A DNA stretch of 64,000 bases from an uncultured Erysipelotrichaceae bacterium (GTDB taxonomy: Bacteria; Bacillota_I; Bacilli_A; RF39; UBA660), in assembly GCA_902789425.1 (NCBI GenBank), contig CADANX010000004.1:1-64000 (forward strand), in the 5' to 3' direction. The notes under the pieces are model-generated. The model was not told where the DNA came from. It worked only from the letters and a program-made list of their open reading frames with translations, and ran no database searches. Made by a program: the position numbers and the translations under genes. Of the stretch, positions 1 through 64,000 are shown piece by piece; the stretch's first letter is position 1, and every line of letters begins with the position of its first letter.

Positions 1-1
1 A

Positions 2-124
2 AACCATATAGTAGGAATAAGCATAATAGATGACTATAGAGTATATGCAATGGATTTATCACTAGATGATAAAGTCAATGTAACAGACCAAGTAGAACAC
101 ATTAATTACTTAATTAGTCATTAG
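2..124 (+). CDS. 3' end of an unidentified gene (cut by window edge)
   Basis: An open frame enters from the left edge and ends at TAG, giving 40 residues that finish in HINYLISH. The stretch contains a short hydrophobic strand (IVGISII) followed by an acidic tail. It is too short to assign to a family. The stop is followed at once by a strong hairpin shared with the convergent RNase J gene, so this is a real gene end. Confidence 0.5.
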   Translation, partial: NHIVGISIIDDYRVYAMDLSLDDKVNVTDQVEHINYLISH

Positions 125-134
125 AAAAGCATAA

Positions 135-164
135 AAAAAGAGGAAAATTAAATTTCCTCTTTTT
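135..164. terminator. Bidirectional terminator
   Basis: AAAAAGAGGAAA (135-146) pairs with TTTCCTCTTTTT (153-164) around a 6-base loop. Both arms end in A/T runs, so it can stop transcription from either side: the partial gene on the left and RNase J on the right. Confidence 0.85.
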
Positions 165-1841
165 CTATTCTTTAATATCCATTATTACTGGCATAATTAA
201 TGGTTTTCTACCAGTTTTATCTAATATAAATGGACTAAGTTCATTAATAATATTATTTTTTAAATCGTTATAATTGAATCTCTTATTTTTTAATTCTTTC
301 ATAATAATATCATGTGCTTTATTTTCAATATCTTTTAATAATTCTTCATTATCATTTACAAGTACAAATCCTCTTGTTGTAATATTTATTTTTCCTAGTA
401 ACTGTTTTTTATTGTTATTAATATTTGCTATAACAACTAATATTCCATCATTAGCCATTATTTTTCTATCTTTTATTACTATTCCACCAATATCACCAAT
501 TCTGTTACCATCGACATAAACATCGTAACAAGGAAAACTTCCATCTTTTTTTATTTTTCCATTTTCCATTGATAATACTTCACCATTTTGTAATACAAAA
601 ACGTTATTCTTATTCATTCCACATTCAATTCCTAGATTTGCATGTGCTTTAAGCATTCTATATTCACCATGAATTGGCATTAAGTATTTAGGTTTTATTA
701 ATCTTAACATTAACTTTAATTCTTCACTATTACCATGTCCTGATGAATGTAAGTCATTAATTGATGTATTTGTATATGTTTTAACACCTTTTAAAGCTAA
801 TTTGTTTAATGTATTATTTACTGCTTCTCCATTTCCTGGAATAGGATTTGAAGAAAATATAACTGTATCATTTGGAGATAGTTTAATTTGTTTATGTGTT
901 CCATTTGCTATTCTTGATAAAGCAGCAAGTGGTTCTCCTTGTGATCCTGTACATAATAAGCATACTTCCTCAGGTTTTAAATTTTTAGCTTCTTCAGGAG
1001 TAACAATTATTCCTTCATTCTTTATATAACCTGATTCAATACCTATTTCTACTTGAGTTTCCATACTTCTTCCAAATAAAGCAACTTTTCTACCATTTTT
1101 TCTAGCTATTTCAATTATATTTCTAAGTCTATATACATTTGATGCAAAAGTAGCAACTATTATTCTTCCTAATTGTCTAGTAAATAAATCATTTAATGCT
1201 GCATCAACTCTAGATTCACTTATTGAATGACCAGGTGTAAGAGCATTTGTACTTTCACCCATAAATAGTGTTACACCTTTTTCTCCCATTCTTGCAAATT
1301 TTTGTAGGTTTGCCATAGGTCCTACTGGTGTTAAATCTATTTTATAATCTCCTGATTCAATAATTGTTCCGTTTTGAGTATGTATAACAATAGCATAACT
1401 ATCTGGAATTGAGTGAGTTGTTAATATAAATTCTACATCAATCCCTTTAAATTTAATTTTTGATTTTTCATCAACTGTTTTAATATTATCGTATCTTATA
1501 TTTCTATCTTCTAATTTTTTTACAATGGCTTTTGCAGCTTGGTTAGGAGCATATATTACTGGTATATTAACTGTTTGAAGTAAAAAACTAACACTACCAA
1601 TATGATCCTCATGACCATGTGTTATAAATAATGCTTTTATTTTATTTTCATTTTTCTTTAAAAAACCATAATCTGGTATAACATAATCGATTCCAAGTAA
1701 ATCATCTTCAGGAAATAATACACCGCTATCTATAATAATAATTTCATTTCCTTGCATAACACAATACATGTTTTTACCAACTTCACCAAGCCCGCCTAGT
1801 GCAAAAATCTTAGTGCCTGTATTGCCTTTAAAAATATCCAT
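165..1841 (-). CDS. rnj: Ribonuclease J
   Basis: This is RNase J, a metallo-beta-lactamase/beta-CASP ribonuclease with 5'-3' exonuclease and endonuclease activity in mRNA decay and rRNA maturation. The zinc-binding motif HGHEDH is at residues 75-80, preceded by the family-typical G-G-x-x-E-V-G-K-N stretch near residues 16-23. At 558 residues it matches the usual RNase J length. An upstream in-frame ATG would add 14 residues, but the ATG at 1841 has an AAGGAGA ribosome site 6-7 bases before it and begins MDIFKGNTG, which fits the family. Whether it corresponds to J1 or J2 cannot be told; no second copy is in the window. It diverges from the coiled-coil gene at 1984. Confidence 0.95.
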   Translation of the reverse strand: MDIFKGNTGTKIFALGGLGEVGKNMYCVMQGNEIIIIDSGVLFPEDDLLGIDYVIPDYGFLKKNENKIKALFITHGHEDHIGSVSFLLQTVNIPVIYAPNQAAKAIVKKLEDRNIRYDNIKTVDEKSKIKFKGIDVEFILTTHSIPDSYAIVIHTQNGTIIESGDYKIDLTPVGPMANLQKFARMGEKGVTLFMGESTNALTPGHSISESRVDAALNDLFTRQLGRIIVATFASNVYRLRNIIEIARKNGRKVALFGRSMETQVEIGIESGYIKNEGIIVTPEEAKNLKPEEVCLLCTGSQGEPLAALSRIANGTHKQIKLSPNDTVIFSSNPIPGNGEAVNNTLNKLALKGVKTYTNTSINDLHSSGHGNSEELKLMLRLIKPKYLMPIHGEYRMLKAHANLGIECGMNKNNVFVLQNGEVLSMENGKIKKDGSFPCYDVYVDGNRIGDIGGIVIKDRKIMANDGILVVIANINNNKKQLLGKINITTRGFVLVNDNEELLKDIENKAHDIIMKELKNKRFNYNDLKNNIINELSPFILDKTGRKPLIMPVIMDIKE

Positions 1842-1921
1842 AATATCTCCTTTCTTTAATTTTAAAGTTAATAAGATTAACAATAAGCATTATACTCTTA
1901 TTTTCATTATATTGCAATAAT

Positions 1922-1950
1922 TTGACAAAAAAAACACTTTATGATAATAT
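1922..1950 (+). promoter_or_regulatory. Sigma-A-type promoter for the 1984 gene
   Basis: A perfect TTGACA (1922-1927) is followed by TGATAATAT. GATAAT (1943-1948) gives a 15-base spacer and TAATAT (1945-1950) a 17-base spacer, so the exact -10 is uncertain. A GGGGGA ribosome site precedes the ATG at 1984. Confidence 0.6.
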
Positions 1951-1983
1951 ATAGCGCGTCTCAAAAAAAGGGGGATTTATATT

Positions 1984-3726
1984 ATGAAAAATACATTTAT
2001 ACAAATTAAAAACTTTGTTTCACATCCAGTTGCTGGACTTAAATTTTTAGGTCAAAAAATAGCAAAAGGAACAAAAAAAGCTGGTTATTTTGTGGCTTCT
2101 AAATTTTATTCTAAAAAAGATATAGAATTTGTTGATAATTCTGAAGAATTAGAAATGAATTTTGATGAATTAGAAGAATTAGATGAAACAGCAGAAAAAT
2201 ATAAAGAAGAAAAAGTTATTTATACTTTATCTGATGATTTATTAGATGTTTTAAGTGATTATTATGCTTTACCAACTTGTTTATTAAGTGATAAAGAAAA
2301 AGAAGTTACTACTAATATGTTTATGGAAATTCTTGCAAATGATGCAAACTTTGATAAAGACATTATTGATTTCTTAAATTCTACTCGTGGTAAAGAAGTT
2401 GATATGGAAGTTATTAACGAAATCTTTGCTACTAAAGTATGGAATAAAGCAGAAGAATCTAAAATTGAAATTGAAGAAGAACCAATGATAGTTGATTTTG
2501 ATTCATATAATAATAAGGAAGAAAAAGAAGAAAAAGAAACTTCTGAAAAACTTGAATTTAATAAACCACATTATTCTGTAGAAGAAATGGCAGAATTAGA
2601 AGGTAAACCAGTTCAAGTAAATTATTCAGAAATTCAAGATTTTGAAGATTTACTTCCTAAAAAAGAAAAAGAAGAAAAAGAAGAAAAAGAAGAAGTAAAA
2701 GAAATTGCAAAAGTTGAAGAACCAGTAATCTTAGTTGAAGGATTAGATATAGAAGATGGTTTAAATGTTGAAGAAGCTAACGATGTAATTGCTGAACCAG
2801 TTAAAGAAGAAATAAAAGAAGAACCAAGAAAAAGAGTAGTTAGAATTAATGGTTATACTCAAGAAGATATTGAAAAAGGTATTGGTAGATTATCAGTTGA
2901 TAATCAAGATTTCATAGCTAGAGCTTATGGTAGAGAAACTATTGAAGATCAAGTTAATGAATATAGTTCATATTCTGAAATAGTATCTAAAATAGAAGCT
3001 ACTAAAGAAAAAATAAGAAAACAAAAGAATAAATTAGTTGATACTAAAATAGAATATAGTATTTCTAAAGATGCTGCTTTAGAAGAAAAAATAGCTAAAA
3101 TAAATAGAAAAATAGCTAAATTAGAATTAAAACTTGAAGCTTTAAATATAAAACTTGGTTTAGTTAAAGTTAAAGATGAAGTAAAAGTAGAAGAAAAAGA
3201 AGAAATCAAAGTTGCTGAAGAAACAAAAGTAGCTGAAGAAACAAAAGTAGAAGAAAAAGAAGTAATCGTTGTTAATAAAGATGATGAAATAAGAAAAGAA
3301 ATAGCTGAATTATTATTCGGTACAGGTTCAAGATTAGAATCAAATGCTAGAGTTAATGGTTTCAAAGCTCCATTTATCGGTATTGAAAATGTTAATCCAT
3401 TAGATATTAGATTCCAATTAGATGATTGTGATGTTGATAAATTCTATGAACTTAAATCTAAATTAGGTAAAGAAGTTGTTATTGAACTTACTACTGAAGA
3501 TAAAATAGAATTATTAAGAAAAGAGATAGCTGAATTATTAATCGGTGTAAGTGATAGATTTGAATCTAACGCTAGAGCTCTTGATTTAGTATCTCCATAT
3601 GAAGGTATCGAAAATGTAAATCCTTATGAAATTTGTTATCAAATGGAAGATAATGATGTTGAAAAGTTTTATGAATTAAAATCAAAAGTTGATTCATTAA
3701 AAATTAAAAAAGCATTATCTATGTAA
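1984..3726 (+). CDS. Acidic coiled-coil protein with duplicated C-terminal domain (unknown function)
   Basis: I do not recognise this 580-residue protein. It has no signal peptide. The first ~45 residues are basic and amphipathic (Lys-rich with FVSHPVAGLKFLGQ), then come a Glu/Lys-rich low-complexity stretch and a predicted coiled coil around residues 330-400 with heptad-like Lys/Glu/Leu runs. The C-terminus holds two copies of a ~65-residue domain that share I-R/L-K-E-I-A-E-L-L, ESNAR, GIENVNP and KFYELKSK. The basic amphipathic start could bind a membrane or nucleic acid. It is a single-gene unit with its own promoter and a terminator. A structural or scaffolding protein is possible, but no function can be inferred safely. 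Confidence 0.75.
   Translation: MKNTFIQIKNFVSHPVAGLKFLGQKIAKGTKKAGYFVASKFYSKKDIEFVDNSEELEMNFDELEELDETAEKYKEEKVIYTLSDDLLDVLSDYYALPTCLLSDKEKEVTTNMFMEILANDANFDKDIIDFLNSTRGKEVDMEVINEIFATKVWNKAEESKIEIEEEPMIVDFDSYNNKEEKEEKETSEKLEFNKPHYSVEEMAELEGKPVQVNYSEIQDFEDLLPKKEKEEKEEKEEVKEIAKVEEPVILVEGLDIEDGLNVEEANDVIAEPVKEEIKEEPRKRVVRINGYTQEDIEKGIGRLSVDNQDFIARAYGRETIEDQVNEYSSYSEIVSKIEATKEKIRKQKNKLVDTKIEYSISKDAALEEKIAKINRKIAKLELKLEALNIKLGLVKVKDEVKVEEKEEIKVAEETKVAEETKVEEKEVIVVNKDDEIRKEIAELLFGTGSRLESNARVNGFKAPFIGIENVNPLDIRFQLDDCDVDKFYELKSKLGKEVVIELTTEDKIELLRKEIAELLIGVSDRFESNARALDLVSPYEGIENVNPYEICYQMEDNDVEKFYELKSKVDSLKIKKALSM
3280..3690 (+). repeat. Tandem duplicated domain within the 1984 gene
   Basis: Two protein-level repeats, about 3280-3468 and 3496-3690. 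Both run KEIAELL, (L/F)ESNAR, GIENVNP, then D-V-(D/E)-KFYELKSK. They are clearly diverged at the DNA level, so this is an old duplication. Confidence 0.75.
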
Positions 3727-3733
3727 TTAAAAG

Positions 3734-3763
3734 GGTAAAAGTATTTATACTTTTATCTTTTTT
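3734..3763 (+). terminator. Terminator
   Basis: GGTAAAAGTAT and ATACTTTTATC form a hairpin followed by a run of T. Confidence 0.75.
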
Positions 3764-3853
3764 TGTAAATAAATGTGTAAAAAGACTTATTAATAATAGA
3801 TTAATTTTATAAAATAATTTATAATTGACATAGTAATAGTAAGGAGTGATATT

Positions 3854-4114
3854 ATGGCTAATACAAAAACAACAACTAGGAAAAAAACAACTACAGTAAA
3901 GAAAACAACAAAACCAGCTACTAAAACAAGTACTAAAAAAGTAACTCCTGTTAAATCTAAACGTATTAAACCAAAAGCTAGTAAAAGAGTAGTTAAAGAA
4001 ACTAAAGAAATGAATGAAGAAGCTATGTTTAGTGTATGGATTGACATATTGATACTTGTTTTTGTACTTATTATGTTTGCTGTTATACTTTATGGCGTTA
4101 TTGTTTCATCTTAA
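3854..4114 (+). CDS. Small tail-anchored basic protein (unknown function)
   Basis: 86 residues. The first ~50 are very rich in Lys and Thr with Pro/Ala (patterns like TTTRKKTTTVKKTTKPATK), resembling histone H1-like or linker tails. Residues ~60-83 form one hydrophobic helix (IDILILVFVLIMFAVILYGVIV). It is therefore likely held in the membrane by its C-terminus with a basic cytoplasmic tail that could contact nucleic acid or anionic lipid. Ribosome site AAGGAGTGAT precedes the ATG. No family recognised. It stands alone between two terminators. Confidence 0.7.
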   Translation: MANTKTTTRKKTTTVKKTTKPATKTSTKKVTPVKSKRIKPKASKRVVKETKEMNEEAMFSVWIDILILVFVLIMFAVILYGVIVSS

Positions 4115-4138
4115 AAGGAAGTATTTCCTTTTTTTTTA
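4114..4138 (+). terminator. Terminator
   Basis: AAAGGAA and TTCCTTT arms with a short loop, then a run of nine T. Confidence 0.8.
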
Positions 4139-4173
4139 TTTATAAAAATGTTATAATGATTTTAGGTGATATA

Positions 4174-5166
4174 ATGGGATTTTTTGATAAACTTAAAAAA
4201 ATAGTAAAAAAAGAAGAAAAAGTATTTAAGAATGATACTGAAAAAGAAAAATATGAAAAAGGTTTAGAAAAGACAAGAAAACAATTTTCTGATAAATTAA
4301 ATGATTTAAATAAAAGATATAAAAAAGTAAATTCTGAATATTTTGAAGAATTAGAAGAAATACTTATTATGGCTGATATTGGCGTAGATACTGTTATTAA
4401 ATTTATGGATAAATTAGTATCAAGAGCACAAAAAGAAAAAATAGATGATCCAGAAGTATTAAAAGAATTAATAGTTGATGAGTTATTTATTATTTATGTA
4501 AATGATGAAATACTTGTTAATAAAATCAAATATAATGATAATGGACCTACAGTACTTTTATTTGTTGGTGTTAATGGAGTAGGGAAAACAACTACTATTG
4601 CTAAAATTGGTAAAAAAGAAAAAGATAGTGGTAAAAAAGTTATGTTTGTAGCTGCAGATACATTTAGAGCAGGTGCTATTGAACAATTAAATGAATGGGG
4701 TAAAAAATTAAAAATAGATTGTGTTTCAAAAGAAGAAACAGCAGATCCATCAGCAGTTATATATGAAGCACTTGAAAAAGCTAAAGAAGAAAAATATGAT
4801 GTAGTTCTTGTAGATACGGCTGGTAGATTACAAAATAAAACTAATTTAATGAAAGAACTTGAAAAGATTAATAAAGTAATTGGTAAATTAATAGAAAATG
4901 AACCTAGTGAAACTCTTCTTGTATTAGATGCAACAACAGGTCAAAATGGTATTAGTCAAGCTAAGAATTTTAAAGAAATTACTAATATAACAGGTATTGT
5001 ACTTACAAAACTTGATGGAACTGCAAAAGGTGGAATAGTTCTTGCTATTAAAGATGAAGTAAATATTCCAGTAAAATATATAGGACTAGGTGAAAAAGCT
5101 GAAGATTTAGAAGTATTTGATATTGAAAAATATATATATGGGCTTTTTAAAGAAATGGTGAAATAA
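4174..5166 (+). CDS. ftsY: Signal recognition particle receptor FtsY
   Basis: FtsY is the membrane-associated SRP-receptor GTPase that docks Ffh-ribosome complexes at the translocon. The 330-residue protein has an NG domain with the P-loop GVNGVGKTT (about 132-140), ADTFRAGA, DTAGR (about 214-218) and TKLDGTAKGG near the C-terminus. The N-terminal acidic A-domain is short, as is usual in low-GC Gram-positives. An ATG at 4156 is in frame but lies inside a TATAAT box (4152-4157); the ATG at 4174 has AGGTGAT upstream and gives the canonical MGFFDKLK start. Its stop overlaps the ylxM start by one base, giving an SRP operon ftsY-ylxM-ffh. Confidence 0.96.
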   Translation: MGFFDKLKKIVKKEEKVFKNDTEKEKYEKGLEKTRKQFSDKLNDLNKRYKKVNSEYFEELEEILIMADIGVDTVIKFMDKLVSRAQKEKIDDPEVLKELIVDELFIIYVNDEILVNKIKYNDNGPTVLLFVGVNGVGKTTTIAKIGKKEKDSGKKVMFVAADTFRAGAIEQLNEWGKKLKIDCVSKEETADPSAVIYEALEKAKEEKYDVVLVDTAGRLQNKTNLMKELEKINKVIGKLIENEPSETLLVLDATTGQNGISQAKNFKEITNITGIVLTKLDGTAKGGIVLAIKDEVNIPVKYIGLGEKAEDLEVFDIEKYIYGLFKEMVK

Positions 5167-5456
5167 TGGATAATACAAGATTAATTATTTTATATGATTA
5201 TTATAGTGAATTATTAACAGAGCAACAAAAAGAATATTTTGAAGATTATTATTTTTCTAATCTATCATTAAGTGAGATAGCCGAAAATAATAATGTTAGT
5301 AGAAATGCTGTTCATAATATGATTAAAAGTACAACTGAAAAATTAGAAAAGTATGAAGATAAATTAAAAATATATGAAAAGAATAAAAAAGTAGAAAAAT
5401 TATTAGAGGGCAATGAATTAAAAGAAAAAATAATGAATGTTTTAGAAGGTGAATAA
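5166..5456 (+). CDS. ylxM: YlxM-type DNA-binding/SRP operon protein
   Basis: 96-residue member of the YlxM/p13 family, a sigma-70 region 4-like helix-turn-helix protein encoded in SRP operons of Gram-positives. The helix-turn-helix is visible as LSLSEIAENNNVSRNAVHNM (about residues 33-52), followed by a charged helix. Its start codon overlaps the FtsY stop (TAATG) and its stop lies one base before the Ffh ATG, so it is translationally coupled on both sides. The precise role in SRP function is only partly known; in streptococci it has been linked to SRP GTPase activity. Confidence 0.9.
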   Translation: MDNTRLIILYDYYSELLTEQQKEYFEDYYFSNLSLSEIAENNNVSRNAVHNMIKSTTEKLEKYEDKLKIYEKNKKVEKLLEGNELKEKIMNVLEGE

Positions 5457-5457
5457 T

Positions 5458-6765
5458 ATGTTTGAAGGTTTAACTGAAAGATTAGATAATGCTTTAAGTA
5501 AAATAAAAGGATATGGAACTATTACTGAAGAAAATATTAGTGAAGTTTTAAGAGAAGTAAGACTTGCTCTTTTAGAAGCTGATGTTAACTATACAGTAGT
5601 AAAAGAGTTTACAAATAATGTTAAAGAAAAAGCATTAGGTGAAGAAGTAAAGAAAAGTCTAAAACCAAGTGAAGTTTTTCTTAAAATATTAAAAGATGAA
5701 TTATTAAATTTATTAGGTGAAGAAAAAGCAGAGTTAAAAGTAGATAAAAATACAAATGTATTAATGCTTGTAGGTCTTCAAGGATCAGGTAAAACAACTA
5801 CTATAGGTAAACTTGGTAATTTTATTAGAAAAAAATATAATAAAAAACCTTTACTTGTAGCTTGCGACATTTATAGACCAGCTGCAATTGATCAACTTAA
5901 AACAATTGGTAAAAGTTTAAATATTCCAGTTTTTGAAGAAGGTAATAAAAAACCAGAAGAAATAGTAAAAGACGCTTTAGAATATGCTAAAGAAAACAGT
6001 CTTGATTATATATTAATAGATACTGCAGGTAGACTTCATATTGATGAAAAATTAATGGATGAACTTGAGAATATTAGAAAAATAGTTAATCCTGATGAAA
6101 TATTACTAGTACTTGATAGTATGATTGGTCAAGATGCTATAAATGTTATAAAAGGATTTAATGATAAGTTACCATTAACAGGAACTATATTAACTAAAAT
6201 GGATGGAGATACAAAAGGTGGTGTTGCAATTAGTGCAAGACACTTAACTAATGTTCCTATTAAATTTATTGGTACATCTGAAAAATTAGATGGACTTGAA
6301 GAATTTAATCCAGATAGAATGGTTAATAGAATTCTTGGTATGGGTGATATGATGTCACTTATTGAAAAAGCAGAATCTGTAATGAATGAAGAAGATGCAG
6401 AAAAAGCTTATAAAAAAATGCAAAAAGGTACATTTGATTTAAATGATTTTCTTGATCAATATAAACAAATTAAGAAGATGGGATCATTAACATCATTATT
6501 AAAAATGTTTCCTGGTGCTAAAAAAATGGGACTTGATAAAATAGAAATAGATCCAAAAGATATGGCTAGAATAGAAGCTATTATATTATCAATGACTATG
6601 GAAGAAAGAAAGAATCCAAATATTATAAAAGCAAGTAGAAAAATAAGAATTTCAAAAGGTTCTGGAACTACTGTTGAACAAGTAAATAGATTATTAAAAC
6701 AATTTGAAGAATCTAAAAAAATGATGAAAATGATGAGTAATGGAAATTTAAAATTACCATTTTAA
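5458..6765 (+). CDS. ffh: Signal recognition particle protein Ffh (SRP54)
   Basis: Ffh binds SRP RNA and signal peptides and delivers nascent chains to FtsY. The 435-residue protein has the N domain, a GTPase G domain with GLQGSGKTT (about 106-114), DTAGR (near 189) and TKMDGDTKGG, then the methionine-rich M domain from about residue 325 (MGSLTSLLKMFPG, MTMEERKNP, RISKGSGTT). The ATG at 5458 (MFEGLTERL) is chosen over the in-frame ATG at 5449 because GAAGGTGA lies just upstream of 5458 and the protein then matches the family start. The usual neighbour rpsP does not follow; a terminator does. No SRP RNA gene was seen nearby. Confidence 0.96.
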   Translation: MFEGLTERLDNALSKIKGYGTITEENISEVLREVRLALLEADVNYTVVKEFTNNVKEKALGEEVKKSLKPSEVFLKILKDELLNLLGEEKAELKVDKNTNVLMLVGLQGSGKTTTIGKLGNFIRKKYNKKPLLVACDIYRPAAIDQLKTIGKSLNIPVFEEGNKKPEEIVKDALEYAKENSLDYILIDTAGRLHIDEKLMDELENIRKIVNPDEILLVLDSMIGQDAINVIKGFNDKLPLTGTILTKMDGDTKGGVAISARHLTNVPIKFIGTSEKLDGLEEFNPDRMVNRILGMGDMMSLIEKAESVMNEEDAEKAYKKMQKGTFDLNDFLDQYKQIKKMGSLTSLLKMFPGAKKMGLDKIEIDPKDMARIEAIILSMTMEERKNPNIIKASRKIRISKGSGTTVEQVNRLLKQFEESKKMMKMMSNGNLKLPF

Positions 6766-6766
6766 T

Positions 6767-6797
6767 AAATGAATAGGAATATAAACTATTCATTTTT
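6767..6797 (+). terminator. Terminator of the SRP operon
   Basis: AAATGAATAG (6767-6776) pairs with CTATTCATTT (6786-6795), followed by T residues. Confidence 0.8.
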
Positions 6798-6807
6798 TTA
6801 TTTTATA

Positions 6808-6816
6808 CATATTTTA
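6808..6816 (+). promoter_or_regulatory. CATANNNTA element upstream of the CotD-like gene
   Basis: CATATTTTA matches the CATANNNTA -10 form shared by sigma-E and sigma-K promoters and lies 22 bases before the ATG. I could not find a convincing AC or ATA -35 at the right distance, so this rests on the -10 and on the gene's identity only. Confidence 0.35.
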
Positions 6817-6837
6817 TACTAGTTAGGAGGATTTAAT

Positions 6838-7113
6838 ATGTTTAGTAATTTTAATATAGGATTTGGATGTTGTCAAAATACATGTTGTAATACAGTAAGT
6901 GAACAATGTTGTCCTGAGGATCCAGTTTATGAAGCTCCAATTGAAAAATGCATAAAAAAAGATTATATTCATGAAGTAGTACATGTTGTACCAATTCATA
7001 CAAATGTAATAAATAATCATATTTATAAACATAGTTATGTACCAGAATATACTTGTTCAGAAGAAAATATTTGTACTAATGTAAATGAATGTGGATTTAA
7101 TAATAATTTATAA
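6838..7113 (+). CDS. CotD-like spore coat protein
   Basis: A 91-residue cysteine- and histidine-containing protein. The N-terminal part has paired cysteines (GCCQNTCCN, QCCPED). The centre, HEVVHVVPIHTNVINNHIYK, has the pattern of CotD-family coat proteins (V-P-H/I-H-x-x-x-T-N-V-N-H-x-x-x-x-H). It lacks a signal peptide or membrane segment, as expected for a coat protein made in the mother cell. Strong ribosome site TTAGGAGG. It is a single-gene unit with a CATANNNTA element just upstream, consistent with late mother-cell expression. The match is to the core motif, not the full length, so the family call is moderate. Confidence 0.65.
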   Translation: MFSNFNIGFGCCQNTCCNTVSEQCCPEDPVYEAPIEKCIKKDYIHEVVHVVPIHTNVINNHIYKHSYVPEYTCSEENICTNVNECGFNNNL

Positions 7114-7136
7114 GAAACATTTTTTGTTTCTTTTTT
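7112..7136 (+). terminator. Terminator
   Basis: AAGAAAC and GTTTCTT arms starting inside the stop codon, followed by a T run. Confidence 0.75.
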
Positions 7137-7212
7137 ATATAATTTTTATTCAATCTATTCCTCTTTTTTTACTTTTGTGTTATAATGAAAACATACTAAG
7201 GAGAATAAGGGT

Positions 7213-7989
7213 ATGGAAGATTTCAATATTTATAGAAAATCTGACACATCAACTTTAAGAGCAAAAGCAGCAGGAATATTATTAAAATATATTAATTTTT
7301 TTGAAATAATTGATATTGATGTTAGTTACTTTGGTAATATGATAAATGATTTACTTGCTAGTGCTACTTTTACAGAAGATAACATTAATAAGACATTTAT
7401 GTATGATCCAAAAAGCAATACTTTTATTAGTAAAATGAACTGTGACAATATTAACACAGATGATTTTAGATATGCAGTTATTTCATTGTTTTTGAATGCT
7501 AGCAAAAAGACTAAAGAAGATGATTTTGAAGAATTATTTATTGATGAAGAAGCACCAGTAAATAATGATTATATTGGATTAGAATTTAGTATTAATAATA
7601 AAAAATACTCTGAACTAAATAAAAAAGTATGTGAAAAAATATCTGAATACTCACTTGGTAATCCTGAAGATAAAATTGCAACAGTGTTAACTTATGAAGA
7701 TGATATCTTTAGAAATTTTGAATATTTAATTGGTAGTGATAAATTAATTAAATATTTTATTAATAATGAAGGTCAAGCATTATATAATGATTTATTAGGA
7801 TTATTTAATGGAAATAAAGATAATTGTAAAAGATTTTTAGATGTATTAGAATCTTTTGGAACTATAGATAGAAATAATGCTTTTGAATATAATAGAGCAT
7901 GTAAGAATTATCATGATATAGAACAAGGTCTTGAAAGAATAGTAGCCATAAAAAGAAATAGTCAAAATGAAGTAAAAAAAGCTATTTAG
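7213..7989 (+). CDS. Hypothetical soluble protein (258 aa)
   Basis: Not recognised. It is acidic, has no membrane segment or signal peptide, and appears mostly helical. The start region (RKSDTSTLRAKAAGILLKYI) is an amphipathic helix. An extended -10 (TGTTATAAT, -10 at 7181-7186) and AAGGAGAA ribosome site precede the ATG. It is followed by the promoter of rpoZ, so it is probably monocistronic. Confidence 0.7.
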   Translation: MEDFNIYRKSDTSTLRAKAAGILLKYINFFEIIDIDVSYFGNMINDLLASATFTEDNINKTFMYDPKSNTFISKMNCDNINTDDFRYAVISLFLNASKKTKEDDFEELFIDEEAPVNNDYIGLEFSINNKKYSELNKKVCEKISEYSLGNPEDKIATVLTYEDDIFRNFEYLIGSDKLIKYFINNEGQALYNDLLGLFNGNKDNCKRFLDVLESFGTIDRNNAFEYNRACKNYHDIEQGLERIVAIKRNSQNEVKKAI

Positions 7990-7992
7990 GTC

Positions 7993-8021
7993 TTGATTCT
8001 AAAAGAAAAACATATTATAAT
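7993..8021 (+). promoter_or_regulatory. Sigma-A promoter for rpoZ-recX
   Basis: TTGATT (7993-7998), a 17-base spacer, and TATAAT (8016-8021), 25 bases before the rpoZ ATG. Confidence 0.8.
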
Positions 8022-8046
8022 ACATATTACTTAGGAGCGTGATTAA

Positions 8047-8238
8047 ATGAACATTTCAATAGATAAAATGTTAAACAAAGTTGGTTCAAAATACAAACTT
8101 GTTTATGTAATAGCAAAAAGAGCACATCAAATGGATGAAACAAAACATTTTCAAATGAAAGAAAAAGAATATAAATCTAAAAAGAATCTAAATAGAGCTT
8201 TGGAAGAAATAGCAGCTGACTTAATACATATTAATTAG
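8047..8238 (+). CDS. rpoZ: DNA-directed RNA polymerase omega subunit
   Basis: 63-residue omega subunit, which binds beta-prime and assists RNA polymerase assembly. The family core is plain: ISIDKMLNKVGSKYKLVYVI, then AKRAHQMDE, and the C-terminal NRALEEIAADLI helix. The length is typical for Firmicutes. Ribosome site TTAGGAGCG precedes the ATG. In many Firmicutes rpoZ follows gmk; here it instead heads a short unit with recX, whose ATG lies 17 bases after its stop. Confidence 0.92.
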   Translation: MNISIDKMLNKVGSKYKLVYVIAKRAHQMDETKHFQMKEKEYKSKKNLNRALEEIAADLIHIN

Positions 8239-8255
8239 TATTAAGTTTTTTAATT

Positions 8256-8981
8256 ATGAGAATTATTAAATATAAAAAAACTGGTAAAAATAAATATAAT
8301 ATTCTTTTTGACAATAATAAAAGCATCACTTTATACGAAGATATTATATTAAAATATGAATTACTATTAAAAAAAGAGATTAAGGATTTAGATGCTATTT
8401 TATTAGATAATAAAAATTATGAAGCTTATGATAAAGCACTTTCGTATATTAAAATTAAAATGAGATGTGAAAGTGAAATAAGAAATTATTTACTTAAAAA
8501 TAATTATAATGAGAAGTTAATTGATGAAGTAATATTAAAACTTAAAAATAATAATCTTCTTAATGAAGAATTATATATAAAAGCATATACTTATGATAAA
8601 TTTAATATTAATAATTATGGACCAAAGAAAATAATAAATGAACTTATTAAACTAGGATTAGATGAAAATAATATATATAAATATTCAGTTATAGATGAAG
8701 AATTACTATATGATAAATTAGATAAATTAATAGAAAAAAAGATTAAACAATTTAAGAATTATACAGGTGATGTTTTAAAGTATAAAATTGAATCTTATTT
8801 TGTTAATCTTGGGTACGAAAAAGAAATGATTAATGAAATATTATCAAATAAAGATACTTTATCAAATGACTATGAAAAAGAGTATCAAAAACTATATGCT
8901 AAGTATTCAAAAAAATATAGTGGATTTGAACTTGATATGAGAATTAAACAAAAGTTAATGGCAAAAGGTTATAGAAAATAA
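8256..8981 (+). CDS. recX: Regulatory protein RecX
   Basis: RecX modulates RecA filament activity by direct binding. The 241-residue protein has the three-helix repeat architecture: YDKALSYIKIKMRCESEIRNYL, then LIDEVILKLKNNNLLNEELY and YGPKKIINELIKLGL, the last being the characteristic G-x-x-x-I-x-x-E-L motif. recA is not in this window. No clear Shine-Dalgarno sequence precedes the ATG (TTAAGTTTTTTAATTATG), so it may be translated by coupling to rpoZ or from a short-leader transcript. Confidence 0.88.
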   Translation: MRIIKYKKTGKNKYNILFDNNKSITLYEDIILKYELLLKKEIKDLDAILLDNKNYEAYDKALSYIKIKMRCESEIRNYLLKNNYNEKLIDEVILKLKNNNLLNEELYIKAYTYDKFNINNYGPKKIINELIKLGLDENNIYKYSVIDEELLYDKLDKLIEKKIKQFKNYTGDVLKYKIESYFVNLGYEKEMINEILSNKDTLSNDYEKEYQKLYAKYSKKYSGFELDMRIKQKLMAKGYRK

Positions 8982-9008
8982 AAAAAGAATTCGTAATGAA
9001 TTCTTTTT
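8982..9008. terminator. Bidirectional terminator between recX and prsA
   Basis: AAAAAGAATTC (8982-8992) and GAATTCTTTTT (8998-9008) with a 5-base loop; A and T runs on both sides suit the convergent genes. Confidence 0.85.
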
Positions 9009-9996
9009 AGTTTTGTGATGAACTAGCAGATTTTTCAGCTGATTCTTTTTGTTCTTTAATATATTCTTTATAAAGTTTTTTTAGTTTAGCATCTTTAAAT
9101 TTAAGTTTATATTCTTTTCTTAATTTTTCTAAAGCAGTTACTTCAATTGTTGGTTCGTCCTTTTTCTTTTGTTCAATTAATTTTTCAATAACTGTATCTT
9201 TAGCTTTTTTAAGAGTTGGTTTTTCTTTTTCATCAGTTTTTAAAATGATATGATAACCATATGATGTTTTAACTGGTTTTGTTGTATATTTTCCTTTTTT
9301 TAATTTATATGCAGCATCTTCAAATTCTTGTACCATTTCACCTTTGTTGAAATAACCAAGATCTCCACCTTTTTCAGCAGATCCAGTATCATCTGAATTT
9401 TCTTTTGCTAATTTAGAAAAATCTTCACCTTTATCTAATTTTTTAATAATTTTTTCAGCTTTAGCTTTTGCTTCACTATCAGATAAACCAGTTGATGAAT
9501 CATCTCCTTCAGTTTTAACACTTATTAAAATGTGTTTACAACTAATATCACCTACTATATTTTCGTTATAGTATTTTTTGATTTCTTTATCAGTAATGTC
9601 TTCTTTTATATAATCTTCAATAGCTTTTGTTCTTTCAAATGATAAACGATAATAATCTTCAAGTTCGCTTTCATTATTGAATCCAGCACCTTTTAATGTT
9701 TCTTCCCAGTTGTCTTTGTATTGAGTTTTAATTGATTCAATTGAATTACTTACTTGTGTTTGAATTTCTTTATCATCTTTATAAACTTTATCAAGTATTT
9801 TTTGATCGATAACATCAATCATAAGTGTTTTTGCATACTTATTTCTAAGTTTTTTATATAAAGTATCACTAGATACCTTACTACCATTTACTGAAAAAAC
9901 CACTTCCTCCCCATTTTTTAATTTTGCACTACCGCATCCTACTAATAAAAGGGTAGCCATAAATATAGTACTAAACATCAATATTTTCTTTCTCAT
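9007..9996 (-). CDS. prsA: PrsA-type foldase lipoprotein (peptidylprolyl isomerase)
   Basis: An extracytoplasmic lipoprotein that folds exported proteins. The signal peptide ends in the lipobox L-V-G-C with the lipidated Cys at residue 21. The parvulin (PpiC) domain runs from about residue 150 to 260, with CKHILIS, then DLGYFNKGEMVQEFEDAAY and the SYGYHIILKTD end strand. Flanking N- and C-terminal helical regions form the chaperone part; the total of 329 residues is typical. A strong AGGAGGAT site precedes the ATG. The large number of exported multi-domain proteins in this window makes such a foldase a plausible helper for them, though that link is inference. Confidence 0.93.
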   Translation of the reverse strand: MRKKILMFSTIFMATLLLVGCGSAKLKNGEEVVFSVNGSKVSSDTLYKKLRNKYAKTLMIDVIDQKILDKVYKDDKEIQTQVSNSIESIKTQYKDNWEETLKGAGFNNESELEDYYRLSFERTKAIEDYIKEDITDKEIKKYYNENIVGDISCKHILISVKTEGDDSSTGLSDSEAKAKAEKIIKKLDKGEDFSKLAKENSDDTGSAEKGGDLGYFNKGEMVQEFEDAAYKLKKGKYTTKPVKTSYGYHIILKTDEKEKPTLKKAKDTVIEKLIEQKKKDEPTIEVTALEKLRKEYKLKFKDAKLKKLYKEYIKEQKESAEKSASSSQN

Positions 9997-10073
9997 TCTT
10001 CATCCTCCTTAATTAGTACATTTATATAATAGCAAAAATAAAAAATAAAAACAATAATTTTAAAAATATTATC

Positions 10074-10101
10074 ACACATTTTAATTAATAACCATAAAAT
10101 A
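10074..10101 (+). promoter_or_regulatory. Putative sigma-K-type promoter
   Basis: AC (10074-10075), a 17-base spacer, then CATAAAATA (10093-10101). This fits the AC-N16/17-CATANNNTA form known for sigma-K of Bacillus. It lies 31 bases before the start of a YjcZ-like gene. Confidence 0.5.
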
Positions 10102-10131
10102 TCATGAATAACAAAAAAAGGAGGAATTAAT

Positions 10132-10215
10132 ATGGGACATTCTTATACTAATGGTGCTGGTATAATACTAGTACTTTTCATCTTACTCGTAATCATAATA
10201 GGTGCTTATATATAA
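10132..10215 (+). CDS. YjcZ-family small hydrophobic sporulation-type protein
   Basis: A 27-residue protein: a short polar Gly/Ser/Tyr start (MGHSYTNGAG) and one helix, IILVLFILLVIIIGAYI. This is the layout of the YjcZ-type proteins of Bacillus and relatives (Gly/Tyr-rich start, then F-x-L-I-V-V-L-F-I-L-L-I-I-V-G), annotated as sporulation proteins and often missed for their size. A very strong ribosome site (AAAGGAGGAATTAAT) precedes the ATG. It is followed 19 bases later by a second small hydrophobic gene, probably in one transcript. Confidence 0.75.
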   Translation: MGHSYTNGAGIILVLFILLVIIIGAYI

Positions 10216-10234
10216 TTAGATAGGAGGGATTATA

Positions 10235-10357
10235 ATGGGATCTATTAACAATCAAGCATCACCATGTGCTCCAGTTAAAAAATGTGGTAATGGATATTTA
10301 ACAATAATTGTATTATATATACTACTTGCAATTATTCTAAGTTCAATAGTTTGTTAA
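10235..10357 (+). CDS. Small Cys-containing hydrophobic protein, likely partner of the YjcZ-like protein
   Basis: 40 residues: a polar start with three cysteines overall (SPCAPVKKCGNGYL and a C-terminal Cys) and a helix IIVLYILLAIILSSIV. Ribosome site AGGAGGG lies 6-7 bases before the ATG. It has the same size class and helix character as the upstream YjcZ-like gene and shares its transcript, so a spore-envelope role is likely but not shown. The pair ends in a clear terminator. Confidence 0.65.
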   Translation: MGSINNQASPCAPVKKCGNGYLTIIVLYILLAIILSSIVC

Positions 10358-10384
10358 AAGTTCTTTTTAGAACTTTTTTCTTTT
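10356..10384 (+). terminator. Terminator
   Basis: AAAAGTTCT (10356-10364) pairs with AGAACTTTT (10369-10377), followed by T/C residues. Confidence 0.8.
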
Positions 10385-10424
10385 CTTTTTCAATATTTTT
10401 AGTATAATTATAATAGAGGGAAAT

Positions 10425-10688
10425 ATGGATAAAGAATATATTAATAAGATTTGTGAAGAACTTGATTTAGGTGATAATTTTTTAGAAAAGATTAATGATA
10501 ATTTATATCTTAGAAAGAAAGATATGGAAATTCTAAAAAGAAATGATATAGATTATGAAAAATATTCTAGTTTAAGTTCAATTATTTATGAAATTGAGGA
10601 AATACTAAATAATGAAGACAATGAAGAATTAGAATTATTAAGTAAAGAATTATCTGAAAGAAACTATTATGAGAATACTAATAAGTAG
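10425..10688 (+). CDS. Small acidic protein upstream of phosphoketolase
   Basis: 87 residues, rich in Glu, Asp, Asn and Lys, helical in character, no membrane segment; not recognised. TATAAT (10403-10408) and GAGGGA precede the ATG, and its stop is 8 bases before the phosphoketolase ATG, so the two are co-transcribed. A regulatory or stability role for the enzyme would be a guess. Confidence 0.65.
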   Translation: MDKEYINKICEELDLGDNFLEKINDNLYLRKKDMEILKRNDIDYEKYSSLSSIIYEIEEILNNEDNEELELLSKELSERNYYENTNK

Positions 10689-10696
10689 GTGAAAAA

Positions 10697-12979
10697 ATGA
10701 AAAATGTATTAAAAAGGGAAGAATTAGAAAACTTAAATGATTATTTTGATGCACTTAATTATTTATCCGTTGGTCAATTATATTTACTTGATAATCCGCT
10801 ATTAAAAAGACCATTATATAAAAGTGATATTAAAAATAGAATAGTAGGTCATTTTGGAACTGTGCCAGGACAAAATTTTATTTATATGCACTTAAATAGA
10901 ATAATTAAGAAAAATGATTTAAATATGATATATATTTCAGGTCCAGGACATGGAGGAAATGCACTTATTTCTAATACATATTTAGAAGGTAGTTATAGTA
11001 AAATATATCCTGATATTACAGAAGACTCTGAAGGAATGAAAAAACTATTTAAACAATTTAGTTTTCCAAAAGGAGTTTCATCACATGTTGCACCATCTGT
11101 TCCAGGATCAATAAATGAAGGCGGAGAACTTGGTTATAGTCTTGTTCATGCATTTGGTGCAGTACTTGATAATCCAAGTTTAATTGCTGCGACAGTAATA
11201 GGTGATGGAGAAGCTGAAACGGGAACACTTGCTACTTCTTGGCATATAAATAAATTTTTAAATAAAGAAAAAGATGGAGTTGTTCTTCCAATACTACATT
11301 TAAATGGTTATAAAATTGCAAATCCAACTGTGTTTGCAAGAATGACTGATTTTGAATTAGTGTCTTTCTTTGAAGGTTGTGGTTGGTATCCTTATATAGT
11401 AAGTGGTAAAAACAAAAATGAATTACAAAATAAGATGGCATCTACTTTAGATAAAGTAGTTAAAGATATTAATAAAATAAAAACTAAAAAAGAAAAATAC
11501 TATCCAATGATTATATTAAAAACACCAAAAGGATGGACTGGTCCAAAAGAAATTGAGGGAACTTTTAAATCTCATCAAGTCCCTTTTGAAATAAAAACTG
11601 AAGAAGATATTAAAAAATTAGAATCTTGGATGAAAAGTTATCATCCTGAAAAGTTATTTGATGATAATGGAAAATTAATTAAAAGACTTAAAGATATGGT
11701 TCCTAAAAATAAAATGGGACTTAATCCAAATGCAAATGGTGGACTTTTATTAAAAGATATTAAAACTCCTAAAATGACAGATTTTATGATTGATGTAAAA
11801 AAAGGAGAAACTAAAGCTAGTGATATGATGGAACTGGGAAGATATATTAGCGAAGTAATATCACTTAATAAAAATAATTTTAGAATATTTGGTCCAGATG
11901 AAGCATTATCTAATAGATTAAATCATGTATTTGAAAAAACTAATAGACAATGGAATAGTAAGATACTTAAAAATGATGAATACTTAAATGAAAGTGGTAG
12001 AGTAATAGATTCATTTTTATCAGAAAATATTTGTGAAGGTGCCCTAGAAGGTTATATATTAACAGGAAGACATGGGTTCTTCCATTGTTATGAAGCATTT
12101 ATTAGAATAGTAGATTCCATGGCATCACAACATGCAAAATGGCTTAAAGTTACTAAAGAATTACCATTTAGAGAACCAATATCATCTTTAAATTATGTTT
12201 TAACTAGTCATATATGGCAACAAGATCATAATGGATTTACTCATCAAGATCCAGGATTTCTAAATCATTTAGCAACTAAAAAATCAGATATAACTAGAAT
12301 ATATTTACCACCTGATACTAATACATTAATTTCATGTTTTGATCATATTATTCAAACTAAAGATTATATAAATGTAATAGTTGCATCAAAACATCCATCA
12401 ATTCAGTGGTATACAAAAGAAGAGGCAATAGATGCTTGCACTAAAGGTATTTCAATTATGGACTTTGCATCAGATCCTAATCCTGATGTTGTACTAGCAG
12501 CAGCTGGTGATACACCAACACTTGAGGTACTTGCTGCTACTAAATTAATAAAGGAGTTTTCACCAAAAACAAAAGTAAGAGTAATAAATGTTATTGATTT
12601 AATGAAACTTGAGTCAAATAAAAAACATCCACATGGTTTATCAGATGCAGAATTTGATAGATTATTTACTACAGATAAAGAAGTCATATTTAATTTTCAT
12701 GGATATCCATCATTAGTTCATCAACTTATTTATAATAGAAATAATAGAAAAGTTCATGTTCATGGATATATGGAAGAAGGTACTATTACAACTCCATTTG
12801 ATATGAGAGTTCAAAATAAAATAGATAGATATAATCTAGTACTTGATGTATGTAAATATGTAGATATTGATAATAAAGAAGAACTAATTAAATATGCAAA
12901 AGAAATGCTTAAAAAACATGAAAGTACTATTGGTGAAACAGGTATAGATATTGATGAAGTAACTAATTTTAAATGGTAA
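10697..12979 (+). CDS. xfp: Phosphoketolase (xylulose-5-phosphate/fructose-6-phosphate)
   Basis: A thiamine diphosphate enzyme that splits xylulose 5-phosphate with phosphate into acetyl phosphate and glyceraldehyde 3-phosphate (some members also use fructose 6-phosphate). Of 760 residues, close to the usual ~790. Visible motifs are VGHFGTVPGQNFIY, GPGHGG (82-87), PEG-like EGSYSKIYPDI, the ThDP-binding GDGEAETG (169-176), and later QWNSKIL, TGRHG-FF and WQQDHNGFTHQDPGF. Sequence alone does not decide between the mono- and dual-specific forms. Acetate kinase at 36090 can turn its acetyl phosphate into acetate and ATP; no phosphotransacetylase is present here. A terminator overlaps the stop codon. 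Confidence 0.95.
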   Translation: MKNVLKREELENLNDYFDALNYLSVGQLYLLDNPLLKRPLYKSDIKNRIVGHFGTVPGQNFIYMHLNRIIKKNDLNMIYISGPGHGGNALISNTYLEGSYSKIYPDITEDSEGMKKLFKQFSFPKGVSSHVAPSVPGSINEGGELGYSLVHAFGAVLDNPSLIAATVIGDGEAETGTLATSWHINKFLNKEKDGVVLPILHLNGYKIANPTVFARMTDFELVSFFEGCGWYPYIVSGKNKNELQNKMASTLDKVVKDINKIKTKKEKYYPMIILKTPKGWTGPKEIEGTFKSHQVPFEIKTEEDIKKLESWMKSYHPEKLFDDNGKLIKRLKDMVPKNKMGLNPNANGGLLLKDIKTPKMTDFMIDVKKGETKASDMMELGRYISEVISLNKNNFRIFGPDEALSNRLNHVFEKTNRQWNSKILKNDEYLNESGRVIDSFLSENICEGALEGYILTGRHGFFHCYEAFIRIVDSMASQHAKWLKVTKELPFREPISSLNYVLTSHIWQQDHNGFTHQDPGFLNHLATKKSDITRIYLPPDTNTLISCFDHIIQTKDYINVIVASKHPSIQWYTKEEAIDACTKGISIMDFASDPNPDVVLAAAGDTPTLEVLAATKLIKEFSPKTKVRVINVIDLMKLESNKKHPHGLSDAEFDRLFTTDKEVIFNFHGYPSLVHQLIYNRNNRKVHVHGYMEEGTITTPFDMRVQNKIDRYNLVLDVCKYVDIDNKEELIKYAKEMLKKHESTIGETGIDIDEVTNFKW

Positions 12980-12997
12980 TTTATTTACCATTTTTTT
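12971..12997 (+). terminator. Terminator overlapping the phosphoketolase stop
   Basis: AAATGGTAA (12971-12979, including the stop) pairs with TTACCATTT (12985-12993), then T residues. Confidence 0.85.
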
Positions 12998-13043
12998 GTA
13001 TAAATAATTATATTTTTTCCATTATATAAATGGAGGAATAAAA

Positions 13044-13481
13044 ATGAATGAAAAATTAGAATTATATAAACATATTTATAAAGATGCAGAGATGTCTTGT
13101 TATACTCTTAAAAAATTAGAAAAAGATTTAAAAGAAAAAGATAATAAAATTAAAAGTATTTTAGAAGATATAAAAAAAGGATATGAATCATATAAGAAAA
13201 AATCAAAAGAACTAATAAAGAAGAATAAAGGTATTATAGAAAAGAATAGTCTTATGGGAAAAGTAATGGCTGGAATGAGTATAAAAAAAGAGGTAATAAG
13301 CGATAATAGTGATTCATCTATGTCAGATCTTCTTATACAAGGTATATCTATGGGAACTATTAACATGGAAAAGAAAATAAAAGATTATGAAAATATCGTT
13401 GATAGTGAAGAACTTAATTTTGCAAAAGAATTTCTTAGTTTTCAAACAAATATGATAGAAAAACTAAAAGAATATTTATAG
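13044..13481 (+). CDS. Small coiled-coil protein (145 aa, unknown)
   Basis: Lys/Glu-rich protein with a strong coiled coil over about residues 20-70, a short central region with Gly/Met (LMGKVMAGMSIKKE, LLIQGISMGT), and a helical end. There is no signal peptide. Not recognised as a family. ATGGAGGAAT ribosome site. Directly downstream lies the promoter for the EngB gene, so it is probably its own unit. Confidence 0.65.
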   Translation: MNEKLELYKHIYKDAEMSCYTLKKLEKDLKEKDNKIKSILEDIKKGYESYKKKSKELIKKNKGIIEKNSLMGKVMAGMSIKKEVISDNSDSSMSDLLIQGISMGTINMEKKIKDYENIVDSEELNFAKEFLSFQTNMIEKLKEYL

Positions 13482-13483
13482 AT

Positions 13484-13512
13484 TTGATTTATTTATTCGC
13501 ATTTGTTATAAT
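13484..13512 (+). promoter_or_regulatory. Sigma-A promoter for EngB gene
   Basis: TTGATT (13484-13489), 17-base spacer, TATAAT (13507-13512), 17 bases before the ATG. Confidence 0.8.
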
Positions 13513-13529
13513 ATTTCAAAGGTGATTTT

Positions 13530-14123
13530 ATGATTATTAAAAGTGTTGATCTAACTATTAGTGCAGTTAGAAGAAGTCAATATCCAACCGATAATAAACC
13601 AGAATTTCTTTTAGTTGGAAGAAGTAATGTTGGAAAAAGTAGTTTTATTAATTCAATAATTGAAAGAAAAAACTATGCAAGAGTGTCTGTTAAACCAGGT
13701 AAAACTCAAACATTGAATTTTTATAATGTTAATGAAGATTTTTATTTAGTTGATGTCCCTGGATATGGATTTGCTAATGTAAGTAAAGAACAACAACAAA
13801 AATTTGGTTTAATGATAGAGGATTATCTTGAAGTAAGAGATAATTTAGAAAAAGTTTTTATGCTTGTAGATTATAGAATAAAACCTACTCAAGATGATGA
13901 ACTTATGTATAATTTCTTAAAATATCATAACTTACCAGTAGTAATAATAGCTACTAAAATAGATAAAGTTAGTAAGAATTTAAGAGATAAACAAACTGCT
14001 TTAATAAAAGAAACATTAGACATAAAAGAAGAAGATGAACTTATATTATTTTCTAATAGAACAAAAACAGGTAAAAAAGAAGTTCAAGATTTAATAAGTC
14101 AAATAGTTTACAAAGAAGATTAA
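13530..14123 (+). CDS. engB: Ribosome biogenesis GTPase EngB (YsxC/YihA)
   Basis: A small GTPase needed for 50S subunit assembly. All G motifs are visible: G1 GRSNVGKSS (30-38), G2 region KPGKTQTLNFY, G3 DVPGYGFA, G4 TKID, and an SNRTK G5-like stretch. The 197-residue length is typical. AAGGTGA ribosome site. In Bacillus this gene follows lonA; here it stands alone with its own promoter and terminator. Confidence 0.95.
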   Translation: MIIKSVDLTISAVRRSQYPTDNKPEFLLVGRSNVGKSSFINSIIERKNYARVSVKPGKTQTLNFYNVNEDFYLVDVPGYGFANVSKEQQQKFGLMIEDYLEVRDNLEKVFMLVDYRIKPTQDDELMYNFLKYHNLPVVIIATKIDKVSKNLRDKQTALIKETLDIKEEDELILFSNRTKTGKKEVQDLISQIVYKED

Positions 14124-14138
14124 TTCTTCTTTTTTTTT
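14113..14138 (+). terminator. Terminator
   Basis: AAGAAGA and TCTTCTT arms, 5-base loop TTAAT, then ten T. The same AGAAGATTAATTCTTCT core is reused at 14879. Confidence 0.85.
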
Positions 14139-14187
14139 ATTGACAATATACTAATATTATTATTAAAATTATCATAGAGGTGATAAG

Positions 14188-14880
14188 ATGAAGACTTTTG
14201 ATGAAATAAAAATTGATTTATTAAAAGAATATAGAGATGCTATAGAAGTTTGGAAAAAAACTCAAACAGATGAATATTTTGAATCAAATGGAATTAATGA
14301 CGAAAAAGAGAAAAAATACATTAATAATACAGCTGATAGAAAAATATCAGCATATCTTAAATTAATTGAAAATATTGATGAAAGAGTAAAAAGAGAAATT
14401 ATTAGTGATTCAATTTTATTAGCTAGAAGCGTAAAAACAGTTCACTTTGATACTAATTGCCAAGTGTCAAGAATCCATCTTTCAAAAGAAGATGATGAAT
14501 ATAAAAAATTAAAAAATATGGCAAAAGATGTACCAGTTCTTTATGCAACAGAAGAATTTGTTAAAACAATTGCAAAACATTATGATATAGATGTACCAAG
14601 TTTTGTGCAAACAGAAGAAGATAAAAGACGATTAGAATCTGATCAAAAAAAATTAGGTGATTATTATAGGAAAAATGGAAGAGAAACAATAGTTTTTGAT
14701 GAAGAAATGAAACTACTAAATGAAGAGGAAAAAGTAGAGCTTAATCGTTACTTATTAGGTGATACTATTTTTGATGATCTTCGTACTTTGAGCTCGATAA
14801 AGGCTTATTATAATGAAAGAAAAGAACAATTAAATGAAATATATCAATCACAACAAAATAATACACCTATGTCAATGTAG
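14188..14880 (+). CDS. Hypothetical soluble protein (230 aa)
   Basis: Charged, helical protein without membrane segments; not recognised. Cys is rare, and there is a moderately conserved-looking centre VKTVHFDTNCQVSRIHLS. A TTGACA lies at 14140-14145 within the terminator T-run of the gene before, with no equally good -10 at 17 bases. Ribosome site AGAGGTGAT. The C-terminus (YQSQQNNTPMSM) looks unstructured. It lies between two GTPase genes but has its own terminator, so an operon link is not supported. Confidence 0.65.
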   Translation: MKTFDEIKIDLLKEYRDAIEVWKKTQTDEYFESNGINDEKEKKYINNTADRKISAYLKLIENIDERVKREIISDSILLARSVKTVHFDTNCQVSRIHLSKEDDEYKKLKNMAKDVPVLYATEEFVKTIAKHYDIDVPSFVQTEEDKRRLESDQKKLGDYYRKNGRETIVFDEEMKLLNEEEKVELNRYLLGDTIFDDLRTLSSIKAYYNERKEQLNEIYQSQQNNTPMSM

Positions 14881-14902
14881 AAGATTAATTCTTCTTTTTT
14901 TT
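14879..14902 (+). terminator. Terminator
   Basis: AGAAGA and TCTTCT arms with loop TTAAT, followed by a T run; near-copy of the hairpin at 14113. Confidence 0.8.
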
Positions 14903-14945
14903 GTCTTTTTATGATATAATACCTTAAGAAAAAAGGGTGATGTGT

Positions 14946-16256
14946 ATGAAAATACCTAGTATAGCATTAGTTGGAAGACCAAATGTAGGTAAATCAACTA
15001 TATTTAATAGAATAATTGGTAAAAAAATATCTATAATTGAAGATACTCCTGGTGTAACTAGAGATAGAATTTATGGTGTTGCAGATCATAAAAATATAAA
15101 ATTTAGTTTAATAGATACAGGTGGAATTGATGTAGGTAATGAACTTTTTAATCAAGAAATTAAAATTCAAGCAGAAATAGCTATAGATGAAGCTGATACT
15201 GTTATTTTTGTTGTGGATGGAAAAGAAGGTTTAACTCAAAATGATTATGAAGTTAGAGATATATTATTTAAATCTAAAAAGAAAGTAATTGTTGCAATTA
15301 ATAAAGTAGATAATAAAAAAACTAAAGAAAATTTATACGATTTTTATGAACTTGGTTTTGAACATTATATTCCAATAAGTGGTGAACATGGTACTAATTT
15401 TGATAAATTATTAGACGAAGCTACTAAGGGATTTGAAAAACAATTTGATGAAGAAGAAAATATTTTAAAATTCTGTTTAATAGGAAGACCAAATGTAGGT
15501 AAAAGTTCTCTAGTAAATGCTTTATTAAATGAAGAAAGAGTAATTGTTAGTAATGAAGCTGGAACTACTCGAGATTCAATTGATACAAGATTTAGATATG
15601 ATCATGAAGATTATATTGCTATTGATACTGCAGGTTTACGTAAAAAAGGTAAAATATATGAAAATGTAGAAAAATATAGTGCTTTAAGAGCTATGAAATC
15701 AATTGAAAGAAGTAATGTTTGTGTACTTGTTATTAATGCAGAAGAAGGTATTATTGAGCAAGATAAACATATTGCATCATATGCACTAGATGCAGGTAAA
15801 CCACTTGTACTTGTTGTTAATAAATGGGATACAGTTGAAGATAAAAATGATATTAAATCATTTACTGAAAAGATGAGAGCTGAATTTCAATTTTTAAGTT
15901 ATGTACCAATTGTATTTTTAAGTGCACTTACTAAAAAAAGATTACATACATTAATGCCTGAAATTATAAAAGTATATAATAATTCTAGAAAAGAAGTTAA
16001 AACATCTACATTTAATAATGTTATATCAGATGCTTATGAACTTAATCCAGCTCCTTCTTATAAAGGAAGAAGACTTAAAATTTATTATGGTGTACAAACA
16101 AGTATTATGCCACCTAAATTTGATTTGTTTGTTAATGATAAAGGTCTTGTTCATTTCTCATATTTAAGATATTTAGAAAATAAAATAAGAGAAAACTTTG
16201 ACTTTGAAGGTACACCAATTGTTATTAATTTTAAAAGTAAAGGAGATAAAGAATAA
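14946..16256 (+). CDS. der: Ribosome biogenesis GTPase Der (EngA)
   Basis: A double-GTPase protein acting late in 50S assembly. Two G domains are visible: G1 GRPNVGKST (10-18) with [12 protein letters not shown] and DTGGID, and a second GRPNVGKSS near residue 180 with GTTRDSIDT and [10 protein letters not shown], followed by the KH-like C-terminal domain. GTG (14937) and ATG (14940) are also in frame, but GGGTGA (14935-14940) is the ribosome site and points to the ATG at 14946, giving 436 residues, the usual length. A terminator follows. Confidence 0.95.
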
Positions 16257-16268
16257 TCTCTTTTTTTT
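16243..16268 (+). terminator. Terminator of der
   Basis: GAGAT (16243-16247) and ATCTC (16256-16260), then eight T. The stem is short and overlaps the end of der. Confidence 0.6.
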
Positions 16269-16269
16269 C

Positions 16270-16296
16270 ACAAAAAAATAATTGTTTCATAAAATA
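16270..16296 (+). promoter_or_regulatory. Putative sigma-K-type promoter of spoVIF
   Basis: AC (16270-16271), a 16-base spacer, then CATAAAATA (16288-16296), 16 bases before the ATG. This fits AC-N16/17-CATANNNTA. In Bacillus subtilis spoVIF is a sigma-K gene, so form and gene agree. Confidence 0.55.
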
Positions 16297-16311
16297 ATTT
16301 AGAGGTGGATT

Positions 16312-16554
16312 ATGAATTTTAGTGATAGTTTTTTTAAAAGAGTAGAGGATAAAACAAGTGTAAATAAAAATTCTATTTTATCACTTGCAAAAAAACTTCA
16401 AGGTGATAATATGAAAGATGAAAATAAACTTAGAGAAGTAATTAGAGATTTAAGTAAAATGACAGGTAAAAATGTATCAAAAGAACAAGAAGAGAAAATT
16501 ATTAATGCTGTTATTAATGACAGAGTTCCAAATAATATTGATAAAATGATATAA
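16312..16554 (+). CDS. spoVIF: Stage VI sporulation protein F homologue
   Basis: 80 residues aligning along their length with the SpoVIF family: FFKRVEDKTSVNKNSILSLA corresponds to the conserved FFK-x-I-E-x-K-T-x-V start, followed by LQ-x-x-N-x-K-DE-x-x-x-R-x-V-I, and the end KEQEEKI-x-x-A-(I/V)-x-N-x-x-V-P. In Bacillus SpoVIF is a mother-cell protein needed for proper spore coat maturation by supporting GerE activity. GAGGTGGAT ribosome site. It is monocistronic, with a sigma-K-like promoter and a terminator. I recognise the family from memory of its consensus; a profile search would settle it. Confidence 0.8.
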   Translation: MNFSDSFFKRVEDKTSVNKNSILSLAKKLQGDNMKDENKLREVIRDLSKMTGKNVSKEQEEKIINAVINDRVPNNIDKMI

Positions 16555-16580
16555 AGATATAGTTTTATATCTTTTTTTTT
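16554..16580 (+). terminator. Terminator
   Basis: AAGATATA (16554-16561) and TATATCTT (16566-16573), then a T run. Confidence 0.8.
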
Positions 16581-16604
16581 GGTATAATTATAATGAGGTA
16601 AGAT

Positions 16605-18287
16605 ATGAAAAAGAATAGTTTTGTTGAAGGAACGCTTGTTGCGTACACGATGATTTTAATTACAAAATTACTTGGCGCAGTATATGTAATTCCTTTTTAT
16701 AAAATAATAGGTACTAGTGGTGGTGTCTTATATTCTTACGCATATAATGTTTATAATTTGTTTTTAAATATATCAACTAGTGGTATACCTACAGCTGTGA
16801 GTATAATAATTGCGGAATATAATACACTCAAACTTTTTAACGAAAGAGAAAAAGCATTTAAAGTTGCTAATAAAGTTATATCATGTATTTCCTTTATAGC
16901 ATTTATTATAATGTTTACTTTTGCAGGAAGTTTAGGAAATTTCTTTGTAAAAGATTTAGATGGTGCAACTAATATCGAAAGTATTAAACTTGTTATTAGA
17001 ACAATATCATTTTGTTTACTTGTAATTCCATTTTTAAGTGTAACAAGAGGATATCTTCAAGGAAATAAATATGTTGCAAATTCATCTGTTTCACAACTAA
17101 TAGAACAAGTAGTAAGAATAGCAGTAGTTTTAATAGGATCTTATGTAGCTATTAATTTACTTCATTTCTCAGTACCAGTTGGTGTATCATTTGCATTATC
17201 TGGAACAGTACTAGGTGGTCTTGCTGCATTCTTATATTTGAAATATAAGATTCATAAGAATAAAGCTGATTTTAGACGAAATGTAACTAGTATAAAAGAT
17301 GCAAATGTAAAAGAAAGTGAAATAATTAAAAAAATTACAATGTACGCTATACCAATTATAATAGTTTCAATTACTCAAAATATATATGATATGATTGATA
17401 TGAAACTTATACTTAAAGGTTTATATATGATTGGTTATGGAGCAAAAGACTGTGAATATATAGCAAGTATTATAGTTACTTGGACGCCTAAAATATGTAT
17501 GATTATTAATGCACTTGCAACAGGACTATGCACAAGTATTATTCCATTTGTAGTTAGTAGTTTTGTTAAGAAAGATTTTAAAGCTCTTAATGATAAATTT
17601 AATCAGGCAGTTAATACTATATTATTTATTAGTATTCCACTTGCAGCATTTTTAATTATATATTCAAAACCTGTTTATTATATATTTTATGGTGAAAGTA
17701 TATATGGGCCTGAAATACTATGTATTTTATCAATTATAAGTATAGTATTTTCAATTCAATTAGTATCTAATATGATGCTTCAAGGAATGAAAAGATATAA
17801 GATAGTTTATCTAAATACAATTGCTGGTGTCATTGTTAATTCACTTTTAGATATACCAATGATTTTACTTTTAAATAAAATTAATTTTAAACCATATCTA
17901 GGTACAATAATTGCAACATTAATAGGTGGACTTATTTCGATTATGATAATATTTATAGTGCTTAAAAGAAGATATAAATTTAAGTATAGACATATTTGGA
18001 ATGTTTTAACACATAGTTTAATAAATACATTTTTTGCAGCAATTATTATGTTTATATTAAAAGTAATTCTATTTGATAAATTTATTTTATATAAATTATT
18101 AGTTAAAGTAATTCATAGTACATATATTATTACATTCTTTGAACTTGGTGTTTGTGGATTGCTTACTTTAGGATTCTATACATATTTAACAAATAGAATT
18201 GGATTAGTAGATAAGATATTTGGTAAAAATACAATTGAAAGAGTATTAATTAAATTAAAAATTAAAAAGATAGAAGAAGAAAACTAA
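16605..18287 (+). CDS. MurJ/SpoVB-type lipid II flippase (MOP superfamily)
   Basis: A 560-residue polytopic membrane protein with about 14 hydrophobic helices. The N-terminus (NSFVEGTLVAYTMILITKLLG, YVIPFYKIIGTSGGVLYSYAY, SGIPTAVSIIIAEY) is typical of the SpoVB/YtgP branch of the MOP superfamily, which moves lipid-linked peptidoglycan precursors across the membrane. YtgP acts as MurJ in vegetative Bacillus cells, whereas SpoVB works in cortex formation; the length fits YtgP slightly better. No spore-type promoter was seen. The start has GAGGTAAG upstream and a TATAAT at about 16580. Confidence 0.88.
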   Translation: MKKNSFVEGTLVAYTMILITKLLGAVYVIPFYKIIGTSGGVLYSYAYNVYNLFLNISTSGIPTAVSIIIAEYNTLKLFNEREKAFKVANKVISCISFIAFIIMFTFAGSLGNFFVKDLDGATNIESIKLVIRTISFCLLVIPFLSVTRGYLQGNKYVANSSVSQLIEQVVRIAVVLIGSYVAINLLHFSVPVGVSFALSGTVLGGLAAFLYLKYKIHKNKADFRRNVTSIKDANVKESEIIKKITMYAIPIIIVSITQNIYDMIDMKLILKGLYMIGYGAKDCEYIASIIVTWTPKICMIINALATGLCTSIIPFVVSSFVKKDFKALNDKFNQAVNTILFISIPLAAFLIIYSKPVYYIFYGESIYGPEILCILSIISIVFSIQLVSNMMLQGMKRYKIVYLNTIAGVIVNSLLDIPMILLLNKINFKPYLGTIIATLIGGLISIMIIFIVLKRRYKFKYRHIWNVLTHSLINTFFAAIIMFILKVILFDKFILYKLLVKVIHSTYIITFFELGVCGLLTLGFYTYLTNRIGLVDKIFGKNTIERVLIKLKIKKIEEEN

Positions 18288-18307
18288 TTATTTAGTTTTT
18301 TTTTATA

Positions 18308-18336
18308 TTGTATTCCTACCAAAAAGGTAGTATAAT
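18308..18336 (+). promoter_or_regulatory. Promoter with embedded inverted repeat (suf operon)
   Basis: TTGTAT (18308-18313), 17-base spacer, TATAAT (18331-18336). Within the spacer lies a perfect inverted repeat, CTACC (18316-18320) - AAAAA - GGTAG (18326-18330), ending at the -10 edge. This is where an Rrf2-family repressor encoded just downstream could block RNA polymerase. Confidence 0.75.
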
Positions 18337-18354
18337 ACTCATGGAGTTGATAAT

Positions 18355-18753
18355 ATGAAAATATCTACAAAAGGAAGATATGCATTAATAATTATGATTG
18401 ATCTTGCAAAAAATTATAAAAATAATACATATATGCCTTTAAAAGAAATATCTGAAAATGAAAATATTTCACTTAAATATTTAGAAAAAATAATGATGAT
18501 GTTAAATAAAAATGATTTTTTAGATGTTTCAAGAGGTAATAATGGAGGCTATAAATTAAAAAAAGAACCAAAAGAATATAATGTAGGCGATATTCTAAGA
18601 CTTACCGAAGGTGATATGGCACCAATTAGTTGTATTACTAATAATTCTTTTTGTAAGAATAAAAATAACTGTAAAACGTTTAAGTTCTATGATGGTTTAT
18701 ACGATGAAATCAATAATTATATAGATAGTAAAACACTAGAGGATTTTATGTAA
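18355..18753 (+). CDS. Rrf2/IscR-family transcriptional regulator
   Basis: 132-residue winged-helix protein of the Rrf2 family. The N-terminus (MKISTKGRYALIIMIDLA) and the wing region (VSRGNNGGYKLKK) are typical. Three cysteines, C93, C100 and C106, sit where IscR and NsrR bind an Fe-S cluster, with spacing C-x6-C-x5-C. Its gene heads the sufCBD genes (11-base gap to sufC), and the inverted repeat in its promoter suggests autoregulation, so an Fe-S- or NO-sensing repressor of the SUF operon is the likely role. The other option in this family, CymR for cysteine metabolism, lacks these cysteines. Confidence 0.9.
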   Translation: MKISTKGRYALIIMIDLAKNYKNNTYMPLKEISENENISLKYLEKIMMMLNKNDFLDVSRGNNGGYKLKKEPKEYNVGDILRLTEGDMAPISCITNNSFCKNKNNCKTFKFYDGLYDEINNYIDSKTLEDFM

Positions 18754-18764
18754 GGAGTGGTAAT

Positions 18765-19496
18765 ATGTTATTAGAAATAGATAATTTATATACATCTGCA
18801 TTAGATGATAAAAATAAAGAAATATTAAAAGGATTAAATTTAAAGATTAATAAGGGTGAAATCCACGTTATTATGGGACCTAATGGAAGTGGTAAATCAA
18901 CTCTTGCAAACACAATTATGAATAGTCCAAAATATATTATTAATAATGGTACTATTAAATTCGATGGTGAAATAATTAATGATATGTCTACAGATAAAAT
19001 AGCAAAAAAAGGAATATTTATGTCTTTTCAAACACCTGAAGAAATACCAGGTATAAGTGTTGCTCATTTTCTTAAAACAGCTAAGACTTCTGTATCTGAT
19101 GAAAAGATTAATTTATTTCATTTTTCAAAACAAAATGAAGAAAATATGGATAAATTAAAAATTAATAAAGATTATATTAATAGAGATTTAAATGTTGGTT
19201 TTTCAGGTGGAGAAAAAAAGAAAAATGAAATACTTCAACTTCTTACTTTAAATCCAAAACTAGCAATACTTGATGAAATTGATTCAGGTCTTGATGTTGA
19301 TGCAATTAAAATAGTATCAAAAGGTATTAAAATGTTTAAAAATGAAAATAATTCAGTTCTTATAATTACTCATTCTACAAAAATATTAAAAGAATTAGAT
19401 GTAGATTATGTTCATATATTAAAAAATGGAAAAATTATAAAATCAGGTGATGGATCTTTAGCTAAGAAAATTGAAGAAGAAGGATATAATGAATAA
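18765..19496 (+). CDS. sufC: Fe-S cluster assembly ATPase SufC
   Basis: ABC-type ATPase of the SufBC(2)D scaffold complex. Walker A GPNGSGKS (38-45), the SufC-specific MSFQTPEEIPGIS stretch, the signature FSGGEKKKNE, and Walker B LAILDEIDSGLD are all present. 243 residues, typical. AAGGAGTGG ribosome site. It overlaps sufB by 8 bases. Confidence 0.96.
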   Translation: MLLEIDNLYTSALDDKNKEILKGLNLKINKGEIHVIMGPNGSGKSTLANTIMNSPKYIINNGTIKFDGEIINDMSTDKIAKKGIFMSFQTPEEIPGISVAHFLKTAKTSVSDEKINLFHFSKQNEENMDKLKINKDYINRDLNVGFSGGEKKKNEILQLLTLNPKLAILDEIDSGLDVDAIKIVSKGIKMFKNENNSVLIITHSTKILKELDVDYVHILKNGKIIKSGDGSLAKKIEEEGYNE

Positions 19497-20889
19497 AGAA
19501 TTATTAGTAAAAGATGATTTAGAAAATATTTATAATAAAAAAGCTAAAGATAATTCAATAAAAAAAGAAATAGGTATAAATGAAGAAATTGTAAGAAGAA
19601 TATCTAAAGAAAAAGGTGAACCAGATTGGGCACTTGATATAAGACTTAAAGCACTAGATCTTTTTTATAAACTTGAATATCCTACATGGGGACCTGATTT
19701 AAGTTATTTAGACATAAGTAAAATTGCAACATATGTTAAACCAAATTCTAAGATGAATGATTCATGGGAAGAAGTTCCTGATGAAATAAAAGATGTATTT
19801 GACGCACTTGGTATTCCAGAATCAGAAAGAGAATCAATGTCTGGAGTAGGTGCACAGTTTGATTCAGAAATGATATATCATAATATTAGTGAAGAATTAA
19901 AAGATAAAGGTGTTATATATGTTAATTTTGATGATGCTATGAAAAATTATCCTGATTTGGTAAAAAAATATTTTTCTAAAGCAGTTCCTCTTTCTGATCA
20001 TAAGTTTATAGCACTTCATTATGCATTATTTTCAGGTGGTTCATTTGTGTATGTACCAAAAGGTGTTAAACTTGATAAACCACTTCAATCATATTTTAGA
20101 TTAAATTCAAAAGGGTCAGGTCAATTTGAACATACTTTAATAGTATTAGAAGAAGGTTCATCTATAGAATTTATCGAAGGATGTTCTGCTCCTGGATATA
20201 ATGAATTAAATCTTCATGCAGGATGTGTTGAATTATTCATAAATGATAATGCATCATTAAAGTTTTCAACAATAGAAAACTGGTCTAGAAATATGATGAA
20301 TTTAAATACAAAAAAAGCTATAGTTTCTAAAAATGCAAAAATAGAGTGGATTACAGGATCGTTTGGTTCAAAAGTATCAATGCTTTATCCTATGAGTATT
20401 TTAAATGGAGAAAATGCTAAATGTGAATTTACAGGTATATCTTTTGCAGGAAAAGGACAAAATTTAGATACTGGTGTTAAAATTGTTCATAATGCAAAAA
20501 ATACTTCTTCATTAGTTAATTCAAAATCAATTTCAAAAGATGGAGGAATATGTACTTTTAGAAGTAATATATTAATAAAAGAAAATGCTTTAAAATCAAA
20601 AGTACTTATGAACTGTGAATCACTTATGATGGATAATAAATCAAAATCAGATACTATTCCTGTATGTAATATTTTAAATGATGATGTAATGTTTTCTCAT
20701 GAAGCAAAAATAGGAAAGATATCAGATGAAGCAATATTTTATTTAATGAGTAGAGGAATAAGTGAAAAAGATGCTAAATCATTAATAGTTAGAGGTTTTG
20801 CTGAACCAATTGCTAAATCTTTTCCTGTAGAATATGCGGTAGAAATGAATAGACTTATTGATTTAGAACTAGAAGGGAGTATTGGATAA
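19489..20889 (+). CDS. sufB: Fe-S cluster assembly scaffold SufB
   Basis: SufB forms the beta-helix scaffold on which Fe-S clusters are built. Typical blocks are PDWALDIRLKALD, VGAQFDSEMIYHN, KGVKLDKPLQSYFRLN, EGCSAPGY and, near the C-terminus, HEAKIGKISDEAIFYLMSRG with the SRG-I-S-E-x-(D/E)-A signature. I place the start at 19489 (ATG inside the end of sufC, AGAAGGA upstream), giving 466 residues; an ATG at 19471 would add six Lys-rich residues and has no ribosome site. Its stop overlaps the sufD start (TAATG). Confidence 0.95.
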   Translation: MNKELLVKDDLENIYNKKAKDNSIKKEIGINEEIVRRISKEKGEPDWALDIRLKALDLFYKLEYPTWGPDLSYLDISKIATYVKPNSKMNDSWEEVPDEIKDVFDALGIPESERESMSGVGAQFDSEMIYHNISEELKDKGVIYVNFDDAMKNYPDLVKKYFSKAVPLSDHKFIALHYALFSGGSFVYVPKGVKLDKPLQSYFRLNSKGSGQFEHTLIVLEEGSSIEFIEGCSAPGYNELNLHAGCVELFINDNASLKFSTIENWSRNMMNLNTKKAIVSKNAKIEWITGSFGSKVSMLYPMSILNGENAKCEFTGISFAGKGQNLDTGVKIVHNAKNTSSLVNSKSISKDGGICTFRSNILIKENALKSKVLMNCESLMMDNKSKSDTIPVCNILNDDVMFSHEAKIGKISDEAIFYLMSRGISEKDAKSLIVRGFAEPIAKSFPVEYAVEMNRLIDLELEGSIG

Positions 20890-21875
20890 TGAAATATAAT
20901 TTAAATAAGACTCCTATTAGAACTAATAAAGGGTATAATATTAATGATTTTAAATTAGATATAAATATTCCTGAAATAAAAGAGTTTTCAAAATTTAAAA
21001 CTAATATAGATAATATAAAAAGTTCTATAACTACTTCTTTTGAAAGTAAAATTGGTATTAATTTTAATAAATGTTATAAATTGGATATAGATATAGAAAA
21101 TAAAGATAATTATTTTGAATATATATTTAATGAAGATATTCTTGTAAATGAAATTAATTTTAATATAAAAAATGATTCAAATATATTTATTAAATATATA
21201 TCTGATAAAGAAGTATATAATAATGTAAAAATAAATATTAATACGAGTAAAAATATTAATACAAATGTAACAATATTAAATAATTTAAATAATGAATCAT
21301 CTAATTTTATGAATATTAATAGTTTGCTTAATGAAAATTCATCAGTAATTTTAAATTTTATTGATATTGGTTCTAAAAATAAAATATCAAATATTACATC
21401 AACTTTACATAAGAATTCTAAGTATGAACTTAATAATATTTATGTAGGTAAAAAAGATAATAAAATTGATATGAATTTTTATGCTGAAAATAAAGAAGAA
21501 AATACAGTAAGTAAGATTGTTTCAGAAGGTGCTCTTACTAGTAATGCTATTAAACATTTTAAAGGTACAATTGATTTTATAAAAGGTTGTAAAAATTCTA
21601 TAGGTGAAGAAAATGAAAACTGTGTTTTACTAAGTGAAAATGCAAAATCAATTTCACTTCCAATGCTTCTTTGTCATGAAGATGACGTAAAAGGATCACA
21701 TGGAGTATCTACTGGTAAAATAGATTTAGAAAAATTGTTTTATATAAAGAGTAGAGGAATTAGTGAAAAGGATGCAAAAAAATTAATTATTTTTTCAAAC
21801 TTTAATAAAGTTATAAATAATGTTCCAAATGAAATAAAAGAAGAAATAATAAAAGTTTTAAATGACATAATTTAA
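20889..21875 (+). CDS. sufD: SufD-like Fe-S assembly protein (diverged)
   Basis: 328 residues. The N-terminal two thirds are Asn/Ile/Lys-rich and diverged, with beta-helix character, but the C-terminus is clearly SufB/SufD: LPMLLCHEDDVKGSHGVSTG followed by LFYIKSRGISEKDAKKLII. The conserved Cys and His of SufD lie in LLCHEDDVKGSHG. It is shorter than typical SufD (~420-440). Coupled to sufB by a one-base overlap. A terminator follows, so neither the cysteine desulfurase SufS nor SufU is in this operon. Confidence 0.88.
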   Translation: MKYNLNKTPIRTNKGYNINDFKLDINIPEIKEFSKFKTNIDNIKSSITTSFESKIGINFNKCYKLDIDIENKDNYFEYIFNEDILVNEINFNIKNDSNIFIKYISDKEVYNNVKININTSKNINTNVTILNNLNNESSNFMNINSLLNENSSVILNFIDIGSKNKISNITSTLHKNSKYELNNIYVGKKDNKIDMNFYAENKEENTVSKIVSEGALTSNAIKHFKGTIDFIKGCKNSIGEENENCVLLSENAKSISLPMLLCHEDDVKGSHGVSTGKIDLEKLFYIKSRGISEKDAKKLIIFSNFNKVINNVPNEIKEEIIKVLNDII

Positions 21876-21888
21876 TGTCATTTTTTTT
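21861..21888 (+). terminator. Terminator of the suf operon
   Basis: AATGACAT (21861-21868) and ATGTCATT (21875-21882), then a T run. Confidence 0.85.
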
Positions 21889-21891
21889 GCA

Positions 21892-21923
21892 TAAAAAAAG
21901 TATTCTTAGAATACTAAGAATAC
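21892..21923 (-). terminator. Terminator of uppP
   Basis: On the minus strand GTATTCTTAG and CTAAGAATAC form a 10-base stem, followed by seven T (plus-strand A run 21892-21898). It overlaps the end of the gene. Confidence 0.85.
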
Positions 21924-22706
21924 AATTAAACCAAGTATAAAACAATATGCTGAGAAATAAATAAGTTTATTACTTTTAAATGCATTAATAAATAGTTTTG
22001 CTGAATAATAAGTAACTATCGCAGATGCTATCATACTTAGTGAATATGGTACAAATAAATCACCTAAATTACCAGAACTTACTAAATCACTAACACCAAG
22101 TACCATTGATGCTAAACTAATTGGTATATATAACATAAATGTATAATTCAATGTTGTTTCTTTATCTAAATCAACTTGTGTTGATCCAAATACTGTAGTT
22201 CCACTACGGCTTATACCAGGTATTAATGCAATAGCTTGAAATAATCCAATTATTAAAGCATCTTTAAATGACATTGTTTCTTTAGTTTTATATCCTCTTC
22301 TATCCTTACAAATATAAAGAAGAAGTGCTGTTACTATAAACATAAGTCCAACAAGTTTAGTTGTAAAATATGATTCTAATATATCTTTTAAGAATATACC
22401 AATTAAACCAGCTGGAATTGTTCCTATAACAATCATCCATGCATAATTATAATTTGCTTTATATTTTTTATTTTTAGTTTTTATGTATTTAAAAAAGTCT
22501 GTAATAATGGCTATTAACTCTTTTCTATATAAAAATAATATAGCTATAAGTGAACCAAAATTAGCAATTATTTCAAAGTTTAAATCACTTAATACTTCAT
22601 CATTTAAAAATGATTTAAAAACTCTCAAATGTCCTGATGATGAAATAGGAAGTGGTTCAGTAAATCCTTGCAATATTCCAAGTAAAACATATTTTATTAT
22701 TGTCAT
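21906..22706 (-). CDS. uppP: Undecaprenyl-diphosphatase UppP (BacA)
   Basis: Integral membrane phosphatase that converts undecaprenyl diphosphate to the monophosphate carrier for wall synthesis; overexpression gives bacitracin resistance. 266 residues with about eight hydrophobic helices and both family motifs: GFTEPLPISSSGHL (about 15-28; usually TE-(F/W)-LPISSTGH) and PGISRSGTT in the middle. AAGAGGTGAT ribosome site. It is the only minus-strand gene in its neighbourhood, between suf and a small membrane-protein gene. Confidence 0.95.
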   Translation of the reverse strand: MTIIKYVLLGILQGFTEPLPISSSGHLRVFKSFLNDEVLSDLNFEIIANFGSLIAILFLYRKELIAIITDFFKYIKTKNKKYKANYNYAWMIVIGTIPAGLIGIFLKDILESYFTTKLVGLMFIVTALLLYICKDRRGYKTKETMSFKDALIIGLFQAIALIPGISRSGTTVFGSTQVDLDKETTLNYTFMLYIPISLASMVLGVSDLVSSGNLGDLFVPYSLSMIASAIVTYYSAKLFINAFKSNKLIYFSAYCFILGLIVFLVF

Positions 22707-22778
22707 TTTATCACCTCTTATTATAATTATATAATAAATTTTAAAAATAATAAATACAATATTTATAGGTGATATAAT

Positions 22779-23000
22779 TTGGCTTTAAAATTTTTTATGT
22801 TTTTATTTGGTTTTGGTTTAACAATTATTAGTTGTACATATATTATTTTCTATTTGAATTTACTAAGTATTGGGTATAATTTTTTTGAATATGTAAAATT
22901 TATAACTAGAAGAATAGAGTGTTTAAATATTTTTGTTGGTATGTTTTTGATGTTTATAACTATGGTTGATTTTGGAGGAAAAGATGAATTTTATTTATGA
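22779..23000 (+). CDS. Small two-helix membrane protein, TTG start
   Basis: 73 residues with two hydrophobic helices (about 5-30 and 48-66). The only start that fits the ribosome site (AGGTGAT at 22767-22773) is TTG at 22779. The stop is TGA, one of the very few TGA stops in the window. Its end overlaps the start of the next gene, implying coupled expression. Family unknown. Confidence 0.6.
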   Translation: MALKFFMFLFGFGLTIISCTYIIFYLNLLSIGYNFFEYVKFITRRIECLNIFVGMFLMFITMVDFGGKDEFYL

Positions 23001-23622
23001 TATAACTTTAAATTTTAAAAAAGAATATTTAAGTTTTTATGAATGGAGAGATGAAGATAATCCTATTTTTATTTTAAAGATACCTTTAATAAAAGTATCA
23101 GAAAATACTTTTTTAGATATAAAAAATAATAATGTTATTTTTTATAATGATTTAATTAATTTAATAAAAAATAAAACTGAAATATATAGTCCAAGTTCAG
23201 TAAAAATAAATAAGTATTCTTTCTTACTTGCATATGAAGAAGAAGTACTTGCATTAATGCTTGATGAAAATAAAAAAGTGATTAAAAAAAGTAGTCTTAG
23301 TATAGATGAAGAAAATGATGTACTTAATATGCTTCCTTTAATTAAAAATACTTTTATAGATTATAAAGTTTTAAACAAGAAAAGAATTAATTTATCATTT
23401 AAAACAAGAAGTGAAAAAGAAAGAATTAAAAAATTAGAAAAACTATTAAATAAAATAATGATACAAAAAAAATATGATTTTTTAAAATACATTTATTATG
23501 AAATATATTTAGAAAAAAGTGATGACATTAATAAAATTTATATAAAATTATTAAATATAATAAAGAATTATGATGATAGAATTAATAAATTTGATGAAAT
23601 AGTTAATTTAGTTTATAAATAA
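22984..23622 (+). CDS. YjbA/DUF3603-like protein
   Basis: 212 residues, soluble, ending in a Lys-rich helical part. The N-terminal half resembles the YjbA (UPF0736/DUF3603) family: IYDITLNF, then FYEWR-x-ED, IPLIKVSENTFLDI, and later a strand pair with LSFKTRSEKERIKKLEKLL. The family's function is unknown. The start at 22984 has GGAGGAA just upstream and overlaps the end of the upstream small membrane protein; the ATG at 22966 is less likely. The family assignment is from memory of the consensus and is moderate. Confidence 0.6.
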   Translation: MNFIYDITLNFKKEYLSFYEWRDEDNPIFILKIPLIKVSENTFLDIKNNNVIFYNDLINLIKNKTEIYSPSSVKINKYSFLLAYEEEVLALMLDENKKVIKKSSLSIDEENDVLNMLPLIKNTFIDYKVLNKKRINLSFKTRSEKERIKKLEKLLNKIMIQKKYDFLKYIYYEIYLEKSDDINKIYIKLLNIIKNYDDRINKFDEIVNLVYK

Positions 23623-23668
23623 TGTATAAAAAATAAAATATAGTAAAAATTATACTTAAGGAGGCATT

Positions 23669-24208
23669 ATGAAAAAAATATTATTATCGTTATTAATTAT
23701 TTTAATAAGTGGTTGTTCTTTAAATATGAATCTAACACCAAAACAAACTGTTGAAAACTATTTAAACAAATATAAAAGTGAGCATAATGATGTTGTATCA
23801 CAATTAAAAGAAACAATAGATGCAGCTTTTGATAAAGATGAATATAAAGAAAGATATAAAACTCTTATGCTTAATCAATATAAAAAGTTAGAATATAAAG
23901 TAACAGATGAAATAACTGAATCAGATTCAGCAGTAGTGGAGGTCGAAGTCAAAGTATTAGATTATGGAACTGCATCAAAAAATGCTGATGAGTATTTACT
24001 CGAACATAAAGAAGAATTCTTAGATGAAAATAAGAAACTTGATAATGATAAGTTTCAAGATTATAAATTATCTTTAATGGAAAAAGTAAAAGATGAGGTA
24101 ACCTATACAATTGAATTTAATTTAACCAAAGATGATAAAGGTAAATGGGAAATAGATAGTTTAAGTGATAATGATCTTGAAAAATTACATGGTATTTATA
24201 TAGGCTAA
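23669..24208 (+). CDS. Lipoprotein with NTF2-like character (unknown function)
   Basis: 179-residue lipoprotein: the signal peptide ends in the lipobox ISGC (Cys at about 16). The mature part starts with a helix typical of secreted NTF2-like/DUF4878 proteins (TPKQTVENYLNKYK) and ends with strands that finish in KGKWEIDSLSDNDL. AAGGAGGC ribosome site. The exact function is unknown; such proteins often bind small ligands or sit near wall enzymes, and a carboxypeptidase gene follows after a terminator. Confidence 0.72.
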   Translation: MKKILLSLLIILISGCSLNMNLTPKQTVENYLNKYKSEHNDVVSQLKETIDAAFDKDEYKERYKTLMLNQYKKLEYKVTDEITESDSAVVEVEVKVLDYGTASKNADEYLLEHKEEFLDENKKLDNDKFQDYKLSLMEKVKDEVTYTIEFNLTKDDKGKWEIDSLSDNDLEKLHGIYIG

Positions 24209-24227
24209 TTATTTAGTCTATTTTTTA
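24200..24227 (+). terminator. Terminator
   Basis: ATAGGCTAA (24200-24208) and TTAGTCTAT (24213-24221) pair with one G-U, followed by T residues. Confidence 0.75.
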
Positions 24228-24248
24228 TTTATACTCATATATTTTAAT

Positions 24249-25253
24249 ATGAAAAAAATATTATTAATTATTTTATTATTAATGCCTATAAAAGTACTTG
24301 CATTATCTGTACCTAGTAACAATGCTATTTTAATGGATAAAGATACTGGAAGAGTAATATACTCAAAAAATATTCATGATAAGCATTTAATTGCATCAAC
24401 TACTAAAATAATGACTGCTATTATAGCTATAGAATCAGGTAAACTAGAAGATAAAGTAAAAATAAATGAAAAAGTACTAAAATCATATGGTTCTGGAATA
24501 TATATTAGTGTAGGTGAAAAAATATCTCTTAGGAATCTAGTTTATGGACTTCTTTTAAGAAGTGGGAATGATGCTGCTATTGCAATTGAGGAATATCTTG
24601 GTGGACACGAAAAATTTATTTATCTAATGAATAAAAAAGCAAAAGAAATAGGAATGAAAAATACTGTTTTTTATAATTCAAGTGGACTCGATGAAGAAAA
24701 AGGTAATTTATCCACAACATATGATATGGCTCTTTTAATGAAGTATGCTATGAATAATTATGAATTTGCAAATATTTCATCAACAAAAAAGATTAAGATT
24801 AAAACAAATTATAAAACTTATATTTGGACTAATAAGAATAAATTATTATTTAAATATAAATATGCAAATAGTGGTAAAACAGGTTATACAAAAAAAGCAA
24901 AAAGAACTTTAGTTACTAGCGCATCAAAAAATGATGTTAATCTAATAGTTGTAACATTTAATGATCCGGATGATTTTGATACTCATAAAAGATTATATGA
25001 ATATGCTTTTAATAATTATAAAAAGTATTTAATTATTAATAGGAAAAGTAAAATAGCTAATAAAAAGTATAAAAATAAATTATATATAAAAAACAACTAT
25101 TATTATTTATTAAAAGATAATGAAAAAGAACTAATTAGTAAAAAAGCATATTTATATAAATCTATAAAAAAGGATAATAAAGTAGGTTATATTGAAGTTA
25201 AATTTAAAAATAAAATAGTTCATAAAGAATATATTTACGTAAAGGTTAAGTAG
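24249..25253 (+). CDS. D-alanyl-D-alanine carboxypeptidase (PBP5/DacF type)
   Basis: Penicillin-binding protein that trims the terminal D-Ala of peptidoglycan stem peptides. The signal peptide covers about residues 1-19. Active-site motifs are S-T-T-K (50-53), S-G-N near 107, and K-T-G near 213. 334 residues: the catalytic domain is complete, and the C-terminal part is shorter and Lys/Tyr-rich compared with DacA. Within the family DacA, DacB and DacF cannot be told apart safely. There is no Shine-Dalgarno; CATATATTTTAATATG directly precedes the gene, suggesting a leaderless or very short-leader transcript. Confidence 0.9.
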   Translation: MKKILLIILLLMPIKVLALSVPSNNAILMDKDTGRVIYSKNIHDKHLIASTTKIMTAIIAIESGKLEDKVKINEKVLKSYGSGIYISVGEKISLRNLVYGLLLRSGNDAAIAIEEYLGGHEKFIYLMNKKAKEIGMKNTVFYNSSGLDEEKGNLSTTYDMALLMKYAMNNYEFANISSTKKIKIKTNYKTYIWTNKNKLLFKYKYANSGKTGYTKKAKRTLVTSASKNDVNLIVVTFNDPDDFDTHKRLYEYAFNNYKKYLIINRKSKIANKKYKNKLYIKNNYYYLLKDNEKELISKKAYLYKSIKKDNKVGYIEVKFKNKIVHKEYIYVKVK

Positions 25254-25321
25254 TAAAGTCCTTTTTTTTTGCGTAAAAAGAATAAAAATGATATACTATT
25301 AACCAAGTTGGAGGTTAATCT

Positions 25322-26035
25322 ATGGAAAGATTACAAAAATATATAGCTGATTCAGGTTATTGTTCAAGAAGAAAAGCTGAAGAGCTTATACAAAATGGAC
25401 AAGTAACAGTAAATGGACAAGTTGCTACAATTGGAATGAAAGTAGAAAATAATGATTCAGTTAAAATAAATGGAAAACTTATTAAAAAAGATATTAAAGA
25501 ATATTATTTATTAAATAAACCAAGAGGTGTTATTTGTTCTTCATCAGATGAAAAAGGTAGAAAAACTGTTGTTGACTTAATTAAAACAAATAAAAGAATT
25601 TATCCTATAGGAAGACTTGATTACGATACTACTGGATTAATATTATTAACAAACGATGGTGATTTTGCTAATTTAATGATGAGTCCTAAAAATAATATTA
25701 AGAAAACTTATATTGCTAAACTAGAAGGAATAATTACAGGTGAAATAATTAAAAAAATAAAAAATGGTGTAGTACTAGATAACCATAAATGTGTTCCTGA
25801 TAGAGTAAAATTAAAAAGATATGATGTTAAAACAAATACTTCTCTTGTAGAAATAACTATTCATGAAGGAAGAAATCATGAAGTAAAAAGAATATTTGAA
25901 GCTTTTAATTTTAATGTTCTTAAATTAAAAAGAGAAAGATATGAATTCTTAACTCTTGGAAAATTAAAATCAGGAGAATATAGATTCTTATCTTTAGAAG
26001 AAGTAAATGAATTAAAAAAACTAACTAAAAAATAG
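25322..26035 (+). CDS. rluB: Pseudouridine synthase, RluB/RsuA family
   Basis: Modifies 23S rRNA uridine to pseudouridine. The S4 RNA-binding domain (about 1-60: MERLQKYIADSGYCSRRKAEELI..., split here) is followed by the catalytic motif GRLDYDTTGLILLTNDGD with the catalytic Asp near 100, and HEGRNHEVKRIFE near the end. 237 residues, typical of RluB of Firmicutes. Ribosome site TTGGAGG. Its neighbours usually include scpB in Firmicutes; that is not so here. A bidirectional terminator follows. Confidence 0.92.
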   Translation: MERLQKYIADSGYCSRRKAEELIQNGQVTVNGQVATIGMKVENNDSVKINGKLIKKDIKEYYLLNKPRGVICSSSDEKGRKTVVDLIKTNKRIYPIGRLDYDTTGLILLTNDGDFANLMMSPKNNIKKTYIAKLEGIITGEIIKKIKNGVVLDNHKCVPDRVKLKRYDVKTNTSLVEITIHEGRNHEVKRIFEAFNFNVLKLKRERYEFLTLGKLKSGEYRFLSLEEVNELKKLTKK

Positions 26036-26046
26036 TTAGTTTTTAT
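26016..26046. terminator. Bidirectional terminator
   Basis: AAAAACTAACT (26016-26026) and AGTTAGTTTTT (26034-26044) between the convergent pseudouridine synthase and J-domain genes; it covers both stop codons. Confidence 0.8.
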
Positions 26047-26758
26047 TATACCCAACACATATTTTAAATAATGATATATCTATTTTATTATATAAAAAGT
26101 TAAATATTTTTTCAGACAATAATTTAGTCCCTATTATTGGAAAAATATAACTAAGTAAAAATACTAAAATAGTGCCAATAAAAGTTTTATATAAAAGTAT
26201 ATCATTTTGATTATATCCTTTAATAACATAATTACCTATAGTGATAAATCCAAATGCAAATATTATTACAGCTAGGTATGAATAAAGTGAAATAATAAGT
26301 TCACTTAAAAAGAATAATATAAAAGATATAAGTATTAATAAATATTTAATAACTAAACAAAGTAAGCTTTCTAATAATACACCAACTAAACCAATCATTT
26401 TTCTTGTAAACGATAAATTAGCATAATTAAGCCAATCATTTAAATATTGCCATTTAGTTACTTTTGATTCTTTATATTCATTATTAGTACTTTCTGCATT
26501 TTTTTTATTTTGAGTATATCTATTATAATTTTCTTTAACCTTTTTATCTAAGTATTCATCATACTCTTTTCTTTTATTTTCATCTAGTAAAATTTCTTTT
26601 GCTTCATTTATTTTAGATGACATACTAACTGCATCTTCAGATTTATTTCTATCCGGATGCCATATTTTCATTTGTTTCTTGTATGCGTTTTTTATTTCTT
26701 CAGCTGTTGAAGTTCTTTCTACACCAAGAAGTTCATAATAATTCATTGAGTTATTCAT
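26036..26758 (-). CDS. Membrane J-domain protein (DnaJ-like co-chaperone)
   Basis: A J-domain occupies about residues 5-70, with the HPD tripeptide in KIWHPDRN and the end LLDENKRKEYDEYL, so it should stimulate an Hsp70. It lacks the Gly/Phe and zinc-finger regions of DnaJ. After a polar linker rich in Asn/Lys come about four hydrophobic helices (about 120-230), so this is a type III, membrane-embedded J protein. The start is either the first ATG or one four codons later; neither has a clear ribosome site. It lies 25 bases after the ferredoxin gene but across a terminator hairpin. Client unknown. Confidence 0.8.
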   Translation of the reverse strand: MNNSMNYYELLGVERTSTAEEIKNAYKKQMKIWHPDRNKSEDAVSMSSKINEAKEILLDENKRKEYDEYLDKKVKENYNRYTQNKKNAESTNNEYKESKVTKWQYLNDWLNYANLSFTRKMIGLVGVLLESLLCLVIKYLLILISFILFFLSELIISLYSYLAVIIFAFGFITIGNYVIKGYNQNDILLYKTFIGTILVFLLSYIFPIIGTKLLSEKIFNFLYNKIDISLFKICVGYNKN

Positions 26759-26772
26759 AATTTTTACAAATC

Positions 26773-26794
26773 AAAAAAGAAGATTATTCTTCTT
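26773..26794 (-). terminator. Terminator after the ferredoxin gene
   Basis: On the minus strand AAGAAGA-TAAT-TCTTCTT followed by a T run (plus-strand A run 26773-26778); partly inside the ferredoxin gene. Confidence 0.65.
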
Positions 26795-26984
26795 CATGTA
26801 TTTCTTCAATTGCACCAACTGGGCAATTATTCATAACTTCTTTTACTTCTTGTGTGTTATCTTCAGTTATATTTTCATTATTTGCTTCAGGTAACCCTTC
26901 ATCATTAAAATCAAAAACTTCATTCATCATACTTGCACACATACCACATATTAGGCATTTTTCATTATTTATTTTTACTTTCAT
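26784..26984 (-). CDS. [4Fe-4S] ferredoxin
   Basis: 66-residue single-cluster ferredoxin, an electron carrier. Ligands are C-x2-C-x2-C in CLICGMC and the distant Cys in NNCPVGAIEE, as in the Bacillus Fer type. The start at 26984 (MKVKINNEKC) has AAGGAGAA before it; an upstream ATG would add 13 residues that include the promoter -10. No partner oxidoreductase is adjacent. Confidence 0.9.
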   Translation of the reverse strand: MKVKINNEKCLICGMCASMMNEVFDFNDEGLPEANNENITEDNTQEVKEVMNNCPVGAIEEIHEEE

Positions 26985-27003
26985 ACTTTTCTCCTTGACT
27001 CTT

Positions 27004-27009
27004 ATTATA
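27004..27009 (-). promoter_or_regulatory. -10 box of the ferredoxin promoter
   Basis: TATAAT on the minus strand, about 20 bases before the ferredoxin ATG. It shares a ~95-base divergent intergenic region with the TATAAT of the 27081 gene. Confidence 0.6.
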
Positions 27010-27058
27010 CTATAAATAATCATTTTTTGTTTAAAAAAAATAAAAATTGTGTTATATT

Positions 27059-27064
27059 TATAAT
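27059..27064 (+). promoter_or_regulatory. -10 box for the 27081 gene
   Basis: TATAAT in TTTATAATAG, 16 bases before the ATG. A TTGTGT lies at 27047-27052, too close for a standard spacer, so the -35 is unclear. Confidence 0.55.
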
Positions 27065-27080
27065 AGGTAGGTGAATTTTT

Positions 27081-27878
27081 ATGGAGTCAAGAACAGAAAA
27101 ATATAGTACTAGATCATCTAAAAATAAAGATTTATATAATGACTTATATAAAGACACTAATTACACTAATACTGTAGTTATTGATGATTCTAATGAAATA
27201 GATATTAATAAGATTAAACAAATACTAGATAATGAAAAAAGACCTACTAGAGTAAATAATTTAGACTCATTTGATTCACTTAAAGCATATTATGGTATAA
27301 AAGATGAACCTGAAGAAGAACCTGTTAAAAATTATGACATTAATGAAGTGTTAAAAGAAGCAAAAAATAAAAGAAATATTATAGAAGAAGCTAATGAAAA
27401 AAGAAAAATAGAAAACTTTAAATTTAAGAATAATTTAGATTTACAAGAAGAATTATCTAAGACTAGAAAAATGTATAATGATTTAGTTAAAGAAGAATCC
27501 GAATTACTTAATATAATGAATACTTTAACTAATGTAGATATTAGTGCAAAAGAAGGTACAAAAGCTAATTTAAACAATACAGCAAGTATGGCACTTGATT
27601 TACTTAATACAATATCTGATGAAACAAAAACTAAAATGGAAGAAGCTATGCCAGAAAAAATAGTAGCAACACCTAAGGTTACTAAAGTAGAGGCTGATGA
27701 TGATTCAAAAGAATATAGTACAGATACATTTATGTTTGAAACAAAAGATTTTGAAGGTCTTAAAACTGTAAAAGATGGTATTAAAAGAAATAGTACTATT
27801 ATACGTGTACTTATATTTATTTTTACTATCATACTTTTAGTTGGATGTTATTATATAATAATTAAACATATACTTTAA
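27081..27878 (+). CDS. Tail-anchored coiled-coil protein (unknown)
   Basis: 265 residues. There is no N-terminal signal; the first 80 residues are polar and Asn/Asp/Lys-rich, then a predicted coiled coil spans about 90-150, followed by an acidic linker and one C-terminal helix (VLIFIFTIILLVGCYYIIII-like, residues ~240-260). The protein should face the cytoplasm. Asp/Asn-rich start and coiled coil recall divisome or cytoskeletal accessory proteins, but no family is recognised. Ribosome site GGTAGGTGA. Confidence 0.65.
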   Translation: MESRTEKYSTRSSKNKDLYNDLYKDTNYTNTVVIDDSNEIDINKIKQILDNEKRPTRVNNLDSFDSLKAYYGIKDEPEEEPVKNYDINEVLKEAKNKRNIIEEANEKRKIENFKFKNNLDLQEELSKTRKMYNDLVKEESELLNIMNTLTNVDISAKEGTKANLNNTASMALDLLNTISDETKTKMEEAMPEKIVATPKVTKVEADDDSKEYSTDTFMFETKDFEGLKTVKDGIKRNSTIIRVLIFIFTIILLVGCYYIIIKHIL

Positions 27879-27906
27879 ACTGATTTATTATAAATCAGTT
27901 TTTTTA
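27877..27906 (+). terminator. Terminator
   Basis: AAACTGATTTA (27877-27887) and TAAATCAGTTT (27891-27901), then T residues. Confidence 0.85.
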
Positions 27907-27907
27907 T

Positions 27908-27916
27908 CATAAAATA
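27908..27916 (+). promoter_or_regulatory. CATANNNTA element at yunB start
   Basis: CATAAAATA ends 4 bases before the first ATG. An ATA at 27890-27892 lies 15 bases upstream, slightly short for the sigma-E spacing. If this is a -10 box, the transcript starts at or beside the start codon and would be leaderless. Confidence 0.4.
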
Positions 27917-27920
27917 TAAT

Positions 27921-28667
27921 ATGAAAATGAAATTAAAAAAAGAAAAGAAACATAATATTTTTAATGTAATTACTATTCTTTTAGTTTTAATAATTATTTG
28001 CATATATTTACTTATTAATTATATTAATAAAAATGTCTTAAAAGTACTTATTTCCGAAGGCGAAATAGATGCAAAAAAAATGGCACTTGTTATTATGGAA
28101 AATTCAGTTAATGAAAATGTAATTAATATACTAAAAGAAGATGATATTTTTATTGTTAATAATGATAAGAATGGTGATGTATCTCATATTGATTTTAATC
28201 CTATAATTGTTAATAAAGTATTAAATGAAGTGCTTAGTATTATTAATAATAATTTAAAAAAAATAGAAAGAGGACAAATTAATGATATAAGTTTTATAAA
28301 TAAAGATGAATATAACATTAAAGAACTTAAAAATGGAGTAATTACATCTATACCTATTGGTGCTGCATCAAAAAATTCACTACTTTCAAATATTGGACCT
28401 AAAATACCTGTTAAAATAAGCATGATAGGTTCTGCTACTGGAAATATTGAAACAAAAACAAAAAGTTATGGAATTAATAGTGCTATAGTTGAAGTATTTA
28501 TTCATGTTGAAGTAACAGAAAAAGTAATAATTCCATTTAGATCAAAAGAAATAAAAATACATAATAATGTACCTGTTGCAATAAAAATACTACAAGGTAA
28601 AGTACCAGAATATTATAATGGAAATTTAAGTGATTCATCATTAAGTATACCTATTGATAATAATTAA
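27921..28667 (+). CDS. yunB: Sporulation protein YunB homologue
   Basis: 248 residues with one N-terminal membrane helix (about 15-35). The rest fits the YunB family: DVSHIDFNPIIVNKVLNEVL, then IPIGAASKNSLLSNIGPKIP, and the end VEVTEKVIIPFRS followed by NNVPVAIKILQGKVPEYY. In Bacillus subtilis yunB is a sigma-E gene needed for normal sporulation, with an unknown molecular role. The start may also be the ATG at 27927; neither has a Shine-Dalgarno. The next gene is a YutD homologue; yunB and yutD are also near one another in Bacillus. Confidence 0.88.
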   Translation: MKMKLKKEKKHNIFNVITILLVLIIICIYLLINYINKNVLKVLISEGEIDAKKMALVIMENSVNENVINILKEDDIFIVNNDKNGDVSHIDFNPIIVNKVLNEVLSIINNNLKKIERGQINDISFINKDEYNIKELKNGVITSIPIGAASKNSLLSNIGPKIPVKISMIGSATGNIETKTKSYGINSAIVEVFIHVEVTEKVIIPFRSKEIKIHNNVPVAIKILQGKVPEYYNGNLSDSSLSIPIDNN

Positions 28668-28699
28668 CAATTTATATATAATAAAAATGGGTGAAGAAA

Positions 28700-28984
28700 A
28701 TGAATAAAAGAGTTAAAGTAAATGACATAGATTATGAAATAATAAAAGATTATAAAAATGCATATGATGAAGAAATGTTTAAATTAAAATGTACAGATTA
28801 TTTTAATGAATTTGATTATGTAGTAGGTGATATTGCATATGATAAATTAAGATTAAAAGGTTTCTATGATGATAAGAATAAAAAAGCAAATATAATTAAT
28901 AAATTTAGTACACTAGAAGACTATTTAAAAAATAAATGTGCTTATGATTGCAAATATTTTATTGCTAAAAAGAACAATGTATGA
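28700..28984 (+). CDS. yutD: YutD-family protein (DUF1027)
   Basis: 94 residues matching YutD/DUF1027: an N-terminal strand and helix (DYEIIKDYKNAYDEEMFKLK), FDYVVGDIAYDKLRLKGFYD and the end STLEDYL with two Cys (KCAYDC). Function unknown. GTG at 28691 is in frame but overlaps the GGGTGAAG ribosome site; the ATG at 28700 is preferred. It stops at TGA. It follows yunB by 32 bases and may share its transcript. Confidence 0.85.
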   Translation: MNKRVKVNDIDYEIIKDYKNAYDEEMFKLKCTDYFNEFDYVVGDIAYDKLRLKGFYDDKNKKANIINKFSTLEDYLKNKCAYDCKYFIAKKNNV

Positions 28985-29023
28985 TACAATATATAGTAAT
29001 AATAGAGAAAGAGGTGTCTATTA

Positions 29024-29914
29024 ATGGATAGTACTAAATTATTTTATGTAATAAATGAAGAAGGAATTCGACAAGAAGCAAGTATTTTAGCTAAATTCAA
29101 ATTAATAAACGGTATTAATTATATTACTTATACTTATGGTGAAATTAATGAAAACGATATGATTAAAATTTATTCTACTGGAATTACTGGTGAAAAAGGA
29201 AATTATTCATATAAAGAAATAGAAACTACAACTGAATGGGATGAAATTAAAAATATATTAAAAGTTTTAGCAAAAGATGAAGATGAAAAATTAAGTGAAG
29301 AAAATGAAAGTGATTTAAATATTATAGGTGAAGAAATATCTATTAGAAAACCTAAAAAACTTTTAGTATCTAGTAAATTTGCTGATACAATTGCTAAAAA
29401 ATACAAAGAAAATGTTAAAGTAACAGTTGAAGAAAAAGAAGAAGTTAAAGAAGATACTTCATATATCCCAATTAGTGATTTAAAATTAGATGAAGAAGAA
29501 GTAAAAGTAGAAGAACCTGCTCCAATTGATATTCCTACATTTGAAGAATTACAAGCAAGAACTAAAAAAGTTGATGAAGTAATAGAAAAGGATAAAATAG
29601 AGGCTGAGGAAGAAATGAAAGTAGAAGAACCAATAAAAGTTGAGCTAAAAAAAGAAGACTATGCTGCTAAATTTAAAAGTGAAGTAGAACCAGTACTTCT
29701 TGATGTTTATTCAAAACAACAAGCTCAAATAGATGCTTTAGAAGAAGAATTATCTAAGACTAAATATGATTTATTTGAAAAACAAAAAGAAGCTTTATCT
29801 TTAAAGAAAGATAATGAAGAACTTACTAAAAAAGGAACTGAACTTGAAGAAGAATTAACTCAAGCTAAAGCTAAAGTTGATGGAATAATGGAAGTTTTAA
29901 ATGGAAATAAATAA
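29024..29914 (+). CDS. DUF1292-like N-terminal domain fused to acidic coiled coil
   Basis: 296 residues. The first ~80 (KLFYVINEEGIRQEASILAK, GINYITYTYGE, IKIYSTGI) look like the DUF1292/YrzB fold of small Firmicute proteins, though divergent. Then comes a Glu/Lys/Pro-rich linker with VEEP repeats and a C-terminal coiled coil (about 225-295, Leu at heptad positions). No membrane segment. The acidic VEEP-type linker resembles that of the 1984 protein. AGAGGTG ribosome site. Function unknown. Confidence 0.65.
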   Translation: MDSTKLFYVINEEGIRQEASILAKFKLINGINYITYTYGEINENDMIKIYSTGITGEKGNYSYKEIETTTEWDEIKNILKVLAKDEDEKLSEENESDLNIIGEEISIRKPKKLLVSSKFADTIAKKYKENVKVTVEEKEEVKEDTSYIPISDLKLDEEEVKVEEPAPIDIPTFEELQARTKKVDEVIEKDKIEAEEEMKVEEPIKVELKKEDYAAKFKSEVEPVLLDVYSKQQAQIDALEEELSKTKYDLFEKQKEALSLKKDNEELTKKGTELEEELTQAKAKVDGIMEVLNGNK

Positions 29915-29936
29915 ACGCAATAATGCGTTTTTTTCT
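29913..29936 (+). terminator. Terminator
   Basis: AAACGCA (29913-29919) and TGCGTTT (29924-29930), loop ATAA, then T residues. Confidence 0.85.
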
Positions 29937-30003
29937 TTTAGGTAATTATTCCCAGTATTAATAAGAAGTGTAAAGCCAAAATAATACTGTAGGAGGTGAA
30001 ATA

Positions 30004-30198
30004 GTGCCAAAAAAAATGAAAAACAATTGTAATAATTGTAAGAATATTCAATCTAAAAAAATGGAAATAGCAAATGAATTTGGAATAAAACAAAAGACAG
30101 ATTCATGTGAAGAAAATAACTGTAGATCACATAATGAAACTACTAAAAAAACTACTGATAATTGTAGAAAATTGGGAAATAGTAGAAATTCTAGATAA
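30004..30198 (+). CDS. Small Cys-containing protein with SASP-type protease motif
   Basis: 64 residues, basic, rich in Asn, Lys, Thr and Cys (C-x2-C in NCNNCKN, later CEENNC and NC). In the middle is K-M-E-I-A-N-E-F-G-I, matching the (T/Y)-E-(I/F)-A-(S/Q)-E-F-G-V block of small acid-soluble spore proteins, the site cut by the germination protease GPR. The rest of the alpha/beta-type SASP (Gly/Thr-rich GEITKRLV) is only vaguely recognisable, so it may be a diverged SASP or another spore protein. The GTG start is preferred because GGAGGTG lies 5 bases before it. The upstream region holds a weak sigma-G-like pair (GTATT at 29955, CAAAATA at 29977). Confidence 0.55.
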   Translation: MPKKMKNNCNNCKNIQSKKMEIANEFGIKQKTDSCEENNCRSHNETTKKTTDNCRKLGNSRNSR

Positions 30199-30218
30199 AT
30201 GCACTTTTGTGCATTTTT
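30195..30218 (+). terminator. Terminator
   Basis: AAATGCAC (30195-30202) and GTGCATTT (30207-30214), loop TTTT, then T residues. Confidence 0.85.
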
Positions 30219-30286
30219 TTGTAAAAAACTCTTTTTTTTAAATATCTTTTGTGATATACTATTTATAAGAATAGGAGACTAGTGAA

Positions 30287-31255
30287 ATGAATTTACAAGA
30301 ATTTAAAAAAAGAGCAATTGATTTTTATAAAAATAACCCTGATAAACAACAATATATAAGTGGTATTGATGAAAAAACATGTAAGGTAGCAATTAAAACT
30401 AAATTACCTAATGGACAAGATAAAATTGAAGAAGTATCAATAGAAGAACTTGAAAACGGAACTTTTGATTGGAATAAAGTAATGGCTCCAGTAGCTACAC
30501 CTGTAGTTGAAAATATTCCTACAGTTGAAGCTGTTAATCCAGAACCTGTTCAATCTGTTCCAACAGTAGAAGAAATTCCACAAGTTCAACCAGTTGCCCC
30601 AGTAGCACCTGCACCAGTAGTGGAACCTATTAATACTAACGTATCACTTAATGATGTAAAAACTTTATTTGAAACTAGCACTACAGATCTAAATAGTAAA
30701 AATACTTTAGATGCTGTAATCAAATCATTTGCTTCTACACCTGATGGTAATGTTGATATAAATAAAGCTATTTCTGTTGTTACAGAAAATAGTATGAATG
30801 CTGTAGTATTAGCAGCTAAAGAAAATAAATGTTTACCAAATGAATTATATAAATATGATAAACAAGGTATTATTATTGCTAATGATAATAATATGCCATA
30901 TACTGGTGTTAATCCTGAAATAGAAAAAGCGTTTAATAATGTACTTGTATATGCAAATGGTGCATCTTTATATGGAATTACATATACTAGTGAAGTAATT
31001 GATCAAGCAAAACAAGCTTTTATAAGTAATGTAAATGCTAAACTTGCGCAAGGTGGTGTAAGTCAAGCTCCTGAAACTCCAATTACACCTGATAATGTAG
31101 CTCCAGCAGCTCCAGTTCAAGAACAATCAAAAACTTTAAATTTAGCTCTTGAAAACAATGAAGAAAAAGCTGGATTTGCAGATATATTTATACTAGTAAT
31201 GATAGTTGCAGTTTATGCAGTAATAATTGCAAATTTAATTTTAAAAATAAAATAA
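30287..31255 (+). CDS. Tail-anchored protein with Pro/Val-rich linker (unknown)
   Basis: 322 residues without an N-terminal signal. Residues 1-65 are a small domain with KKRAIDFYKNNPDKQQYISG; then a Pro/Val/Ala-rich linker (about 67-115, repeated VE-x-(I/V)-P and PVAP), a ~130-residue helical domain, a second Pro-rich linker and one C-terminal helix (about 298-318). Orientation should be cytoplasmic with a tail anchor. It is like the 27081 and 3854 proteins in layout but not in sequence. Ends in a terminator at 31250. Family not recognised. Confidence 0.65.
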   Translation: MNLQEFKKRAIDFYKNNPDKQQYISGIDEKTCKVAIKTKLPNGQDKIEEVSIEELENGTFDWNKVMAPVATPVVENIPTVEAVNPEPVQSVPTVEEIPQVQPVAPVAPAPVVEPINTNVSLNDVKTLFETSTTDLNSKNTLDAVIKSFASTPDGNVDINKAISVVTENSMNAVVLAAKENKCLPNELYKYDKQGIIIANDNNMPYTGVNPEIEKAFNNVLVYANGASLYGITYTSEVIDQAKQAFISNVNAKLAQGGVSQAPETPITPDNVAPAAPVQEQSKTLNLALENNEEKAGFADIFILVMIVAVYAVIIANLILKIK

Positions 31256-31275
31256 CTTTTATGTTATTTTTTTTT
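31250..31275 (+). terminator. Terminator
   Basis: AAATAAC (31250-31256) and GTTATTT (31263-31269) followed by a long T run. Confidence 0.75.
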
Positions 31276-31284
31276 ATTATTTTC

Positions 31285-31313
31285 TTGAAAATAAATTCTA
31301 TAAATGATATAAT
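31285..31313 (+). promoter_or_regulatory. Strong sigma-A promoter of the large adhesin gene
   Basis: TTGAAA (31285-31290), 17-base spacer, TATAAT (31308-31313) preceded by TGA, that is, an extended -10. It lies so close to the ATG at 31319 that the start must be the later ATG at 31337. Confidence 0.85.
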
Positions 31314-31336
31314 TTAATATGAAAATAGGTGAGTGT

Positions 31337-34300
31337 ATGAAATTTAAGTTAAATATGAGTAAAAAAACTTTTTTTGGTGTTGCAGTAGCTTTAATTGCAA
31401 TACTTAGCAGTTTTACTGTTTTTTTAATTGCAAACGCTGCAAATGATGGAACAAATAAAATTAAAATTAGATATGCGTATATTACAGGCATAGACACAGG
31501 TTCAGGTGAATTTGATTCAGCTCAATCATTTGATAATGGATCAAATAATGAGAGTGATGTGCCAACAGATAGTAATTATACAGTGCCTGGAGATGATAAT
31601 AAAGCTTCTAACAGAGTAGTAAGATCTTTTGATACACTTACTTATCACTTTAGATATCAACCAATAGGAAAAAATGATGTAAGTGATATGTATGATAATA
31701 GAAAGATTAAATTTACTGTTACTTTATCTGCAGAAGAAGCTAAATATGTTTCTTTTGGAAAAAAAGAACAAGCTGGTTCTACTACACATAATTATGAATT
31801 TGAAGGTATAGATGTTGAAGATGGACTTGAATATGAATGTGCTATAACATTATATGTTCTAGGTGCACCAAATTTATCTACAATAGATCCTAAATTTGAA
31901 ATTCAAGAATCAACTAATACTGATAGTAACTATGTTGTTTCACTAGGTAACCAAAGTGGAGATATTCATAATTATGGTTATGATGGTGAAAATAATTCGT
32001 ATGATACAACACCAACTGGATTTAGTAATATGATGCCAACTTTTGTTACATCTAAAAAAGCAAACGGAGCTGTTACTTTTGATTTAAAAGCTCAACAAGC
32101 AGATGGACAAAAAATTACTTTAGATAATAAAACAGGTAGATATATAACTTATGTACTTGGATTAAAAATGGTAAATGTTGATAATAAACCAAATAAAGGC
32201 ATAAAAGGTTTAGTAATGCCAACTGGTGATATTCCAGTTACAATTAGAACAACAAGAGGAACTGTATTACCAGAAAATGTTAGATTATACTCACCAAGTG
32301 CTAACGGTAATGTTGAATCAGTAGCTCTTGCTTCACCTTATTCAGCTGATACAGAAACATCTAGAAAAACTACTTTTCCAGGAACAATTACACTAACTGG
32401 TGATAATGATGTTTATACAGGAACAATTTCAAATTATAATATAACTTATGATGAAACTAAATTAAATGCTGATAATAGTAATATTGGTAATAATGAACAT
32501 TATTTTGGAACTTATGCAATTACTATGTTCTCTGAAAGAACTACAGCTGATGGTGTTAATACTATTTATCCAACAATGTCAGTAGATAGTACTACTACAA
32601 CTGATTTAAAGAATGAACAAATAAGTGTTAATGGTGTAAGTGAAGTAACATCTAATAATGAATTTTATGCAATCACTGATTACTCATTAAAAGGTGAATT
32701 TTATGATATGAGTGATGTAAAAATATCTAGAAATCAAAATGGAGAAGAGGTAAATGGTTATTCTTCATTATCTAAAGGTACATCATTCAAATTTAAAACA
32801 ACTTTAAATTATAAGAAAACAATGTCCGATTCTGGACTTAAAGAAATAATAAAAGTCGATACAGATGCTCTTAGAGTAGTAGCAGTAGATGATGAAAGAA
32901 ATGTAAGAATTAAAATTGATGGTGATACAAGTCTTAAAGAATCTGATTTTGATGTTAAATTTGTAACAGGTTCGTTTGATAATTCAAATTACTCAGTAAA
33001 TACAAATTATGATTTTGTTAATGAAAATGAAAGAGCAAGTATATCTTGTCCAAATAATTTAAGTGCACTAAATAAAGATCAAATTCAAAACTTATATGGT
33101 GGACCATGTATTACAGCTAATGAAGGAACAGAAAATACATATGAAAGCGTTTATAAAGCTAAAATAACAAATGAAGAAACAGAAGAAGAATCTGAAGATC
33201 CAATTACAAAAGTAATAATTGAAACAAAAGATGGAGTTAAACTTCCTGATAATGTTGTTATTACAGTTGAAGTTGGATTAAGAGTTAGAAATATGAATAG
33301 TGATATTACTGAAACTCACCAAGTAACAGCAGTAGCTATGTCTAAAACAGAAGATGGAAATAATGTTAGTTATTTTGCACCAAGAATACTTTCAGGAAAT
33401 GAAAATAGTATAACTGATCCAAATAACTATAGAAAAACAACATATGCTGGTAATGATGTAACTTCAATTGATACAGATAGTCTTTGGGGAGATTCATTAA
33501 AAATAGTTAATTTCACTTCAAGAGAAGTTGTAACTGTTACTAATAAAAATACTGATGGTACAGTTAAAACAAATTATCATGTTAGTAAAAACGAAACAAT
33601 TACATATAAAGTATCAACAATAATTGAAGATTATAATGAACAAGTTGGTGCAGATGATGTTTGGTATATTGATAACTTAAAAGTAACTATTACTTTACCA
33701 GAAAGTTTAAATTATATACCAGATTCAGATCTTGGAACTCCAGAAGTTTTAAATAATGGAAAAACTTTAGTTTATACACTACCTTATACTAAACCAAATC
33801 AAAAAATAAAAGATATTTATTTTAAAACAAACTTAGATCCAAGATTAAAAGGAAGTAATAATGCACTTACTGTATATAGTTCAGTAAAAGCAGTAAATAT
33901 TAATGGTGAAGAAGATACAAGCTTTATTGGATATTTAAGTGGAAGCTTCACTATTTATGCAACTGGACTTGAAACAGTTATACCTATATTAAAAGTAGGT
34001 GACCAAGGTTCTGTAGTTGAACCTAAAAAAGAATTTAGTTATTTAATAACTGCTTATAATAATACTGGTGAAAATGATCCAGTTGAAGACTATACAATTA
34101 TGGATATTCTTCCATATAAAGGTGATAGCTTAGGTTCTAATTTTACAGGAAATTATAAAGTTAAAATAACAATGCCTGATTCACAAGGTGCAGCAGTAGT
34201 ACAATGTTCAAAACAATCACCTAAAACGCTTAAATCTGAAACTAAAAATAATACAAATACATTTGAAGATTGTAATATAACTGATGAATATGTATCAGCA

Positions 34301-36031
34301 ACTGCATTTAGAATAACTAATTTACATATTAATAAAGATTCTTATTTAGATAATATTAAAGTATCTATTAAACCAACTTCAAATAAATATTCAGAAAAAT
34401 TTATTAATAATTTCGTTGGTGGTACTGAAAAGAAAGCTGATGTAACATCTAATGAAATAGAAGTTAGAATGGTTAGTAGAAATATCTCAGGTAGAGTATT
34501 TATTGATATGGATGAGGATGGTATTGAAGAAGATGGAGATCAATATGTTCCAAATCTTCCAGTAACACTTTATTTCATAAATGATGAAGGAAAACTTTCA
34601 AAAGTAAGTAGTTCATATACAGATAAAAAAGGTGCTTATAAATTCAAAGATTTAGATAGAGGTAAATATTTAGTTAGAATTAACTATGGTTCTGCTAATT
34701 ATGATGTAACTCTACGTTATGCAACAGAAGATGTAGTTCATGACTCTGATGCGTATAAAATAGATGATACTAATGGTATTGCTGAAATAGCATATGTTAG
34801 AAATATAGATGATAAAGATTCTCAATTAAATGGAATTAATGATTTAATACTTAATTCTAAAACAGAATCACTTGAAAATATGAATTTAGGTTTAATATCT
34901 AGAAAAGAATTTGGTTTTGCAGTATCTAAATATATTACAAAAGTTGATTTAAATACTACAAATGGTAATTCAGTTCTTAATTATAATAATGAGAAAAAAG
35001 TAAAAATAGATGTTAAAAATAGTTTAAAAGCAACAGCAAGAGTATATTATGGAATTAAATTAACAAATGATTCTACATCAGCTGGTTATATTAAATTAGT
35101 TGATGAAGATATTCCAAAAGGATTAACATTTGATTCAAATGATCCTTATAATAAAGATTGGATTAATACAGGTGATAGACTTCAAAGTATAGCACTTGCA
35201 GATAATTTAATTAAACCAGGTGAAACAAGATATTTACAATTAGTTCTTGATATGCCAAGACAAGAAACTGCAGCAACATTTATTAATACTGTTACTGTTA
35301 TGGAAATTGAAGAATATATTCCAGAAACTTTAACAGCAGATAAAAATATTGATCCTAACTTATATCATGTAGGTGATGAAGTTGAATATGCAGGTCTTAC
35401 TTGGAATGTAGTTTCTGCAGTTGGTGATACAGCACCACAAGAACTTACATTAATTACAAAAGATAGTGTTGGAACTATGTCACATTTAGATACAACTTCT
35501 ACTTATAAATGGAGTGTTTCTAAAATTAATACATATTTAAATAATTCAATGGTTGGTCAAACAAAAACTAATAGTTTCCAACAAAATAATACACTTAACT
35601 TATCAATTCTTAAAGATAATGTAATATGTGATGATGCATCTGGACTTCCAACTGCATCTAATGGTGGAATATTAGAAAGTCAAGGATTCTGTCAATCAAA
35701 TATATTTACAACATCAAAAGTAAGATTATTAACAGAGGCTGAGTTTAATAAAGTTAAACAAAGTAATAATGCAAATGCTAGTTTCTTAAATGGTACTTAT
35801 TGGTTAATGAATGCAGATAATAGAGTTCCAACTCATAGTATTTATGATAATGATACTGATGCAATTACAAATAGTAGTGAAACAAATTATAATCCTTATG
35901 GTGTTGAAACTAATAATTATTATAATAAAGCTAAATGCGTTAGTAATGGTGTTGTTAGTTATGAAAATGCTACTTCACAAAAAGCTATAAGACCAGTAAT
36001 TACAATTTCTAGTAAAAATATAATGCCATAA
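31337..36031 (+). CDS. Large secreted adhesin-like protein with SdrD-B/Cna-B domain
   Basis: 1564 residues, exported: basic start (KFKLNMSKK), then a hydrophobic signal segment ending near ANAAN. The middle is made of beta-rich surface domains, including DUF11-like stretches (VTVTNKNTDGTVKTNY..., ITLPESLNYIPDSDLG) with stalk-like repeats. Around residue ~1050 lies a clear SdrD-B/Cna-B domain, GRVFIDMDEDGIEEDGDQYV, then GAYKFKDLDRGKYLVRINYG. After that comes another DUF11-like domain, and the C-terminal ~220 residues (EYAGLTWNVVS, YWLMNAD, RPVITIS) resemble the DUF6273-type domain of secreted proteins. No sorting signal or C-terminal helix exists, so it is released or bound non-covalently unless the N-terminal helix is kept as an anchor. 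Start chosen by AGGTGAGTGT before 31337. Confidence 0.82.
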   Translation: MKFKLNMSKKTFFGVAVALIAILSSFTVFLIANAANDGTNKIKIRYAYITGIDTGSGEFDSAQSFDNGSNNESDVPTDSNYTVPGDDNKASNRVVRSFDTLTYHFRYQPIGKNDVSDMYDNRKIKFTVTLSAEEAKYVSFGKKEQAGSTTHNYEFEGIDVEDGLEYECAITLYVLGAPNLSTIDPKFEIQESTNTDSNYVVSLGNQSGDIHNYGYDGENNSYDTTPTGFSNMMPTFVTSKKANGAVTFDLKAQQADGQKITLDNKTGRYITYVLGLKMVNVDNKPNKGIKGLVMPTGDIPVTIRTTRGTVLPENVRLYSPSANGNVESVALASPYSADTETSRKTTFPGTITLTGDNDVYTGTISNYNITYDETKLNADNSNIGNNEHYFGTYAITMFSERTTADGVNTIYPTMSVDSTTTTDLKNEQISVNGVSEVTSNNEFYAITDYSLKGEFYDMSDVKISRNQNGEEVNGYSSLSKGTSFKFKTTLNYKKTMSDSGLKEIIKVDTDALRVVAVDDERNVRIKIDGDTSLKESDFDVKFVTGSFDNSNYSVNTNYDFVNENERASISCPNNLSALNKDQIQNLYGGPCITANEGTENTYESVYKAKITNEETEEESEDPITKVIIETKDGVKLPDNVVITVEVGLRVRNMNSDITETHQVTAVAMSKTEDGNNVSYFAPRILSGNENSITDPNNYRKTTYAGNDVTSIDTDSLWGDSLKIVNFTSREVVTVTNKNTDGTVKTNYHVSKNETITYKVSTIIEDYNEQVGADDVWYIDNLKVTITLPESLNYIPDSDLGTPEVLNNGKTLVYTLPYTKPNQKIKDIYFKTNLDPRLKGSNNALTVYSSVKAVNINGEEDTSFIGYLSGSFTIYATGLETVIPILKVGDQGSVVEPKKEFSYLITAYNNTGENDPVEDYTIMDILPYKGDSLGSNFTGNYKVKITMPDSQGAAVVQCSKQSPKTLKSETKNNTNTFEDCNITDEYVSATAFRITNLHINKDSYLDNIKVSIKPTSNKYSEKFINNFVGGTEKKADVTSNEIEVRMVSRNISGRVFIDMDEDGIEEDGDQYVPNLPVTLYFINDEGKLSKVSSSYTDKKGAYKFKDLDRGKYLVRINYGSANYDVTLRYATEDVVHDSDAYKIDDTNGIAEIAYVRNIDDKDSQLNGINDLILNSKTESLENMNLGLISRKEFGFAVSKYITKVDLNTTNGNSVLNYNNEKKVKIDVKNSLKATARVYYGIKLTNDSTSAGYIKLVDEDIPKGLTFDSNDPYNKDWINTGDRLQSIALADNLIKPGETRYLQLVLDMPRQETAATFINTVTVMEIEEYIPETLTADKNIDPNLYHVGDEVEYAGLTWNVVSAVGDTAPQELTLITKDSVGTMSHLDTTSTYKWSVSKINTYLNNSMVGQTKTNSFQQNNTLNLSILKDNVICDDASGLPTASNGGILESQGFCQSNIFTTSKVRLLTEAEFNKVKQSNNANASFLNGTYWLMNADNRVPTHSIYDNDTDAITNSSETNYNPYGVETNNYYNKAKCVSNGVVSYENATSQKAIRPVITISSKNIMP

Positions 36032-36034
36032 TGT

Positions 36035-36063
36035 AAAGAAAAGATTTAATCTTTTCTTTTTTT
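36035..36063 (+). terminator. Terminator
   Basis: AAAGAAAAGATT (36035-36046) and AATCTTTTCTTT (36048-36059), then T residues. Confidence 0.8.
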
Positions 36064-36089
36064 GTTGTATAATGAGAAAGGAGGTACTT

Positions 36090-37274
36090 ATGAAATTATT
36101 ATCAGTAAATGCAGGTAGTTCATCATTAAAATTTAAAATGTATGAAATGCCAGAAGAAAAAGTTTTAATATCAGGTTATGTAGAAAGAATAGGATCTAAA
36201 AGTAGTTTTTATTCTATAACTTTAAATGGAGAAAAAATAAAGAAAGAAAAATTAATTAAAAATCATGAAGATGCAGTTAATATTTTAATAGATGAATTAT
36301 TTGAAAATAATATAATTGAATCTTTAGATGAAATAAAAGGAGTAGGTCATAGACTTGTTCATGGTGGAGATAAATATCCAAATTCAGTTATAATTACTGA
36401 AGATGTAATTACTGAAGCTGAAAAATTAAAAGATTTAGCACCACTTCATGTTCCTGCAAACCTTTTATGTGTAAGAGCTTTTCAAAAATTAACACCAAAT
36501 GCAACTGAGGTAGCTATTTTTGATACTGCTTTTCATCAAACAATTGAAAAAGATAAATTTATATACGCAGTACCTAGTGAATGGTATAAAGAATATGGTG
36601 TTAGAAAATATGGTTTCCATGGAACTAGTCATAAATATGTTTCAAAAAGAGCAGCTGAAATACTAGGTAAAGAAGATTTAAAATTAATTATTTGCCATAT
36701 TGGTTCAGGTGGATCATTAAGTGCTGTTAAAAATGGAAAATGTATTGATACAACTATGGGATTCACACCAAATTCTGGTATTGTAATGGGTACTCGTAGT
36801 GGAGATATTGATTATGGAATGATACCATATATTATGAATAAAACAGGTATGACTCTAGAAGAAGTAGATAGTAAATTAAATAAAGAAAGTGGACTTCTTG
36901 GAATAAGTGAGGTTTCTAATGATTGGAGAGATGTTGAAAAAGCATTAAAAGAAGGTAATGAAGATGCAAAACTTGCTAGTGAAGTTATGTTTAATTCTAT
37001 AGCTGGTTATATTGCTAAATACTTTGTTGAACTTGAAGGTGCTGATGCAATTTGTTTTACAGCAGGTCTTGGAGAAAATGCCTCATATGTTAGAAAAAAT
37101 GTATGTGATAGATTAAAAGCCTTAAATGTTTTCCTTGATGAAGAAGTAAATAAAAAAACTATTCTTGGAGAAGAAGGTTTAATAAGCTCTGAAGAAAGTA
37201 AAATTCCAGTTTACGTAATTCCTACAGATGAAGAATTAATGATGGCAAGAGATACATTAGAATTATTAGATTAG
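36090..37274 (+). CDS. ackA: Acetate kinase
   Basis: Transfers phosphate between acetyl phosphate and ADP, making acetate and ATP. 394 residues of the ASKHA fold. Motifs: VNAGSSSLKFKMY at the start, GHRLVHGG, FDTAFHQT, YGFHGTSHKYV, HIGSGGSLSAV and TAGLGENA near the end. The ATG at 36090 has AAAGGAGG upstream; the ORF's first in-frame codon at 36072 overlaps TATAAT (36068-36073). Together with phosphoketolase it completes acetate formation from pentose phosphate. Confidence 0.96.
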   Translation: MKLLSVNAGSSSLKFKMYEMPEEKVLISGYVERIGSKSSFYSITLNGEKIKKEKLIKNHEDAVNILIDELFENNIIESLDEIKGVGHRLVHGGDKYPNSVIITEDVITEAEKLKDLAPLHVPANLLCVRAFQKLTPNATEVAIFDTAFHQTIEKDKFIYAVPSEWYKEYGVRKYGFHGTSHKYVSKRAAEILGKEDLKLIICHIGSGGSLSAVKNGKCIDTTMGFTPNSGIVMGTRSGDIDYGMIPYIMNKTGMTLEEVDSKLNKESGLLGISEVSNDWRDVEKALKEGNEDAKLASEVMFNSIAGYIAKYFVELEGADAICFTAGLGENASYVRKNVCDRLKALNVFLDEEVNKKTILGEEGLISSEESKIPVYVIPTDEELMMARDTLELLD

Positions 37275-37288
37275 AAAGATTGATAAGA

Positions 37289-38236
37289 ATGATAAATAAG
37301 ATTTATGAAAAAATAAAAGAATATGACAAAATAGTAATAGCAAGACACATAGGTGCAGATCCAGATGCGCTTGGTAGTTCTATTGGACTTAAAGAAATAA
37401 TTGAAAATACTTTTAAAAAGAAAAAAGTATCAGTTATAGGCGTTTATTCATCTAAATTTAAGTATATGGGTAAACTTGATAAATTAGAAGAAAAAGATAT
37501 AAAAGATTCGCTTCTAATTGTTTGTGATACACCAAATTTAGAAAGAATAGATGGAGTAGATGATATAACTAAGTTTAAAGAAGTTATTAAAATAGATCAT
37601 CATCCTGAAATTGATAAATTTGGAAGTATTTCATGGGTTGATGATAATAAATCAAGTGTATGTGAAATGATATGTGATCTAACTAAAAAAACAGATTTAA
37701 AAATGACTAAAAGTGCTGCTGAAAAGTTATTTTTAGGAATTGTATCTGATACTGGAAGATTTATGTATTCTTCTACAGATATAAACACTTTTAAAGTTGT
37801 TATGGAACTATTAAAAGAGTTTGATATTGATTTTCCTTCATTATATTTTGATTTATATAGTAGAGATCTTGATGAAGTTAGATTCGAAGGTTATATAAAA
37901 GAACATATTACAGTTACAAAAAATGGACTTGCTTATATTAAAATTACTGATAGAATTTTAAATAAGTTTAATGTTGATTCATCAAGTAGTGGTAATATTG
38001 TTTCAAGTTTAAATAATATAAATGAAATTAAAGCATGGGTATTCTTTACTGAAGATATAAAACAAGGTGTTATTAAAGTTAACGTAAGAAGTAGAGGACC
38101 TGAAATAAATAAAGTACTTGAAAAATATAATGGTGGTGGCCATAAATATGCTTCAGGTGCTAGAATTAAAGATAAGAAAAATATTAATAAAATCATAAAA
38201 GATTTAGATTTAGTATGTGAAAATTATAAAGAATAA
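37289..38236 (+). CDS. nrnA: NrnA-type DHH/DHHA1 phosphoesterase (oligoribonuclease/pAp phosphatase)
   Basis: Degrades 2-5-nucleotide RNAs and dephosphorylates 3'-phosphoadenosine 5'-phosphate. DHH-domain motifs: RHIGADPDALGS, DTPN, and the DHH(P) of KIDHHPEID; DHHA1 motif GGGHKYASGA near the C-terminus. 315 residues from the ATG at 37289; the in-frame TTG at 37280 has no better ribosome site. It starts 15 bases after ackA and is probably in the same transcript. Confidence 0.92.
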   Translation: MINKIYEKIKEYDKIVIARHIGADPDALGSSIGLKEIIENTFKKKKVSVIGVYSSKFKYMGKLDKLEEKDIKDSLLIVCDTPNLERIDGVDDITKFKEVIKIDHHPEIDKFGSISWVDDNKSSVCEMICDLTKKTDLKMTKSAAEKLFLGIVSDTGRFMYSSTDINTFKVVMELLKEFDIDFPSLYFDLYSRDLDEVRFEGYIKEHITVTKNGLAYIKITDRILNKFNVDSSSSGNIVSSLNNINEIKAWVFFTEDIKQGVIKVNVRSRGPEINKVLEKYNGGGHKYASGARIKDKKNINKIIKDLDLVCENYKE

Positions 38237-38238
38237 AA

Positions 38239-38267
38239 AATATGGATTTATTTCCATATTTTTTTTA
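38239..38267 (+). terminator. Terminator
   Basis: AATATGGA (38239-38246) and TCCATATT (38253-38260), then T residues. Confidence 0.8.
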
Positions 38268-38349
38268 TTATAATTTCTTTTATTTTATAGACTTTTTACG
38301 CGTTTTATTGTATTATTATAATAGGGTAATATAATAATAAGAGGTAGTT

Positions 38350-41300
38350 ATGAGTAAGAAGAAATTATTAACAATTTTTATTATTTTTTCTATAATTGCT
38401 GTTTCAATAAATTTATTTGTTGAAAATATTTCTTCAAATAAAAAAGTAAAAAGCAATATGTTTACTATGCCTATCACTTATGTTATCGTTGATTCTAAAG
38501 CTCCAAAAACAATAAGTATAAGTAATGCTGTAAGAGAAAATAAAAAATACTTTATAGATTTTATTCCAGATGTAAATGTAGAATTAACTCAAAAAGGAAA
38601 TTATTTTGTTGGAAAACTACCTAATTTACCTTTGACAGATAATGTAGTAGAGTATTTATTCACTAAAAATAACTTATATGCAGAAAAAACTAGCGGGTGC
38701 ATTTATAATAAAAAAACAAGAGAAATAAAAATACCTAAAAAGTATTACAAAAAAACTCAAAGAAAATCACAAGTTCAAATGGAAATACTTTCCAAAATGA
38801 ATAAAAAAGATGTTACATCAAATAATATCGTTAGTTATGTAAATGGTAAAAAGAAAAAAACAAAAGTATCTGGATATAATACTGAAACAACAGTTTCTAT
38901 ATATAAATATAACAGTCAAAAATCAGTAGCAAAAAAAGATATTATTGTAAATGTTAATGATAGTTTTTTAAATTTACCTGAAGAAATGTTTGATTTTAAT
39001 TCAAAAGCAGGTACTATTGATATTAAGCTATCTCCACTTGTAATAAAAAAAGTAAAGATAAAATATAAAAGAAATTTGGTATCAACTCTATTAAATGTAA
39101 AAGATGTTCTTGCTGCTTCTTATGCAAAAATGTCATCTGTTACAAAACTTGATAAAAATCCTAATTTAGGTAATACATATAGTAGTAACAAAAAGAATGT
39201 ACCTGTTGCATATAGAGGAAAAGATGCGAATGGAAATACGTTTTGGTATGGTGACACTAGTATAGTAGCAACAGATTCAAATAGTAATTCAACAGGAAAA
39301 CTTAAAAGTGCTGTAACAAAAGATATTGATAATTTTACTTTTTATCAAAGTTGTAATACCAATGATAAAACATGTGTTAAATATAATGAAAACGAAGATT
39401 ATTTTGTTGCTAATATTTCAAATAGAGAAATTAAAGATGCAACAATTCCTGCTAATACATTTATACTTATGTATTGTGCTGAGCATGATAGAACACAAGG
39501 TGGAATAAATGCAAAAATGGATATGACATTTAAAATGATTGCGAAAGGCGATAAATATGTAATTATATCTATTACTACAGATGAAGCTTTTTTTACACAA
39601 AAACCAGCTGGTATTTATAAATTTGTTTGGGATGAAGATTATGGAACAATAAGTGTAAAAAAATACTATTATAATAATGGAAATCGTGATCAAGAAACAC
39701 CTAAAAATGGAACTTTTGGTTTTACGTTATATGAAGATACTGCTTGCTCTGTAGTTGCAAAAGACCAAAAAGTAACAAATGAAAACTCTAATGTTAATTT
39801 TAATAAGCTTCCATATGGTACTTATGGAGTAAAAGAAACTTTATGTGATAATCGTTATTATTATTGTGATACATCTTGTCATTCTGTTACTTTAAATGAG
39901 GATGATGCAAAAAATGAAGATGGAATAAGGCAAGAAATAGTTACTTTAAAATATCATGTTGATGAAAATGGAAATTATTCATCAGATGCAGATAATCCAA
40001 TAAAGAATTATAGAAAATATGAATGCTTTTCAGTAGAAAAAAAATCAGATACATCTGGATCTGATTTATCAAATATAGGATTTCAAGCATCTACAGGTGA
40101 AGTTAAATATACAACACCATCAAGTTCAATTGTAACATTTGGACCTTATCCGGCTGATCCTAATGCAACTTATACATGGAAAGAAATAAGTACTAATGCA
40201 GAACATTATATAGGAAATCAATATGATCACATAGCGGTTAAATATGAGGCTTCATATGCCAATCCATCTAATTATTCAGGTGCATATTGTTCGGTGGGTA
40301 CTCCAAGCGAAGCTATAAACGAACATGTTAAGTATTGTACAAGAATAGTTAAAAAAGACAAGATTACTGATAAAGTAATCAGATCAAAAACTTCTTTATG
40401 TACTCAAGCACAAGAAACTGGACAAAGAAATCCAAATTATGGTTCAATTGATTGTTCAACTATTGCATCTACTGGAAAAGTAAGTAACAAAGTTACAACA
40501 TATAACTTATGTAGTGATCCAAATTGTGCTAATGTTATAAAAACGGGTCTTACTAGTAATGAATTCGGTTTAACAACTATTTCAGGTCTTACTTCATATC
40601 AGGATTATTATATAAGAGAAACTCAGGCTCCTGATGGATATACAGCTGCAGCTGATACTGTAAAAATCCCTAAGGAACAATTACATGAATATAGATCTGG
40701 TTATGATAAATATTGTTCAGATTTATTATCTGAAAATACAAATGATTATTCATTTAATGAAAGCCATTTGGAAGAAAGTGTTAATGCTTCTTCATATAAT
40801 CACAATTTAAATGTATATTTCTTTGGAAAATCAGGTAATATGAGTAGTGATGTTAAAACAAAACTTGCAACATCTATTAGTGAAGTTAATAACAATATTA
40901 GAAGCGAAAACGAAATTCATGCTCAAATGAATGAAAATGGTGCAAATTATACAATTAATCCTACTAAAATTAGATTATTTGAATATACATTAGATAGTTA
41001 TAATGAAGATAGTTCAAGCAAAAAAATGTTGAAAAGTATGCTTAGTAATTTGGATGAAGATGCAGTTTCAAACTTATATGAATATGAAAATGGTGTAAAA
41101 AAACTGATTAATGCTCCATTTGTTATTATTGGAAAGAATGTTTTTTATATAAAAAATTCAAATAATAGAGATAGTTACTATAGTGGTGTTTATAATTTAT
41201 ATAATTTAAAAACCGGTACATCTAATTCAACTGATAGCTTAGAAACTATATATTCAAATAGTATTAGTAATCGTGTTGAAAGTTTTTTTGAAAATTATTT

Positions 41301-43284
41301 AGAAAAAGTAACTGACGAAATAGTATATTCATCTGGTACATTTAGTTATAAAGCTGGACCTAATTCAGTTCCAAATGGAGCTTTTGCATATTATGATTTA
41401 TATAAATATCCAAATTCAGAAAAGATTTTAAATAGAAATGCCAATAATAATTTTAATATTTATGTTTTAACAACGTTGGAAGATGATGCTTTTTCAGATG
41501 CATTATATTCAAATAATTCTTATGATTTTGTAATTGGATCTTCAGACTCTCAAAGAGCAATTGTTTCTGCTTTAAGTAAAGCAATTACTAAACTTAATAA
41601 CGAAGTCTTAGAAAGTGATGAAACTAATTCTTCTGATTATTATAGTTCTAGTATGATTAAGAATATTAATTTAAATCAATCAACAATAAGTAATGGTATT
41701 ACTTTTAGAAATGCAGATTTATATCCAAACATTGGTAATGCATTATCTGGAATACCATATTTTGCTGAAGAAGTTTTACGTAGTTCATATTCAAGTGACG
41801 TATTATCATTTTATTCATATTCATATCCAATTATTTATATTAATAATAGAGCATATTACTATACTAATAATGGACAATCTATAGGAAATGCAATTAATTA
41901 TGGTTATTACTTGAGAGATGGCTCTGATTCATATTTTGGATCTACTGATTATGATGAAGATAAAATGGTTAATTATTTTTATAGTGAACTTAAAAAACAT
42001 GCTATGGCCGTATCAATTCATGATGATTTAGAATCATTAGTAAATCAAGTAGGGGCATATCAATCAATTAGAACACCGATTGGTTATCAAGCTTTAATTA
42101 ATGGAACTTCTGAATATGGTAAACAAGAAACATATGATGGAACTGATGCCGCTGGATTTTTAAGAAGTATTCCTGTTTATAACTATAAATATAAACTTAA
42201 TTGGTATAAAGAAACTGAAGGTGGTGTAAGAGCTGCTGGAGCTAAATTTACAGTTTCAAAAGGTAGTACACAATTACATCATGCTGGAGAAAGTAATAAA
42301 GTTACACTTGCAGATAATAATGGTGTTACTAAAACATGTTATTTCTATTCTACAAATGCTAGTGATTCGACAGAATTCGTTTCAGATGCAAATGGTGAAG
42401 CATGTATTTTAGGCCTTGAAGAAGGTACTTATACAATAACTGAAACAGTGCCAGCATCATATCATACATTTGATTCAAAAACATCAATTAATCAAGTGGC
42501 TAGCGAGAATTTTAGGTCAATAACTAATGAAACAAAATTTGTTAATTATGAAACAAAATTTGAGTTTACTAAAACAACTAGTAATGATAATGCAGAAAAT
42601 GCATTAACAACAACATTCACAGCAAAATTACCTGACGGAACTACAGGAAATATAAGTTATAAAGATTTAACAACAAAAGAACTTATGAAAATACCATTTA
42701 GAATATATGCAAAAAATTCTTCTAATCCATTAACATTTGTATTAGGATCAGATGGTGTTTATGAGTATACTGGTAATTTAACAGATGGCCCTGGTAATAT
42801 AGGTGCAGTAACTGATTTATTCTTAAATGAAAATAGAAAGTTATTCGTAGAACATTTACCAATAGGAACATATGAAATTAAAGAAGCGGATACTCAAGGC
42901 TGTTCAGGAGCTAATTGTGAAAACTGTAAAGGTTATTATTATCCTGAATATGATAAAGTAGGTTATGAATTTACAATTAGTAATACATATAATTCAAAAG
43001 CAACTCAAACTTTAAATAATATTAATACTGAAATTAATTTTACAAAAGAAGATTTATATAGTTATATAGATCCTTCTGATAAAGTTAATTTTGAAGGTGA
43101 AGAAGAAGTAAAAGCATTTGATAGTATTACATTTAAAATAAAAGATGCAAATAATACATACTTAAAACTACAAAAAGTAGGTGACTATGGTAATTGTAAT
43201 ACAACTAGTGGTTATAGTTTATATAGATATGTACCATCTGATAAAGGTGATGGAGTAGGTTACCAAATAATCATCCTATTGTGA
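38350..43284 (+). CDS. Giant Cna-B/SpaA-domain surface protein, 5' part (gene split by frame change)
   Basis: 1644 residues up to a premature TGA. The N-terminal signal/anchor helix covers about 5-25. Residues ~30-260 are a beta/Lys-rich region shared with the 50351 protein (both contain RE-I-K/I-I-PKKYY and end KKVKIKYKRN-like before a second short hydrophobic stretch). SpaA/Cna-B-type domains follow, each ending in G-T-Y-x-x-K/T-E-T (LPYGTYGVKETLC, EGTYTITETVPASYHTF, IGTYEIKEADTQGC). A ~330-residue insert (about 800-1130) without Cna-B features separates them. Cys residues cluster in these domains (ETLCDNRYYYCDTSC; CSGANCENC). In the last domain the reading frame changes just after LYRYVPSDKGDGVGY, so the end IIILL is not native. 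AGAGGTAG ribosome site; TATAAT at 38317-38322. Confidence 0.8.
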   Translation: MSKKKLLTIFIIFSIIAVSINLFVENISSNKKVKSNMFTMPITYVIVDSKAPKTISISNAVRENKKYFIDFIPDVNVELTQKGNYFVGKLPNLPLTDNVVEYLFTKNNLYAEKTSGCIYNKKTREIKIPKKYYKKTQRKSQVQMEILSKMNKKDVTSNNIVSYVNGKKKKTKVSGYNTETTVSIYKYNSQKSVAKKDIIVNVNDSFLNLPEEMFDFNSKAGTIDIKLSPLVIKKVKIKYKRNLVSTLLNVKDVLAASYAKMSSVTKLDKNPNLGNTYSSNKKNVPVAYRGKDANGNTFWYGDTSIVATDSNSNSTGKLKSAVTKDIDNFTFYQSCNTNDKTCVKYNENEDYFVANISNREIKDATIPANTFILMYCAEHDRTQGGINAKMDMTFKMIAKGDKYVIISITTDEAFFTQKPAGIYKFVWDEDYGTISVKKYYYNNGNRDQETPKNGTFGFTLYEDTACSVVAKDQKVTNENSNVNFNKLPYGTYGVKETLCDNRYYYCDTSCHSVTLNEDDAKNEDGIRQEIVTLKYHVDENGNYSSDADNPIKNYRKYECFSVEKKSDTSGSDLSNIGFQASTGEVKYTTPSSSIVTFGPYPADPNATYTWKEISTNAEHYIGNQYDHIAVKYEASYANPSNYSGAYCSVGTPSEAINEHVKYCTRIVKKDKITDKVIRSKTSLCTQAQETGQRNPNYGSIDCSTIASTGKVSNKVTTYNLCSDPNCANVIKTGLTSNEFGLTTISGLTSYQDYYIRETQAPDGYTAAADTVKIPKEQLHEYRSGYDKYCSDLLSENTNDYSFNESHLEESVNASSYNHNLNVYFFGKSGNMSSDVKTKLATSISEVNNNIRSENEIHAQMNENGANYTINPTKIRLFEYTLDSYNEDSSSKKMLKSMLSNLDEDAVSNLYEYENGVKKLINAPFVIIGKNVFYIKNSNNRDSYYSGVYNLYNLKTGTSNSTDSLETIYSNSISNRVESFFENYLEKVTDEIVYSSGTFSYKAGPNSVPNGAFAYYDLYKYPNSEKILNRNANNNFNIYVLTTLEDDAFSDALYSNNSYDFVIGSSDSQRAIVSALSKAITKLNNEVLESDETNSSDYYSSSMIKNINLNQSTISNGITFRNADLYPNIGNALSGIPYFAEEVLRSSYSSDVLSFYSYSYPIIYINNRAYYYTNNGQSIGNAINYGYYLRDGSDSYFGSTDYDEDKMVNYFYSELKKHAMAVSIHDDLESLVNQVGAYQSIRTPIGYQALINGTSEYGKQETYDGTDAAGFLRSIPVYNYKYKLNWYKETEGGVRAAGAKFTVSKGSTQLHHAGESNKVTLADNNGVTKTCYFYSTNASDSTEFVSDANGEACILGLEEGTYTITETVPASYHTFDSKTSINQVASENFRSITNETKFVNYETKFEFTKTTSNDNAENALTTTFTAKLPDGTTGNISYKDLTTKELMKIPFRIYAKNSSNPLTFVLGSDGVYEYTGNLTDGPGNIGAVTDLFLNENRKLFVEHLPIGTYEIKEADTQGCSGANCENCKGYYYPEYDKVGYEFTISNTYNSKATQTLNNINTEINFTKEDLYSYIDPSDKVNFEGEEEVKAFDSITFKIKDANNTYLKLQKVGDYGNCNTTSGYSLYRYVPSDKGDGVGYQIIILL
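43251..43284 (+). other. Frame-change junction within the giant gene, with missing segment
   Basis: The downstream frame opens at 43251 (stop TGA at 43248-43250) and the upstream frame closes at 43282-43284; the two overlap here. Read across, GYQ is followed in the -1 frame by NNHPIVTYTIP, which equals the KHPIVKYNIP end of the next repeat. But about 50-70 residues expected between these points, including the (I/L)-x-(N/H)-L-x-RG-x-x-Y-x-x-EE core, are absent. A deletion not divisible by three is the simplest reading. Confidence 0.75.
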
Positions 43285-46200
43285 CTTATACAATACCAAA
43301 AATTGGTAATACTGAAGTAAGTAATAATAATCGTCAAGTAATATCAGATACACCTACAAGACTCGTTATCCACAAGAAAGATGATAGAAATACGGTAAAT
43401 GATATAACTGAATCATCTGATAGAAAAGAAACAGCGATATTTGAAGTTTATAGATGTACAAATTTAAATCAAAAATGTACATATAACTCATCAACAAAAG
43501 AAGCATTAAAATTCTATAATTTAGCATATATTGATGATGATAATGAAGATGCTGGTGAAAGAGTATATAAATATATAACTACATCAGATGAACCAAATGT
43601 AACTAATTATGTAACAAGACTTGTTCTTAATGAAAAAGGTAGAATTATATTAAGATATTTACCTGGTAATTATAAATATGTAGTTGTTGAGAGAAATGCT
43701 CCAGATGGATACTATAATCTAGAAGGAGAGAATGCAGAACTTGAAACATATAATGATAGTTCAACTACAAATAATTCATATAATTTTACAAATATTCATA
43801 CTCAGATAAAATTTGTAAAAGATGATATTTACAAATATTATGAAAAATATGATTTAGATAAAGTTAGTAGTATTAATGAAATATTTGATTCAATGACATT
43901 TGTACTTAGAAATAAAAATGGTCAAATAGTAAAATTATCTAAAGTACAAGATGGTGAATATAGATTTATTGGACAAAATGGTAGTGCTAGCTCAAATACA
44001 GTAGAAGAACTTCATACAAAAGATGGTGAATTTATTGTTACTCATCTTTATAGAGGAGAAACATATTATATTGAGGAAATTAGATCAGATACATTAGGAA
44101 ACTTTATATTACCTAATAATATAAATAATACTTCTCTTGTAGAAAGTGAAGCAGGGAATCTTAAAAATAATAAGCATCCAATAGTTAAGTATAATATTCC
44201 TTTAACTGTTCCAAATGATATTCAAAAAAGATCACTTACTCAATTAATAGAAAATGCACCAACTAGAGTAGTTTTTGAAAAAAGAGATGCTATAACAGGA
44301 GAATTAATTGATGACCTTGTAAATACAACTAATGATCCTTCTTCTGAAGGAAATCAGTATAATAATGTTTATACAACATTTAATGTATATAGATGTGATA
44401 AAGATGTTTCTACTTGTTCAATAAGCAATGGAACTTTAGTATATTTTACAGAAAGAGAATATGTTAATGACTTAACAACTGATATAACAAATGTTACACC
44501 TCCTGTATATGTATATAAATATTCTAAATTAAACCAAAATGCAGTTAAAGATTTACATACTGATAGAGGATTACTTGTTCTTGCATATTTACCATCAAAA
44601 TATAAATATGTACTTTATGAAACTGTGGCTCCAAATGGATACTATAATCCAACAACAGTAGAGGGTCAAACTGAATTTACTGTTAAAGATTCATCTATAG
44701 ATGATGATATTACATATGAATCATTAACTACAAAAGTAGATAATGAACCAACTAAGATTATATTTAAGAAAAAAGATATGTATGATTACTATGATGAAAC
44801 TGATATTGATAAAATAGACAGTGAAGTTAAAATGTTTGATTCTATGAGATTTGTTCTAAGAAATAAAGAAGGAGAAATCTTAAGTCTTAAATGTACAGAA
44901 AATGGAGTGGTAACAGATGCTTCATCAAATAATTGTAAAACTGGTGAATATAGATATTTACCATATAAAAATAATGAAAATTTAACAACTAGACTTCAAA
45001 CTATAAATGGAGAGTTTAAAATAACTCATTTATATAGAGGAGAAACATATTATATTGAAGAAATAAAAGAAGATACTGAAGGTGACTTTATATTACCTGA
45101 TTACTTAAATTTTGCTGATTTACCATTTGATAATAAAGGACATCCAGTAGTTAAATATGTTCTTCCAGAAAATGTTGATACTGATGAATCAATAACTAGA
45201 GTAATGGAAAATACTCCAACTAGAGTAATATTCCAAAAAAGAGATAGTAAATATAATTATTTAATTCCAGATGAAACAACAACTTTTGAAGTATATCAAT
45301 GTAGTAATGAAGTAGATAGATGTACACCAGAAGAAGAATCAGCTAAATTAATGTATTTTAAACCTAGAGCAACAATAACAGGTGATAATGAAGATTCTGG
45401 TAAAGAAGTATATAGATATTCAAAACTAAATAATCAAAATGGTGCAGTTAAAGATCTTCATCCATATTTAGGTGAACTTATACTTAGATATTTACCTGCT
45501 AAATATAAATATGTTTTAGTAGAAACAGTTGCGCCAAAGAATTATACTATGCCAACTGGAATAAATGCATATACATACTTTACTATTTCAGAAACTAAAG
45601 TACAGGTTGATGAACTTGATGTTCCAAATAAACCAACTAGTGTAGTACTTAGAAAATATGATGATAAAGGTAATTTATTAACTGGTGCTAAGTTTAAGGT
45701 TTATAAAAAGACAGCTAAAGAAGGAGAAACAACATCTTGTAATCCTAATTTAAAAGCTATGGATCAAGTAATGGAAGAAGTTAAACTTAAAACAGTATAT
45801 GAAGGTATATATGAAGCAAGAGAAACAACAGATACAAGTGTTATTACAACATGTACAAATAGAGATGGACTAAATTGTAATGAACTTACTGGAACTCTTA
45901 CTTATGAAAAATATGTTGATAGTTGGCTTGGACTTAATAATGAAGAAAATCCTAGTCAATTAAAAACAAATCATATTAATTTATTAAATGAATTTAATGA
46001 TGAAATAGAAACATATACACAAATTAAAGAAGGCGAAGCATTAATTCAATATCTTGAATATAATCATTGTTATATTTTTGAAGAAGTCGAAGCTCCTAAA
46101 GGATATTCACTTCCATCTAAAAAAGAAGATAGATTTACAATGCTTGAAATAAAAGAAAATGATACTTATGATCATACGACTTATAAAACATTTGTAAATA

Positions 46201-46727
46201 TGCCTACGCCATATCAATTTTATAAATTTGATGAATTTAATAATTTACTTGATGGAGCTAAGTTTAAACTTCAAAGACTAAATAAAGAAAAAATTTATGA
46301 AGATGTAACAGTATCTGAAGATTTAGATAAAGAAGAAGAACTAGCAGATGGAAGTAAAGTTTATAGAATTGATGAAAATACTGATAATACTACAATTGAA
46401 ACATTTAATGGAACAGCTATTATATATTACTTAAGCAAAGGGCAATATAGAGTAGTTGAAACTGAAGCACCTGCTGGAAAAGAACTTGGTAAGACACTAA
46501 ATGTAGCTACATTCTTTGTTAATGATAAAGGTGAAGTCTTTGGTAATAGAATAATTACTAATAAGAGTGAAACTAAAAAAATAAAGAGAAAAAATAGTGA
46601 TAGTGCTGCTTTAATAGTAAACATTCAAACAGGTCAAACATTAATAAGATATGGTCTAATATTATCAGTAATAACAGCATTATTGATATTACTATATATT
46701 ATAAAAATTAAATTTATTAAAAAATAG
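43281..46727 (+). pseudogene. Giant Cna-B/SpaA-domain surface protein, 3' part with NIQTG sorting signal
   Basis: Open frame 43251-46727, first possible start GTG 43281 with no ribosome site; it continues the 38350 gene. It encodes about six tandem units that start N-x-P-T-x-x-x-(F/L)-x-K-x-D (TPTRLVIHKKDD, APTRVVFEKRDA, EPTKIIFKKKDM, TPTRVIFQKRDS, KPTSVVLRKYDD, MPTPYQFYKFDE) and end with a Glu-containing strand such as YVLVETVAPKNY. This Lys near the start and Glu near the end match the isopeptide-forming pair of Cna-B/SpaA domains. The C-terminus is NIQTG, a hydrophobic helix, and KIKFIKK: a sorting-signal layout with a non-standard motif. A hairpin with GAAA loop follows. Confidence 0.75.
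45210..46727 (+). repeat. Region paralogous to 54505-56152
   Basis: The last ~500 residues of the split and intact giant proteins align almost without gaps, e.g. LEYNHCYIFEEVEAP, TYDHTTYKTF, GQYRVVETEAPAGKELGK and NIQTGQTLIRYGLI. DNA identity is visibly high, more than in their N-terminal halves, which suggests recent duplication or gene conversion of the 3' ends. Confidence 0.8.
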
Positions 46728-46760
46728 GATTTAGTAGAAATACTAAATCTTTTCATTTTT
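46728..46760 (+). terminator. Terminator
   Basis: GATTTAGTA - GAAA - TACTAAATC: a 9-base stem closed by a GNRA tetraloop, followed by T-rich sequence. Confidence 0.9.
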
Positions 46761-46789
46761 TTGATTTTTATAGCAAAATGTGGTATTAT
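46761..46789 (+). promoter_or_regulatory. Sigma-A promoter of the first Ig/ChW gene pair
   Basis: TTGATT (46761-46766), 17-base spacer, TATTAT (46784-46789) with TGG directly before it (extended -10). Confidence 0.75.
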
Positions 46790-46819
46790 TTTAATCAAGA
46801 AACACAGGGAGGTATTTCT

Positions 46820-47974
46820 ATGAATAATTCAAAAAAATTAAAACCTATTTTATTAAAAAAAGGGGTATTAGCTGCAATGCTTGGTGCAAGTTTAACTTTA
46901 TCAACAGTATATGTTTCACCAGTAGAACCAACAAAAGTAGAAGCTGCTAATAAAGATAAGAAAAAACCAAAAATAACTTTTAAAGGAAAAAGTAAATTAA
47001 CAGTAGAAGAAGGAGAAACAATTACAATTCCTAAAACTACTTATAGTGATAATTTAACAAAAAAGAAAAAATTGAAATTAGGCGTAACAGTAAAAAAAGG
47101 AAAAAAGAATTATAAGACTATAGCAAATACTATTAAAAAAGCAACTTTAAATAATAAAACAGCATCTGTTGAATTTCCAGAAGATGGTACTTATAAAATA
47201 AATTATACAGTTACAGATTTAGCTAAAAATGTAGCAACAAAATCAAGAACAGTAATAGTATCTGATAAAGAAATAATAACAGAAGAACAAATAATAACAA
47301 AAGAAGACCCAACAACTGAAATAACTATAACTACTGAAGAACCTAAAAGAGAAGTAGTTACAACTGAAGCAACTACTGAACAAACAAAAACAGAAGAACC
47401 AAAAACTGAGGAACCTAAACCATATGAAAAGACTGAAGAAGAAAAAAATATGGTTGATTTAACAGATAAAGAATATAAAGATTATGGTTATAAAGTATTA
47501 GGAAAAGATGAAACTGCGCCATTTGACTTAAGTTCTGATAATGAAACTGAAGATGCATCTATATCATTTGAATATGACTATAGATATTTATGTATTGATA
47601 GATATTCTGATACATTTAAAAATTTAGATTTTATAAAATACTTAGGAAAAATAACTGCAACTGATAAAGATGGAAATGATATATCAAATTCAATTGTTAT
47701 TAAAGTGCAAGGTGATATTGATTCTTCTATTAATAATATTTATGTAAATGGAATAGATATTAATATTTTTGCAAAGACAACTGATGGAAAAAATGTAAAA
47801 AGAAATATTTATGTTAATTTTGTAGATTGTTCTGATTTAAATGATTTTAATTATTTAATAAGTACAAATCCAAAAGTATATGGAAGAGTAGATGAATTTT
47901 CTTTCAATAATGAAAGAAATACTGATAAAGTATATAAATTATGTTTAGATTATAAAAAAGAAGATTTAGCTTAA
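46820..47974 (+). CDS. Exported Ig-like protein with Thr/Glu-rich linker, copy 1
   Basis: 384 residues. Signal peptide: basic KKLKPILLKKG, hydrophobic VLAAMLGASLTLSTVYV, and a likely cut near VEA-ANK. The first mature domain is a Lys-rich bacterial Ig-like domain (KITFKGKSKLTVEEGETITI to GTYKINYTVTDLAKNVATKS), like DUF5011/Big-type modules. A linker of Thr, Glu and Pro (TEEP, TTEAT, KTEEPK) follows, then a ~150-residue C-terminal domain not recognised. No anchor is visible; the Lys-rich domain could bind anionic wall polymer. Start by GGGAGGT before 46820. It is paired with the ChW-like gene 24 bases downstream and has a paralogue at 48654. Confidence 0.78.
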   Translation: MNNSKKLKPILLKKGVLAAMLGASLTLSTVYVSPVEPTKVEAANKDKKKPKITFKGKSKLTVEEGETITIPKTTYSDNLTKKKKLKLGVTVKKGKKNYKTIANTIKKATLNNKTASVEFPEDGTYKINYTVTDLAKNVATKSRTVIVSDKEIITEEQIITKEDPTTEITITTEEPKREVVTTEATTEQTKTEEPKTEEPKPYEKTEEEKNMVDLTDKEYKDYGYKVLGKDETAPFDLSSDNETEDASISFEYDYRYLCIDRYSDTFKNLDFIKYLGKITATDKDGNDISNSIVIKVQGDIDSSINNIYVNGIDINIFAKTTDGKNVKRNIYVNFVDCSDLNDFNYLISTNPKVYGRVDEFSFNNERNTDKVYKLCLDYKKEDLA

Positions 47975-47998
47975 AATATAAGTTAAAGGGGTATTCAT

Positions 47999-48538
47999 AT
48001 GAAAAAAAGATATTTAGTTATAACTTTTATAATAATATTATCACTTTTAATTATTTATAATAGAATTAATTTTAATGATAATATGCAAAGGTCGGGTATT
48101 TATAATATTAATTATAAAACTATGAAACAAAATAATAATTGGACTGTATTTAAAGGTAATGGAGTTAGATCAGGTAATAAGTCTGATTCTATAAAAAATA
48201 TGTTTATTAAAACAAAAAGTCCTGACTTTTCATATAAGTTTTATACTAATAAAAAATGGACAAAAGATATATTAACTAATCAAAAAATAAATAATAATAA
48301 ACCTCTGCAAGGAATAAAAGTATTTATTTATAAAGATTTAGCAAAAAAATATAGTGTATGTTATAGAACATATAATATCAAAAATGGATGGCTTGGATGG
48401 TCATGCAATGGTCAAATAAATGGTAACAAAAAGTATGATATTAGTGCTATTGAAATAAAGGTTATTCCTAAAAATATAGTTACAGAAGAATACCTAAAAG
48501 ACTACAATAATTCATCAAAAACACAAATAAATTTCTAA
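47999..48538 (+). CDS. Membrane-anchored ChW-like repeat protein, copy 1
   Basis: 179 residues: one N-terminal helix (about 4-22), then three ~37-residue units (about 35-73, 77-113, 117-157). The third, CYRTYNIKNGWLGWSCNGQI followed by NGNKKYDISAIEIKVI, has the shape of the clostridial hydrophobic W (ChW) repeat (Y-x-x-H/Y-x-x-x-x-GW-x-x-W-x-x-(N/D)G-x-x-(A/S)G-x-x-x-x-x-x-(I/L)-x-AI-x-I-x-(I/L)). The first two are diverged but keep the Trp and the I-x-I ending. ChW repeats are surface modules thought to mediate adhesion or wall/polymer binding. AAAGGGG ribosome site. Its paralogue is at 49804. Confidence 0.72.
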   Translation: MKKRYLVITFIIILSLLIIYNRINFNDNMQRSGIYNINYKTMKQNNNWTVFKGNGVRSGNKSDSIKNMFIKTKSPDFSYKFYTNKKWTKDILTNQKINNNKPLQGIKVFIYKDLAKKYSVCYRTYNIKNGWLGWSCNGQINGNKKYDISAIEIKVIPKNIVTEEYLKDYNNSSKTQINF

Positions 48539-48574
48539 AAGAGCAAAAAAAATGCAATTTTTGCTCTTTTTTTA
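48537..48574 (+). terminator. Terminator
   Basis: AAAAGAGCAAAAA (48537-48549) and TTTTTGCTCTTTT (48558-48570), then T residues. Confidence 0.9.
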
Positions 48575-48653
48575 TATAAAAATAACGTAAAACTCTTTAA
48601 AAAATCTTGACAATGTGCTAAAATTAAAAATGATGAAATGGGAGGTAAATGTG

Positions 48654-49811
48654 ATGAAAAATATTTTGTCAAATGAAAAAGAATTAAAAGGAAGAAAGAT
48701 GAAACCATCTTTAATCAAGAAAGGGTTAATTGCGGCGGCTCTAGGATTAACACTTTCATCAGGAGTAGCTACAGCTATTCCAGTGGAACCTGCAAAGGTT
48801 GAGGCGGCCAACAAAGATAGAAAGAAACCAAAAATAACATTTAAAGGAAAGACAAAGTTAACAGCAGAAGAAGGAGAAAAAGTTACAATTCCTAAAACAA
48901 ACTTTAGTGATAATGTAACTAAAAAGAAAAAATTAAAATTAGGCGTAACAGTTAAAAAAGGAAAGAAGAGTTATAAAACTATAGCTAATTCAATAAAGAA
49001 AGCTACATTAAATAATAAAAAAACTTCAGTAGCTTTTCCAGAAGAAGGAACATATAAAATAACTTATACAGTTACAGATTTAGCTAAAAACGTAGCGACT
49101 AAAGCAAGAACAGTTACAGTAACTGATAAAGAAATAATCGAAGAAGATACAATGACACCAAAAGAAGATCCAACTACAGAAGAACAAAGAAGAGTAGTTA
49201 CAATTGAAACACCTACTGAACAAAAAACAACTGAACAACCAAAAGTTGAAACACCAACAGTTGATTTATCTAAATATGGTAAAGTAGAAAAAGTAACAGT
49301 TGATGGAAATACATATAATGTTATTTCAAATGTTGATAGAAATAAAGCATATAGTATAGAATCAAGTGCTCAATATAAAAGTAAGAGTATTTCTAAATGG
49401 AAAATATCAAATCTAGTATATGATGAAACTAAAAATGATTATATTACTGATCATTCATATTTAGGTCTATACGGTAAAATATCTGTAATTGATAAAAATG
49501 GTGTTGATTGCAGTAATAATGTATATGTAATGGAATATGACGAATTTAATTTTAAAGTTGCAGCAGTATATTGTATTGACTCTGAAAATAATTTTTTGAA
49601 AATAATGGAAACAAATATAATGACTGATCCTAACACATGGGTTTATGGGGAAGATGCAGTATTTGATGAATCTGAATTTAATTATATAGATAAAAATAAA
49701 GGAGTTTATATTCAAGGCGACAAAGGTGCAGAATTATCTTTGAATGATAATATTAAAAAGAATAATACTAAAATTCTTGCAATGAAAAAGGAATGGTACG
49801 AAAATGTCTAA
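48654..49811 (+). CDS. Exported Ig-like protein with Thr/Glu-rich linker, copy 2
   Basis: 385 residues, paralogue of the 46820 protein: same signal peptide type (MKPSLIKKGLIAAALGLTL), same VEAANKD-RKKPKITFKGK start of the Ig-like domain, same TVTDLAKNVATK end. The linker has TEEQ/TEQ runs. The C-terminal ~160 residues have diverged strongly from copy 1. An extended -10 (TGCTAAAAT, 48616-48624) precedes it; GGGAGGT lies before the ATG at 48654. The codons around 48720-48810 are GC-richer than the rest (GCG, GGC). It overlaps the next gene by 8 bases, so the two are translated together. Confidence 0.78.
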   Translation: MKNILSNEKELKGRKMKPSLIKKGLIAAALGLTLSSGVATAIPVEPAKVEAANKDRKKPKITFKGKTKLTAEEGEKVTIPKTNFSDNVTKKKKLKLGVTVKKGKKSYKTIANSIKKATLNNKKTSVAFPEEGTYKITYTVTDLAKNVATKARTVTVTDKEIIEEDTMTPKEDPTTEEQRRVVTIETPTEQKTTEQPKVETPTVDLSKYGKVEKVTVDGNTYNVISNVDRNKAYSIESSAQYKSKSISKWKISNLVYDETKNDYITDHSYLGLYGKISVIDKNGVDCSNNVYVMEYDEFNFKVAAVYCIDSENNFLKIMETNIMTDPNTWVYGEDAVFDESEFNYIDKNKGVYIQGDKGAELSLNDNIKKNNTKILAMKKEWYENV

Positions 49812-50340
49812 AAAAAGAATATGTATAGTTTTTGCTATTATATTTATTGCTTTATTTACATTAGTTAATTTATTTGATAATGATAAAGTGATGAATATAA
49901 AATACAGAATCTATACAAAGGAAAGTGGTTGGTCTAGTTGGTGCAAGAATGGCACAACTTGCGGTAATAAAAAAGATAAAATAAAAGGAATTCAAATTAA
50001 TACTTCTGAATCGAACCCAATAATTTATAATTATTATACATTAGATAAAGAATGGGATAATTCATTCACAAGTAATGGCAATAAAACAGAAGATGATGAT
50101 ATTTATGGAATAAAAATGTCTTTATATCATGGAACTAGTAAATATTATGATATATGTTATAGAACATATAATAATAAAAATGAATGGTTAGAATGGAATT
50201 GTACTAATGAAATGATTAGTGGTAATAAAGATATACCTATTTCTGCAATAGAAATTAAAATTATTCCAGATGATGTCGTAAAAAGTGATTATTTAAAGAA
50301 TTATAATTTTAGTGAAAATGAATCAAGTATTGGGTTCTAG
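49804..50340 (+). CDS. Membrane-anchored ChW-like repeat protein, copy 2
   Basis: 178 residues, paralogue of the 47999 protein: N-terminal helix (about 5-23) and three ChW-like units (about 31-67, 73-110, 114-156), the first with SGWSSWCKNG-x-x-CGNK and the last with CYRTYNNKNEWLEWNC then ISAIEIKIIP. Pairs of Cys flank the Trp loops in this family (WCKNGTTCG; ICYRTY...WNC), suggesting disulfides. It overlaps the upstream Ig-like gene and is followed 10 bases later by the giant gene at 50351, forming an operon. Confidence 0.72.
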   Translation: MSKKRICIVFAIIFIALFTLVNLFDNDKVMNIKYRIYTKESGWSSWCKNGTTCGNKKDKIKGIQINTSESNPIIYNYYTLDKEWDNSFTSNGNKTEDDDIYGIKMSLYHGTSKYYDICYRTYNNKNEWLEWNCTNEMISGNKDIPISAIEIKIIPDDVVKSDYLKNYNFSENESSIGF

Positions 50341-50350
50341 GAGGTACATA

Positions 50351-53300
50351 ATGAAAAAAAGAATAATAAAAATTATATCGTTATTTTTAATAATTATTCT
50401 TTTTTATTTTATATTTGATACTTATACCTTTAATAAAGAAAGAAAAGTTAAGGGTGGAAAATATAAAATAAACATAGTTTACATGCTTATTGAAGATAAC
50501 AAAGATACAAAAAATGTGAGTTTTGATAATTTTAGCCCTGCAGTTGAAAATTCGATGTTTCATGTTCATGTTATTGAAGATTTAAAAAAAGTTGGAGATA
50601 ATTATGTAGTAAAATTAAAAAACTCAAATGATATTGTATTTAATAATATAAAAGATTATACTTTTGCATTAAATGATATTAATGGTAATGTTTTAAAAGA
50701 TGTTAAATTTGATAAAAATACTAGAAGAATAATTATTCCTAAAAAGTATTATGAATCAAAAAAATATAAAAAATATAAAAATATTACATTAAAATTTCAA
50801 ACTATAAGCAGTGTAAAAAAGAATGATTTAAAAAATGTTAAATTATCTGTTGAAACAAGTAAGTTTTTTAAATCAAAAAAGACGGTATATGTTGACAATA
50901 ATGAAGTAAATACAAAAGTATCTTTATTTAAATATAAGACTGGGAAAGGTATTATAAAGGAAGATTTATTAGTTTATTTAAATGGTAGTAAAAAACCATT
51001 GAGTACTGATAAATATTATTATGATCAAAGATCTGGAACAGTTGATATTATAAATACAAGTTCAGCATATATCAATAGTATAAAAATAAGAGTAAAAAAA
51101 GCAGCTCTAATTAAAAGATTTTTGTTTTTTGGATTGAACTTGGTAGATGTTGAAGCTAAATCTGCATATAACGTTGTAGGTACATTTACTGATGTGAATG
51201 GTGGAGTTTCTAATTCGGATATGAAAGAAAATGCAAATACTGTTAGCGTAAATGCTCCATATTTTTATTCACATGATTCCAACTCAATACCATATTATTT
51301 AAATAATACTAATACTTCATATTGGAAAAATAAAAACTATAATTGTGGTGGTAAAGTATCTTCAAGTTTAGATTGTAGCAGTACAAATAATACTCAATAT
51401 TATTTTAATGCTTCGACTGATGCTACTGCAAGAAAAGCTTTAAAAAGTGCACTAGAAAATGCAAAAAAGGCTTCACCAGGTGGTGCTTCTTTACTTGATT
51501 TCTTAGTAAAGGTCGACGGATATAATGGCGCTTTAGAAGATAAAAAGTTTAAGGCAACAGTTGGTTCTGGTGATGATGCAAAAACAAGAACTATATCAAT
51601 TCAATTTTATGATGATTGGTTAGCATTATATTGTTCTGATGCAGAACATGCACAAGATAATAATTCAAAAACTGGTTTATCAATGAAATTTAAGATTTAT
51701 TCAGTTGATTCTAATTCATTGACAATTTATGTTTATCAGTCTGATACTGCCGGTTCACAATATTCAGTTGGATATTTTTCGTTCAAGAAAACAGCAGCTT
51801 CATTAAAAGTGAAGAAAAAGAGTTATGGTATATATAATTATGATTCGACAATTGGTGCCGGATCTGATTTAAAAGTTTCTGATATAGTATTTAAGGTTTA
51901 TGAAACATATAATACTACAACAAAAGATTGTGAAGGTTATGTAAAAACAGCAGTTACTGATGCAAATGGTATTGCTACATTTACTGGATTAGATGCTTCT
52001 GAAACTTATTGTATAAAAGAATCATATTATGAGTTTGACAGTGATAGTCCTATCTCTAGTTATGAATATGTAAGAGTTAATAATATAACAGATGTTGCTT
52101 TTACTTCAGCAACACCAACTCCAGGTAATACAGGAAGCGGAGCTTATGAGACAACTTTTGGTAAAGCTAAGCAATGTACAACTGGTGCTTCAGGCTCTAG
52201 TAATACTTGTGAGTATTACAATACTTTAATAAGATATTGTTTTAATGTAACTAAGAAAGATTTAGTTAATCAAAGTGGTGTATCTTTTAATGATGGAACT
52301 TTTAAGGTATGTGATTCATCTGGAAATTGTTCTACTAGTGTTGGCAACGTAGTTACAATGGCTGGATATCCATATTCAAGTGTAAAAAATGGTCTTACAA
52401 TTAGTGAATCAAATGATACTACACCAGTTAACTCAGGTAACGAAATATATAATTCTGGAACTTTTTATGGTTCTGATGGATCAAGTAAAACGTCAACTAC
52501 GATACCTTTTTCTAAGGCAATAACAATGACATTAACAAAAGTATCTGATGGTGTATTTAAATGGGTATGTCCAGCATCATCTAACACAACAGAAGTATAT
52601 AATGTAAAAAAATATCAATGTCTTAAAGTGAAAAAAGTAGATAAAGATACAGGAAAGGCTTTACCGGGAGCTGTATTTACTTCAACATGTTCAAATGGTC
52701 AAACTGATACAAAAACTACAGGAACTGATGGAATAGCAACATTGTATGCTGGTACTGCAAGAAATGGAACTACAACAACATGCTCTGTAACAGAAGTAAC
52801 GCCACCAACAGGTTACGGTTCTGCTAGTCCTTCAACAAAAACTGGATTAGGAGTATTTACAATGTCTGATTCAACAGCAGCTGGTTATCATGGACAAGGA
52901 GATACTGCAGTTTACAATGCTGTGTCAACATGGTGTGGAGTAGATGTAACTAACGATTTTACTTATCAGAATGCTTCTTTAAAACTAAATTGGTATAAAG
53001 TAGACGAAGATGATAATTTATTGACAAATGTAACTGAAAATGGGGCACCAGCGGAATTTACATTAACTGATAGTGATGGTACTGTTATAAAACATAATGG
53101 AACCAAAGTAGCTACATCAAATGTTGCTGGTACAGAAACAAGAAATTGTTATCAAGCAGATTCTAATGGAACATATACTACATTTTTATCAGATACTGAT
53201 GGTCAAGTATGTGTTAGAGGATTAAAAGATAAAAATGGTTCTGGTCAAACTTTAACATATACAGTAACTGAAACTAAGCCAGCTAAGTATCATACTTTTG

Positions 53301-56152
53301 GTTCTTATAAAAGTAGAAGTAATTTAGTTGTATCTTCAGATTTTACACCAATTAGTGCTTCAAATAAATTTATTAACTTACCAACTAAGTTTAAATTTAA
53401 AAAGTATGTTGAAGATGTTGAAGGTAGTCAAGAAGATGAAACTGAATATACAATTAATGGAGAAACAAAAACATTAAAAGAGTTAACAACTGAAGAACTT
53501 AAGAAAATAACATTTAAAGTATATCCTGAAAATTCAAATAATGCTTTATCATTTGTTTTAGTAGATGGTATTTATGAGTATTCAGGTAATACAATTGATG
53601 GTCCTGGTACTAATGGTGCCACAACTGAATTACATTTAAATGACGCTAGAGAAATTGATATATATCATTTACCACTTGGTAATTATTCAATAAAAGAAGT
53701 TGATTCATCAAGTTGTCAAATTGGAACTACTACTGGATATGGAAATGTAACTAATCCAAGTACAAATCCAAATAGCGCTGCTTCTTGTGATAATTCAAAT
53801 GGTAATACTGGAGCATGTATTGGTTATTATAATCCAGATTATAGTACTGGTTCATCTCATCAATTTACTATAGATACTTGTTCAAATAAATCTGCAACAA
53901 CAGAAGTTTGTGCAGCAAAAACTGAAGAAGTTAGCCAAAGTTTAGTAAATAAACCAACTGTAGTAATGCTTACTAAAAAAGATTTTTATCATTACGATGA
54001 TGCTTCTGATATAATTGATTCAGATCGTGATCAAGATTCAAAAGAATCTAATGTTCAATTTGAAAATGCTAAAGAACGTAGTGATTTTGATAGAATAGAT
54101 TTTAAAATTTATGAAGGACAAAGTACAACTGCTTTAAATCTTATATATGTTGGAAATAGAACAGAAGATTTGGCAGGAAGAAGTGAAGTTGATTGTAAGT
54201 CTGATAAAGATTATGCTTTATATAGATATGTTCCTGGATTATCATTATCTACTGGCGTTGCTGCTGACATATTTAGTGGTGATATAGGTGATGTTAATCA
54301 AACTATTCATACATGTGGTGGTCATATTAAAATTGAAAACCTATGTAGAGGTAATAAATATACATTTAAAGAAGAAAAGGTACCAGATGATTCAGTTTAT
54401 GTAAAAGAAGATACTGAAGATACTCCAACTCAAGTATGTTTTACAGTTCCTTGTTCTGATCAAGGTACAGTAACTACTTCAAGTACAACTCATATTATTA
54501 ATGATAAAGGTACTAGAATTAGATTTGAGAAGAGGGATGGAAAGTATAATTATCTGATACCGGATGAGACAACAACATTTGAAGTATATCGTTGTCCTAA
54601 AAATAATCCAAACTGTCATCCAACAGATTTTGGAACTTATGATGAAGAAAGAAGAAAACTTGTTATTGATGTAGATAATGCTGAAAATGACGGACTTAAA
54701 TTAATTAAGTTTGCTCCAAGGGCATATTTATCAAATGATAGAGAAGATGGAACAAATGCAGCTCATCCAGTTACATCTCAAACTGATGTTGAAACACAAT
54801 ATCAATTATATACTGCAATGAGTGATAGTGATGCTTCTGGAAAAAATAAGTGTTCAAATGATTTAGGTGATACTAATTGCTATGTAACTAGTTTACATCC
54901 TGATCATGGTGTACTTATTCTTAGATATTTACAAGCTAGTGAAAATCAAGGTTATACTTATGTACTAGTTGAAACAGTAGCTCCTAAGAATTACACAATG
55001 CCATCTGATGCAAATGTTGAAACTGCATTTACAATAACAAATCAAACTGTTAATGTTAAAAGTGTAGATGTTCCTAATAAACCAACAAGTGTTGTTCTAA
55101 GAAAATATGATGATAAAGGAAATCTATTAACAGGTGCTAAATTTAGAATTTATAAAAAGAAAGATTCAGCTAGTGATCCTAGCAAATCTTGTGTTGCTGG
55201 TCTTAAAGCAATGGATCAACCAAGAGAAGATCAACCTATGAAACTTAAGACAGTTTATGAAGGTATATATGAAGCCAGAGAAACTACTGATACTAATATA
55301 ATTACTACATGTACTAATCGTGATGGTCAAAATTGTAATGAACTTACAGGTACACTTACACATAGTAAATATATGGATGATTGGGTTAATTTAACTGCTG
55401 GTTCAACAACACTAGTTAATAGTGAAAATGATGAAAAAGAAATATATACACAAATTCAAGAAGGTGAAGCATTAATTCAATATCTTGAATATAATCATTG
55501 TTATATCTTTGAAGAAGTTGAAGCCCCTGAAGGATATTCACTTCCTGCAAAAGAAGAAGATAGATGGTCAATGATTGAAATAAAAGAAAATGATACTTAT
55601 GATCATACAACTTATAAAACATTTATAAATATGCCAACACCATATCAATTCTTCAAATATGACGAATTTAATAAATTATTAGATGGAGCTAAATTTAAAC
55701 TTCAAAAATTAAATTCTGAAAAGAAATATGAAGATGTTACTGTTTCTGAAGATACAGCAAAAGAAGATGAATTAAAAGATGGAAGTAAAGTTTATAAAGT
55801 TGATAAGGATACAAGTAATTTAACTATTGAAACTCATAATGGTACTGCATTTATTTATTACTTAAGTAAAGGACAATATAGAGTAGTAGAAACTGAAGCA
55901 CCAGCTGGAAAAGAACTTGGTAAAAACTTAAATGTAGCTACATTCTTTGTTAATGACAAAGGTGAGGTATATGGTAATAGAATAATTACTAATAAAGAAA
56001 AAACAGTTAAAATAAAGAGAAAGAATAGTGATACTGCTGAATTTATAGTTAATATTCAAACAGGTCAAACATTAATAAGATATGGTTTAATTATTTCTAT
56101 AATAACAGCACTTATTGCAGCACTAATGATATATAATAATAAAAGAAAATAA
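50351..56152 (+). CDS. Giant Cna-B/SpaA-domain surface protein with NIQTG sorting signal (intact)
   Basis: 1933 residues, intact paralogue of the split gene at 38350. It has an N-terminal signal/anchor helix (about 5-22) and a Lys-rich region with IIIPKKYYESKKYK. Several SpaA/Cna-B-type domains follow, many Cys-bearing (ETYCIKESYYEF; KKVDKDTGKALPGAVFTSTC; TTTCSVTEVTPPTGYG). Toward the end come the tandem N-x-P-T-x-x-x-x-x-K-x-D units, and from about 54505 it is nearly identical to the 3' half of the first gene. The C-terminus is NIQTG, a hydrophobic helix and NNKRK. It contains the LYRYVPG-x-(L/S) segment and the following ~70 residues lost in copy 1. Start at 50351 with TAGGAGG before it; an ATG at 50312 overlaps the previous gene. 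No sortase gene is in the window. Confidence 0.85.
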   Translation: MKKRIIKIISLFLIIILFYFIFDTYTFNKERKVKGGKYKINIVYMLIEDNKDTKNVSFDNFSPAVENSMFHVHVIEDLKKVGDNYVVKLKNSNDIVFNNIKDYTFALNDINGNVLKDVKFDKNTRRIIIPKKYYESKKYKKYKNITLKFQTISSVKKNDLKNVKLSVETSKFFKSKKTVYVDNNEVNTKVSLFKYKTGKGIIKEDLLVYLNGSKKPLSTDKYYYDQRSGTVDIINTSSAYINSIKIRVKKAALIKRFLFFGLNLVDVEAKSAYNVVGTFTDVNGGVSNSDMKENANTVSVNAPYFYSHDSNSIPYYLNNTNTSYWKNKNYNCGGKVSSSLDCSSTNNTQYYFNASTDATARKALKSALENAKKASPGGASLLDFLVKVDGYNGALEDKKFKATVGSGDDAKTRTISIQFYDDWLALYCSDAEHAQDNNSKTGLSMKFKIYSVDSNSLTIYVYQSDTAGSQYSVGYFSFKKTAASLKVKKKSYGIYNYDSTIGAGSDLKVSDIVFKVYETYNTTTKDCEGYVKTAVTDANGIATFTGLDASETYCIKESYYEFDSDSPISSYEYVRVNNITDVAFTSATPTPGNTGSGAYETTFGKAKQCTTGASGSSNTCEYYNTLIRYCFNVTKKDLVNQSGVSFNDGTFKVCDSSGNCSTSVGNVVTMAGYPYSSVKNGLTISESNDTTPVNSGNEIYNSGTFYGSDGSSKTSTTIPFSKAITMTLTKVSDGVFKWVCPASSNTTEVYNVKKYQCLKVKKVDKDTGKALPGAVFTSTCSNGQTDTKTTGTDGIATLYAGTARNGTTTTCSVTEVTPPTGYGSASPSTKTGLGVFTMSDSTAAGYHGQGDTAVYNAVSTWCGVDVTNDFTYQNASLKLNWYKVDEDDNLLTNVTENGAPAEFTLTDSDGTVIKHNGTKVATSNVAGTETRNCYQADSNGTYTTFLSDTDGQVCVRGLKDKNGSGQTLTYTVTETKPAKYHTFGSYKSRSNLVVSSDFTPISASNKFINLPTKFKFKKYVEDVEGSQEDETEYTINGETKTLKELTTEELKKITFKVYPENSNNALSFVLVDGIYEYSGNTIDGPGTNGATTELHLNDAREIDIYHLPLGNYSIKEVDSSSCQIGTTTGYGNVTNPSTNPNSAASCDNSNGNTGACIGYYNPDYSTGSSHQFTIDTCSNKSATTEVCAAKTEEVSQSLVNKPTVVMLTKKDFYHYDDASDIIDSDRDQDSKESNVQFENAKERSDFDRIDFKIYEGQSTTALNLIYVGNRTEDLAGRSEVDCKSDKDYALYRYVPGLSLSTGVAADIFSGDIGDVNQTIHTCGGHIKIENLCRGNKYTFKEEKVPDDSVYVKEDTEDTPTQVCFTVPCSDQGTVTTSSTTHIINDKGTRIRFEKRDGKYNYLIPDETTTFEVYRCPKNNPNCHPTDFGTYDEERRKLVIDVDNAENDGLKLIKFAPRAYLSNDREDGTNAAHPVTSQTDVETQYQLYTAMSDSDASGKNKCSNDLGDTNCYVTSLHPDHGVLILRYLQASENQGYTYVLVETVAPKNYTMPSDANVETAFTITNQTVNVKSVDVPNKPTSVVLRKYDDKGNLLTGAKFRIYKKKDSASDPSKSCVAGLKAMDQPREDQPMKLKTVYEGIYEARETTDTNIITTCTNRDGQNCNELTGTLTHSKYMDDWVNLTAGSTTLVNSENDEKEIYTQIQEGEALIQYLEYNHCYIFEEVEAPEGYSLPAKEEDRWSMIEIKENDTYDHTTYKTFINMPTPYQFFKYDEFNKLLDGAKFKLQKLNSEKKYEDVTVSEDTAKEDELKDGSKVYKVDKDTSNLTIETHNGTAFIYYLSKGQYRVVETEAPAGKELGKNLNVATFFVNDKGEVYGNRIITNKEKTVKIKRKNSDTAEFIVNIQTGQTLIRYGLIISIITALIAALMIYNNKRK

Positions 56153-56163
56153 AGAGGGATAAT

Positions 56164-56814
56164 ATGAAAAAGAATAATAAAATTAATTTTGACATTTTAA
56201 AAAGAATATTTATTGTTTCAGTAATAGTTGCATTAGTGCTTTCTCTTTTACTGTTTATCTTAAATAGAACAGTAGATTATAGTTCTCAAACTTTAAAATC
56301 TAATAAGAAAACAATATTTACTATTGATGACTTAAAAGTTAATAACTTAAAGTTTGGTGATAACGAGAAAACAGTTATTAAAGAACTTGGAAAAGCTAAG
56401 AAAGAAAAGAAAGAAACTAAAAATTCTTTTAGTTATAAAATATTAACTTATAAAGGACTTGAACTTACTTTAAGAGAAAACTATAGTGATTATATTTTAG
56501 TAGGTGCTAAATCTACTAGTAGGAAGTATAAATTATCTAGAGATGTTAGAGTAAATGATAATGTACTTAAAGTTATTAATAAATTTAATGTAACTAATAA
56601 GAAGGGTAGTTATATGTATGGTAATTATACATCTAATGCACTTTCTCAAGCTGAAATAACTGATAATATTTATTTTGGATTAAGAACTAAAAAGCAATTA
56701 ATGTATATTAATAGAGATTCTGTTTCTGGTAGTATTACAAATGTTGCTGAACTTAATATCAAATATAAATATGGAAAAGTAAAAATGGTAAAATGGAGTT
56801 ATGATTTTAATTAA
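56164..56814 (+). CDS. Membrane-anchored protein at the end of the surface operon
   Basis: 216 residues with one N-terminal helix (about 14-34) and an external domain. LKVNNLKFGDNEKTVIKELG recalls the G-x-x-x-x-x-V-x-x-x-LG-x-P motif of small periplasmic/extracellular modules (SmpA- or CAP-associated-like), repeated as RDVRVNDNVLKVINKFN. Function unknown. It starts 11 bases after the giant gene, AGAGGGAT ribosome site, so it is the last gene of the operon 48654-56814; a terminator spans its stop codon. It might help assemble or anchor the giant protein, but this is only positional inference. Confidence 0.7.
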   Translation: MKKNNKINFDILKRIFIVSVIVALVLSLLLFILNRTVDYSSQTLKSNKKTIFTIDDLKVNNLKFGDNEKTVIKELGKAKKEKKETKNSFSYKILTYKGLELTLRENYSDYILVGAKSTSRKYKLSRDVRVNDNVLKVINKFNVTNKKGSYMYGNYTSNALSQAEITDNIYFGLRTKKQLMYINRDSVSGSITNVAELNIKYKYGKVKMVKWSYDFN

Positions 56815-56827
56815 TCATAACTTTTTT
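56798..56827 (+). terminator. Terminator of the surface operon
   Basis: GTTATGATT (56798-56806) and AATCATAAC (56813-56821), then T residues; partly in the coding end. Confidence 0.8.
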
Positions 56828-56836
56828 ATTTTTTAA

Positions 56837-56842
56837 TATAAT
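56837..56842 (+). promoter_or_regulatory. -10 box immediately before the DUF368 gene
   Basis: TATAAT ends 5 bases before the ATG at 56848. A transcript starting about 7 bases after it would begin at the start codon; no Shine-Dalgarno is present. Confidence 0.5.
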
Positions 56843-56847
56843 TTATT

Positions 56848-57636
56848 ATGAGTAATAATTATAAGTTTTTTAGTAGTTTTATAATTGGAATATGTGCAAT
56901 TGCACCAGCAATAAGTGGGAGTGTTATTGCTACGTTTTTAGGTATATACGATTATGTATTATTTATATTAAATAGTAGTTATTCTATTTATATTAAAATA
57001 AAAAAACTATTTGTAATATTCTTAGGATTTATACTTGGTGTATTAATATTTGGTAAGGTAATGTATCTTTTATATTATAAATATGAGATACTTATTAGAT
57101 ACTTTTTTATAGGACTAATATTTGGTAGTATAAGACCTTTTATAAGTAGATTAAAAGGTAAAATAAATATCTTTTATTTCTTATTATCTCTTATTATTTC
57201 ATTATCTTTTTTTTATATAAATAATAACTTTATTACAACATTAAAAATCTCTTATTTAACTATATTTTTAGGTGGTTTTTTATACATTTTAGGTAAAATA
57301 CTACCTGGTATAAGTAGTTCATCTTTTTTACTTATTTTAGGTATATATAAATACTATTTATTATTTTTTAATAATCCATTTGTATTTGTTATTAAGTATT
57401 ACAAATTTATATTTATTTTTCTTTTAGGTGCTTTATTATCTTTTATTATTTTTATAAAATTTATTAATTATTTATTAAATAAAAATTATAATAAAACATA
57501 TAGTTTTATATTAGGATTAATTGTTAGTTCTATTATTTATATTTATCCTGGTTTTATTTTTAATAAAATATATATTATTTCTATATTAATAATGATTCTA
57601 TCTTTTACGTCTACAAGCCTTATAAAACTAGGGTAA
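56848..57636 (+). CDS. DUF368/PopT-type polyprenyl-phosphate transporter
   Basis: 262-residue integral membrane protein with about eight helices. The DUF368 signature appears twice as an inverted-repeat pair: IGICAIAPAISGSVIATFLGIYD near the start and GKILPGISSSSFLLILGIYK in the middle (each split here). DUF368 proteins (PopT) take up undecaprenyl phosphate from the outer face of the membrane for reuse in wall synthesis. The typical P-G-x-S-G-(S/G) is preserved in part. It seems leaderless (see the -10 box). UppP in this window acts one step earlier in the same cycle. Confidence 0.85.
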   Translation: MSNNYKFFSSFIIGICAIAPAISGSVIATFLGIYDYVLFILNSSYSIYIKIKKLFVIFLGFILGVLIFGKVMYLLYYKYEILIRYFFIGLIFGSIRPFISRLKGKINIFYFLLSLIISLSFFYINNNFITTLKISYLTIFLGGFLYILGKILPGISSSSFLLILGIYKYYLLFFNNPFVFVIKYYKFIFIFLLGALLSFIIFIKFINYLLNKNYNKTYSFILGLIVSSIIYIYPGFIFNKIYIISILIMILSFTSTSLIKLG

Positions 57637-57687
57637 AAGTAGAAAAATATCCTTTTATGTGTTATTATATGTGTGTGGAGGATTATT

Positions 57688-58422
57688 ATGAAAAAAAGAA
57701 TTGCTTTAGTTACAGGATCTAGTAGGGGAATTGGTAGAGCTATAGTTATAGAACTTGCTAAAAGAGGTGTAAATGTTGTAATAAATTATGTAAATAGTGA
57801 AGCATCAGCTAATGAACTTAAAAAATATGTTATGGATACTTATGGAGTTGTCGCTGAAACATATAAATGTGATGTTTCAAATGAATATAGTGTTAAAGAA
57901 ATGATTGATTTTACTGTTGATAAATTTGGTAGAATTGATTATGTAGTTAATAATGCAGGAATAGCACTTGATTGCACACTAGAAGATAAAACTAAAAGTA
58001 ATTTTATAAGAACTCTTGATGTTAATTTAATTGGTACTTTTTTAGTATGTAAATATGCAGCAAAATATATGAAAGAAAATAAATTTGGTAGAATAGTTAA
58101 TATTTCATCAACAAATGGAATTGATACTTTTTATGAAGAAAGTATTGATTATGATGCATCAAAAGCTGCAGTTATAAATTTAACAAAAAATTTGGCAAAA
58201 GCATATGCACCATATATATTAGTTAATAGTGTTGCTCCAGGGTGGGTTAATACTGAAATGAATATGGAACTTGATGTTGATTTTATTAAGAAAGAAGAAG
58301 ATAAGATTTTTTTAAGAAGATTTGCAGAACCAAATGAAATAGCAAAAGTAGTTGCATTCTTACTTAGTGATGATGCAAGTTATATTACAGGAGAAACAAT
58401 AAGAGTAGACGGAGGATATTAA
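57688..58422 (+). CDS. Short-chain dehydrogenase/reductase, FabG-like
   Basis: 244-residue SDR with the NAD(P)-binding TGSSRGIGRA, NNAG, the catalytic Ser region (VNISSTNG), the Y-x-x-x-K pair (YDASKAA) and the C-terminal GETIRVDGGY. It resembles 3-oxoacyl-ACP reductase (FabG), but no other fatty-acid gene is adjacent, so the substrate is unknown. The start at 57688 has TGGAGGA upstream; five residues of an upstream ATG are ignored. Its stop overlaps the next start (TAATG), giving an operon with the 58422, 58889 and perhaps 60122 genes. Confidence 0.88.
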   Translation: MKKRIALVTGSSRGIGRAIVIELAKRGVNVVINYVNSEASANELKKYVMDTYGVVAETYKCDVSNEYSVKEMIDFTVDKFGRIDYVVNNAGIALDCTLEDKTKSNFIRTLDVNLIGTFLVCKYAAKYMKENKFGRIVNISSTNGIDTFYEESIDYDASKAAVINLTKNLAKAYAPYILVNSVAPGWVNTEMNMELDVDFIKKEEDKIFLRRFAEPNEIAKVVAFLLSDDASYITGETIRVDGGY

Positions 58423-58886
58423 TGCTTGAACTATTAGTAATATTAGATGAAAAAGATGAAAAAGAAAGAGATAGTATTTATTATAAAATTTCTGAAGATG
58501 AAAAATACGGGCATCTATCAGGACTAATAAATTTTAATAATGAACATAATTTAAATATTGAAAATATAGATAAAATGTCATCATATGAAGCTTCTTCTGA
58601 AGTAGCTAAAAGAGGTTTTGTAAATATACATGTTACTGATGGATTTATGCTTATTTATTTACCTAAATTTATAACTGAAAATCAAAAAAAATGGTTTAAA
58701 AATCATATGAAAGCTTTATCTAAATTTATATTAGCTGTATCAAGTGAACAATTAGATGGTTCGTTTAAATCGTTACAAAGAGAAGATGAAACTACTACCA
58801 AATTAAATGATTTAAAAAGAGAATTAAAAAGAAAAGAATTATTAGAAGAAATATATAATAAAGAAAAAACTAGAAAGGTGGTGTAA
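58422..58886 (+). CDS. Unknown protein in the SDR-YnbB operon
   Basis: 154 residues, soluble, charged, with a Lys/Glu coiled-coil end (LNDLKRELKRKELLEEI). Not recognised. The central FVNIHVTDGFMLIYLPKFIT looks like beta strands of a small alpha/beta fold. It is translationally coupled to the SDR gene, and the following gene starts 2 bases after its stop, so it is likely to work with one of them. Confidence 0.65.
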   Translation: MLELLVILDEKDEKERDSIYYKISEDEKYGHLSGLINFNNEHNLNIENIDKMSSYEASSEVAKRGFVNIHVTDGFMLIYLPKFITENQKKWFKNHMKALSKFILAVSSEQLDGSFKSLQREDETTTKLNDLKRELKRKELLEEIYNKEKTRKVV

Positions 58887-58888
58887 AT

Positions 58889-60109
58889 ATGGATATAAAT
58901 AAAATGATAAAAGAAAATGAATTTCTTTTAAAAGAAGAATTTGAAAAAATAGATGATATTTGTGAATATAATAGTAATAAAGTTATAAATGCTTTTAAAA
59001 ATAATAAACTTTCTGAAAATCATTTTAATATGACAACTGGATATGGCTATAATGATCTTGGAAGAGATATTATTGAAAAAATATATTCTGATATATTTAA
59101 AAGTGAAGATGCATTAGTAAGAAGCCAATTTATATCTGGATCTCATGCATTAACTGTTGCACTTTTTGGTATTTTAAGACCCGGTGACACACTTTTAAGT
59201 ATTACTGGAACTCCATATGATACACTTCATGAAGTAATTGGTATAAAAGATAATCCTAGTTCTTTAAAAAGTTTTAATGTTAATTATGAAGAAATTGATT
59301 TAATAAATAATGATTTTGATTATAATAAGATTGAAGAATCTTTAAAAAATAAAAAGATTAAAATGATAGAAATACAAAGAAGTAAAGGTTATTCTACAAG
59401 AAAAAGTATTACTATTGAAAAGTTAGAAAAAGTAATAGATTTTATTAAAAAAATAGATGAAGAAGTAATTATTATGGTTGATAATTGCTATTGTGAATTT
59501 GTATCAAAAAAAGAACCTATAGAAGTAGGTGCTGATATAGCTGTTGGTTCATTAATTAAAAACTTAGGTGGAGGAATTTCACCAAACGGAGCTTATATTG
59601 TGGGTAGAAAAGATTTAATAAAACTTGCTTCAGAAAGACTTAATTTACCAGGTGAAGCTAAGGAAGTAGGACCAAGTTTAGGCATGAATAAATCAATTTT
59701 ACAAGGTTTATTTTTTGCACCTAGCGTTGTAAAAAGTGCTTTAAAAACAGCAGTTTTAGCATCTATTACTCTTGAAAAATTAGGATTTAATGTAGAACCT
59801 AAATATAATGAAGATAGGGCTGATATTGTACAAAATATAATATTTAATGATGAAGATAAATTAATTAAATTTACACAAGGTATTCAAAAAGGATCACCAG
59901 TTGATTCATTTGCTTTACCTTTCCCAGGTGATATGCCAGGTTATGAAGATAAAGTAATAATGGCATCAGGTTCATTTACACAAGGATCATCAATAGAAAT
60001 TTCTTGTGATGGACCACTTAGAAAACCTTATATTGCATATATGCAAGGTTCTTTAACATATGAATATGGTAAAATTGCATTAATTAGCGCTATTAATGAA
60101 ATTATTTAA
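58889..60109 (+). CDS. YnbB-like PLP enzyme (methionine gamma-lyase/aluminium resistance family)
   Basis: 406-residue fold-type I PLP enzyme of the family annotated as methionine gamma-lyase family or aluminium resistance protein. Typical blocks: HFNMTTGYGYNDLGRDIIEKIY, RSQFISGSHALTVALFGILRPGD, EIQRSKGYSTRKS, VDNCYCEFV, and the Lys-bearing GSLIKNLGGGISPNGAYIVG (PLP Lys near 220). The true substrate of this family is not settled; cysteine or methionine sulfur chemistry is expected from its relatives. In Bacillus it lies near hfq and glnR; here it is the third gene of an SDR operon. AAAGGTGGTG ribosome site. Confidence 0.88.
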   Translation: MDINKMIKENEFLLKEEFEKIDDICEYNSNKVINAFKNNKLSENHFNMTTGYGYNDLGRDIIEKIYSDIFKSEDALVRSQFISGSHALTVALFGILRPGDTLLSITGTPYDTLHEVIGIKDNPSSLKSFNVNYEEIDLINNDFDYNKIEESLKNKKIKMIEIQRSKGYSTRKSITIEKLEKVIDFIKKIDEEVIIMVDNCYCEFVSKKEPIEVGADIAVGSLIKNLGGGISPNGAYIVGRKDLIKLASERLNLPGEAKEVGPSLGMNKSILQGLFFAPSVVKSALKTAVLASITLEKLGFNVEPKYNEDRADIVQNIIFNDEDKLIKFTQGIQKGSPVDSFALPFPGDMPGYEDKVIMASGSFTQGSSIEISCDGPLRKPYIAYMQGSLTYEYGKIALISAINEII

Positions 60110-60121
60110 GGAGGGTTTTGT

Positions 60122-60928
60122 ATGAAAGAACATTCTACTATTTTAAGACTATATTTACTTGAAAAATTTGTTCTAAGCGATTGTATTTCAATGCTTACAC
60201 ATGAAGATCAGTTAAAACTAATTCAAGATGATATTAATCTTAAAGTAAGGGCTCATTATAATAGAATAATACTAAGATTTAATAATGCGAAAGTTACAAC
60301 ACATGAATTATTAAAAAGTAAAATATTAACTGATTTATTACTTCTTCAAATGTATAGTGATTATTATATGCTTGAAAAATTAGATGGTAATAAGAATGTT
60401 TTAAAAGAAAACTATGAGAGTTTAAAAAAGAAATTTATAGATGAAAATTATGCTGCAAAATTGATAAGTTCATCAATAATAGTACTAGATATGCCTGATT
60501 GTGAAAGAGTACTCCTTCAAAATAAATTAACTGATGATGATAATGAATACTTATCTAAAATTAATTGTTTTTATGAAGAAGAAAAAGAAAAATATGAAAA
60601 GGGTATTAACTTAGAATTTATATATAGAGAATTAGAATGTTTAATGGATTCGTTTGAAAATGAAGAACTTACGTTTTTCTATATGTCAGCATTTATATTT
60701 GAATTAAATAAGGATAAACCTAATATATCAAAAAGGTTAATAAAAGACATGATTAATTATGTATCAGCTGATTCTTATATTGTAAATTATGATGCAGATA
60801 AAGATACAATTGATATTGATGGAAAGAAAATAGATGAAGATATATTGTGTAAAATCTTATTTGACTATTATTATATTAAGAAAACAGAAATAGAAAATCA
60901 TAATAGTAATAATAAAATATTGACTTAA
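60122..60928 (+). CDS. Hypothetical protein after YnbB-like enzyme
   Basis: 268 residues, mostly helical, acidic and soluble; not recognised. Possible repeats of the type L-x-x-x-x-x-Y-x-x-x-E are seen in the centre. Start with AAGGAGGG 12 bases after the PLP-enzyme gene, so the same operon. The last part (SYIVNYDADKDTIDIDGKKI) forms a short beta hairpin then a helix. It ends right before the rpsO promoter. Confidence 0.65.
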   Translation: MKEHSTILRLYLLEKFVLSDCISMLTHEDQLKLIQDDINLKVRAHYNRIILRFNNAKVTTHELLKSKILTDLLLLQMYSDYYMLEKLDGNKNVLKENYESLKKKFIDENYAAKLISSSIIVLDMPDCERVLLQNKLTDDDNEYLSKINCFYEEEKEKYEKGINLEFIYRELECLMDSFENEELTFFYMSAFIFELNKDKPNISKRLIKDMINYVSADSYIVNYDADKDTIDIDGKKIDEDILCKILFDYYYIKKTEIENHNSNNKILT

Positions 60929-60948
60929 AATGAAAAATATTATATAAT
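60920..60948 (+). promoter_or_regulatory. Sigma-A promoter of rpsO
   Basis: TTGACT (60920-60925), 17-base spacer, TATAAT (60943-60948). It starts within the end of the upstream gene and gives a ~80-base leader. Confidence 0.85.
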
Positions 60949-60953
60949 TTAAA

Positions 60954-61021
60954 GCGTACCTTTTGCATGGTTACTTGGAAACTCCAACCAGTAGCTAAGT
61001 TTAAGGAGAATAATTAAATAA
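60954..61021 (+). promoter_or_regulatory. Structured leader of rpsO (candidate S15-binding element)
   Basis: The leader can form a hairpin TTGGA (60975-60979) - AAC - TCCAA (60983-60987), extended by TGG/CCA with a TTAC bulge. An alternative pairing joins GTACC (60956-60960) to GGTTAC (60969-60974) and would disrupt it. S15 leaders that repress their own translation are known in several bacterial groups with different shapes; this one is inferred from position and pairing only. Confidence 0.45.
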
Positions 61022-61033
61022 GGAGGAAATAAA

Positions 61034-61303
61034 ATGGCATTAAAAGCAGAAACAAAACAAGATATCATTAAAACATATGCTACTCATAAGGGTGACACAG
61101 GATCTCCAGAAGTTCAAATAGCTATACTTACTGAAGAAATTAAAATATTAACTGAACATTTAAAAGTTAATATACATGATTTTCACTCAAAAAGAGGATT
61201 GCTTATGAAAGTTGGTAAAAGACGTAATTTATTAAATTACTTAAAGAAAACTGACATAAATAGATATCGTGAAATCGTTTCAAAATTAGGATTAAGAAAA
61301 TAA
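61034..61303 (+). CDS. rpsO: 30S ribosomal protein S15
   Basis: 89-residue S15, a primary 16S rRNA-binding protein of the 30S platform. Family blocks: [59 protein letters not shown] ribosome site. As in most bacteria it is followed by pnp, here across a terminator. Confidence 0.97.
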
Positions 61304-61323
61304 GCACTTTATGTGCTTTTTTT
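61302..61323 (+). terminator. Terminator between rpsO and pnp
   Basis: AAGCAC (61302-61307) and GTGCTT (61313-61318) followed by T residues; overlaps the rpsO stop. Confidence 0.75.
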
Positions 61324-61365
61324 ATTTGTTTTTTTGTGTTAAAATAAATAAATGAGGAGAAGTAT

Positions 61366-63546
61366 ATGAAAAAGACGTTTGAATTAGATTTTAGAGGAAG
61401 AAAATTAGTAGTAGAACATGGAGAACTCGCTAAACAAGCCCATGGAGCTGTTCTTATAAGATATGGTGATACAGTTGTTTTATCAACAGTAGTAGTTTCA
61501 CCAAATGCAAATATTTTATCTGACTTTTTTCCACTAATGGTTTTATATCAAGAAAAATTATATTCAGTAGGTAAAATACCTGGTGGATTTATTAAAAGAG
61601 AAGGAAGACCAACAGATGCTGCAACACTTGCTGCAAGAATGATTGATAGACCAATGAGACCGATGTTTCCAGAAGATTTTAGAAATGAAGTTCAAGTTGT
61701 AAACACAATATTATCAGTAGATACAGATAATTCACCAGAACTATCTGCTATGTTTGGTTCATCACTTGCAACATCAATATCAAAAATACCATTTGATGGT
61801 CCAATAGCTGGTGTTAAAGTAGGTAGAGTTAATGGAGAATTCATAATTAACCCAACACCTGCAGAATTAGAAGTGTCAGATATTGATTTAACAGTAGCTG
61901 GTACAAAAGAAGCTATTAATATGGTTGAAGCAGGATCAAAAGAAGTTTCTGAAGAAGATATGCTTGAAGCTTTAATGTTTGGACATGATGCAGTTAAAGA
62001 ATTATGTGAATTCCAAGAAAAAATAATTGCTGAAATAGGCGAGGAAAAAATGGAATATGAACATCTTGAAATAACTGATGAATTAAAAGAAGATATTAAA
62101 AAGCTTGCTGCAGATAAATTAGATAAAGCTATGAGAATCAAGGATAAACTTGAAAAATATGCTGCTATTGATGCTGTAAAAGAAGAAGTAGTAGAAAAAT
62201 ATAAAGAAGAAAATAATGAACTTGATAAAGATGAATTAAATGAATTAATTACTAAAGTAAAATTAGTACTTGAATCAATAGAATATGATATATTTAGAGC
62301 AATTACAGTTAATGAAAAATCAAGAGCAGATGGAAGAAAAATGGATGAAATTAGAGCTCTTTCTACAGATATTGATTTACTTCCAAGAACTCATGGTTCT
62401 GCATTATTTACAAGAGGTGAAACTCAAGCTCTTGCTATAACTACACTTGGTGCTCTTAATGAATATCAAGTACTTGATGGACTTTCACTTGAAGCTGAAA
62501 AACACTTTATGCTTCACTATAATTTCCCACAATTTTCTGTTGGTGAAACAGGTAGATATGGAAGCCCTGGAAGAAGAGAAATTGGACATGGTGCACTTGG
62601 TGAAAGATGTTTAAAACAAGTAATGCCATCAGAAGAAGAATTCCCTTATACAGTAAGAGTTGTTTCTGAAATACTTGAATCTAATGGATCATCATCTCAA
62701 GCAACAATTTGTGCTGGATGTATGTCACTTATGGCAGCAGGTGTTCCAATAAAAGCACCAGTTGCTGGTATTGCTATGGGTCTTATTACATCAAAAGATG
62801 GAAAAGATTATACAATACTTACTGATATCCAAGGCATGGAAGATCATTTAGGTGATATGGACTTTAAAGTAGGTGGAACAAGAGAAGGTATTTGTTCACT
62901 ACAAATGGATATTAAAATAAAAGGTATTACAAAACAAATATTAAAAGAAGCTTTAGATCAAGCTAAAAAAGCTAGAATGCAAATTCTTGATGTAATGGAA
63001 AAACAAATAAAAGAACCAAGAAAAGAAGTTAGTAAATATGCTCCTAAAACTGTAACATTTAAAATTAATCCAGATAAGATTAAAGATGTTATTGGTAAAG
63101 GTGGAGATATGATTACTAAAATCATTCTTGAAGCTAGTAATGTTACAACTGTAAATGATGTAAATGCAGTTAAAGTAGATCTAAATGATGATGGAACAGT
63201 TATTATTTATCATACAGATAAAGAAGTAATTGATAAAACAAGAAAAATGATTGAAAATGTTGCTAGAGAAGTAGAAATAGGTAAAATCTACACAGGAAAA
63301 GTTGTAGATGTACTTGATTTTGGTTGTTTTGTTGAATTATGGGAAGGTTGCGAAGGTCTTGTTCATGTTTCACAACTTGCTAGAGAAAGAGTTGAAAAAC
63401 CATCTGATGTAGTTTCAGTAGGTGATGAAATAATAGTAAAAGCAACAGGATATGATAAAAAAGGTAAGCTTAATTTATCAAGAAAAGAAGCTCTTCCAGA
63501 AGATAAAAAATCAAAAGATAAAAAAGAAAAAGAAGAAAATAAATAG
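61366..63546 (+). CDS. pnp: Polyribonucleotide nucleotidyltransferase (PNPase)
   Basis: Phosphate-dependent 3'-5' exoribonuclease in mRNA decay, partner of the RNase J at 165 in Gram-positive RNA turnover. 726 residues with two RNase PH domains ([20 protein letters not shown]-type start and [15 protein letters not shown]), the helical linker, a KH domain ([17 protein letters not shown]) and an S1 domain ([20 protein letters not shown]). The tail is Lys/Glu-rich. GAGGAGAAG ribosome site. A terminator follows. Confidence 0.97.
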
Positions 63547-63551
63547 TTTAT

Positions 63552-63580
63552 AAAGCACATTTTTTGAATGTGCTTTTTTA
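63552..63580 (+). terminator. Terminator of pnp
   Basis: AAAGCACATT (63552-63561) and AATGTGCTTT (63567-63576), then T residues. Confidence 0.85.
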
Positions 63581-63599
63581 TTAAATAGTGGGTGGTTTT

Positions 63600-64000
63600 A
63601 TGGATGTAAAAGATAAAATAAATGCTTATTATTATAATTTAAAAAATAAAGATGAATTTAAATATTTCTTATTTAAAAAGTTTTATATTTCACCAAAAAA
63701 AGTATTAACAAAAACTGAAAATGATGTTAAAAATAATGATTTTTATGATGAAAATATACTTAAAAACTATAGAAATACTGAATTCATGGATTTGCTATCA
63801 ATTGTTTTGTATGATAATGATTTTTTATGCAAACTTAATTATTATAATTTGAAATCTTTAGAAATATTTGTGGATGATTATAATAAAAAATGTAATAATA
63901 AATACGCTGATGTAATGAGATTGATAGGTATTAATGCTAGAATAAAATATAATAGTGAAATAAAAATATATGATTTAAAAGAAAAAGTTTTAAATGAAAT
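63600..64000 (+). CDS. Unidentified gene, 5' part (runs off the right edge)
   Basis: An open frame from ATG 63600 with GTGGGTGG upstream runs at least 133 codons to the window end without a stop. The product is Asn/Lys/Tyr-rich, helical, with no signal peptide (MDVKDKINAYYYNLKNKDE at the start). Not recognised. Confidence 0.55.
   Translation, partial: MDVKDKINAYYYNLKNKDEFKYFLFKKFYISPKKVLTKTENDVKNNDFYDENILKNYRNTEFMDLLSIVLYDNDFLCKLNYYNLKSLEIFVDDYNKKCNNKYADVMRLIGINARIKYNSEIKIYDLKEKVLNE

Follow-up and report, generated by a model that had tools for sequence, protein, structure and literature searches.

The window analysed here, the whole 64,000-nucleotide stretch (contig C4 of a 1.03-Mb genome), carries a surface-protein locus that, judged from its sequence, appears to be a giant TIE-like (thioester/isopeptide) adhesin operon with conserved companions and possibly a new thioester-like head. 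Our best explanation, to which we give a probability of about 0.5, is that the genes at 48654-56814 make a giant fibrillar adhesin of the TIE kind that is anchored by a sortase through a variant sorting signal. After export, the giant would be fixed to the wall by one of the genome's two sortases, whose genes lie elsewhere. Lys-Asn isopeptide bonds would harden the CnaB stalk, which would keep the head at a distance from the cell. The invariant lone Cys and the Gln of the head would form an internal thioester and bond covalently to a surface amine, which may belong to the host, to mucus, to feed or to a bacterial surface.

Gene order and operon structure

Seven features, all on the forward strand, occupy positions 38350-56814. 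Their order and coordinates had been given in a sequence-only reading of the window and hold: giant 1, Ig-like 1, ChW-like 1, Ig-like 2, ChW-like 2, giant 2 and, at the end, a membrane protein of 216 aa. The tight packing described for 48654-56814 is likewise confirmed, with one 8-base overlap and gaps of 10 and 11 bases, and this region is likely co-transcribed. A terminator-like hairpin of 13 pairs with a T run (48537-48570, forward strand) lies 3′ of ChW-like 1, and a promoter-like site matching the consensus (TTGACA-16-AATGAT, 48607-48634, forward strand) lies upstream of Ig-like 2. Both lie just 5′ of 48654 and would fit a separate transcription unit, but promoter-like and terminator-like sites each occur at close to chance frequency in the scanned region (4 of the latter found vs 3.1 expected).

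The order of 48654-56814, namely Ig-like, ChW-like, giant and small protein, is found complete and collinear in another genus (G255, locus L062), with an SdrD-like gene in the same row. Genus-wide searches recovered giant sequences in 12 of 12 genomes, and the small protein in 12 of 12 as well. The gap from giant to small protein is mostly 7 to 14 bases (13 loci measured); the gap from ChW-like gene to giant is -11 to +13 bases where the former directly precedes (10 loci measured). Across the relatives, the set of genes that is commonly retained is not the one first proposed for this locus: the giant and the small protein are kept throughout and the SdrD-like protein usually, while the Ig-like protein is an add-on of two lineages.

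Relatives with a gene for the small protein are MAGs of uncultured Bacilli/Firmicutes; ruminant-gut sources predominate, for example rumen, duodenum, jejunum or ileum of sheep, cattle, roe deer or water buffalo. Since the taxon sampling consists of MAGs, several of which are incomplete, absences are provisional.

Architecture of the giants

Giant 2 (50351-56152, forward strand) is intact, with 1933 aa arranged as an N-terminal TM segment, an N-domain of about 230 aa, a head, a SpaA/CnaB stalk and an NIQTG sorting signal. Giant 1 had been taken for a single gene; in this assembly it consists of two open reading frames in different frames. The N-terminal part (38350-43284, forward strand, 1644 aa) holds the N-domain, the head and the start of the stalk and stops without a sorting signal, and the C-terminal part (43281-46727, forward strand, 1148 aa) carries NIQTG at 46620-46634 and no export signal. 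Aligned to the intact 2351-aa giant of G005 (L024), the first frame extends to residue 1166 and the second starts at residue 1240, leaving about 73 codons absent at the junction. With these residues missing and no homopolymer at the junction, a slippage tract is ruled out as the source of the split. Each half is otherwise open, which suggests a recent break or an error of assembly. Giant 2 would be the working copy in this assembly, and giant 1 a broken or mis-assembled one. A frame change splits the giant of G011 as well (L033 1919-1922), separating a part with a TED-type head from the remaining stalk.

The assignment of Cna-B modules to the giants is borne out, as SpaA/CnaB (PF17802) scores above cut-off in all three giant frames, with 3 passing stretches in 38350-43284, 5 in 43281-46727 and 5 in giant 2. 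The two giants also have common ends, as had been noted: 29% identity over 245 aa at the N-terminus and, for the last 1.24 kb at the DNA level, 78%, with a dN/dS of 0.31. In a tree of the C-terminal ~440 aa the two window giants are sisters (support 100/100), but in the N-terminal tree giant 2 groups with the giant of G255, that is, of another genus. This discordance fits recombination or gene conversion of the stalk and anchor, and we infer that these parts were exchanged while the heads diverged.

A rival account takes the two giants and two pairs as no more than a lineage-specific duplication with one copy decaying, and the companions as unrelated neighbours. The split of giant 1, the sister C-termini next to a giant 2 N-terminus that groups with G255, and the rarity of the Ig-like gene agree with it. 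Nevertheless, the adjacency of ChW-like gene and giant, and of giant and small protein, recurs in two genera, the genes lying about 10 bases apart, and we consider duplication alone very improbable.

Giants with a head of the kind seen in the window (window-type) have a long N-terminal TM segment with no clear signal-peptidase site. Most of them also show a V-x-A motif, like a processing site, at the border of N-domain and head (giant 2 residue ~265, window ~51131).

A candidate compact thioester head

The head of giant 2 (residues 261-470, 51131-51760, forward strand) contains a lone Cys428 (51632-51634) and Gln470 (51758-51760); in giant 1 the corresponding stretch from Cys376 (39475-39477) to Gln417 (39598-39600) spans 39475-39600 on the forward strand. 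This head is uncatalogued and occupies the position of a TED, after the TM segment and the N-domain and before the first CnaB domain. Across 15 window-type heads, with a mean identity of about 20%, only two residues upstream of the first CnaB Lys are identical in 15/15, a Cys and a Gln. In a default MAFFT alignment the Gln is kept in 15/15 and the Cys in 14/15, and alignment programs may favour pairing Cys with Cys and Gln with Gln. The number of Cys is odd in all 15 heads, so that the invariant one is unpaired by count. The Gln stands shortly before the conserved CnaB Lys in 20/20 giants, and later positions hold a Y (20/20) and an E (19/20). In known TEDs, Cys and Gln are likewise the sole fully conserved residues (PMC4450167).

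Homologous giants carry thioester-type N-terminal domains in five cases, one by Pfam and four by motif. The L086 giant begins with Pfam TED_2 (E 2.7e-26) in the place equivalent to the window-type head. The giants of G003, G004, G008 and G011 have a TED-type Cys (AFC[LV][DE]P or GLCLQP) and Gln (QxxxxW) by motif; TED_2 was not reported by Pfam in those of G003, G008 and G004. Within the genus, all 14 matches to the head profile fall within giant frames, and the genomes without a match are G003, G004 and G011, whose giants have TED-type heads. The window-type head is nearly confined to this genus and the genus of G255.

Homology of the window-type head to TED was rejected at the profile level: the Pfam TED search of the 15 heads and a PDB profile search gave no match, and hhalign against the five TED-type heads returned a probability of 0.1%, with no profile-profile match. 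The Cys-Gln distance is 39-61 residues in window-type heads vs 113-179 in TED-type giants, and inspection of the heads showed no helical TQxxPhiW motif like that of known TEDs. Because no profile matches and the distance is much shorter, we infer, on sequence grounds, only that the head may form an internal thioester through its Cys and Gln. We tentatively suggest, as possible rather than probable, that it represents a third class of bacterial thioester domain, a compact one (Cys-x39-61-Gln, with the Gln on the strand into the first CnaB) that replaces the canonical TED in homologous giants and would give covalent adhesion in this uncultured lineage. A His follows the Cys within 5 residues in 12/15 heads, which could point to metal binding or another chemistry.

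A more conventional reading is a sortase-anchored fibrillar adhesin whose head binds its receptor non-covalently, the invariant Cys and Gln being structural. It would explain the missing TED profile match and the high divergence of the heads, as is often seen in receptor-binding tips. Such a head is harder to reconcile with barely alignable sequences that keep exactly the unpaired Cys and the Gln in 15/15, and with a Gln that stands, relative to the CnaB Lys, where TEDs have theirs. We see it as a real alternative whose chances fall short of even.

Sorting signal and sortases

The NIQTG motif of giant 2 (56051-56065, forward strand) is followed by a TM segment and a KRK tail. More generally, in these genomes the giants, like several further large surface proteins, end in [NTEG]I[QSTR]TG, a hydrophobic stretch and basic residues, with one SVQTG, one NIQTC and one GPRTG as exceptions. 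NIQTC takes the place of NIQTG at the end of one of two tandem giants in G010 (L029 7251-13421). Sortase genes are present in 12/12 genomes of the genus; this genome (G000) has two sortases, one of class B (TIGR03064) at C2:215792 and one at C6:27815 that scores below every class cut-off. The giants combine an LPXTG-like motif, a TM segment and a basic tail with sortases in the genome, and recognition is predicted.

The nearest studied motif is NVQTG, proposed for C. difficile CbpA and not cleaved by SrtB in vitro, and for this reason recognition of NIQTG by a sortase is putative (PMC4155245). The resemblance to CbpA extends to the N-hydrophobic-QTG pattern, the TM segment and the basic tail, together with a class B sortase in this genome, whereas the motif here is NIQTG, with genus-wide variants (PMC4155245).

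The anchor also bears on whether the locus could encode a sortase-assembled pilus, with giants as shaft or tip pilins and the SdrD-like, Ig-like and ChW-like proteins as further subunits or base. The giants are weakly like the SpaH/EbpB major pilin model NF033902 (63 and 22 bits, cut-off 95), and there are several surface proteins per operon. Nonetheless, no sortase gene was found in the window operon, the sorting signal is on the giants only among the operon proteins surveyed, and the giants, at 1300-3400 aa, exceed the usual size of pilins. With no dedicated sortase in the operon and NF033902 below cut-off, we set the pilus aside as improbable and keep the TIE-like adhesin as the preferred reading.

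Sorting signals of this kind also occur elsewhere. Contigs C2 and C9 of this genome (G000) end in near-identical 276-aa fragments with NIQTG and a TM segment (L060 8886-9716, L061 8380-9210), representing a further sortase substrate in at least two copies. In G002 and G006, EIQTG proteins of 886-892 aa adjoin an SdrD-like protein of ~1380 aa (L067 2886-9674, L068 6266-15828), in gene surroundings homologous to 25-38 kb of the window.

Relation to known adhesins

The sequence-only reading had named no described system with this make-up. For the giant this was too strong, as large CnaB-stalk, sortase-anchored adhesins are known as TIE or fibrillar adhesins (PMC4450167, PMC6194298); for the accessory gene set around it, no description was found in the literature searched. 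Like the TIE proteins SfbI, BaTIE and TIEpLS20 (PMC4450167, PMC6194298, PMC8092201), the giants have a head with an invariant Cys and Gln, a CnaB stalk and a sortase-type C-terminus, and the homologous L086 giant has TED_2. Unlike them, the window-type head is missed by TED profiles, has a Cys-Gln spacing of 39-61 instead of >100, sits behind a TM segment and N-domain, and comes with ChW-like, small-protein and SdrD-like partners.

Two structural classes of covalent thioester adhesion have been described, chiefly from pathogens, with one conjugative plasmid as a further source (PMC4450167, PMC6194298, PMC8092201). If the proposal for the head is true, a compact thioester class in gut bacteria whose genomes measure 1 Mb would broaden this picture, and the canonical and new heads on homologous stalks would form a swap series on the requirements of the thioester fold. 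The locus further offers a repeatable pairing of an adhesin with a putative membrane-tethered ChW-like module.

Companion proteins

ChW-like 1 (47999-48538, forward strand, 179 aa) and ChW-like 2 (49804-50340, forward strand, 178 aa), the latter with an N-terminal TM segment and ChW-type repeats, are indeed paralogues, with 39-41% identity. Their PF07538 scores of 17.5 and 21.2 bits are below the cut-off of 22; the predicted structure adds support to the ChW label. In BFVD, the predicted model (pLDDT 87) has matches to five phage proteins, endolysins and a lysozyme among them, with E values of 2.8e-7 to 8.1e-5 and TMq 0.51-0.63. These matches support a wall-binding module of the ChW type that a TM helix would hold in place. 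A PDB fold search with this model gave no match, and a PDB sequence search with the ChW-like and small proteins gave no convincing one. We take the ChW-like protein as a membrane-tethered, probably wall-binding partner of the giant. Translated just upstream of the latter, it would bind a wall polymer and probably provide a wall contact close to where export or anchoring takes place.

ChW domains have been predicted to serve in surface anchoring or protein interaction, their ligand being not known (PMC5817068). The ChW-like proteins resemble ChW proteins and phage endolysin ChW domains (PF07538; PMC5817068) in their W/G-pattern repeats and in a predicted fold that matches endolysin regions; in contrast to ChW endolysins, they are small single-TM proteins without an enzyme, coupled to an adhesin gene and just under the HMM cut-off.

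The idea that Ig-like and ChW-like proteins serve the giant as base, wall contact or assembly factor survives in part. For the ChW-like gene, conserved synteny is found: standalone copies occur in 7/12 genus genomes, and 10/10 of these copies lie at a giant locus. G002, G006, G007 and G010 have giant and small protein with no ChW-like match, which leaves a dependence of the giant on the ChW-like protein unsupported and speaks against an obligatory assembly factor. Multi-ChW-like proteins of 562-712 aa are encoded away from giants in G001 (C5), G003 (C7) and G011 (C18).

For the Ig-like gene, the expected synteny with giants largely fails. Ig-like 1 (46820-47974, forward strand, 384 aa) and Ig-like 2 (48654-49811, forward strand, 385 aa) are paralogues as claimed, at 50% identity; the latter shows an export-signal-like N-terminus, an Ig-like domain, a Thr/Pro/Glu linker and a C-terminal domain, without a wall anchor. 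Their label lies just at the Pfam cut-off of 27 (PF16403), with 28.3 bits in Ig-like 1 above it and 26.9 in Ig-like 2 below; the L062 homologue reaches 36.8 bits. Full-length relatives were found only in this genome (two in the window, a third alone on C12) and in one other genus, beside the giant of G255 (L062). Given this rarity, we reject an obligate Ig-like/ChW-like pair.

A gene omitted from the sequence-only reading encodes an SdrD-B-like surface protein of 1570 aa (31319-36031, forward strand; PF17210, E 2.5e-13). It adjoins the giant set in many relatives, and in the window two other genes part it from giant 1; it is usually a member of the set and is displaced here. In G001 an SdrD-like and small-protein pair occurs without an adjoining giant (L065 9213-14720).

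The small membrane protein (56164-56814, forward strand, 216 aa) has an N-terminal TM segment and tandem alpha/beta-sheet units, and would be a general partner of the giant/SdrD-like set. It is nearly confined to this genus and the genus of G255, and a Pfam search gave nothing above cut-off. Its predicted model (pLDDT 82) consists of two alpha-plus-four-strand units, as in SAV1118, BLIP-like and DUF4309 YjgB folds, but the likeness found by Foldseek is weak (best E 2e-3, TMq <=0.35). This genome encodes a second paralogue (L059 9066-9782). The gene 3′ of the operon (56848-57636) is weakly like polyprenyl-phosphate transporters (72 bits, cut-off 400).
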